A stretch of DNA of 64,000 nucleotides from Pelecanus crispus. Taxonomy: Eukaryota > Chordata > Aves > Pelecaniformes > Pelecanidae. Positions 1 through 64,000 of this stretch are shown here, in pieces. Positions within the stretch are counted from its first letter, which is position 1. The number at the start of each line of letters is the position of its first letter. A model generated the notes under the pieces. The model was not told where the DNA came from and did not search any database. It saw nothing but the letters and a program-made list of their open reading frames with translations. The DNA lies in contig NC_134652.1 in assembly GCF_030463565.1 (NCBI RefSeq), positions 5,669,897-5,733,896 on the forward strand, given 5' to 3'. Made by a program: the position numbers and the translations under genes.

Positions 1-115
1 ACAGATTTCAGTGACAGATGTCAGAAACGTAGAGCTATGGCTTTTCTTAAAGCCCAAAGTAGTCTTAGGATAAATATGGGAGAAATTTATTTGACTTTAC
101 CAGTCACATACTTAC

Positions 116-16730
<16,615 letters not shown>

Positions 16731-16766
16731 CTCATCAGATGTTACTGTTAGAAAGGACTGTCAGAA

Positions 16767-16772
16767 TATATA
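16767..16772 (-). promoter_or_regulatory. TATA box of gene C
   Basis: Minus-strand CTATATATTCTGA context; TATATA lies 37 bases before the ATG, predicting a 5' UTR of only a few bases. Gene B has CTATAAATTCTGA at the same distance. Confidence 0.65.
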
Positions 16773-19700
16773 GTCTCTCTTTCTGAAGGGGAGTGGCTCT
16801 ATAGGTTTCTCTTTCTACAGGAGAACAATAAAACAACCACACTCCTATGATCTGAAATGAAAATTTGATTTGTTATTCAAGGTTTTGTAACTTCCTGGGT
16901 TTTGCAGAAAGATGATATATCAAGAGTAACTTTTTCCACTGCCTGAAAGGAAATATCTGTGCTACTGTAGGTTTACACAATCATCTCATTGTACAAAGAA
17001 AATGAGCTCCTATCCAAAGATACCTTTCAATTCTGGACAATGAATCTCAGTATTTTTCTTTTATGGGGAGATTCTTTGACAGGTCTGGGGAAGGTAGTGG
17101 AACCTTGAAAAATAGAAGTGTTTTCTCCAGTAAAGTAATAAAAGAGCTTCATAACTTGGTTCCAACTGATGAGACAAGTCTCCCTGGGGAGCCATGAATT
17201 TCTTGCAGGTTTGGCATACTCAAATAAAACATGATAAGGCCTAGTGGCCCTGGTCAAGTGTGACTGGGAGGTTCGCTGAACATAACCCACGAGCACTGTT
17301 GCTGTTGCTGAATGCAACATGAAGATAACTGAGAGACACTTAATTGAGACAGTTGCATCTTACCAAAATTGCTAGCTCTACTACACCATTGATTCCTCTG
17401 CCACCAGCAGCAGAGACAACAATAAGAAGGTTAAGGTAGAAGGTGGTTGCATCCTTTTGGTGGGTGTAGGAACCACTGGAGAGGCAATGGAGATGTGAGA
17501 AAGGAGAGGAGGCAATCAGTGGTGCTGGGCTGAGCTACCAGTCCAGGACCTGGGGAAAGAGATTTGGAGTGGCAGCAAGGGGACCTGACTCTCAAGTCAG
17601 GTGTGAAATATTGCTTGCTAGTTTCCTTGCTTGAAAGCCACAGCCATAAGTGGAAGGGAGCTCGTACCAGTGCGCAAATGATAACTTTGCCTCACACATG
17701 GGTAATTTGCTCCAGGTAATTAAGGAGAGGGACTGAGCCAAACCTTGTAAGCAAATCACAGTGAGATACCTGAAGAACCTTGCAGTTGAAGTCAACACCT
17801 CCAGCTCCAATATGAATCCATTCCTTTTTGGCACTTTTAAGTTCAAGTCAAAACTCTTTTCACTGAGAGACTGTTAGATTACAAGGAAGTGTCAAGAGGG
17901 TCAGGGTCAGCTAATAACTTTTTGTGAAAACTGCAGAAAAATCAGTGGATTTTATGCATAGTTAAGTAAAGTACATAGGTTGCAACTTAACTTTATTCTA
18001 AAATTTCCTTTGATTCTTTAAACCATCAAATGGGGAAAAAATATTCAGATTTCTATTAAGAATCTTTCTTAATACATTTCTTGTTTAATTTTGCATAGTG
18101 ATAATTACAGCTGTGTCATACTTTGAAGAATTAATCCAAAGCTTTTCCACAACATGAACTAATGCTTAATTCTCATTCATCGCTATCTTGCCAGAGTGGT
18201 TATTTTCCTGTATTTCTGTGTTCTAACCATTTAACGAGAAAAGGCTGATGACCATCCTAACGCTAAAGAGCCAAAATATTGTTCTTCGTCTGATTCCTAC
18301 CCCTACAGCCATCATGGCTTGGATGGCATTATCAGGAGTTACAGTTTGTGGCACAGTTGTTGCCATATTCAAATTTATTGCCTCCATGTGTATTCATCAA
18401 AGATGAAGACTAAAGTCCAGGAGCCCAAGGGAAAAATGCCTTAGAAGGTCTTTCCACAAAGGCCAGCATTATTGGAATAGAAGAAGGAAGTGCAAAACAC
18501 AAGAGGCCAAAGATAATGTTGGAAGTCTTGAAAGTGAACATTGAGAAAGGTAAATATGCTGCTTCTTTATACAAACAACCACATTTGCACATGAATGAGG
18601 AAATGTACACAACACCTGCTATACACTATTCATATTCTTCTGATTTCGACGTCTTGGCAAGAAGCAGAAAAGAACCAGTATATTTGACTGACCAATCAAA
18701 CGCTGCAATCAGTGAAGCAAGAGTGAGTGATGGATAGTAATTCTTCTCCAAACTCTTGTAATAACTGAAAAGGGTGGGGAGGTAGGGGAACACAGGAGTG
18801 AGTCCCAGATGGCTCAAGTTAAAAAGAACACGTCAAACAGTCCAGGTAAATGAACAACACTGTTTAATTAATTCTTCACTACATTCTTCACTTATTAATT
18901 ATTTACTATAAACTTCAAAGATCTAGATATTTCCGGAGAGCTTGATTACTAGACAATCTCTGCAGAGTAGGAATGGATAAATGTGAATTAATTAATTAAT
19001 GCAAATATCATACAGCACATGTTTTCATCCTTCCCATTGGTTAGGTAAGTCTCTTGCAGTAACACATTTTTGCTCTCTGGGACTTCTTCTGGCAGCTTGA
19101 AGTGTCTCTCAGCACATTACTCTTTGAAAGAAGCTCCACTGAGCTTTGAAAACACTTTCTCTTCTACTGACTATTGTTAGGAGACTTCTGCAGATGTACT
19201 GGCTTTTGTGAGGTCCAAATGAAAGCCGTTGAAAGGACATAGAAGATTAATCAGCTTTCATCCATGACTATAAGAAAGTATCTAGACTGGAATGAGGGTA
19301 TGCACAGACTTCTGGACAAAGAAACAATAGCCTGAATCCATGCGTTAAGATGCAATGAGGCAGCTTAGTCTGCTTTATTGGGTTCCTTGATGGCCTCTTG
19401 GGCTCTGTTGTGTGTTCATGTGAAGCATGCCATTGCAAATTGATTTGCATTTGTCTAATGATGAGGATGCAAGTGGATCAGAACTGTCTACTGCTGAGAG
19501 TCAAATACACTGGCTTTACCGGTAGAAGCTTTCCTGAATGCGGTGGGGCAGGAGGTGGGAAGGAAGGTTCTTGACAGAGACACTATTCACCAGGCACAGG
19601 TACATGACCTACACAGGTAGCATGACCCTTTCCTCATCACCAAATCCAGTTTTCTTGAATCCTGCATTTCTATAATACTTGTGGACCAAGGAAGGTGGCA

Positions 19701-21630
19701 GGAAACAAGGAGGATGATTCTGAGACACCAACTACTTGAACAGTTTAGTGGTTTTCTACAGCAACATTTACTATGGAAACCACTGAACTTAGTACTTTTA
19801 CCTTGCTTTCTGATACAACCTTGGTATATCTCCATCTGGGATTCCTGGCACAGATATAGTATATGGGAAGACTCAGGTCTGAACAGTTCAGGCGTGTTGC
19901 ATATTGGAGGCACCAACATCCTAGGTCTAGGATCTTTCTGCTTGTCTGATCACAATAATATTCAGGGACTAGGAGAAGTAGAAAAAATACCATCAAGCTA
20001 TGCCCTGAAAACTGGTGGGTTAGCAACACCACAGCAGCAAGGCCACAGCAGGAGCAGGGGCAGGGCAGAGCAGAGCAGAGGGGAAGATCTTTTTCTAGAG
20101 AGGTAGGAAAACCTAGGTCCAGGACAGTCTTCACTGTGCTGAGCAGGTCGCTGGATTCCTCCAAGCCTGGACAATCTCTGGTCTACACAACAGGACTAGA
20201 GGAAAGGCAGAAAAGCCTCCTGGATTGCTCTGCCCTTCAAAGGTGGCTGTAGGCAGAGAGGAGGGGAGGACCCTCCTCAATCCTTGTTCCTCATACGTGG
20301 ACAACAAAATTCATTTCCACTTTCTGTGGGCAATGCCAGTCCCTCCTTGTATGGTCCCTTCTCCACAGCATGGAAAGCTGATGAGAGGCCTGCCTGGAGT
20401 CACCTGCAAAAGGCAGCTTGCAGGAAGAAATCATACAGGCTGTAGTGATGATCCCTGTCAGAGCTGCCCACATCCTCCTCATCAGGTCAGGATGTCACCC
20501 TAGAGTGCAGCTCACCTTCCTTACATGTCACTATTTTGTCTCTGGATCACCTCACAAATAGTACTTTATACTGTTCCCAATGAACTTTCCTCTTTCACAG
20601 CTGCCTAGAAAACAGGAAAGTCTGAAGAGGAGCATTTCTCGGTCAAATACCAGTGACCCTTCCACCTGTAGTAAGTGGCTTCTTCCAAAGAGATTCTTCC
20701 TTTTTTATTGTTTTTATTTTGTTTTCATGTGGGGATAGGAGACAGGTCACACTTCCTTACGGGAACTTACGTACATTATCCCTTCCCCGCCCCATTACAG
20801 GTGTAGAAATGCGTAAGAGCAAGAGCACAAGCATTGCTTGCCAAAAAGTCTCTTTGTCAGAAACCACATTCTCCAACCTGATAATGTGTTAACCGGGAGT
20901 TCAGACACATAGGCGGTATGTTTGCAAGTACACAAAAAGAAGTATTGCTCAAAAGACATTTTTTTTCCTGCTTTTTTAAATTACACATTTACATAACAGA
21001 TTTGATTATATTCGTCCTCTATACAAAATCTTATAAATGGACTACATTTTCTCAGAAGAACATGTAATTGTGAAGACCCATACCCCCCAAAATAAAGAAT
21101 GCCGTACAGGAGCAATTCCTTACTTGCAGCCCCTGTGCATTTTCACTTATGGCTCATTATTGAGATAGTTTTACAGCAAAAAAATATTTTTCTTGGACTA
21201 CTTTCCAGAGTGTCTCATGGTGCCACACAGGTGTTTTATCTGCATATCAGCAATGGCAAAATAATTTAGTTCTTCTTTCTCAAGTCACCTAAATCAGTCT
21301 TCTCAGACAGACAGTCAACCATGAGCTCAACTGAGATGCTCTGACATGTCTGGCATTGAAGACAGTAGCTTATTTGGATGCTGGGATGGAAGAATCAACC
21401 TTCCTTTAGACCTTAGGTGTATGTGGGCTTGAGGATTTTAAAGCCAGGCTCCTTTATAAGTTCAGTTTATGGTAACACTGGCTTTTACCTTAATACAGTG
21501 TGTTCTTCAAACTAGATCTGAACGGTGGAATAGTTAAGTAAGAGTTACTCTCTACAGAGACTGCAAAACCAAATCATGAAACAGATGGCTGGTGAAAAGA
21601 TCCTTCCTCCTGCAAGTCTTGGGTTGCCTC
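16773..21630. other. Intergenic region between genes B and C
   Basis: About 4.9 kb containing the 3' UTR of gene B and the upstream region of gene C. Open frames here (for example 19681-20106 plus strand) show no domain, signal or splice support. No repeat was recognised with confidence. Confidence 0.6.
20704..20718 (-). promoter_or_regulatory. Candidate poly(A) signals for gene B
   Basis: Two AATAAA hexamers on the minus strand (20713-20718 and 20704-20709), about 0.9 kb after the gene B stop. No nearer AATAAA was found by eye. They sit in a T-rich stretch of the plus strand, so they may be incidental. Confidence 0.3.
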
Positions 21631-21803
21631 TCACATTATTTGGTATGGGATGGGTTCCTGCAGTTTTCGCTTCAAAAGAAATCCTCCCACAGTGAGAACA
21701 GCAGCTGCCAGCACCACGATGGTCACAGCCAGAGGAACATGGGAGCTGGCAGCAGGCGCTGAGCTCGGAGACTCCCCTTTTGCCTGGACGCCAGAGGACA
21801 GCT
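21631..21803 (-). CDS. DMBT1: Gene B transmembrane and cytoplasmic exon
   Basis: 173 nt from acceptor cacag to the TGA at 21631-21633, phase 1 in. A Ser/Ala-rich stalk ([10 protein letters not shown]) is followed by a hydrophobic helix ([20 protein letters not shown]) and a short tail [15 protein letters not shown]. Gives a type I membrane protein with about a 14-residue cytoplasmic end. Confidence 0.88.
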
Positions 21804-24800
21804 CTGTGCATAAAAGAAAGAGAGAGGCTTACATTTGTTTTCCTGAGCTAGTTAATCTCAAAGGTAATTAGACAACGAAAACTCAAATTAAAATGTTGCA
21901 ATCTGGATTCTGATCAGAAACCAAATCACTTTATTGCACACAGTTTCATAAATGATCCTGTGGTCATGCCAAACAAGTAAGGATTATGGCAAGAAATTAA
22001 AGAGCAACTAAGAATTTGCAACAATTACATTCTAAGACCATAAGATGCTGTTTTCTGATGATGGAAACAGCAGCTACAGGACACTGGGAAACAACATTTC
22101 CAAGGGGACCTACAGACTGGTTGCTAATAAATGAGAGACGTGCCTGTCAGGCATAGACAGCTTTGAAAAATTAATATAAATCCTGCAGGGAGATGAGTTA
22201 CATATCATCCCTCTTCCCACAGAACTGAATCAATTGCCATTTGACATGTGCAGAAGAAATAATGGGTCGAAACTACAATAGAAAGGAAATAGCTTGTAAA
22301 CATTATAAAACAATTTTATAAAAATTAATTTTTAAAAAAAAATCCCCATAAGAATTATAGCAGAGTTATGAATAAACCAGCACAGGCATATTTCAGAGCT
22401 GGATATCATGTCTGAACTGACACACAAACATACAGTAATATACAGTCTTAATTTACTTAAGTTATTTAAATTTACCAGCTTTCCTGTTCTCAGCGTGAGC
22501 TTCCTGAACTTGAATAGGTCCAATAACAACATTCACTTTTTCCTGGGAAGAACCTGCATTCCTCTTGAACCTACTAACACAGCCTTGATAGCAGCGGGAA
22601 GAGTAGTCGTTGTACCTGCACACCACCAGCTCACACTGCAGGTAAACTGATGGGTATCGATTAACAAATGAAAAAGCATTAAATGCAAACCGAGCAACAC
22701 TGCTGTGTGGTGAATAGTAAGTAGAGTAGGTAGGATCCTTAACACACCTGGAAAGATAGAAAATTAACAGATTAGCTATTGTGAATAGAAACACTATTAC
22801 ACTATCTCTGTGCAATGTGTTTTGAGTTTAAATATAAACCTGGAAGGTAAGTGTATGTAAGAGAACTCAAAAGGCTTTAAAAAAAGTGTGCTTTTAGCAA
22901 GAAGAGAAATTAAGAGACAAAAATAACTAGGAATGGCAGTGTTTTCTACCACAATAATGTATACAGTCCAGAAATTTCATAGGTCAACGAAGTTTGTGTA
23001 TACATGAATAGCTGAAAAATGACTAGTGGTTCCACTGGTTTCTGAGTTTCAGGTGAGGACCTGTTTTGCAAAGAGGCACCTGCAGGTTGTTGCAGAAGCA
23101 GAAAGGGCCCTTTCTACTCTGGAAGGACAAAACTAATTCTAATACATGTCTTTTTTTGGGCAATAAATGTGCTCTTTAGCCCTTTGATGTTTTTAGAGTA
23201 CCTTGCTTGAGGAACCTCAACACCTGATAGAGATCTCCAGATGTTTCACAGAGCAAGTTGCTAGATTAACTTTCCTGTCAATGAGTTTCACTTCCTGGCA
23301 ATTACTAGCCTTAGAAGTCAGCTAACTTAGATCCTAGTCATTCTGGTTTAATTTAACCACAGTGAAAAAAGATCAGAATAATTCACCCACAATTGTTACC
23401 CCAGAATATTCCAAAGTTGTCATTAATTATCTTTCTGTCTCAAAACAATTCCATTGTGCTCATCTCCCTAATAAAGACCCCAAGGCTTTTAAGTCCTCTC
23501 ATTCTTAGTTTATTTTATACTGCAGTGGTATCCCAACACACCTGATATTTATAGATGGATATTATTGATTTCATATTTGGTAAATACATTTGCTTTTGAC
23601 ACAGTTCCTTGTCATGTGAATAAAAATTAACTGGAAAATGATCAGAATCTATTTGCCCCATCTCCCTGGTGAGTGTTCTGCTCACAAAGGTAGACTGTCC
23701 TCCTGTGTCCTGCTTAATGATATGTGTTTTTATAGATGAAATAAAAAGAAACCCCAACAAAAGGAAAACCTTCTTAAGATTCACATAAAGTGTAAAAGGG
23801 AGGACATTCACCCAGCAGGCAGGAGGCACTGTGTCACTTCATTAGCCTGTCACAAGCCTGACTTCCAGCTTAGCAATAGGTTACTGCACTGCTAAGGTTA
23901 CTGATGTGAACACTCTCCCAGGAGGCAGAGAGATTCAAATCCCACCAACCATAGAAGGGAAATAAATTAGCATGAGCCTTTCATTCCTGGAACAAAATGC
24001 TTCATTCCTGGACACTTTTGTGCTTCTAGATCACTGTCCGCTTTGCATTCCTTACCAGAGGCCACAACTTTTCCTTTTCAAATCAAAAGGTGTATTTTGT
24101 ATAAAATTAAGAAAATGGTTTAGGTTTTTAGAATAGCAGGAAAAGGCTAAGGAATTTCCTTTCTCTTTGAACAGACTGTTTTGTATTCTACTTATGATGC
24201 TGCATGAAACTATTTGCAAAACTCTAATTCTGATGTACGGGAATGTAGAGCCATTGACATCCCTACGTTTAATGTATCTATTATTTCAGAGACAAATTCA
24301 GACCTCAGTTTCCACACTGCCTCCTTGAGTGAAATCTCAGTGCTTGACTGCAACTTCTGAATGGGATTTCTTTGTCATATTTTATTCAGGCTTTGCCAAA
24401 AAGTCTTTCTTAAAAGGGTATTTGTATTGGGAATTGCAACCGGTATACACTGGCCCTAAAGAACCTCTTTCATAAGTGAAGCTCTTTCAGAACTATGCAC
24501 AGAGATAGTTTTTAAATAATTCTTTAGAAATTTCTTACCCACTCCTGATCAGTTCATAGGTCAGTGTTCTAAAATTGCTAGGATCAGGTGAAGCCACGCA
24601 TGTGTCCACAAACACCACCAGATTTGGGTCAGAGCTGTGAAGAGAAGCTTGAAGGAACAAATTCTGATTCAGGTCAACGTAGTAGGGGAAGTCATGCACT
24701 GGCCACAGGAAAGATGAGGAATTGTAGAATGTCAAGTTCACATTGTATCTGCCATACTGGGTTTCACTGACGTTAATGATGTCATCAGCAATGTACGTTA

Positions 24801-27800
24801 CTTGCACCCAGGTGTTCTGGAGCATTTTGCAGCTGATGTGCACGTGAAGGTCCTTTTGCCTCTTGATGATGTAACCAGAAGCAGGCACTTTTATCACATT
24901 GGAGTAGGTGATCGTTTCATTGTTGCCCTATTTGACACATTAGATAAGTACAAAATTATCACATGTAGTCATGTTCACAACCTGTACTTTAAATTTCTGC
25001 ATGTGCCAGGTCCTAGTATTAGTCAGAAAGAACATGTCATACTCAAGGTGCAAGCATCCTGGATGGGATTGTTCACTTAACTCTCTCCTATACTTTGTTC
25101 TCTAGAACATCACTCTGAAATAAATACAGGGATTACCTAAAGCCTGGAAGGATAAGTAGGAACGTTTAACAGATCTTAGCCTCCACAAACACATGCTGCT
25201 TCTCTGTGTTTTGAATACCTATGGGCTACAACACCCTTTGAGACTCATGACAATTTTCCAAATATTTATTCAGTTTCCATGCCTGGACTTGGAGAGCTCT
25301 CTAAAATATGTTGACACCAACCTGTCTACGTGTACCACAGCCGTTGTATGGAATGTTGAATACAACCTCAGTTGATGTAATTGTTGGTCTACAATAAGAG
25401 TCAGACAAGCTGATGTTCCACACCGAGTAGCCCCGTGACTGGAAATACTGTCTGTCTACAACTGCGCGCATATAGGTTGGCAAGCACGTAAGGGCTAGGG
25501 AAGAAAATATGAATTATTAGTGATTTCAGGTACTTGATAATGCTTGCATGTTACAACTTCAACAAATGCAATAGCTGCTACCGTTTAGGGGAGAGAATTC
25601 ATAAGCCAAACCACTTATTTTTACACTTTAGGTTTAGATATGACTAAGCAATAGTCTCTGACAAACTTCAGCTGACCTTCAGTTACTCTCCTGACAAAAG
25701 TATGTAGTTTACAATAGGCTTTTGCTGAGACCTGGAGCCTGTATCACCACTCACACAAAAATGCTAAGAAGTGGGAGTTTTTCCTGAATAAGAATCCAAA
25801 AGCTATTGTGGAAGGTGTAGAGATAAACGTGCACACTGGCTTGCAGAAACACTACTTGGCTGGGAGGGGATCCTGAGTCCATCTCCATGACGGTTCACTG
25901 AGTCCGTGACATGAGCAGCAATGATCCCAAGGAGAGTTTAGCCTTTGGTAGAGAGAGATACGTGATGACAGGGACCTACTGGCAACACACAGCTTCTTCA
26001 AAGCCATTTACAAAGACAACAGAGCCAGATGCAATGGCCATTGTTTGTGCCTGGGGAGGCTGTGATTAGATAAACTTTCCCACCGGGACTGCAGGACAAT
26101 ACTGGAACAGGTCACCCAGAGAAGTAGTGGCTTTGAAGATTTCATCCTTTGAATGATTCTAGAGCCTCAGCTAGACAAATTCATTATGGACCTGACCTAT
26201 TGGTGTTGCCAATAGCTCTGCTTTGAATAGTTGGAGTAGGAAGCCTCCAAAGGTCCTTTCTAACCAATATTTTTATGTTTCTATGAAAATATGTCCGCAA
26301 AGGTAGAAAAAATATATACGAATAATGATGTGATAAGAAGAAATATGAATTTAGACTGGCCATCATAGAAAACACCTAAAAGCAATTAATTTGATACTTT
26401 TTTTAAAATGAAAAAGTAATTATTGTCCGAAAGTGATCGGTCAATAACCAGTTAAGAAATTCAAGTAGGAATGTAATCCATGTGGGATTTCTTCAACAAT
26501 ATTAACAAGTATTATTTAGCAAATAAGATCAGGGTATAAAAGTTTCTGAGCAAAGAAAACATTACAAACAGAATGGAGACTTACTGGTGTTCTGGTCTGC
26601 TGGAAAGGACTGATACTCAGCATGAAACCCTCTACTGGAATATATGGAGTCACTGTGAAATCTGACAGTCATAAAGTTTGAGGATGATGTGTACGTGAGA
26701 TCAGAACTAGAACAAATTCTTCCAAGCAGAGGAGAAGTATTGGGTGGCCCATCATAGATCTCAATATAGTCATTCTGGCATCCACCTTGCAACCTGAGGA
26801 AGAAACATGACTATATAATACGATGCATCTAGAAAACTTTGGGTTTTAAGTGCTGAACAAACAATAAACTAAGATATTGCACTGACACAATTCCCGTGTA
26901 ATATTTATAATTCACTTATAGACATGAGAAATCTGCTTGGGAACTGTGGTTGTAGTTGAGATTTGGGACCCATTTATTACCCAAGCAGGAAGTGGTTTAC
27001 TTACTGAATACTTCCAAATGTGAGCATAATGCGGAAATTGTTTGTTACTTGTATTTGCCACAAACAATCTGTATTATCTGGATAACTCAAAGGATAAGAA
27101 GGACTCTGAATTGTTCCAGAGGAATTAAAAAGGAAGCCACCACAAACATATTTTCTAGCTGAAAAAAAAAAAAAAAAACCCAAACCAGACAGACAATAAG
27201 GTATAGATGTGATTCATTTAGATTTACTTCTGATGGAATGAAAATACATTTTATGTATCCAAGCCATAGCAAAAGGAGGTTAAATCTCCAGAGAAACTGA
27301 ATGGTTGTACTTTTCTCACTCAGGCTATAAGTATCTCTTCAGGGAACTCTGACTCTCCCCTTGCCATTTTGCATTTGGTAGGCTTAAGGTAAACATATGT
27401 AAGAGAGAAAGCAAGAGGTGCTGCCAAAATAACATAAAATCTAAAGAAGAAGGAAAATATTTCCACAAAATTACCACAATCTGAAATCCACACCCAGAGA
27501 CAGAATCAGACAAACACGGGAGAAGTATGTAGGCTTTACAAAGTTAGAACAAATAATAAATTTTCTGAAAAATATTACACTGCACAAATGAGAAAAGCCC
27601 AACCTATAAAATGGTAACTACTACACCTCTAAAGTAACACATCAGAAAGATGAAAAAAACAGACAAACCTGGAGTAGTTGATAGTGGAGTGGAAACAGTG
27701 GTCGTGGTGGTGGCATCTGTTAGGGGAGGAAGAGAACGAAGCAAGTGAGGACCCTGCGGACAAAGGAGCACGACCAGGTTTTCTCCCAGCACTGGGGATG

Positions 27801-30800
27801 TTGGTGCCCCCCCATGACGCGGGTGATGGAGGGCTTGAGGGGTCTCAGTAGGGTGGTCTTCCATGGCAAGAGCAACAAAACTCACAATCTCTGAACTCGT
27901 CTCCAACACATACCTCATTGTGGCCAACAAGGGCCACTTTTGGAAAGCAGGCTGGTGTTTAGGAAGGAAAAGCAATGGTACCTGAGCACACAACACCAGC
28001 ATCTTCATGGTGGCCACAGTTGTGGGTGCCCCAGCCACGGCTGCTGCAGTGAAAGAGGGAGGACTCATTCCCTGTGCACTGCACATCGTCCAGGTAGATA
28101 TTGCCAGTGCCTTGTCCAAAGTAGGCACTTGATGGTGCAGAAACAGCAACGCCGCATCCCAGCTGCCTGCACACGACCTCGGCATCGTTCAGGTCCCAGT
28201 TGTCATCACAGACAGTGCCCCGGCTCCCGTAGCTGTAAATCTCTACACGCCCCTCGCACCGGTTCCTGCCGTTCACCAGGCTCAGGGAGGCACCTTGGGA
28301 AGGAGGAGAGAGGGAAAACATGGCAAAACCCCTCTAGCACGCAGGCACCTTCTCTCGCCGCGAGCATTGGCAATGCTCTACAAGTTTCAGGCCACCAGGA
28401 CTGTCAGCCTCTGCTTATTTCGGCCGCGTGTTTCCCTGGCTCTGCTCTCCCATGGAGAAGACCAAACCCCACCCTGTGAGCCTCTACTGCTACCGCCAAC
28501 AGTAGCATGCAGAAAAACCATGAGAAATTCAGACCCACCTGGAGGAACGGATGTCGTGTAGCTGGCTGTGGTCGTGGTGGTGGCATCTGTTAGGGGAGGA
28601 AGAGAACGAAGCAAGTGAGGACCCTGCGGACAAAGGAGCACGACCAGGTTTTCTCCCAGCACTGGGGATGTTGGTGCCCCCCCATGACGCGGGTGATGGA
28701 GGGCTTGAGGGGTCTCAGTAGGGTGGTCTTCCATGGCAAGAGCAACAAAACTCACAATCTCTGAACTCGTCTCCAACACATACCTCATTGTGGCCAACAA
28801 GGGCCACTTTTGGAAAGCAGGCTGGTGTTTAGGAAGGAAAAGCAATGGTACCTGAGCACACAACACCAGCATCTTCATGGTGGCCACAGTTGTGGGCGCC
28901 CCAGCCACGGCTGCTGCAGTGAAAGAGGGAGGACTCATTCCCTGTGCACTGCACATCGTCCAGGTAGATATTGCCAGTGCCTTGTCCAAAGTAGGCACTT
29001 GATGGTGCAGAAACAGCAACGCCGCATCCCAGCTGCCTGCACACGACCTCGGCATCGTTCAGGTCCCAGTTGTCATCACAGACAGTGCCCCGGCTCCCGT
29101 AGCTGTAAATCTCTACACGCCCCTCGCACCGGTTCCTGCCGTTCACCAGGCTCAGGGAGGCACCTTGGGAAGGAGGAGAGAGGGAAAACATGGCAAAACC
29201 CCTCTAGCACGCAGGCACCTTCTCTCGCCGCGAGCATTGGCAATGCTCTACAAGTTTCAGGCCACCAGGACTGTCAGCCTCTGCTTATTTCGGCCGCGTG
29301 TTTCCCTGGCTCTGCTCTCCCATGGAGAAGACCAAACCCCACCCTGTGAGCCTCTACTGCTACCGCCAACAGTAGCATGCAGAAAAACCATGAGAAATTC
29401 AGACCCACCTGGAGGAACGGATGTCGTGTAGCTGGCTGTGGTCGTGGTGGTGGCATCTGTTAGGGGAGGAAGAGAACGAAGCAAGTGAGGACCCTGCGGA
29501 CAAAGGAGCACGACCAGGTTTTCTCCCAGCACTGGGGATGTTGGTGCCCCCCCATGACACGGGTGATGGAGGGCTTGAGGGGTCTCAGTAGGGTGGTCTT
29601 CCATGGCAAGAGCAACAAAACTCACAATCTCTGAACTCGTCTCCAACACATACCTCATTGTGGCCAACAAGGGCCACTTTTGGAAAGCAGGCTGGTGTTT
29701 AGGAAGGAAAAGCAATGGTACCTGAGCACACAACACCAGCATCTTCATGGTGGCCACAGTTGTGGGTGCCCCAGCCACGGCTGCTGCAGTGAAAGAGGGA
29801 GGACTCAATCCCTGTGCACTGCACATCGTCCAGGTAGATATTGCCAGTGCCTTGTCCAAAGTAGGCACTTGATGGTGCAGAAACAGCAACGCCGCATCCC
29901 AGCTGCCTGCACACGACCTCGGCATCGTTCAGGTCCCAGTTGTCATCACAGACAGTGCCCCGGCTCCCGTAGCTGTAAATCTCTACACGCCCCTCGCACC
30001 GGTTCCTGCCGTTCACCAGGCTCAGGGAGGCACCTTGGGAAGGAGGAGAGAGGGAAAACATGGCAAAACCCCTCTAGCACGCAGGCACCTTCTCTCGCCG
30101 CGAGCATTGGCAATGCTCTACAAGTTTCAGGCCACCAGGACTGTCAGCCTCTGCTTATTTCGGCCGCGTGTTTCCCTGGCTCTGCTCTCCCATGGAGAAG
30201 ACCAAACCCCACCCTGTGAGCCTCTACTGCTACCGCCAACAGTAGCATGCAGAAAAACCATGAGAAATTCAGACCCACCTGGAGGAACGGATGTCGTGTA
30301 GCTGGCTGTGGTCGTGGTGGTGGCATCTGTTAGGGGAGGAAGAGAACGAAGCAAGTGAGGACCCTGCGGACAAAGGAGCACGACCAGGTTTTCTCCCAGC
30401 ACTGGGGATGTTGGTGCCCCCCCATGACGCGGGTGATGGAGGGCTTGAGGGGTCTCAGTAGGGTGGTCTTCCATGGCAAGAGCAACAAAACTCACAATCT
30501 CTGAACTCGTCTCCAACACATACCTCATTGTGGCCAACAAGGGCCACTTTTGGAAAGCAGGCTGGTGTTTAGGAAGGAAAAGCAATGGTACCTGAGCACA
30601 CAACACCAGCATCTTCATGGTGGCCACAGTTGTGGGTGCCCCAGCCACGGTTGCTGCAGTGAAAGAGGGAGGACTCAATCCCTGTGCACTGCACATCGTC
30701 CAGGTAGATATTGCCAGTGCCTTGTCCAAAGTAGGCACTTGATGGTGCAGAAACAGCAACGCCGCATCCCAGCTGCCTGCACACAACCTCGGCATCGTTC

Positions 30801-33800
30801 AGGTCCCAGTTGTCATCACAGACAGTGCCCCGGCTCCCGTAGCTGTAAATCTCTACACGCCCCTCGCACCGGTTCCTGCCGTTCACCAGGCTCAGGGAGG
30901 CACCTTGGGAAGGAGGAGAGAGGGAAAACATGGCAAAACCCCTCTAGCACGCAGGCACCTTCTCTCGCCGCGAGCATTGGCAATGCTCTACAAGTTTCAG
31001 GCCACCAGGACTGTCAGCCTCTGCTTATTTCGGCCGCGTGTTTCCCTGGCTCTGCTCTCCCATGGAGAAGACCAAACCCCACCCTGTGAGCCTCTACTGC
31101 TACCGCCAACAGTAGCATGCAGAAAAACCATGAGAAATTCAGACCCACCTGGAGGAACGGATGTCGTGTAGCTGGCTGTGGTCGTGGTGGTGGCATCTGT
31201 TAGGGGAGGAAGAGAACGAAGCAAGTGAGGACCCTGCGGACAAAGGAGCACGACCAGGTTTTCTCCCAGCACTGGGGATGTTGGTGCCCCCCCATGACGC
31301 GGGTGATGGAGGGCTTGAGGGGTCTCAGTAGGGTGGTCTTCCATGGCAAGAGCAACAAAACTCACAATCTCTGAACTCGTCTCCAACACATACCTCATTG
31401 TGGCCAACAAGGGCCACTTTTGGAAAGCAGGCTGGTGTTTAGGAAGGAAAAGCAATGGTACCTGAGCACACAACACCAGCATCTTCATGGTGGCCACAGT
31501 TGTGGGCGCCCCAGCCACGGCTGCTGCAGTGAAAGAGGGAGGACTCATTCCCTGTGCACTGCACATCGTCCAGGTAGATATTGCCAGTGCCTTGTCCAAA
31601 GTAGGCACTTGATGGTGCAGAAACAGCAACGCCGCATCCCAGCTGCCTGCACACGACCTCGGCATCGTTCAGGTCCCAGTTGTCATCACAGACAGTGCCC
31701 CGGCTCCCGTAGCTGTAAATCTCTACACGCCCCTCGCACCGGTTCCTGCCGTTCACCAGGCTCAGGGAGGCACCTTGGGAAGGAGGAGAGAGGGAAAACA
31801 TGGCAAAACCCCTCTAGCACGCAGGCACCTTCTCTCGCCGCGAGCATTGGCAATGCTCTACAAGTTTCAGGCCACCAGGACTGTCAGCCTCTGCTTATTT
31901 CGGCCGCGTGTTTCCCTGGCTCTGCTCTCCCATGGAGAAGACCAAACCCCACCCTGTGAGCCTCTACTGCTACCGCCAACAGTAGCATGCAGAAAAACCA
32001 TGAGAAATTCAGACCCACCTGGAGGAACGGATGTCGTGTAGCTGGCTGTGGTCGTGGTGGTGGCATCTGTTAGGGGAGGAAGAGAAAGAAGCAAGTGAGG
32101 ACCCTGCGGACAAAGGAGCACGACCAGGTTTTCTCCCAGCACTGGGGATGTTGGTGCCCCCCCATGACGCGGGTGATGGAGGGCTTGAGGGGTCTCAGTA
32201 GGGTGGTCTTCCATGGCAAGAGCAACAAAACTCACAATCTCTGAACTCGTCTCCAACACATACCTCATTGTGGCCAACAAGGGCCACTTTTGGAAAGCAG
32301 GCTGGTGTTTAGGAAGGAAAAGCAATGGTACCTGAGCACACAACACCAGCATCTTCATGGTGGCCACAGTTGTGGGTGCCCCAGCCACGGTTGCTGCAGT
32401 GAAAGAGGGAGGACTCAATCCCTGTGCACTGCACATCGTCCAGGTAGATATTGCCAATGCCTTGTCCAAAGTAGGCACTTGATGGTGCAGAAACAGCAAC
32501 GCCGCATCCCAGCTGCCTGCACACAACCTCGGCATCGTTCAGGTCCCAGTTGTCATCACAGACAGTGCCCCGGCTCCCGTAGCTGTAAATCTCTACACGC
32601 CCCTCGCACCGGTTCCTGCCGTTCACCAGGCTCAGGGAGGCACCTTGGGAAGGAGGAGAGAGGGAAAACATGGCAAAACCCCTCTAGCACGCAGGCACCT
32701 TCTCTCGCCGCGAGCATTGGCAATGCTCTACAAGTTTCAGGCCACCAGGACTGTCAGCCTCTGCTTATTTCGGCCGCGTGTTTCCCTGGCTCTGCTCTCC
32801 CATGGAGAAGACCAAACCCCACCCTGTGAGCCTCTACTGCTACCGCCAACAGTAGCATGCAGAAAAACCATGAGAAATTCAGACCCACCTGGAGGAACGG
32901 ATGTCGTGTAGCTGGCTGTGGTCGTGGTGGTGGCATCTGTTAGGGGAGGAAGAGAACGAAGCAAGTGAGGACCCTGCGGACAAAGGAGCACGACCAGGTT
33001 TTCTCCCAGCACTGGGGATGTTGGTGCCCCCCCATGACGCGGGTGATGGAGGGCTTGAGGGGTCTCAGTAGGGTGGTCTTCCATGGCAAGAGCAACAAAA
33101 CTCACAATCTCTGAACTCGTCTCCAACACATACCTCATTGTGGCCAACAAGGGCCACTTTTGGAAAGCAGGCTGGTGTTTAGGAAGGAAAAGCAATGGTA
33201 CCTGAGCACACAACACCAGCATCTTCATGGTGGCCACAGTTGTGGGTGCCCCAGCCACGGTTGCTGCAGTGAAAGAGGGAGGACTCAATCCCTGTGCACT
33301 GCACATCGTCCAGGTAGATATTGCCAGTGCCTTGTCCAAAGTAGGCACTTGATGGTGCAGAAACAGCAACGCCGCATCCCAGCTGCCTGCACACGACCTC
33401 GGCATCGTTCAGGTCCCAGTTGTCATCACAGACAGTGCCCCGGCTCCCGTAGCTGTAAATCTCTACACGCCCCTCGCACCGGTTCCTGCCGTTCACCAGG
33501 CTCAGGGAGGCACCTTGGGAAGGAGGAGAGAGGGAAAACATGGCAAAACCCCTCTAGCACGCAGGCACCTTCTCTCGCCGCGAGCATTGGCAATGCTCTA
33601 CAAGTTTCAGGCCACCAGGACTGTCAGCCTCTGCTTATTTCGGCCGCGTGTTTCCCTGGCTCTGCTCTCCCATGGAGAAGACCAAACCCCACCCTGTGAG
33701 CCTCTACTGCTACCGCCAACAGTAGCATGCAGAAAAACCATGAGAAATTCAGACCCACCTGGAGGAACGGATGTCGTGTAGCTGGCTGTGGTCGTGGTGG

Positions 33801-36800
33801 TGGCATCTGTTAGGGGAGGAAGAGAACGAAGCAAGTGAGGACCCTGCGGACAAAGGAGCACGACCAGGTTTTCTCCCAGCACTGGGGATGTTGGTGCCCC
33901 CCCATGACGCGGGTGATGGAGGGCTTGAGGGGTCTCAGTAGGGTGGTCTTCCATGGCAAGAGCAACAAAACTCACAATCTCTGAACTCGTCTCCAACACA
34001 TACCTCATTGTGGCCAACAAGGGCCACTTTTGGAAAGCAGGCTGGTGTTTAGGAAGGAAAAGCAATGGTACCTGAGCACACAACACCAGCATCTTCATGG
34101 TGGCCACAGTTGTGGGTGCCCCAGCCACGGCTGCTGCAGTGAAAGAGGGAGGACTCAATCCCTGTGCACTGCACATCGTCCAGGTAGATATTGCCAGTGC
34201 CTTGTCCAAAGTAGGCACTTGATGGTGCAGAAACAGCAACGCCGCATCCCAGCTGCCTGCACACGACCTCGGCATCGTTCAGGTCCCAGTTGTCATCACA
34301 GACAGTGCCCCGGCTCCCGTAGCTGTAAATCTCTACACGCCCCTCGCACCGGTTCCTGCCGTTCACCAGGCTCAGGGAGGCACCTTGGGAAGGAGGAGAG
34401 AGGGAAAACATGGCAAAACCCCTCTAGCACGCAGGCACCTTCTCTCGCCACGAGCATTGGCAATGCTCTACAAGTTTCAGGCCACCAGGACTGTCAGCCT
34501 CTGCTTATTTCGGCCGCGTGTTTCCCTGGCTCTGCTCTCCCATGGAGAAGACCAAACCCCACCCTGTGAGCCTCTACTGCTACCGCCAACAGTAGCATGC
34601 AGAAAAACCATGAGAAATTCAGACCCACCTGGAGGAACGGATGTCGTGTAGCTGGCTGTGGTCGTGGTGGTGGCATCTGTTAGGGGAGGAAGAGAACGAA
34701 GCAAGTGAGGACCCTGCGGACAAAGGAGCACGACCAGGTTTTCTCCCAGCACTGGGGATGTTGGTGCCCCCCCATGACGCGGGTGATGGAGGGCTTGAGG
34801 GGTCTCAGTAGGGTGGTCTTCCATGGCAAGAGCAACAAAACTCACAATCTCTGAACTCGTCTCCAACACATACCTCATTGTGGCCAACAAGGGCCACTTT
34901 TGGAAAGCAGGCTGGTGTTTAGGAAGGAAAAGCAATGGTACCTGAGCACACAACACCAGCATCTTCATGGTGGCCACAGTTGTGGGTGCCCCAGCCACGG
35001 TTGCTGCAGTGAAAGAGGGAGGACTCAATCCCTGTGCACTGCACATCGTCCAGGTAGATATTGCCAGTGCCTTGTCCAAAGTAGGCACTTGATGGTGCAG
35101 AAACAGCAACGCCGCATCCCAGCTGCCTGCACACGACCTCGGCATCGTTCAGGTCCCAGTTGTCATCACAGACAGTGCCCCGGCTCCCGTAGCTGTAAAT
35201 CTCTACACGCCCCTCGCACCGGTTCCTGCCGTTCACCAGGCTCAGGGAGGCACCTTGGGAAGGAGGAGAGAGGGAAAACATGGCAAAACCCCTCTAGCAC
35301 GCAGGCACCTTCTCTCGCCGCGAGCATTGGCAATGCTCTACAAGTTTCAGGCCACCAGGACTGTCAGCCTCTGCTTATTTCGGCCGCGTGTTTCCCTGGC
35401 TCTGCTCTCCCATGGAGAAGACCAAACCCCACCCTGTGAGCCTCTACTGCTACCGCCAACAGTAGCATGCAGAAAAACCATGAGAAATTCAGACCCACCT
35501 GGAGGAACGGATGCAGAAGATCTCTCTCTGCTCATGGTGGTGGCATCTGTTAAGGGAGAAAGAGAAAGAAGCTGTGTATTTCTCAAGCCTTTTTTATTTT
35601 CAGTATCACACACAAAATACTTGGTAATTCCCGCACGTTCAGAAAGGGACTTTATACAATGAGACAGATATCAGACTTTAATGTAAAATGAACAGCAAAC
35701 AGCAATCACTATATAAACTTCTCCTATACTTCCAGGCTAGGTAATGTAAACTCTATTTGGCTTCATGATTAAAATATATATTCTTGTAGTAGGGGAATCT
35801 TTTAGAAAGCCAGAGTAACTTTCAGTAAATAATGGTTTGTGCATCGTTCAAAATTGCACAGCTTGATTTAAAACAACCCCCCCAATGGTCCCTTTAACCC
35901 TCCCCAACTGAAGTGCTTTTCTTTAAGAAGTGATGTATAAAGCCACAGGTTTGAGTCACACTGTTATGTTTATATAACATGTAGTTTATTCAAATCATCC
36001 CTCATCTGAATAATACTCTTTAATTCTTTGTGAGTCAGGCTGCCTGCAAAATTTTCAAAATCTGGTTTGCTTTTGGTGTTACTTTTTGGGCTGCTTTATT
36101 CTATTATTTTATTTTTCTAAATGTCTGTTATTCTGATTTCCTTGGCTTAGTTTTTCTTTCTCTGTTTTCTGTTGTTATAATTCAAGCATTTTGTACTGCC
36201 TTTTTGAAAGCAGTGGGCAAAATAAGCAACATGCTCTATATCCTTCATATCCCCACGGATATGATGGATGTTGTTTTCTTATTTATAGCTGCAAAGAACA
36301 GAGTACAGACAGGTGTCCTAGGAAGAAGGGACTCCCAGCAGGAGCATAACACTTCAGATCTCTTCTCTGAAGGAGGAGTCATAGTTAAGCATTTTTTTTT
36401 TAATGCCTTGCAAGTGCTTGTGCCTGAATTGAAGCAGGGAAGTCACCTTGCCAAGGCAAAGCGAGAGGCTGGCAGGCATGATACAACTCAAGAGGTGTTT
36501 GCCAGGAATAGTAAATCCAAGAAGTCATCCCTGTAAAATATTGATAGTATTCAGAAAGTCCTCAGCGATACTAAATACTGGTTTCTGAGAAAATCCAACA
36601 TTGTTCTGATTTGCATGTTTACACGTGCATGTGCAGACTGGATTGTTACAGTCTCCAGGTTTTTATTCCATGTGCATGAAATTCTCAAGGGTGCAACTGT
36701 GAATAAAATGCACACCTCTGGGACTTCGTGATACCATACAGGATAGCAACTGTGTCTTACTATTGTGCTTCCATTAAATTATATAAATTTAAATAAGTAT

Positions 36801-37315
36801 TGGGTGGGTCTGCGTGCATCTGCAAGGCTGAAGTCTTTTAAGGCATATATGCATCGCAGGCAAAGAAACTATATTCCCTCTTAATTCCATACTGAAAACC
36901 ACAGATCTATAGGAACAGTTTTTCAGTAGTATTTTCATGGTAGTATTTTTTATTTATTTGGTTTCAACTATGCTACAAGACACTACTGCAAAACAGTTAG
37001 AGCAATATTAATTTCATTGCACTAAATTTACTTCAACACAAATAACAGTTAATCACCATATCGGTTCATTCATATTTTTAATAAGACAACATGATACTAT
37101 CTAATTTCTGTCTTTCTTCTAATCTTTGCACAAAGTTGATTATACTAGTATGTGAGTTACATGTATGGAACCAGTGTAGAGGAGTAAGACATCCCCTTTT
37201 TCCTACCTTTTTTTGAAGAAAATTATTTAAAGATTTTAAGTTGTTTACCTGAGGTGGCATCCAGGAGTGCTGTATTTAAGAAAAATAGCCACAGCAAGTT
37301 CTTGGTGGTACCCAT
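21631..37315 (-). CDS. DMBT1: DMBT1-like gene B (9 SRCR, CUB, ZP, transmembrane)
   Basis: Complete gene of 27 exons on the minus strand. Exons sum to 4725 nt, exactly 1575 codons with the stop, which argues that the model is right and the frame intact. Order: signal peptide, Thr-rich linker, then SRCR-linker nine times, CUB (two exons), ZP (three exons), last exon with membrane helix and short basic tail. Family role: apical or secreted scavenger-type glycoprotein in epithelial defence and differentiation; the ZP part polymerises after cleavage at the RFKR site, and the SRCR arm binds microbial or host ligands. The SRCRs and linkers come from an 870-bp tandem unit and are nearly identical. 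The TATA box is 37 bases before the ATG. True copy number may differ between individuals or assemblies. Confidence 0.92.
22476..22747 (-). CDS. DMBT1: Gene B ZP domain, third exon (ZP-C, furin site)
   Basis: 272 nt, phase 2 to 1, acceptor ttccag, donor gtaaat. Encodes [26 protein letters not shown] and RFKR, a furin-type site upstream of the stalk. Confidence 0.9.
22748..24538 (-). other. Gene B intron within ZP
   Basis: About 1.8 kb of AT-rich intron with no recognised exon or repeat. Confidence 0.6.
24539..24927 (-). CDS. DMBT1: Gene B ZP domain, second exon
   Basis: 389 nt, phase 0 to 2. Encodes [13 protein letters not shown] through [17 protein letters not shown]; several N-linked sequons (NVSE, NLTF, NSSS). 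Confidence 0.92.
25322..25494 (-). CDS. DMBT1: Gene B ZP domain, first exon
   Basis: 173 nt, phase 1 to 0. Encodes [20 protein letters not shown] and [13 protein letters not shown]; donor gttggt is weaker than in the paralogues. Confidence 0.9.
25495..26584 (-). other. Gene B intron between CUB and ZP
   Basis: About 1.1 kb. Its only recognised content is an old CR1 3' fragment at about 26060-26286. Confidence 0.6.
26060..26286 (+). mobile_element. Old CR1 LINE 3' fragment
   Basis: Degenerate match to the CR1 3' end: ggaacaggtcacccagagaag, cctccaaaggtcctttctaac and a terminal ttctatga. Strongly diverged, so older than the CR1 copies at 38-44 kb. Confidence 0.55.
26585..26793 (-). CDS. DMBT1: Gene B CUB domain, second exon
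   Basis: 209 nt, phase 2 to 1. Encodes [28 protein letters not shown] and [20 protein letters not shown]. Confidence 0.92.
27005..27158 (-). CDS. DMBT1: Gene B CUB domain, first exon
   Basis: 154 nt, phase 1 to 2. Acceptor has an unbroken run of about 17 T before cag. Encodes [20 protein letters not shown] and [11 protein letters not shown]. Confidence 0.92.
27669..27716 (-). CDS. DMBT1: Gene B linker (SID) 10, before CUB
   Basis: 48 nt, phase 1-1, acceptor aacag, donor gtttgt. Encodes [16 protein letters not shown]: the first half equals the array linkers, the second half is unique, so the repeat edge falls inside this exon. Confidence 0.85.
27982..28293 (-). CDS. DMBT1: Gene B SRCR 9 (array unit 1)
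   Basis: 312 nt, phase 1-1, acceptor cccaag, donor gtacca. [20 protein letters not shown] start, eight cysteines. Variant: GTHN, TGNES (N-glycosylation sequon), CSSR. Its upstream linker is 28539-28586 ([16 protein letters not shown]). Confidence 0.94.
28539..28586 (-). CDS. DMBT1: Gene B array linker exon (type copy of eight)
   Basis: 48 nt, phase 1-1, acceptor taacag, donor gtgggt, encoding [16 protein letters not shown]. Seven further copies lie every 870 bp at 29409, 30279, 31149, 32019, 32889, 33759 and 34629 (starts). Five consecutive Thr make it a likely O-glycan cluster between each pair of SRCRs. Confidence 0.88.
28852..29163 (-). CDS. DMBT1: Gene B SRCR 8 (array unit 2)
   Basis: Variant: GAHN, TGNES, CSSR; same as unit 5. 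Upstream linker exon 29409-29456. Confidence 0.94.
29722..30033 (-). CDS. DMBT1: Gene B SRCR 7 (array unit 3)
   Basis: Variant: GTHN, TGIES (sequon absent), CSSR. Upstream linker exon 30279-30326. A private base difference (gacac for gacgc) lies in the intron at about 29558. Confidence 0.94.
30592..30903 (-). CDS. DMBT1: Gene B SRCR 6 (array unit 4)
   Basis: Variant: GTHN, TGIES, CSNR, plus a silent change at about 30785 (GTC to GTT in EVVC) shared only with unit 6. Upstream linker exon 31149-31196. Confidence 0.94.
31462..31773 (-). CDS. DMBT1: Gene B SRCR 5 (array unit 5)
   Basis: Variant: GAHN, TGNES, CSSR, matching unit 2. Upstream linker exon 32019-32066. Confidence 0.94.
32332..32643 (-). 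CDS. DMBT1: Gene B SRCR 4 (array unit 6)
   Basis: Variant as unit 4 (TGIES, CSNR, silent EVVC change) plus a private T to I (GIGNIYLDD). Upstream linker exon 32889-32936. Confidence 0.94.
33202..33513 (-). CDS. DMBT1: Gene B SRCR 3 (array unit 7)
   Basis: Variant: GTHN, TGIES, CSNR without the silent EVVC change. Upstream linker exon 33759-33806. Confidence 0.94.
34072..34383 (-). CDS. DMBT1: Gene B SRCR 2 (array unit 8)
   Basis: Variant: GTHN, TGIES, CSSR, like unit 3. Upstream linker exon 34629-34676. Confidence 0.94.
34942..35253 (-). CDS. DMBT1: Gene B SRCR 1 (array unit 9)
   Basis: First SRCR of the protein. Variant: GTHN, TGIES, CSNR. Preceded by the unique first linker at 35499-35546. 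Confidence 0.94.
35499..35546 (-). CDS. DMBT1: Gene B linker (SID) 1, unique
   Basis: 48 nt, phase 1-1. Encodes [16 protein letters not shown]; only its 3' half matches the array linkers. Joins the signal-peptide exon to SRCR 1. Confidence 0.85.
35547..37248 (-). other. Gene B intron 1
   Basis: About 1.7 kb, AT-rich. A 168-codon plus-strand open frame at 36030-36536 has no recognisable domain and is not accepted as a gene. Confidence 0.6.
37249..37315 (-). CDS. DMBT1: Gene B signal-peptide exon with start codon
   Basis: 67 nt, donor gtaaac, phase 1. Encodes [20 protein letters not shown] then TSG/D: clear signal peptide. Same exon length and phase as gene C. Confidence 0.87.
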
Positions 37316-37351
37316 CTTGTCAAGAGATGCCAATAAAGCAGAGCATCAGAA

Positions 37352-37357
37352 TTTATA
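37352..37357 (-). promoter_or_regulatory. TATA box of gene B
   Basis: TATAAA on the minus strand within GACTATAAATTCTGATGC, 37 bases before the ATG, the same distance as in gene C. Confidence 0.7.
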
Positions 37358-38739
37358 GTCTGCACCTGTAAAAAGTTGAGGCTCCCAAGGTCAGTCTGGC
37401 CCATGGTATGTCTGATTTCTTATGCAATATTTTTATGACTACCTGATCTTTACAGAATGATTATACCTGAATGGTAAAGTTTCCATTTCCTGGATAATTT
37501 GTGCTACTGCCCTTATTATAAATTATCTTAACTGTATGTGCAGGCTCAGCATTACCTTTGGAACCAGACTGGTGAACTTATGTGTTTCTTTGCCCCCACC
37601 TTCCCAATTTTATTTATTTACTGCTAGTAGCTAATGACTGACTTAAGCAGACTGTAATGCATTGCAAGGTGAGGCAGCAAATTCATAGCAGGATTTGTGA
37701 TAAATCCTTCAGCAGAGTGCCCTGGTCTCATAAACATCTATATTTCTGATTTGAAATTACAGTTGAATTATATTTCCACTTGGAATTACAGCTTGTTTCC
37801 CTGTTACTTGTACATGAACAGCACGTCATAAATGGGATTATGTCGGGTATCAAAAGTAAATTAATAGCAGCTACTTGTGACATACCCTAAGTGGAACTCA
37901 TCTGGGGGCCTCTGTTGAGCTTGCTCTGCTTTACCAATGTCTTCCCTCAATCTACAGCTATGCTCCTTAGCTGAATCTGCTAACAAGACTTCCTTCAATC
38001 CTTTGAATCACAAACTTTATAAAAAGGGTAAGAAGTATGGGTTGAAGTAAAACCAAAAGTCCTGTTGAAATGGTTTCCTTGATTGGTCTATGTGAAGCCT
38101 TAATGGAGTTATATAGATTGCTTTGGGCACAACATAATCCTGTCCTGCTAATCTGTTCGCTAGAGGCACTATATTGCACTTCTACTGTTTCTCATCTAAT
38201 GAGGAGAAATACAGATCAGCTAGAAACAGGCCAATTGTTGGTCTAATATTCTATTCATTACACTTCATCCAGGCTGTACCTATCTGTTCATTTTGGCTAT
38301 GATACAAACGGCAACCAAACTGCAATAGTTGACATAACTCATGATTCCTGCTGTATATTGCAACCTTCTCCTGCAGAAAAGCACAGCTCGGGTCTAGAAA
38401 CAAAGGGAATAAAGAGTCCTCTTTCTGCAAAGGTTCACAGGACTAGAATAGAGGAAGGAAAGACAAAAGGCAAGAGTCCAGAAACAGAATCAGAAGCTGT
38501 CAAAGCAGTCGCTGAGAAGAGCAAACAAACTGGAGGACAATGGTAAATACAACTGATTGTATTCATATGTTAATAAAGAAATGTAAGCCTGATCACAGCT
38601 CTACTGTTCCTGACTTCCTGACAAAAGCAAAAACAATACCATGTGCTCAGTGAGTGATCACACACTCTCATTAGGAAGGGGCCTATGGGGTCATAATCCT
38701 GCCTCTAAATTCTTGAAAAATAAGACCTTTGTACAGACC
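37358..38739. other. Upstream region of gene B
   Basis: About 1.4 kb of AT-rich sequence upstream of the gene B TATA box; no other gene or repeat recognised. Confidence 0.5.
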
Positions 38740-39395
38740 AAGGAGCCCAAGCAGCTGGAAAGCAGTTTTGCAGAAAAGGATGTGGGGGTCCTGGTGAACA
38801 AATTGACCATGAGCCAGCAACGTGCCCTTGCAGCAAAGATGGCCAGTGGCATCCTGGTGCTGCATTCAGAGGAGCGTTGCCAGCAGGTCAAGGGAGGTGA
38901 TCCTCCCCCTCTACTCAGCACTGGTAAGACACAGCTGGGGCGCAGGTTCCAGTTCTGGGCACCCCAGTGCAAGAGAGACATGGACATACTGGAGCAAGCC
39001 TAGCAAAGGGCTAGTAACATGATTAAGGGACTGGAGCATCTCTCACACGAGAAGAGGCCCAGAGAAGAGAAGGCTCAGGATGATCTAGTCAATGTGTGCA
39101 AATACCTGATGGGATGGAGTAAAGACAAAGCCGGACTCTTCTCAGTAGTGCCTGGTGGCAGGATGAGAAGCAGTGGGCATGAATTGAAGTACAGTAAATT
39201 CCATTTAAACACAAGAAAAAAGAATTTCACTGTGAGTGTGGTCAAGCAGCGGAATAGGTTGCCCAGTAAGGTTATAGATTCCTCCATTCTTCAAGATACT
39301 CAAACCCAGCTGGACACAGTCCTGAGCAACCTGCTTTCTCTGACCCTGCCTGCTTTGAGCAAGGGTGGACTAGAGGATCTCCAGAACATCCCGCC
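38740..39395 (+). mobile_element. CR1 LINE 3' fragment, plus strand
   Basis: Matches the end of CR1 ORF2 and its 3' region in order: gtgggggtcctggtg, ttgaccatgagccagcaacg, gggaggtgatcctccccctc, cagttctgggcaccccag, gattaagggactggagcatc, aataggttgcccag, and a worn 3' end. 5'-truncated and diverged; the terminal tail is lost. Confidence 0.85.
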
Positions 39396-39854
39396 TTAGC
39401 TGGGTTGTGACACCGTGAATAGAAAATTTATGGATGATGTCAAGGAGATTCAAGAGCAGAGGAGCACTAAATATGCTGTGGTTAAATTTATCCACAACAA
39501 TTAAATCTGCCAGCACCATTCTTTAACAAAAACTTGGCTGTCAGAGTTCTCGCCAGGCCTTACCAATTTCAGCTTCCTGGTGCATTTCTGACATTTCCAA
39601 TAAACGTTCTGTATGAGGACCTATGTCTTCAGGTTTGATAACAGGCACCTTTGATTTGTAGCTGCTAAAATGCCGGTGTCCTCTGTACACCTTAGCCTCT
39701 AATTTCTATTGCACATACTGACATCAGAGCAGCAGGAAGTTTGCCACAAAATAAAGTACCATAAAAACCTGTAAATAACCTGATGTATGACGCTGCATTC
39801 CTGATAACATATCAGCAATCCGTTGCTGTTCTCACATCAGTAGGAAATAGAAAC

Positions 39855-42800
39855 TGTGAATGCTGAATGGGGGCTCAAAAGAGTGGAGTGGAGGGGGAGA
39901 ACCACGTCCCTTGACATGCTTCTTTGGATGCAGCCCAGGATATGGTTGGCTTTCTGGGCTGCAACCACACATTGCCAGGTCATGTTGAGCTTCTCATCAA
40001 CCAACATCCCCAAGTCCTTCTCCTCAGGGCTGCTCTCAATCCATTCTCAGCCCAGCCTGTATTTTTGCTTGGGTTTGCACCAACCCATGTGCAGGACCTT
40101 GCACTTGGCCTTGTTGAACTTCATGAGGTTTGCATGGGCCCACCTCTTAAGCCTGTCAAGGTCTCTCTGGATGGCATCCCTTCCCTCCACCATGTCGACT
40201 GCACCACAATGTTTGGTGTCATTGGCAAACTTGCTGGGGGTGCACTCAATCCCACTCTCTGTGTCACCAACAAAGATGTTAAACAGCGCTGGTCCCAATA
40301 CTGACCCCTGAGGAATGCCACTCATCACTGGTCTCCACGTGGACTTCGAGCCATTGACCACAATTCTTTGTGTGCAACCATCCCACCAATTCCTCATCCA
40401 CTGAGTGGTCCACCCATCAAATCCATGTCTCTACAATTTAGAGACAAAGATGTCATGCAGGACAGCATCAAATACTTGGCACAAGTTCAGGTAGATGATG
40501 TCATTTTCTCTTTCCCTATCCACCAATGCTGTAACCCTGTCATAGAAGGCCACCAGATTTGTCAGGCACGATTTACCCCTAGTGAAGCCATGTTGGCTGT
40601 CACCAATCACCTGCTTATTTTCCATGTGCCTTAGCATAGTTTCCAGGCGGATATGCTCCATGATCTTGCCAGGCACAGAGGCGAGACTGACTGACCAGTA
40701 GTTCCCTGGGTGTTCCTTTTTTAAAAATGAGGGTTATGTTTCCCCTTTTCCAGTCAGTGGAAACCTCACCAGACTGCCATGACTTCTCAAATATGATGGA
40801 TAATGGCTTAGCAACTTCACCCACCAGTTCCTTCAGGATCCGCGAATGCATCTTATCAGGTCCCATGGACTTGTATACCTTCAGGTTCCTTAGATGGACT
40901 CAAACCTGACCTTCTCCTAAAGTATGCAGTTCTTCATTCTCCCAGTCCCTGCCTTTGCCTTCTGTGACTTAGGTGGTGTGGCTGGAGCACTTGCCAGTGA
41001 AGACTGAGGCAAAAATGTTGAGTATCTCAGCCTTCTCCATATCCTGGGTGACCAGGTCTCCTGTTTCCTTCCAGAGAGGACCCACATTTTCCCTAGTCTT
41101 CCTTTTATCATTGACATACCTATAGAAGCTTTTCGTGTTGCCCTTGACATCCCTGGCCAGATTTAATGCTATCAGGGCTTTAGCTTTCCTAACCTGATCC
41201 CTGGCTGCTCAGACTATTTCTCTGTATTCCTTCTAGGCTACCTGTCCTTGCTTCTACCCTCTGTAGGTCTCCTTTTTGTGTTTGAGTTTGTCCAGGAGCT
41301 CCTTGTTCATCCATGCAGGCCTCCTGGTGTTTTTGCCTCTTTGTTGGCATGCATCGCTCCTGGGCTTGGAGGAAGTGATCCTTGAATATTAACCAGGTTT
41401 CTTGGGCCCCTTCTCCCTCCAGAGGTTTATCCCATGGTACTCTACTAAGCAGATCCCTGAAGAGGCCAAAGTCTGCTCTCCTGAAGTCCAGTGTAGTGAG
41501 CTTGCTGTGTGCCCTCCTTGCTGCCCTAAGGATCTTGAACTCCACCATTTCATGGTCACTGCAGCCAAGGCTGCCCTTAAACTTCACATTCCCCACCAGC
41601 CCCCCCTTGTTGGTGAGAACAAGTGCAGCATAGCACCTCTCCTCATTGGCTCCTCTATCACTTGGAGAAGGAAGTTATCATCAGCGCATTCTATGATTAC
41701 TTATGCCCTGCTGTGTTGTCCCTCCAACAGATATCGGAGTGATTGAAGTCCCCCATGAGGACCAGGGCTTGTGAACATGAGGCTGCTCCTATCTGTCTAT
41801 AGAGGGCCTCACCTACTCAGTCTTTCTGGTCAGGTGGCCTGTAGCAGACTCCCACCATAATGTCACCTGTCCCTGCTCTCCCTTTAATCCTGACCCATAA
41901 GCTCTCAGTCGGCTCCTCATCTATCTCCAGGCAGAGCTCCAGGCACTCTAGCAGATCATTGACACAGAGGGTGACACCCCCTCCTCGTCTTCCCTGCCTG
42001 TCCTTCCTAAAGAGCCTGTATCCTTCCATTCCAACACTGCAGCTGTAGGAGACATCCCACCACATCTCTGTGATGCCAGTAAGACCATAGCCCTGCAGGC
42101 ATGCACATGTTTCTAACTCATCTTGTTTATTCCCCATGCTATGTGTGTTTGCATAGAGGTATTTAAGTTGGGCCCCTGATGAAGTTGACTTACTGGCTGG
42201 AGTGGCTGGAATTCCTTTGTGCTGGTCTTCAGGTGCCCTCCTGCTGACCTGTGATCCTTCTCCAGGCTCTGGGCATCTATTACTGGCACTGGCATCAAAC
42301 TGGTAGGAGTGGGATGAAGTTCTCCTCCCCCAGCAACTGTAGTTTAAAGCCCTCCACCAGCTTGGCAAGCCTATGACCAAAGAAGCTTTTCTGTTTCTCT
42401 GACAGATGGACCCCATCAGCCCCCAGTAGACCAGGTTTCTCAAAGTCCCATGGTCTAAGTAGCTGAACCCCTGGCTGGGGCGCCAGTCCTGTAAGCATTT
42501 GTTGATTTGACAGATTTGACTGGCCCTTTCAGACCCTTCCCATTGACTGGGAGAACTGATGAAAAAACTACCTGTGCTCCAGACTCCCTTACTGCTGCTC
42601 CCAGGGCTCTATAATCCTTCTTGATACTCCTCAGACTGCTCCTGGCTGTATCACTGGTGCCCACGTCAAATAACAACAGTGGGTAATAGTCAGTGGACTG
42701 TACAAGGCTTGGTAGTTTCTCAGTGACATCCCTGATATGAGCCCCCGGTAAGCAGGACACCTCTCCTGAGACTGCATCAGGTCGGCAAATGGGTGCCTCT

Positions 42801-43440
42801 GTACCTCTCAGAAGAGTCGCCTACTACTATCACCTATCGCCTTTTCTTAGTGGCGCTGGTTGTTATACAGGGAGCAGACTGGGCTGTCTTACTCAGCTCC
42901 AGTGTCCCTCCTGATGTGATGGGTCTTTCCTCTTCAGTCTGCAGAGTGGTGAAGTGGTTCTGCAAGGGCACCTCAGGCTTTGGGGGAAGACTCTTCCTCC
43001 TGCTAGTCCTTGCTGTTGCAAGCTTCCATTCTTTTGTGTTGTTGGCCCTGCTCCCCTCTGTGTGTGCTGGTGGGGGAGCTTTTGGCTGTTTGGCTGTGGG
43101 CTGTAGGTCCACTGCAGACTGCGCTTGGAACCAGCTATCTAACTCCTGCTCAGCCTCCCTGATGTTACGTGGCCTTCTCACCGCCTCCTGCAGCTCAGCC
43201 ACCTGCTGCAGAAGGTCCTCCACCTGAGCACATCTTTTGCAGGCAGCTCTGCCACCTGTCCCTGTCCCAGGAGAAAGGTCCAGGCACTTCCTGCAGTGTG
43301 AGGTCTGCACTGCAGCCTCCCCCTTCAGCAGCTCCATCTGGGTGGAGGCATTGGCCACCGCTGGGGTAGATGGTGCAGACCTCCACCTCCCAGCTGGAGC
43401 AGCAGCCTTTCCTCTCAGACGAGTGCCCACCATTCTGACT
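39855..43440 (-). mobile_element. Nearly complete but broken CR1 LINE
   Basis: About 3.6 kb. ORF1 begins at 43433 (199 open codons: Cys-rich CRKCLDL and CKRCAQV, coiled segment VEDLLQQVAELQEAV). It continues in pieces into the CR1 ORF1 esterase-like part (LLLFDVGTSDTARSS near 42680; DGVHLSE near 42400). ORF2 endonuclease is open at 42443-41817 (YANTHSMGNKQDELE, GITEMWW, GGGVTLCVND, VCYRPPDQ). The reverse transcriptase appears in several frames between 41.6 and 40.0 kb ([28 protein letters not shown]). The catalytic FADD is FAND, so it is inactive besides being frameshifted. The 5' UTR is absent and the last roughly 0.5 kb of the 3' region is missing. Confidence 0.93.
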
Positions 43441-43444
43441 TGAA

Positions 43445-43672
43445 TCGTAGAATCATAGAATCACAGAATGCTTTGGGTTGGAAGGGCCCTTCAGAGCCCC
43501 CCCAGCCCAGCCCCTGCAGCAAGCAGGGACAGCTTTAACCAGAGCAGGGTGCTCAGAGCCCCGTCCAGCCTGGCCTGGGATGGTTCTGGGGATGGGGCCT
43601 CCACCGCCTCGCTGGGCAACCCCTTCCAGTGCCTCACCACCCTCACTGTAAAAAATGACTTGAGGGTCAGGT
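43445..43672 (-). mobile_element. CR1 LINE 3'-terminal fragment, minus strand
   Basis: Plus-strand view starts gaatcgtagaatcatagaat and continues gctttgggttggaagggccc, then accaccctcactgtaaaaa: the complement of the last about 230 bases of a CR1, with intact terminal ATTCTATGATTC repeats. It directly abuts the 5' end of the larger CR1, same orientation. Confidence 0.9.
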
Positions 43673-46600
43673 AGGATGAGTGCCCTTGACCTGTGCAGAT
43701 GGTCACAGAACAGTACCTGTTTGCGGGGTTATGTGTACTTCAAGTGTCCCGCTTGGCCAGTGGAATGCCTCTCCTTCGAAGAGGCGCCCACCTGTGTGAA
43801 CTGCCACCCCACGTCCTGTTGGCAGTGCTCCTGGTTGCTCGTGCTCCCCAGGCTGCTTTTTATAGGCATGGAGGTGGTCGTGGTTGCTCTGGCAATGCCC
43901 AGGCCTCATCAGTGTCTCCCATGAGAGCTGGTGGCTCCTGGCGGGAGAGAAAAAACACATTAAACTTACCTAATGTTTTTAATCCTAACAAAGCCAAGCA
44001 AACTAAAGATCTTGATTCCCAAAGATGTAAGTCTACAGTGCTAGCCAGTGCTGGTTTTGATGATTTTCCCGCTCAGCCCAGCTCATGCAAGGTCTTCCCA
44101 AAGATTCCCAAATTGGTAGCCTGGACAGCAGATGTCTATATTGTGCTGCTCAGTGCCTTGCCTCTTTCAGGAATTTTATCTTCTTTCAGAGGCTGAAAAA
44201 CAGGAGAAACAAAGGGCCATAATGGCCCATTTAGATTTTCTCTGCTCAAGGCCCCAAGCATTTACACATTTCATACAAAGGCTGTGTGCCTTGGTTTGTT
44301 ATTTAAAGTAGAACTAGATTGTTGTTTGTGTCTATCATATTTCTTAACACTTCTTAATACTTTTCTTTGTATTTCTTCCTTGCACTAACCAAAGATCTGA
44401 AACGATGGAGTAGTTTGACTTAGGAATGTATTGTTTTAATAGTTAAAAACTGCACCAAAGAAAAAACTATCAATTAAAAAAAATATTCTTCGTATCTCCA
44501 GTCTAATACCTAGTGCAACAGGACCTAGTTTTCTGAGCTGTATGTTTTATTTTCTCTGAATCACAAATGTAGCAAGATGGCATGCAAAGTGCAGTATGTG
44601 CCATTTCCTTTTTTCTTTCCCCACACAACTGGGCAGACCATTTCTGCCAGTGTGCTTTTTGTAATATGAGGGGTGCTGTACATGTGATAATCTGAGGCAA
44701 CAGGAGTGTAGTGTTTACTAAATGGCTGGGCAATGACAAATATAAATACACCCCACCTGTTCCTCTCCCTACCCCCATTACTTAGGCATTATATAAGAAT
44801 TTGTAGACAAGGAAAAGAAGTTAGTGAATTTTGCCATACTAGATGAAGTCAATTTTATACATATATTGCTGTATTAGGTACTGCACTATGTATTGACATT
44901 TAACTGGGAGCCAGGATGCATCGTTAAAATTAAATATAAGAATGAGCAGCAAAATTTTGTAATTCTTTAACTAAGCTATGTGCATAACTCTTTTGCTATG
45001 AATAGTCTCCCAAAATCTTTGGAAATTATTGAGGTAGTTAAATGTTTGCCTTAACCTCTGCAAGATCAGGCCTCCAATACACTTCTCAAAATCCATTCTG
45101 AAGATATTTCCTGAAATGCTTACTGCTCAACTGATGCACTCAGCTCATAAATTTCACAACAAGGGTACATACTGAGGGCAACATACCTCAACCTCCACAT
45201 TGGAAAGCTCCCAAAGGCCAAACCAGACCGTGCTATGCCTTTCTACACAGCCTGACACAACTGGGGCATGACCATACCAGCACCAAGTAGTAGGTTTTGT
45301 TCTTTATCATGATGAGAAAGCACAGCAATACTCTCAGAAGGTCTGAGCAAGTCATGAGGTCTCCAGGCTTTGCTTGCCATTACATAAATAACAGCTAAGT
45401 GCTACTATAGAGAGCCTACAAGTTGGCTGTAGCATAATGCATAGGGAGGCCCTGGCCATATTAACTGGCTGCCCAAATGCTCACAGCCTGCTGAAAAGGC
45501 TAGGCAAGGCTTAGCTGCCTAACCCAGTCACTTCAGGCCTTGCAAACATATCTTTGTTAGATAAGAGGAATTTTGTATTGGTCTATTTGTCTAAAAAAGC
45601 AGAAGGAAAAAAAGGGGGAAAGGTTATGGAGATGCCTTGAAGTGAGGTGATATAAAATATCTTCTTACAGCTTTCACTGACATTCAGTTTTATTAGCTTG
45701 ATTATAACTTCAACAAATATGGTCCAAGAACAGTGCAGATCTATAGAAATGTTTAAAATACTCTCAGAAAATTTTGTATTGTGCTTGCAAGTTATCTGTT
45801 ATAAGAATCTCATACATCTCATCCCCTGCATGACCCATATTTTTTTCCTGAGGATTTCACTGTGCTGCAGCTGCCTTTGGCTTTGGCATTCCCTGGTTCA
45901 CGTGAATACAATATACAATGAATCTACTTTGTCTTGTCATAAGGATGCATGAGTCATCCCTTAAAAAAGAAAAAGACAATCATCATTGACTTATTCCATT
46001 GTGCCTTTTGTAGCTGCCACCCTACAGTGTAGGAAGATTGGTGTAGTTTTGAAACAAGAACCTGAGCTAAGAATAGTAATGATATAAGCTTTACTGAACT
46101 GACAAAAAACCTTGAAAGAGAAATAAATACTAACACAAGCCTTTTCAAATGAGAATTAGCAGAGCACTTAAGGAAAGAGCAATTAAAAAAAGAAAATGTA
46201 AGAGTAGATGTTAGTTATTAACAATCATTATTTGTATTTACTAAGAGCACATCAATGACTACACTGTTTGACGTAAATTCTGAGATTTGATATATAGATG
46301 GAGGAGACCTGCTGTACATAACCAAGGACTGGTGGGGAAAACTTCAGACGTTAGTGCAAATATGACAGTGTAAATAGTTTTATAGGGATGCTCATATCTT
46401 CTCTATTCATTCACCAGCATTTAATAGAGGGGGAAATCATGGAGACATTTGGGGGTTTGCTGCAGTTATGTAGGTTGTAGTTTCATGATAACAGAAATTT
46501 ATTATAGCCCTTTAGCTACTCCACATATTTTGTTTTTAAACATTAAGTACTTGTGAATCATTAAACTTTCATCCAGTTCAGTCCTCAACCTATGTTATCT

Positions 46601-48266
46601 TTTAGCCCTCCTCTTCTTCAGAAACCTTTCACAGAAAAATTTCCTCCAGCTGTATGCAATTACATTATCACAGTGGTAATGTGGTGAGTCAAAAGGCACT
46701 GAAGTCTGATCTAGTTTTTTCCCCGGGGAAGTTTTGAACATGTTTCAAAACAAGAGGCTGTAACAGTACCTTGGTTTGCCCATTCACAGCTCCAATTACA
46801 CGTAAGCAGGTTATCTCCAGTATCCTAAGCTTTTGTTGGCAAAGAAAAAAAAAAAAACCCAAACCTCCAAAACCAGACATGGGACTTTTAAGTTGTTTTC
46901 CAGAATTGCTTTTGGTTGACAGTGAAGTGCTAGGTTAGGCTGTAGCAATAATTACACCATCACGGTAATAGCATAATAAAGATTTGTATGAATTTTACAG
47001 AGGTGCCTGGCTTAGGCAGTAAGTCATAGACATAAGCTGTTATGCAGGGCTGATCTCACAGCAGATCTGGAACACAAATAAAGATCATCTTGGGTTTTTC
47101 CAGAACCCAGGTACGTGATGTTCCTGTGTTCTTGCAGGAGAGCCCCATATATGAACAACATATTGCTTGGAAAAATTCTTTATTACAGATGATGCTCTTC
47201 AAGACAGCAAAACTTTGATTTCAAATGCAGAGACACTTTCAGGAATCAAGACAGTAATATCACACCAGAAATATTGTCTTCCTGATTTTGCAATTACATA
47301 ATTTATATTGGAAATCAGCCATAATTGAAAATAGCTCATTTTCTCAACAAGAAGAACCCCCCTAAAGAACAAGTCACAAAATATTCAGACATTATGTATG
47401 AGGATCCATATGCAATTGGAAGAATAATTTTTCTCTTTCAGTCCTGCGTGATTGTCTAGGTATTTTTAGCTGCATAAAACCTTTTCCATCTGAAACATTT
47501 CATTATGCCATGCAATTTTTATGCAAAATTTAATCTCCATCTCAGAAAATCAGAAGTGGTAGAAAACAGGACTTAAAAGAAGACTTAGGAGAGTACAACA
47601 GTAGTACTTGCATTCAAATATTTTGCCTGCTAACACTGACTGCAGTGGAAAGAGAAAACATTACAAGGCAGTTTCAACAGTGCTAGCCTTGCCTGGAGGG
47701 TAAATTGAAATATATACCTTGCATCGCATTGACATTTATTGAAGTATCTGTCAGAGGTATACAGATGGGCTCCGTTACTGGCTATCACACAGCACACATT
47801 TTGTGATGTACTCACAACTGCCCTGCAGCAAGGAAGGACTCTTGATATTAATTTACCTCTGAGGAAGTGGGAAACAAACTCACGTTTGGTGTGGAGCGGG
47901 AGCTGGCTATCTGGGTTCCCACAACCCAGGCTGTATTATTCACTAGCAGAGTCAAGATATCCATCTTCAGAGGAGGAAGCTGATGATTCAGGTACTGTGT
48001 TAAGATTTGAGAGCCTAATATTGTAGGTGGCAACTAATTTGAGGGTTGTGGTTGAGTTGCCTCCTTTCCCTGGTCTTACGGCTTCCTTCAATGCTGAATT
48101 GTTATGCCAAGCCCACCTCTTCTCATGAGGTGAGCCATCACCACAGAAAGCCTTTCATGCTTGGATTTTAATCTTGAATTGTCGGTGAAATTACTGAATG
48201 CAAGAAAATTACTCAATCCTTCAAATTACTCAACCAATGTGACCAGCTGCAGGTGTTTACCAAGGT
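43673..48266. other. Intergenic sequence between genes A and B
   Basis: About 4.6 kb of mostly AT-rich DNA. Open frames are short and show no domains. No RNA gene or repeat recognised. Confidence 0.55.
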
Positions 48267-48437
48267 TTACATGATCTGGTATGGAATTGGTTTCTTCACT
48301 TTATGTTTCAAAAGAAACCCAACAAGAGTGAAAAGCAACTGCCAGGGGCCAGAGAGCAATAATAAATGGTGCATGAGAAATATCAGCTGGAGCAGGAGCT
48401 GAATTCCTGTTCTCCTGGATGACAAAAGGGTCCAGCT
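48267..48437 (-). pseudogene. Decayed transmembrane exon of gene A
   Basis: Aligns base by base with the gene B last exon (GAGCTG start, TTTCTTTTGAAAC, CCAATTCCATACCAGATCAT end plus TAA). The acceptor AG has become GG, and the exon is 171 instead of 173 nt through a 2-nt loss inside the membrane-helix codons, so the LLK..PIPYQIM tail is out of frame with the upstream part. Confidence 0.75.
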
Positions 48438-48916
48438 CCGGGAAGGATGAGAGGACCTGGTTACATTTGATCCCTCATCTTGTTATTTCCAAAACATTTA
48501 AAAAAGAAAGAAAAAAAAAAATTCTAGATCAGGTTTAAAGATCAATCAATTTTTTGCATTCTGATACATCCAGAGTACTCTAGATACACATCAAACAAGG
48601 ATTAAATTAGAAGAGTTTGTTTATAGAACTTAAACTGCAAATTAAGCATTTCAGTTCTACCACTAAGAACACAAACAACAAACAAAAAGCTTAGAAATCA
48701 GAAATTTGTCTGGGAAGCTTTCAGATTGGCTTTTCAGATGCAGCAGCTACAAGTCACAGGCAGTTTGGGAACAGGTGAGTTCCACGGAGCTGCCTGTGCC
48801 CTGTCTCATCAGACTTCACGCAGAGCTGCTGAATTAACATTTTTATGATGTGCAGACAAAGTCAATGGATGTGGAGTGGGATTAATAGGCAAGAGTCAGT
48901 AAGCACATTCCTCATG

Positions 48917-48922
48917 TTTATT
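48917..48922 (-). promoter_or_regulatory. Candidate poly(A) signal of gene A
   Basis: AATAAA on the minus strand (CTACAATAAACATGAGG), about 95 bases after the in-frame stop at 49012. It would give a short 3' UTR. Confidence 0.4.
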
Positions 48923-49010
48923 GTAGAGCTGCTGGCAATCCAGCAGCAGCGTAGTTTCATGCAGAATTAAGTTGGCATTTAAAGATGCTATCTGCTAAAG
49001 GAGACAAAGT

Positions 49011-49016
49011 TTTATT
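49011..49016 (-). promoter_or_regulatory. AATAAA overlapping the gene A stop codon
   Basis: Minus strand reads TTT AAA TAA A: the hexamer AATAAA contains the stop. If used, cleavage would fall 10-30 bases downstream. Weaker candidate than the one at 48917. Confidence 0.3.
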
Positions 49017-49297
49017 TAAAACCACATGCATTCCTATTCTCAGCACCATCTTGCTTAAGCTGTATTGGCCCAGCAACAACAGTCACACTTTCTTGGCCAG
49101 AGCTCGCCTCTCTCTTGGACCTAGTAATACAACCTTGGTAGCATCTGGAAGAATAGTCATAGGCCCTGCACACCACTAGTTCACACTGCAGGTAAACCAA
49201 TGGATTGTTATGAATAAACTGGAAGGCATTGAATTTAAACCGGACTATGTGTCTGTAGGGTGAATAATATGTAGAATAGGTGGAATCTTGAACACAC
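49012..49297 (-). CDS. DMBT1: Gene A ZP domain, third exon (ZP-C) to stop
   Basis: Phase 2 in, acceptor tttttag. Encodes [34 protein letters not shown], then [10 protein letters not shown] and a stop at 49012-49014. The homologous gene B donor gtaaat is gtttta here. Confidence 0.85.
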
Positions 49298-52200
49298 CTA
49301 AAAAGAAACAAAAAAATCTCTCATCAATACATGCTGCCATCAGTCATTTACATGCAATATAACACGTAACGTGAAAAGTGATTTTAAAACATGATGAAAA
49401 TTGTTCAGAAACCTGCAATTAGGAAAAGCAAGATGCCCTTCTTTGGCAGCATTGAGCCACGTTACCTCCCTTCAGCCTGTCGTGTGTCTAGATACCTAGT
49501 GTTTGTACATTTTTCTGAAAGTGAATTAGCCTTACCTGAGATATGCCACTGTTACCTCTCTGATAAGAACAATCCATGGTAAACTGGCCATAGCTATTTA
49601 GTCTGTTTATAATTTTAAGCTGGGGGATGGTGTGTGTTACATTTTTGGTCAATCCAACCCCCTTCCCCCAATAAACCTCAATTGCCTATATCCATTAATT
49701 AGTTAGAAGCAGACATTAATGTATGCTGTATTCACACTATTCCATTAAACAAAAATGAAAAAAGAAAAAAAAGATACAGGAGTTCAAAGGCAGTTCTTTC
49801 AGTAATTGTAACGCATAAGAGCTTACCCGTTCCTGATTATATCATAGGTTACCGTCGTAAAATTGTGGGGAGTGGGAGATGCCACACATGTGTCCACAAA
49901 CAACATGAGGTTTGAATCAGAGCTGTGCAGGTAAGCTTCAAGGAACAAATTCTGGTTGATATCAACGCAGTATGGCAACTCATTCACTGGCCGTGAGAAG
50001 GATGCAGAATGATAAAGTGTAAGGTTTACATCATATCTGCTATACTGAGTTTCATTGACGTCAAAATTGTCCTCTGCAACATACATTATTTCTGCCCATG
50101 TGTTCTGGAGCATTTTGCAGTTGATATGCAAGTAAAGGTTTTTATTTCTTGTGATTACAGTACCAGAAGACGATCCTCTAATAAGGTTGGAATAGATTAT
50201 TGTATTGTTGTTTCCCTGTTTGGCATATAAAATAAAATGCAGAATTAATTCATGTAGTCAGGTTTCCTATTATGCATTCTAAACTTTACTGTACCCTTAC
50301 AGCAATGTGCACAGTAACTGCATTATTTCCCAGAAAGTCTGCTGTGGAGAAGTCTGAGCCTAGTAATTTCTGTTCTCAAGATAAGAATCTGTAACCTACA
50401 GGTAATATTCAGTGACTACAGTGTGGACCTAGAAAACTACTACCTGCAGACATAACTAATTAAATACAAACTATACAATTCTTTGAACATCAAATGTCTG
50501 AAGGATCTGGTCCAGCACAGTTTTTAAGTTCAAATCTGACCTAAACCACTATTGGTCATATTTAGTAAAGGCTTTGAGACCTTTAAATCACTATACTCAG
50601 CTTGGGACCTTGAAAATGCCAAGTGTTTGCTTCTTCCCACACTTTATTCCTTACAAGATCAGCAGCAGATGCAGGAAATATGAGTGTTAATAAACCTTAT
50701 CCCTCAGGAGAGGGAGAGGCAATCCATAATCAACAGGACACTTCCAGTCCCTGCAGACCTCGGTATAGCTTTCAATTTGTGCTGGTTTTCAAAACTAGTT
50801 CTTTGGTTTGAATTTTTACACACTCACAATATTTGCATATTCTGTTGAAACGTTTAAAGTCATACCTCTCTCACCGTGCCGCAGCGAGTGTATGGTATAT
50901 CAAATATAACGTAGTCTGATGTAATGTTGGGTTTGCAATAGGGGTCATTCAAGGAGAGCTTCCAGGCGGAGTAGCCTTGTGACTGGAGGTAGTACCTGCT
51001 CACAACTGCACGCATGTAGTCTGGCAAACACAACAGTGCTAGCAGATGGCAAAGAAAATACATTACAAGCTCATTGAAGTGACTGAAAAGGTTATACTTA
51101 AATAAACCATATCTTTTGCAGAAGTAGCTGATATTGCAGAAGGAGTTCAGAATCCAAATCATATACTTGCATCTCTATGAAATATTACAGACTTAATTTA
51201 AAATAACATGAAATGGGTGATTCATTGAAGTGGTACAACAAGATTAATAATCAGTGAATTAGCAGATAATTGAGAAGGAGGTTTCTGCTTTAAACATTAA
51301 CTTACTAGTGCTCTGATCTGCTGGAGTGGAATAATAGTCAGCCTGAAACCCTCTGTATGTGTATCGAGAGTTACTGTAAAATCGGACAGTCAGCAGGTTT
51401 GAGGAAGATGTGTATGTGCGAAAATAACCAGAACAAAATTTCCCAAGGAGAGGAGAGGTACGGAGTGGCCCATCATAGACTTCCACATAGTCAGACAGGC
51501 ATCTGCCACCTTCCATCCTGGGGAGCAAACATGACTATTTAGTGAAATGCTTAATTTTAATTTTTTTAATATTTCTTTTTCCTTTTTGTTTTTTTTTTTT
51601 AACTCAGATTACCTGTTCATAGCAAAAGAGTACATTTTAGTGATATGACTATCAAGTCTTTGGAACAGAAATTACAGCCCCCAGTTTCTGTCTCATTAGA
51701 TGCCAGCCACATTATTGACTAAATAAACAAAAATGAATAATTTTTTCATCTCAGACATAGTAAAAGCTTTGAAAAACATCCTTGAAATCAAGCAGCTACC
51801 AGCTTACTAAGTCAAAGGTGTCGATCCCATACATCATCTTCCCAAGTAAGAAATTTTTACTTACTGAACATCTCTAAACGTGAGTGTGACACGAAAGTTA
51901 TTCTTTGCTTCTATTTCCCAAACACAGTTGGCATTGTTTGGATAATTTCTGGGGTAAAATGGACTCTGTAATGTCCCAGATGGAGAGGAAAGCAAGCCGC
52001 CACAAGAATAATCCTCTGCAGAGAAAAATATGAGAAGAAAAATATACATATACACTATTTAAGGTTGCTTTTGGAACACGTCTTTGTAGAATTTATAAGT
52101 CTAAAATTTAGTGGCAGTGACTTCTACGGGCTTCAATGGTCTTTCTATTAGGTACATATATCATCTGAATGCAGATTAGGAGATGCTAACATACTGAATA

Positions 52201-55200
52201 GCTTTTATAATGCTGATCTTCAGTGTCTGCACTAGCAGGATACAAATATTTGTCACAGAACTGCGCAATCATTGAGGCTGGACATCTGGAGGTCAGCTGT
52301 TCCTTGAAAGAGGAAAAGTCACAGCTGAGCCTGGTTCACCTCTATTACAATTTCTAATGACCAAAGGGAAGGAAAAAAAAAGACCAAAATTATTTTGTTT
52401 CCAAAAAAGAATGCTGACAAGTATCCGATTCATAAACATGAAGACTTTTTGTCACAGTCAAAGAACTGTATGAAATTTATATATAGATCAGTTGCAGCCT
52501 AATCAAATAATAGGGGAATTAAGATCTAAGAAAGTTTAGAAGTAAAATAAAGTCATGGATTTCTAGGATACTTTTCAGTACAAGCTCAAACTACTCCAAG
52601 AAAAGAGAAATGTGTAAATGGACATCATCTTTTGAATTATATTCCAAATTAGAAAAAAATACACATTTACTTCTTTTAACCTAAGGAATGAACAAGAGAC
52701 CTACTGAGGTCTAAGAGATTTTCATTTTTTATTTTCAGCTTCTAGCAAACTGAAAAAAAACCTTCTCTCACTAACTGACCTAACATTTACTATGTGAACA
52801 ATTAAACTTTCAAACTATGCACTAACCTCAAAGGATGTGCTTGAACAAACAGCTGAAATAGGAATTAGTGGAATAATACTACTTATGAAGTGGTTGAAAA
52901 CAATGCTGCCTAAGCACTTGTGAAATTACTGCTCGGCTGCAAAGAAATAAGTAACTACACTGAGTGTGAAATCACCTGCATTGTAATTCTGTGATAATTT
53001 GAGGCATCGTTCTTTTGGTATTACATGAAGAGGAATATGCCCCAAAACTATGGGCAGTAACATTTCTCTCATTGGCTACAACCATGACCGAGCAATTCCT
53101 CTGCCTGCACTTGCACACACAGAGCCCCAGCACAAACACATGAGCCTTGCCATCTGGGAACCCCACCTTAGATGCTCCATATATGTTCTGCCTGAAGATC
53201 AGGACACACTTTTGTACTGTGAGGGTGACTGAGCACAGGCCCAGGTTGCCCACAGAGCTTGTGGACTCTCCATCCTTGGAGACAGTCAAGAACCATCTGG
53301 ACACTGTCTTGGGCAGCCAGCTCTAGGTGATCCAGCTTTAGCCAGGGAGTAGGACCAGATGACCTCCAGAGGTCCCTTCCAACCTCTGCCATCCTGTGAT
53401 TCTGTGATCCATAACCAGGGGCAGGAGCTAATCAGACCCCTCAACCCCTCCTGACATACCTGTGGTCGATGACATGGTGGACATCGAGCTGGAGCTATAT
53501 GGCACTGCAGGGAGAGAGCAGCAGGTGAGCGAGCAGTGTTTTGCCTAGCAGGAACAACCTGCTTGGAGTCACCCCTCTCCAAAGGGCTCCCCGGACACTG
53601 AAACCCAGCACCCACAGTCACCACCTGGATCCGTGGCAGGTCCCTGTGTGGCTGCACCTTAAAGCCTTCCCCCTCCTTCCCACCAGCCCAGAGTGCAGCT
53701 CACTTTCTACGTGTACAATAGCTCCCATCAGCAGGACCTCGCATGCCAATGGAGGAACATCTTTGTTAATCATCAGGATGATGGGACAGGGTGGACCCTC
53801 GGCAAGTTTGCTGATGACACCAAACTGGGAGGAGTGGCTGATCCGCCAGAGAGTCCTGCTGACATCCAGAGGAACCTCGACAGGCTGGAGAAATGGGCGA
53901 ACAGGAACCTCATGCAGTTCAACAAGGTGAATTGCCAAGTCCTGCTCCTGGGTAAGAAGAACCCCAAGCACCAGTAAGCATCTGGGCCACTCGGCTGGGA
54001 AGCAGCTCTCCAGAAAAGGCCCTGGGGGTCCTGGTGGTCACCAAGTTGAACATGAGCCAGCAATGGTTTGCACAGGGGGGTGGGACTAGATGACCTCCAG
54101 AAGTTGCTTCCAACTTCAGCCATCATGTGACTCTCTGATCTGAGCAAGGGCAAGAGATAACCAGACCCCTCGACCCCTCCAGACCTACCTGTGGTCGATG
54201 ACACGGGCGGAGTCAAGCTGGAGCTACCTGGCGCTGCAGGGAGAGAGCAGCAGGTGAGGGAGCAGCACTGTACTTAAGATGAAGAGCCCGCTGGGAGTCA
54301 CCCCTCCCCAAAGGCAACCCTGGGAGACATAAACCCGAGACCCACAGCAAGCACTGTAACCTGGCAGGACCGAATGAGACCAATCTTGACCATCCTGTGA
54401 TTCTGTGATCCTGAGCAGGGGCAGGAGATAACCAGACCCCTCAAACCCTCCAGGCCTTACCTAAGGTCAACAACAGAGGGAAGTTGAGCTGGAGCTACCT
54501 GGAGCTGCAGGCAGAGAGCAGCGGCTGCTCTCATTCCTCAACAACTCCTCAGCTGCAAAAAGGAGTTCAGTGCACTGCATGTGAAGCCATTGACCTTCTT
54601 TACTTTGGGAAAAGAAGTAGTAACCAGGAGCAGCAGGAACATTGGCCTCTGCAGCTTGCAGCAATGAGTGTGCCATGAACAGGCAACTCCTCTTCCTGCA
54701 GTAAAGGCTGGAAAACTCAACGATGGTTCAGCGGCAGCACTGGTGGAGGTGGAGAAAGCCCTGTCCCTGCCCATCAGGCAAAGAAACAGCATTCTGGCAG
54801 CAGTCTCGTGCCAGTCCTGTCCACAAAGATGCCCCCGAACCAAAATGCCTGTCAGTGGGGCCAATGGGTCTGGATGCCCACAGGTGTCAGGAGCCATCAG
54901 AAGGCCCTTAAGGAAGAGTTTGTGCTTCTGTCCTGGCAAAGAGCAAAGGACAGCTGCGATCTTACCTGTGGTGCTGCTGAAAGTGGAAATCGAGTAGTAG
55001 TAGGCCTGGAAACCCCTCTGGGTGACACTGCTGTCACTGCGAAACAGGATGGTCAGCTGGTGCCTGGATGACCTGAAGATGTGATGGTCATTCCAGCAAA
55101 CAGTCCCGAGGAGCGGGGCCTGGGGGGACCCGCCGTCGTACACCTCGATGGTGTCGTACCAGCAGTTGTTGCCTTCCAGCCTGCAGAGGGAGAGGAGGGT

Positions 55201-58200
55201 CTGTCTGCACTGTAGGCTGTACCACCTCCGAGCACAAGTACCAGCAGGAGCTGCAGGGCTCAAGCAACCCAACCCCATTCCCAGCCTGTCCCCGGAGCTC
55301 GGGCAGAGGTGGCCAAGGCGCCGCAATGGGGACGAAGCTGCCTCTGAGCCCAGAGCCAGCACTGGGCACACTGCCCACACCACAGCTGCCACCCCGCTGG
55401 ACTCACTCAACATCTGAAAACTGGAGCTCGACTCTGCGATCCGGCTGCCACAGCTGTATGCGCCACACGCAGTAGGCACTGTTGGGGTAGGAGTTGGGGT
55501 AGCCCGGGCTCTGGACTGAGCCGGACAAACCCTGAAGCAAGCCACCACAGGAGCCAGCCTCTGTGGAAAGGAGCAGAGCCCAGCAATGGGCAGGGAGCTC
55601 TTGACATCCTATTGCCAGAAGCTGTCAGAGAAGGCACAGCACCCTGCAAGGAGGCTGTGCCACAGCCCCACAGAGATCCTCCCTCCTGGCCACACCCCAA
55701 AGTCTCATCCCTGCGTCCCCCCAGCCCAGAGCACAGGTTGCGCTCGGCACGGGCACTAATCCCCATTGGCGGGGCCAGGTTGTCCAGCGGGACACCTGAG
55801 GCAGGAGAAAACCAAACCCCTTAACCCCTCCAGACCTACCTGTGGTCAACGACACAGGGGAAGTCAGGCTGGGGCTACCTGTTGCTGCAGGGAGAGACCA
55901 GCAGGTGAGCAAACAGCATTTTGCCTAAGAGGAACAACCTGCTGGGAGTCAACCTTCTCCAAAGGGCTCCCAGGACACTGAAACCCAAAACCCGCAGCCG
56001 GCACCGTAAAGTGGCTGGACTGAGCAAGACAGCTGCAGCACTGACAGCCCCAGCACTTGCTCAAGGGCATCACCACTGTGGCACCATGAAGACTAGTGCC
56101 AAACCTCTCCCACAGTAGAAGCAACTGCTTAATCCCAAAGGATTCCAAATGGTCCCGCATCATCCCGGAGCATCAGAGATGTCACCCAGGCTCTATAAGC
56201 GCAGCCCACAATTGGGTCTTCTGCTCTGATGGAGACAGAGCATCCCAGAGACAGAGCACCCCAAGGAGAAGAAGAATGTAAAAAGAAATCTCTGGTTACC
56301 TGTTGACCAAAGTGTCCCTAGTCCCGAGTCTGGAAGGAGAAAACCAGAGGGCGTGAGGCACTCGGACCCCTTGGCTCCCCTCAGAGCACATGCTATAAGC
56401 TCATGGAGAGCTATGGAGGGACCCATGGGGCAGATGGTCTGGCTCAAAACTGACCCCTTCCTCATACCCTGCTCTGTGTGCGAGCCATCACCCGAATCCC
56501 AGACCTCCCGAGCACAGCCTGCAAGCGCAGGCACGGTGCTCCCTCTGAAACATGGGCCCCTGCATTAGGAACACGGACCCATGACCCGCTGCTGCCCTGC
56601 AGAGCATGGAAAAAGGGCTGACCAGCCTTTGCCCAGCCCCATACGACCTCCAGACGGGTTTTCTTCAGGAAGATGACACCAAAACACAAAAACCCACCTG
56701 AGCATATTACAGAAGCATCCCCGTGATAACAGCCAGAGTGCATTTCGTTGTAAGGGCAATACCACAAAGAGTATTCATAGCCCACACAATCCACCTCTGT
56801 CATCATGTACGGGTACCAGTCGCTCGAAGGGAAATAGTGCATCACACCAAGAGGCGAGCCGCAGCCAAGCTGCCTGCACACAACCTGGGCATCTTGCATA
56901 TCCCACATGTGTCCACACACTTTAGTCCAGACTCCGAAATAGAATAATTCCACGTTGCCTGCACATCTGTTCGGCCCACCGGTCAGCTGCAGCAACAGCT
57001 CTTTGAAAGACACAAAACCCTTGGTCAGGCCAGCAGTGCTCTGGTTTCAGGCAATGATATTTGCTGACCAATGCATGAGAAAGCGGGCAGTGCCAGTGGG
57101 TCAGGCAGACCCATAGATCTTTGCAAACCAGCCCCGGCTTGTGTGAGCCCTGGGAAAGCCATGGGGGCCAGGACCTTACCCCTGGGATGGTGGGCCTGAC
57201 CTCTCAGGTTCAGCCCCCTGCTTCCTGGCAGGGCAAAGGGAGAGCGCAGGATTCCCCATCCTCCCCGGGCACAGCTGTTCCCTGACACCCAGCAGCATCC
57301 ACCCACAGCTCAGTGCAGGGCCAGCAGCCCCTTCTCGGGCTCCCACACTGGGGTACAGAGAGGCTGGGGCAGCAGTGGGTACGCACGTCCCTGGGGCCAC
57401 GATGACCTGGCAGACAGACTCACCGTCAGCTATGGTTGGAACTGCAGAGAAGAACAAGCAGACAAAAACCACACAGAGAGAAAGTGAATTAGGACAAATC
57501 CTTTGGGAACTGTCAGCACGCTTTACCCTTTCCCCAGTGAGTCAAGTCAAGTCCCCAGCGAAGGGCACAAGCGACAGAAGATCACTTTCTTTCTAGCAAG
57601 GATGCTGCCTGCTGGGGGGCAGAGCCATCCTCAAAATCCCAGCTCCCAAATAACTTTGTTCTCGCACACACCCCAGCTCCACCATAAAGCAAACACGTAA
57701 GCTTTTTCATCATAGAAATTTATTCCCAAGAATAAATATGATGGTAAAAATATAAAGCTATCACTATCATATAAAGTAAAACTCTGAGAAATCTTACTTA
57801 CAAATAGTGTTCTCAGGCGTTGTGGTAGCTGTAGTTGTTTCTTCTAGAGAAGAAAAAAACCCATACATGATACCATACAGGGAGGTCAACAAGGGAAATA
57901 CAATTTGAAATTTCCCCAAACACCATTCCAGCCTCTAGCAATTTGTGGCTGACGAGCTTTAGATCCAGGAGATTTCTTTCTTATTTTATTAGACCTCTGC
58001 AGTTTTTCCCTCCATTAATTGTCAAATCTCTTTGTGAACCCACCAAAACCTGCAACTGGCCCAGAGAGTGCCAGGTGCCCTTGAAGTGAGAAAAGTCTCT
58101 CTCTCTGTTTGCTTTGAAGAAGGTATCTGCTGGCTTCACCTGATCCGATCAGAAGTTAATGCCTCTGCTTCTTGCATGAGAATAGGCTGTGGACAACCGT

Positions 58201-60671
58201 CTCCTCCTCTCTTTCTCCATACCAAGAACAGCAAAGCTACCCCAAAAATCTTAACAGAAACGAAGATGACAGAAAACTATCTGGGGAGCTGGTCAGAGCA
58301 AGGCCAGTGAGGAAGGGAGGCTGCAGATCCCATTACTTTCCTTCATTTTGCACAGCTGCTGACAAAAAGGGGGTCTCCAAAAGCTCCCTGTGACAGGTTT
58401 TGCTCACATTCCCAGCACATTTAAGCTACGCTCGTTCCCTTCCCCTTCCAGCACTACTGATTTTGTGCATACCTCGCTGCTAAGCCCAGCTGGTGCCATA
58501 AACTCTGGGTCAGAGAAGAGTTTTCCCTGCTAAGGCTCCTGTACAGGATGCTTGATGGAAAGCCCTCCAGGTAGCACCAGCAGATCGAAGGTGTCCCATG
58601 GGACGGGGGCCTGGCCGGCCAAGAAAGGTGATCTCCTTCCTAGTGTTTCATCTAACCTAGAGTTATGTTTTCTGAGATAGGGCTTGATGGGGTTATTCAA
58701 ACCCCAGGGGAAGGACAGCATGCAGACCACCATTACCCTTCTGCATCAGGGCTGACAGCTCTCCAAACGTCCTCTCAGAGAAATGTTTAAAATTATTTAC
58801 AATAGGTGAGTTTGGCTGTTTAAAAACTGGTTTCAAAACATAGACGGGGTTGTTCCAGTGTTTAATTTATTTTAATAATTGCAGAAACCAAACTGGTTTC
58901 CATATTGCCTTAATCACAGTGTCACTATATTACTTTGTAAGGATTGCAGTTTTGAAAAGGATGAGCTGAGGGGTCTGGTAAGATGAGAACAAGCACGGCA
59001 GAGCATGGAAAAATTAGTCCACAGGACCAGGTAACAGCACCAATCCTATCATCAAAATGAATAAGGGCATTTCAGGGGGACAGTGAGGTCTTGCTCTGTC
59101 TCTGTATAAGCCACTGGAAAATAGTCTACAAACCTGTATTTAGTTAAAATTTGTCTGTTCAAACTGTGGATAACTTTCCCCTGTGCTTTCAGATACCCAG
59201 AAACTCCTGCATTTATACAGCCTCCGTTTTTCACATGGCATTATTGTCCTAAGGTTTTAGCCCAAGCACTGATTTGTTTAAGCTCTTCATTGCAGCAATG
59301 ACACACAGTTTATGTATTTAAACTGATTTCTGGATGTAGAGGAAGATCCTAACAGGAAGACCTGTCTTTATTCAGTGAGTAGGGAACTTTCCGACACATC
59401 CCACCACGCTACTCCTCATGCATGCAAGGCTTTAAGTCAAAATTAATTAGATGATGGTAATAAAAGGATCAAACAGTAATTCAGTATTTTCCAGCTCAAT
59501 ATCAACATTCCAGCTTAGTTTTTCATATCACTAAGTGCACCTCAGGTATTTATGGGGGGAGCAAATAATACGAGCATTAAAAACCTGAACCCAGAAACAG
59601 CCCTGAATCGTTATTTCTTTCCATCATGTGTGTGGGTGTGTGGGGGAACACAGAAAGGGAAAGCAGGGTTTTGCTTTTGGTTCATTAGTCCAAGCCAAAC
59701 TAACCTCAGAACTTCACATCTGAAAGAGGGAGGGATGGAAAGACAGCAGCTATGGCAGACACTTTTGATCTTTTGCCCTTCCTCCCTCCTGCACAAAGAA
59801 TGCAACAGCAGCTGCTTAAAAAGAAATGCCTTGTTTCTCACAGCACCGTGCTGGCACTATGCTCAGCCAGGGGAGCCTCACCTGAAAAAGGGGAAAGTGT
59901 TTTTTGAACACAGGAAGACCATTTTACCCTGTCTGAAGCATCATCCCTCCCATCAGACCCACCCATACTTGTATCCGTCCCTGAAGGGTTGAAAGCGGCT
60001 GGGCAGATCGCTGCCTCTGCAACCAAATCGAGTTACTGTCCTAACAGGAATTAGACTATGGGAAATTAGAATAACAGAAAATTACAGTAATTCCTATTAT
60101 ATTCTAATAATTGCAATAACCATAGGAACCGGGATGTGCTGTACTTCTTTTATCTAGGGCATTCTTATTAAACACCACTCTGTTAGTTGCAACAATGTAC
60201 TTAATCAAATACAAAACACATGGTTCAAAGAGCACCTCACACTCTAAAATAAACATACATTTCATCCAGAAAATATATATCAGTCTTCATTACCCCAAAA
60301 CAAAGATTCAGAAAATTATATAATTTGCTTTACAGTATATTCATTTGAATTTCATTAGTAGCCTCTTTACAAAAAATGGTGAGAACAAAAATTTAAATTC
60401 ATTAAGCAGTTTCAATAAATGCATTTGAATTAATGATTGTAATGATTAATGAGTATAACAATTGATTTGCTCAGTTCATAGGTTTGACCTGCTCATGGCT
60501 TTTGAAAGAGCTAAGCTGTGCTGCTAAATCCTCTTTTACCCTTAAATCTCAGTATTACCCTGGTGTGAAATATAGCCATGGAGGTGATCAGAAGTGAGAC
60601 TCTTTACCTGCATCCACCTGAATTCGAAGACTTATCATTACCATCCAAGACAAGATCATGGAGGCAGCCAT
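49012..60671 (-). CDS. DMBT1: DMBT1-like gene A (1 SRCR, 2 CUB, ZP), probably secreted
   Basis: Fifteen exons on the minus strand sum to 2172 nt, 723 residues plus stop, all in frame. Order: signal peptide, Thr-rich linker ([14 protein letters not shown]), six-codon exon, SRCR, linker, linker, CUB 1, two Ser/Thr/Pro linkers, CUB 2, ZP. The CUB-ZP part matches gene C closely; CUB 1 has no counterpart in B or C within this window. The ZP-C exon runs past its weak donor (gttttaa) to a stop after [10 protein letters not shown], because the next exon is decayed; the protein would be secreted, with the ZP furin site RSKR retained. Architecture resembles short DMBT1 relatives such as ebnerin or hensin fragments, but no specific orthology is claimed. 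A fifth mini-exon copy (54461-54504) is out of frame and assumed skipped. Confidence 0.85.
49827..50215 (-). CDS. DMBT1: Gene A ZP domain, second exon
   Basis: 389 nt, phase 0 to 2. Encodes [41 protein letters not shown]. Confidence 0.92.
50866..51038 (-). CDS. DMBT1: Gene A ZP domain, first exon
   Basis: 173 nt, phase 1 to 0. Encodes [20 protein letters not shown] and [13 protein letters not shown]; donor gtatga. Confidence 0.92.
51306..51517 (-). CDS. DMBT1: Gene A CUB 2, second exon
   Basis: 212 nt, phase 2 to 1. Encodes [27 protein letters not shown] and [20 protein letters not shown]. Confidence 0.92.
51865..52015 (-). CDS. DMBT1: Gene A CUB 2, first exon
   Basis: 151 nt, phase 1 to 2. 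Encodes [20 protein letters not shown] and [13 protein letters not shown]; same length as in gene C. Confidence 0.92.
52016..53459 (-). other. Gene A intron between linker and CUB 2
   Basis: About 1.4 kb; AT-rich, with a CR1 3' end at its upstream side (53212-53410). No other feature recognised. Confidence 0.6.
53212..53410 (+). mobile_element. CR1 LINE 3' end, plus strand
   Basis: Typical CR1 tail: ttgtactgtgagggtgactg, caggttgcccacagagctt, gatgacctccagaggtccct, tccaacctctgccatcctg, ending tgattctgtgat. About 50 bases from the linker exon at 53460. Confidence 0.88.
53460..53504 (-). CDS. DMBT1: Gene A Ser/Thr linker mini-exon 3
   Basis: 45 nt, phase 1-1, acceptor ctgcag, donor gtatgt. Encodes [16 protein letters not shown]. 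Confidence 0.75.
53785..54140 (+). mobile_element. CR1 LINE fragment with internal deletion, plus strand
   Basis: Encodes the end of CR1 ORF2 reverse transcriptase ([33 protein letters not shown]), then gggggtcctggtg, atgagccagcaatg, and jumps to the tail gactagatgacctccagaag. The middle of the 3' region is deleted. Confidence 0.88.
54189..54233 (-). CDS. DMBT1: Gene A Ser/Thr/Pro linker mini-exon 2
   Basis: 45 nt, phase 1-1, acceptor ctgcag, donor gtaggt. Encodes [16 protein letters not shown]. Confidence 0.78.
54378..54412 (+). mobile_element. Tiny CR1 3' tail
   Basis: ccatcctgtgattctgtgat preceded by a worn CR1 tail, lying about 50 bases from the dead mini-exon at 54461. Third CR1 tail at the same relative place next to a linker copy. 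Confidence 0.45.
54461..54504 (-). pseudogene. Dead linker mini-exon of gene A
   Basis: Splice sites are kept (acceptor ctgcag, donor gtaagg) but it is 44 nt, one base short of its 45-nt sisters, and reads [12 protein letters not shown] then a stop. Including it would truncate the protein before CUB 2; it must be skipped or the transcript is non-functional. Confidence 0.7.
54966..55180 (-). CDS. DMBT1: Gene A CUB 1, second exon
   Basis: 215 nt, phase 2 to 1. Encodes [33 protein letters not shown] and [21 protein letters not shown]-rich codons, unlike CUB 2. Confidence 0.9.
55407..55560 (-). CDS. DMBT1: Gene A CUB 1, first exon
   Basis: 154 nt, phase 1 to 2, acceptor ccacag, donor gtgagt. 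Encodes [20 protein letters not shown] and [13 protein letters not shown]. Confidence 0.9.
55840..55884 (-). CDS. DMBT1: Gene A Ser/Thr/Pro linker mini-exon 1
   Basis: 45 nt, phase 1-1, acceptor ctgcag, donor gtaggt. Encodes [16 protein letters not shown]. Upstream intron matches that of the later copies for over 100 bases. Confidence 0.78.
56300..56329 (-). CDS. DMBT1: Gene A 10-codon linker mini-exon
   Basis: 30 nt, phase 1-1, acceptor ttccag, donor gtaacc. Encodes [11 protein letters not shown] between the SRCR and linker 1. Confidence 0.65.
56698..57000 (-). CDS. DMBT1: Gene A SRCR (divergent)
   Basis: 303 nt, phase 1-1, acceptor caaag, donor gtgggt. Encodes [20 protein letters not shown] through DASVICSG with eight cysteines; [12 protein letters not shown] core kept. 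The usual CDDSWD is CGHMWD, and the tail is shortened. VELFYFGVW keeps the Trp of the ligand motif. Confidence 0.9.
57424..57441 (-). CDS. DMBT1: Gene A six-codon micro-exon
   Basis: 18 nt, acceptor ctgcag, donor gtgagt, phase 1-1, (F)PTIAD. Accepted because both sites are strong and the phase fits; skipping it would also keep frame. Confidence 0.55.
57802..57843 (-). CDS. DMBT1: Gene A Thr-rich linker exon
   Basis: 42 nt, phase 1-1, acceptor ctctag, donor gtaagt. Encodes [14 protein letters not shown], directly after the signal peptide. Confidence 0.75.
57844..60607 (-). other. Gene A intron 1
   Basis: About 2.8 kb; no exon, repeat or RNA gene recognised. A short GT-rich run lies near 59627-59643. 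Confidence 0.55.
60608..60671 (-). CDS. DMBT1: Gene A signal-peptide exon with start codon
   Basis: 64 nt, donor gtaaag, phase 1. Encodes [18 protein letters not shown] then VDAG/E: signal peptide. One codon shorter than in genes B and C. Confidence 0.83.
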
Positions 60672-60706
60672 CTCCTTGGAGCTCCTGATATAGGAGAGCA
60701 CCAGAC

Positions 60707-60712
60707 TTTATA
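60707..60712 (-). promoter_or_regulatory. TATA box of gene A
   Basis: CCTATAAAGTCTGG on the minus strand, 36 bases before the ATG, as in genes B and C. Confidence 0.7.
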
Positions 60713-62796
60713 GGCAGAGTCGCTAAAGGGTGTAGCTCAGCAGCCCAACCTGTCCCCTCAGTAAGTCAATACCAAACACATTCCCTCACTGCTGTTACTT
60801 CCCTGACTTCCATGACTGTATGTTTGATTTGTTACCCAACATTTATATCTTCCTGGTTCTACAAGAAGACAAAAACTGACATCTTCCTCAGAGAAGGCAG
60901 AGAACAAAAGTGGTTGCAACAACTGCTATTTTTCCATCCCATCCCTCTTTCAGCTGTGAAGTTCTGTCGCTGTCACAAATGTAACATGTCCCTTTCTCAG
61001 GGTTGGGTTGTATCTGAGCCAAAGTTGCTTTTTAAGTCTGGGTAGCAGAGCCTTCCTTTTTGTGACTGAAGGTGTGGAAGGGTAAGAGCCTGGTGGGAAA
61101 CAATTGAGAGGCTTATGGAGACCCTTCTGCATGGCCTGGACTCCCTCGGGGGACACACTCACCAGCTGCTGGGAGGACATCACCCAGAGTCAACCACCAT
61201 GTCGCCAGTCCCTTAGAGTTGTGGAGGTGCAGTTTCAGGAACTGTCAAATACCACCCATAACTTACCATCATGTATTTCTCAAGTATTAGTTACATATTA
61301 AGTTAACTTTCTGGAGGTAGAAGAGTTTGGAACTAGGATGCTGAGCTGCCTTGTATTCTCCTAGACTATTTTTATGAGTATTTCTGTCCTAATAGGTGTC
61401 ACATAAAAGTGCAGTAGAAAGTGAGTACATTCATCTCTTTCTGATCTCCCTCGTCCATCCTTCAGCGTGCTTTAGCTTCACCAGGGTAGCAAGACTGACA
61501 GTACTTTTAAGCTCTGCAAGTCATCTACTGCAAAACTGAAACCACCAAAGTCATCTTCTGAATTTTGTCACAAACTCTAGTCACAATTCAGTGGTCATGC
61601 ACTGATCATTTTTAAACCATGCAAACCCTCCCAGAGAACAAGGAGTTTAAGTCTGCGAATAGGGGCAAGTATAGAAAATAAGGGACAATTCATCCCAACT
61701 TCTCTATTTCTGAAGTTCTTAAGTACTTTACAGATCCCTTGACACAGTCTTCCCACCAGGATTTACAATATATTTAAGATAATAGATAAATAATGGGATC
61801 CAATGGAACTCTACAATAGATTTTTACAAACTATATTTCAGGTCATGGTCAGGTTTAGGTGGATCTGAGTTCCCATCAAAGAAAATGCATTTGCACAGCA
61901 CTGTTGAATTTGGCAACGTTTGAACAGTATATAAAACCCCAGAATCACAGAAAGATTTAGCCTGGAAGGAGCCTCTGGAGGCTATCTGGTCCAACCGCCA
62001 AGTCAAAGAAGGGCTGTCTTCAAAGTTCGATCAAGTGGTTTGCTGTCTTAGTTATTCTTGTAACACAGAATTCCATATTTTTTTGCCTAGACAAACGGTG
62101 CAAAAACTTTTACTAGATAAAGATTTGACATGCTGGTTGTTCCTGCTGCTAGTTTTAGATGGGTTTGGGTTCATTACTGATTGGTAATCTAAAAAAAGAT
62201 ATTCCTTCTCAGGAACTCAGAAATATGCTTCTTGTGCCTTATGAAACACACAACACAACTGTCCTGGTGCAGAACAGCCAGCACCCAAACTCAGCTGGAT
62301 ACAGCAGAGGACAGTCACAAGATTAAAGGGAGAAAGGAAGCACAAACTCCATAGTGGGAAGGGAAAAAAAAGAAAGGGTGACTTTGTTAGACATGCAAAC
62401 AATTCATTGACTCTGTAAACATGGGTAATCTTCTCTTATCATGGTTTTGCAAGCCAGATGGAAGAAGTGGTCATTCAGAGAGACTGAACAAAGTAAGGGA
62501 GGTGGCTTGGTAAACAGCTTGGGGCAGCTGTTGCATACCTGGAAAGATAAAAGAAAAGCAAAACCAGATTAAAAATGTTGACAATTCAACAAGAACTCTT
62601 AATGTTTGAATGGAAAAGAACATGTGCAACAACTGCAAAGATTAAGTCTGAGGCAAGCTCAGGGTGGCTGGTCCACACAGGCCCCAAGACTTGCAATGGC
62701 AAGCATCAGTGCATGGCCATCTTGCTTGAGGACTGGCATTCACCGCTTGGAGCCCAGTGTCTCAGTTCTTCTGTCCTTAGATAAAAAGAAAACAAG
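60713..62796. other. Upstream region of gene A
   Basis: About 2.1 kb with no supported gene. Contains one small old CR1 tail. Confidence 0.5.
61938..62040 (-). mobile_element. Old CR1 3' fragment, minus strand
   Basis: Plus-strand view agaatcacagaaagatttag, then cctggaaggagcctctggag and tctggtccaacc is the worn complement of a CR1 3' end. Confidence 0.6.
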
Positions 62797-63420
62797 TGCA
62801 GTGGATTGACCTTGGCCAGCTGCAAGTCACCCACCCAGCCCCTCTCTCATTCCTCCTCCTTAACAGGGCAGGAGAAGAAAATAAGGTGAAAAAGCTCATG
62901 GGTTGAGGTAAGGACAGGGATGATTATTGTCACGGGGAAAACAGACTCAACTTGGGGAAAAATAATTTAATTCATTGCTGATTAAAATAGATATGGATAG
63001 TGAGAAACATATATAAATTAAAACAACACCTCCCCATTTTCCCAGGCTCAGCTTCAGTCCTTCATTGCCAACTCCTCTACCTCCCCTCTCCCCGAGTGGC
63101 GCAGGGGGTATAAGGAGAATGGGGGGCCACGGTCAGCCCATAGCAGTTTGTTTCTGCTGCTCTGTCCTCCTCACTCTTTTCTCCTGCTCCAGTGTGGGTC
63201 CTTCCTATGGGCTGCAGTCCTTCAAGGATCAGCCTGCTCCAGCATGGGCTCTCCGTGGACACAGCTGCTTCAGGAAATGTCCCCTTGCTCCAGCACAAGG
63301 TCCTCCATGGGCTGCGGGGCAATCTCAGCTCTGGCACCTGGAGTACCTCCTCCCCCTCCATCTTCTCTGTGTTCGTTATGGATGTCTGAGAGCCCATGCA
63401 CAGCTAGAACAGAACTGATT
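62797..63420 (-). mobile_element. Avian LTR fossil (partial)
   Basis: Matches from memory a common avian endogenous-retrovirus LTR family: gtggattgaccttggccagc, aagctcatgggttgaggtaa, acagactcaacttggggaaa and repeated CTCCAG-x-TGGG blocks. It looks like a partial solo LTR, old and broken; no internal genes are seen next to it. Orientation and family are inferred, not proven. Confidence 0.45.
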
Positions 63421-64000
63421 AAAGATCTTACGTGATTGCAATGGACCAGCAACAGGAGTCAGAGCTGTGGACAACTGCATAGACAGTGCAGGCCTCACCA
63501 CATGGCTATGCGGGGCTACCACTCCTCTTATTCACCCTCTTCCTCTTGGCTTGCTGTTCCTTTCCAAGCCCTCTCTGCTCCCTTGCTGGCTCCTTCTTCC
63601 CCAAGAGGAATGGCATTTAGATCCACAGTAATAGCTCACAAGAGGGCACTGTGCAGGAGAGCAGCGAGTGTTTGGCCAAGACCTGTGCCTGGTGTGTTAC
63701 AGCTGAAAGTAAGCAAGTAAGTAAGCAGGTGAGGACGGCTCTTTGTGAGAGTCAAGAGCTGCATAAGGAACTAATTGTATTGATCTTATGATACTCAGGA
63801 TCTACGACACGTTTCTGAAGAGTAACCATACCGCTGGATGGAGTGAATACTTTTGAAAAATGGGGAGAAAAAAGGCTCATCACAAATTCAGGTCAAATTT
63901 GGCAAACAATTTCATTTGAGCAAAATGCTATAGTGTAAAAAAATTCTGTTCTGCACCTGTCATAATGAAATGTTTCAAAGAAAGTTGTTGGAAATGGACC
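63421..64000. other. Right end of window
   Basis: No supported gene. May include further LTR-derived sequence up to about 63720, but this could not be decided. Confidence 0.4.

Follow-up and report, generated by a model that had tools for sequence, protein, structure and literature searches.

A uniform nine-unit SRCR-linker array in a candidate DMBT1-like gene of the pelican Pelecanus crispus

The SRCR number of human DMBT1 is tied to microbe binding and to balancing selection. Does a bird gene contain a comparable coding repeat, and what keeps its copies alike? The question was raised by a 64,000-nucleotide stretch of the P. crispus assembly GCF_030463565.1 (contig NC_134652.1, positions 5,669,897 to 5,733,896, forward strand; "the window"), for which a sequence-only reading had proposed nine 870-bp SRCR-linker units inside one gene.

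The array and the gene that carries it

The array proved to be real. Self-identity at a lag of 870 bp was unbroken, and the nine units aligned without gaps. They are exactly 870 bp long and are arranged head-to-tail over approximately 7.8 kb in total, each pairing an SRCR exon of 312 bp with a Thr-rich linker exon of 48 bp. With the linkers at both edges, nine SRCR and ten linker exons are present; all 19 are of phase 1-1, and every one is bordered by an AG acceptor and a GT donor. Eight of the ten linker exons are identical, and the remaining two are edge versions. As had been proposed, the array edges fall inside linker exons at both ends: identity starts at 27698, in exon 27669-27716, and stops at 35513, in exon 35499-35546. 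On the 5' side of the gene, weaker homology continues for about 65 bp, to approximately 35578, and on the 3' side raised homology was also detected at 27640-27679 (26 of 40 positions). The array was missing from the output of Tandem Repeats Finder, for which the longest period handled is 500. The elements of the array are as follows.

27698..35513, minus: full extent of the 870-bp repeat homology (lag self-identity and unit alignment)
35499..35546, minus: linker exon at the array edge toward the gene 5' end, 16 protein letters, partly like the inner linkers (splice sites and phase, homology)
34942..35253, minus: SRCR exon 1, 312 bp (splice sites and phase, gene model)
34629..34676, minus: inner linker exon, 48 bp, 16 protein letters (splice sites and phase, unit comparison)
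Starts at 33759, 32889, 32019, 31149, 30279, 29409 and 28539, minus: identical copies of the inner linker (unit comparison)
34072..34383, minus: SRCR exon 2 (splice sites and phase, gene model)
33202..33513, minus: SRCR exon 3 (splice sites and phase, gene model)
32332..32643, minus: SRCR exon 4, the most diverged unit, with T62I (unit comparison, gene model)
31462..31773, minus: SRCR exon 5, with NES sequon (gene model)
30592..30903, minus: SRCR exon 6 (splice sites and phase, gene model)
29722..30033, minus: SRCR exon 7 (splice sites and phase, gene model)
28852..29163, minus: SRCR exon 8, with NES sequon (gene model)
27982..28293, minus: SRCR exon 9, with NES sequon; PF00530, E 1.4e-35 (Pfam, splice sites and phase, gene model)
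27669..27716, minus: linker exon at the array edge toward the gene 3' end, 16 protein letters (splice sites and phase, homology)

In line with the proposal of a single gene, the nine units lie between single-copy exons of one model (gene B), which has 26 exons, is open throughout and encodes 1574 aa. The predicted protein contains, in this order, a signal peptide, nine SRCR domains, a CUB domain, a ZP domain and a hydrophobic helix. The exons outside the array that define this order are the following.

37249..37315, minus: exon 1 with the start codon; signal peptide (by eye); GT donor at its end, phase 1 (gene model)
27005..27158, minus: CUB exon 1 (Pfam, gene model)
26585..26793, minus: CUB exon 2 (Pfam, gene model)
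25322..25494, minus: ZP-N exon (Pfam, gene model)
24539..24927, minus: ZP exon, start of ZP-C (Pfam, gene model)
22476..22747, minus: ZP exon, end of ZP-C (Pfam, gene model)
21631..21803, minus: last exon, with hydrophobic helix (by eye, without a Pfam match), short tail and stop (gene model)

Each SRCR domain is encoded by one exon and has eight Cys residues, and all nine exons were matched by PF00530 in a genome-wide census. The C-terminal part was matched by PF00431 (CUB), PF23344 and PF00100 (ZP). Furthermore, the SRCRs are separated by short Ser/Thr-rich linkers (10 linker exons), as is characteristic of DMBT1-like genes. The cation-binding residues listed for human SRCR8 in an excerpt of PMC7043408 were mapped by spacing with a constant offset of 990 rather than by alignment to the human sequence; so placed, D1019, D1020, D1023, D1026, D1058, D1059, N1081 and E1086 (human SRCR8 numbering) are kept in all nine units. 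No loss of cation-site residues through the variable positions was found. An N-glycosylation sequon differs among the units (NES in three, IES in six), and three further residues vary.

Divergence among units and the turnover of the array

Pairs of units differ at 0 to 6 of 855 aligned columns, and eight columns are variable in all. Exons and introns had been described as equally conserved. The introns are indeed at least as alike as the exons, and aligning the nine units, the check that had been set, revealed no intron divergence above exon divergence; the trend is nevertheless toward less conserved exons, whose pi is 4.4 times higher than the intron value (one-sided exact p 0.045). Since the introns are as alike as the exons, the identity of the units cannot be put down to purifying selection acting on old copies, and this explanation was rejected. 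An age of approximately 0.6 to 1.3 My for the mean pair rests on general bird mutation rates and was set aside.

A change by whole units would be frame-safe, as had been claimed, because of the exon lengths (312 + 48 bp) and the phase 1-1 of both exons. The arithmetic offered with that claim, 870 = 290 x 3, is not the reason.

We considered whether the exon trend reflects diversifying selection among the units' SRCR exons. Besides the higher pi, four of the five exon variants are replacements, and the four variants common to several units are all exonic. However, only eight columns vary, it is unremarkable for the SRCR exon to hold five of these (p 0.29), and the 4:1 ratio is close to the 238:71 ratio of replacement to silent sites, making such selection an unlikely explanation. 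We hold it to be similarly unlikely that gene conversion alone has homogenised an old array whose length stayed constant. It would likewise yield alike exons and introns and a raised GC content. Against it, the eight variable columns showed no four-gamete conflict and hence no sign of conversion between units, a result of little power since the four shared variants span only 149 bp. Past changes in copy number are also needed, because the number of array SRCRs differs among the paralogues (nine in gene B, five in gene A, none found in gene C). Within the gene B array itself, either recent duplication or gene conversion may account for the likeness.

The count of nine rests on one assembly, and 7.8 kb at >99% identity is hard to assemble; moreover, two pairs of non-neighbouring units are identical over the 855 columns (u2=u5 and u7=u9). 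A collapse or expansion that hides a different true number is nonetheless improbable. The nine units fall into seven types that combine private or shared variants differently, the contig is 43.8 Mb long, and neither the window nor the 70 kb of flanking DNA that were read contains an N. When 341 bp from the SRCR part of the unit were searched against the same assembly, nine matches of 99-100% were obtained, all within the array, and the next best reached 72%; 40 of the 49 candidates were scored, and the match counts are thus lower bounds. Even a wrong count would leave the array standing.

We estimate a probability of about 0.8 that gene B encodes a pattern-recognition glycoprotein of the DMBT1-like (SALSA/gp340) type and that its SRCR-linker block is a coding tandem repeat, in frame and turned over by unequal crossing-over. 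The recurrence of the same unit type at places that are not adjacent (u2 and u5, u7 and u9) speaks for this reading. Such crossing-over, between sister or homologous arrays, would gain, lose and homogenise units, sometimes moving blocks of several units, and gene conversion possibly assists the homogenisation. A whole-unit event would add or remove 120 residues and leave the frame intact.

Three tandem genes near HTRA1

Gene B is the middle one of three tandem DMBT1-like genes (A, B and C), and exons of HTRA1 follow past gene C on the same strand. One exon, approximately 35 kb past the SRCR exon of gene C, had HTRA1 as its best PDB match (E 6e-36), and a second gave a Trypsin_2 match under Pfam's cut-off. 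By these matches the locus is near HTRA1, the neighbour named for human DMBT1 in the excerpt of PMC4946147. Together, domain matches, splice phases, exon/intron divergence and the proximity of HTRA1 supported the proposal that a DMBT1-like gene carries in-frame SRCR-linker repeats which are recent or have been homogenised. The features of the flanking genes are as follows.

4505..10984, minus: gene A array, units of 1323-1623 bp, with SRCR exons of 312 bp (five) and linker exons of 42 bp (four) (Pfam, unit comparison)
13593..13902, minus: first SRCR exon of gene A, outside the array, ends approximate (Pfam)
90..3064, minus: CUB and ZP exon region of gene A (Pfam on pieces 2264-2587 and 1023-1466)
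49015..57046, minus: gene C region with SRCR, CUB, CUB and ZP in this order, without a near-identical SRCR array (Pfam)

The units of the gene A array are 98.7-99.7% alike. In the SRCR exon, units two apart show 0-1 base differences, against 4-5 in each of the four remaining pairs, but outside that exon the pair A2-A4, with 12 differences, is no more alike than A1-A2 (10) or A1-A4 (12). The SRCR exon and one of the two pairs thus show the two-unit structure of gene A. A minisatellite in gene A falls outside the linker exons and was rejected as a coding linker. In gene C, one SRCR was seen.

SRCR exons are at least 98% identical within the gene B array and at least 96.8% within that of gene A, but 66% identical between A and B, which argues that the two arrays were homogenised separately. 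In the SRCR exon tree each array forms a group of its own, with values of 99/99 for B and 100/99 for the five exons of the A array. The first SRCR of gene A, entered like that of gene C with approximate ends, lies outside the A array group, and two changes are required to account for all six A exons. The GC content of the array introns is 54-55% in gene B and 61-62% in gene A, versus 34-43% in seven nearby stretches; the gene C region (53-58 kb) has 50-61% despite having no near-identical array. Repeated recombination would explain the raised GC of the array introns, and a GC-rich founder unit would do so equally.

The scanned DNA also contains a LINE reverse transcriptase (RVT_1 match), which we take to be CR1. 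A search of genome contigs returned four bacterial SRCR loci (52-58% identity), which have no bearing here; no relative was found in viral contigs.

Relation to DMBT1 of humans and other birds

According to excerpts of PMC4851238 and PMC9038570, human DMBT1, like gene B, alternates SRCRs with short linkers rich in Ser/Thr and has CUB and ZP domains after them. It is a coding tandem repeat with known number variation, with 7-20 SRCRs per molecule and a CNV1 mutation rate of 0.7-2.7% per generation (PMC4851238), whereas gene B was read from one assembly. One-to-one equivalence is not upheld, since gene B does not show the human CUB-SRCR-CUB-ZP tail: a single CUB and no SRCR match follow the array, and the protein ends in a hydrophobic helix and a short tail. 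In addition, the pelican locus comprises three tandem genes, unlike human DMBT1.

A table row of PMC2588610, with columns interpreted as array length, unit, copies and identity, gives about 13 human units of 2.9 kb that are >79% alike. The nine 0.87-kb units of gene B, at least 99.3% alike, are therefore more uniform, as had been supposed, but the unit is about one third of the human length and not half. The gene B array is best read as an unusually uniform new case of the turnover known from human DMBT1, and among the papers listed there was no description of a tandem SRCR array and its unit identity for a bird DMBT1 gene.

Chicken also has three DMBT-like genes (DMBT2, DMBT3 and DMBTL2), two of them with SRCR, CUB and ZP domains, as described in an excerpt of PMC12032555; the comparison is by description, and the excerpt covers domains rather than a repeat unit or its identity. 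According to the same source DMBTL2 has no CUB domain; gene C has two. In duck, a 3.6-kb duplication overlapping DMBT1, rarer in one breed, was called from resequencing (PMC10759622). Its length is close to that of four 870-bp units, which may be coincidence; the excerpt does not tie the duplication to SRCR exons.

Chicken DMBT1 and DMBT1-L were enriched on caecal bacteria (PMC5042506), and by its family the product of gene B would be a microbe-binding agglutinin. The array would multiply one calcium-dependent binding surface on O-glycosylatable stalks, and the unit number may set avidity for repetitive microbial ligands, consistent with what is reported for long and short human DMBT1; binding to one S. 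mutans strain was not seen with a short human isoform (PMC9038570). The ZP domain and terminal helix would permit surface display, shedding or polymerisation. More tentatively, the adjacent paralogues A and B could be separate, fast-turning, frame-safe SRCR counters, each made of its own kind of unit, with parallel evolution of avidity by repeat number, and the sequon and the three variable residues might also tune glycan shielding; we regard this as possible but doubtful.

With two separately homogenised arrays at one bird locus, the question of whether repeat number responds to microbes could be asked in birds, and the 7.8-kb array is short enough for its units to be counted by single long reads. 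The locus would also let one ask whether the response to microbes recurs.

Extent and exon design of the gene B array

Comparison of the window with itself gave an unbroken match at a lag of 870 bp in the middle DMBT1-like gene (gene B), and its units aligned without gaps, which bore out the tandem array of nine 870-bp units proposed by the sequence-only reading. The units differ pairwise at 0 to 6 of 855 columns (mean, about 0.3%).

27698-35513, minus strand: span of the lag-870 identity in gene B
35513-35527: columns 856 to 870 of the ninth unit, at or beyond the repeat edge and excluded from the diversity counts

Each unit contains one SRCR exon (312 bp) and one linker exon (48 bp), with introns of 265 and 245 bp. 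All 19 array exons have phase 1 at both ends, an AG acceptor, and a GT donor. The gene B model is open, with 26 exons and 1,574 residues; outside the array, its exons encode a signal peptide, CUB (two exons), ZP (three exons), and, in the last exon, a hydrophobic helix. Both the signal peptide and the helix were called by eye. Pfam confirmed SRCR, CUB, ZP-N, and ZP-C in the scanned pieces. As had been proposed, a change in unit number leaves the reading frame intact, since the array exons are symmetric and have lengths divisible by three; the accompanying argument that 870 is 290 × 3 is irrelevant because the introns are removed.

Variation between the gene B units

Eight columns vary among the units. 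The SRCR exon has five of them (four replacements and one silent change), the linker exon has none, and the introns have three, each private to a single unit. Nucleotide diversity (pi) was 0.0057 in exons versus 0.0013 in introns (exact one-sided probability of the exon excess, 0.045), and the plain count of five of eight variable columns in the SRCR exon had a probability of 0.29. Exon-directed divergence is thus no more than weakly hinted at. The earlier claim of equal exon and intron conservation held insofar as the introns are not more varied, with a trend toward more variation in exons; intron divergence far above that of exons, named as the outcome that would speak against the array, was opposite to the trend in the alignment. 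Old copies held alike by purifying selection on exons are ruled out, since variation is not concentrated in the introns.

No pair of variable columns showed all four combinations, so that duplication without conversion is sufficient for gene B; with four shared sites within 149 bp, this comparison has little power. If private variants are set aside, the unit types along the plus strand are a, b, c, d', b, d', d, c, d. We read their recurrence at non-neighboring places as expected from copying of blocks of several units.

Neighboring genes and separate homogenization

The window holds three DMBT1-like genes, all in the same orientation. The following features lie around gene B (L013 to L015 are stretches downstream of gene A).

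4505-10984: SRCR array of gene A, with a 6/18-bp minisatellite at four places outside the linker exons
11769-12076: Thr-rich mucin-like open frame with 18-bp repeats, between the first SRCR of gene A and its array
L013:4044-4244, L014:2777-3087, L015:835-1107: stop-containing SRCR fragments and one ZP-like fragment, possibly the remains of another copy that has decayed
40050-40430, minus strand: reverse transcriptase (RVT_1) of a LINE that we take to be CR1-like, located between genes B and C
49015-57046: gene C region, matching in order one SRCR, two CUB, and ZP
53345-53640, 54076-54368, 55794-55997: repeats sharing 79 to 81% identity, within the GC-rich section of the gene C region

The window sits in a 43.8-Mb contig (assembly, 1.31 Gb in 310 contigs). 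Past gene C, about 22 to 35 kb from its SRCR exon, the same strand carries HTRA1-like frames. One had PDB HTRA1 as best match (E = 6e-36) and Trypsin_2 above the cut-off, the second matched Trypsin_2 just under the cut-off, and the third had no Pfam match. HTRA1 adjoins human DMBT1, according to the abstract of PMC4946147.

Of the six SRCR exons of gene A, one lies outside its array and five within it; the four complete units of the array (A1 to A4; 1,323 to 1,623 bp) are 98.7 to 99.7% alike. Their SRCR exons differ at 0 to 1 positions for units two apart and at 4 to 5 for the remaining four pairs, which suggests an array built of two-unit blocks; outside the SRCR exon, just one pair of units two apart is distinctly closer (A1-A3, 4 differences; A2-A4, 12; others, 10 to 16).

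SRCR exon identity is at least 98.4% within gene B and at least 96.8% within the gene A array, with a mean of 66% between the two arrays, and the three genes share 76 to 77% identity in their ZP exon stretches. Because of this pattern, we conclude that the arrays were made uniform inside each gene after the genes separated; each may have formed independently or may be an ancient array under constant renewal.

Among 40 of 49 candidates scored in the same assembly, the SRCR segment of the unit had nine matches of 99 to 100%, all within the gene B array; the tenth was the first SRCR of gene A (72%). A census of SRCR matches (150 of 393 candidates scored, contig counts made by hand) gave at least 77 on contig C29, 41 on C43, 15 on C10 (which carries genes A and B), 9 on C6, 5 on C12, and 3 on C1. 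Many matches on C29 (about 1.25 to 2.81 Mb) have identical scores and equally long frames, a pattern suggestive of repeated amplification of a multi-SRCR gene.

The GC content is 54 to 55% in the gene B array introns and 61 to 62% in the non-SRCR part of the gene A units; seven non-array stretches nearby have 34 to 43%. GC-biased conversion, acting on a repeat that recombines, would account for the GC-rich array introns, but the gene C region at 53 to 58 kb is also GC-rich (50 to 61%) without a near-identical SRCR array, and a GC-rich founder unit would serve too. The best explanation, at a probability of roughly 0.8, is a DMBT1-like gene with an in-frame SRCR-linker tandem repeat turned over by unequal crossing-over; our confidence is slightly reduced by the weakness of the arguments from GC and from the two-unit pattern of gene A.

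Known systems and putative function

Arrays of this kind are already known. A table row without headings in PMC2588610 gives human DMBT1 42 kb, 2.9-kb units, 13 copies, and >79% identity, in contrast to 870 bp and 0 to 6 differences per 855 columns in gene B. Passages in PMC4851238 report 7 to 20 SRCRs per human molecule and CNV1 mutation at 0.7 to 2.7% per generation, and one in PMC10759622 a 3.6-kb duplication overlapping DMBT1 in ducks. Particular here are the uniformity, the short unit, and two neighboring, separately homogenized arrays.

The cation-holding residues of human SRCR8, as listed in part of PMC7043408, map to the gene B SRCR domain at a constant offset of 990 (placed by spacing alone). 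All eight cation side-chain positions are kept in 9/9 units, and none of the replaced positions (62, 75, 84, and 89) belongs to the cation site. At position 75, three units have N, as part of an NES glycosylation sequon, and six have I. In human DMBT1, the SRCR number tracks protein size, and a short form failed to bind a Streptococcus mutans strain (excerpt of PMC9038570); in chickens, cecal bacteria showed enrichment of DMBT1 and of a DMBT1-like protein (excerpt of PMC5042506). On these grounds, drawn from the family, we read the gene B array as putatively setting the valency of a binding surface that depends on calcium.
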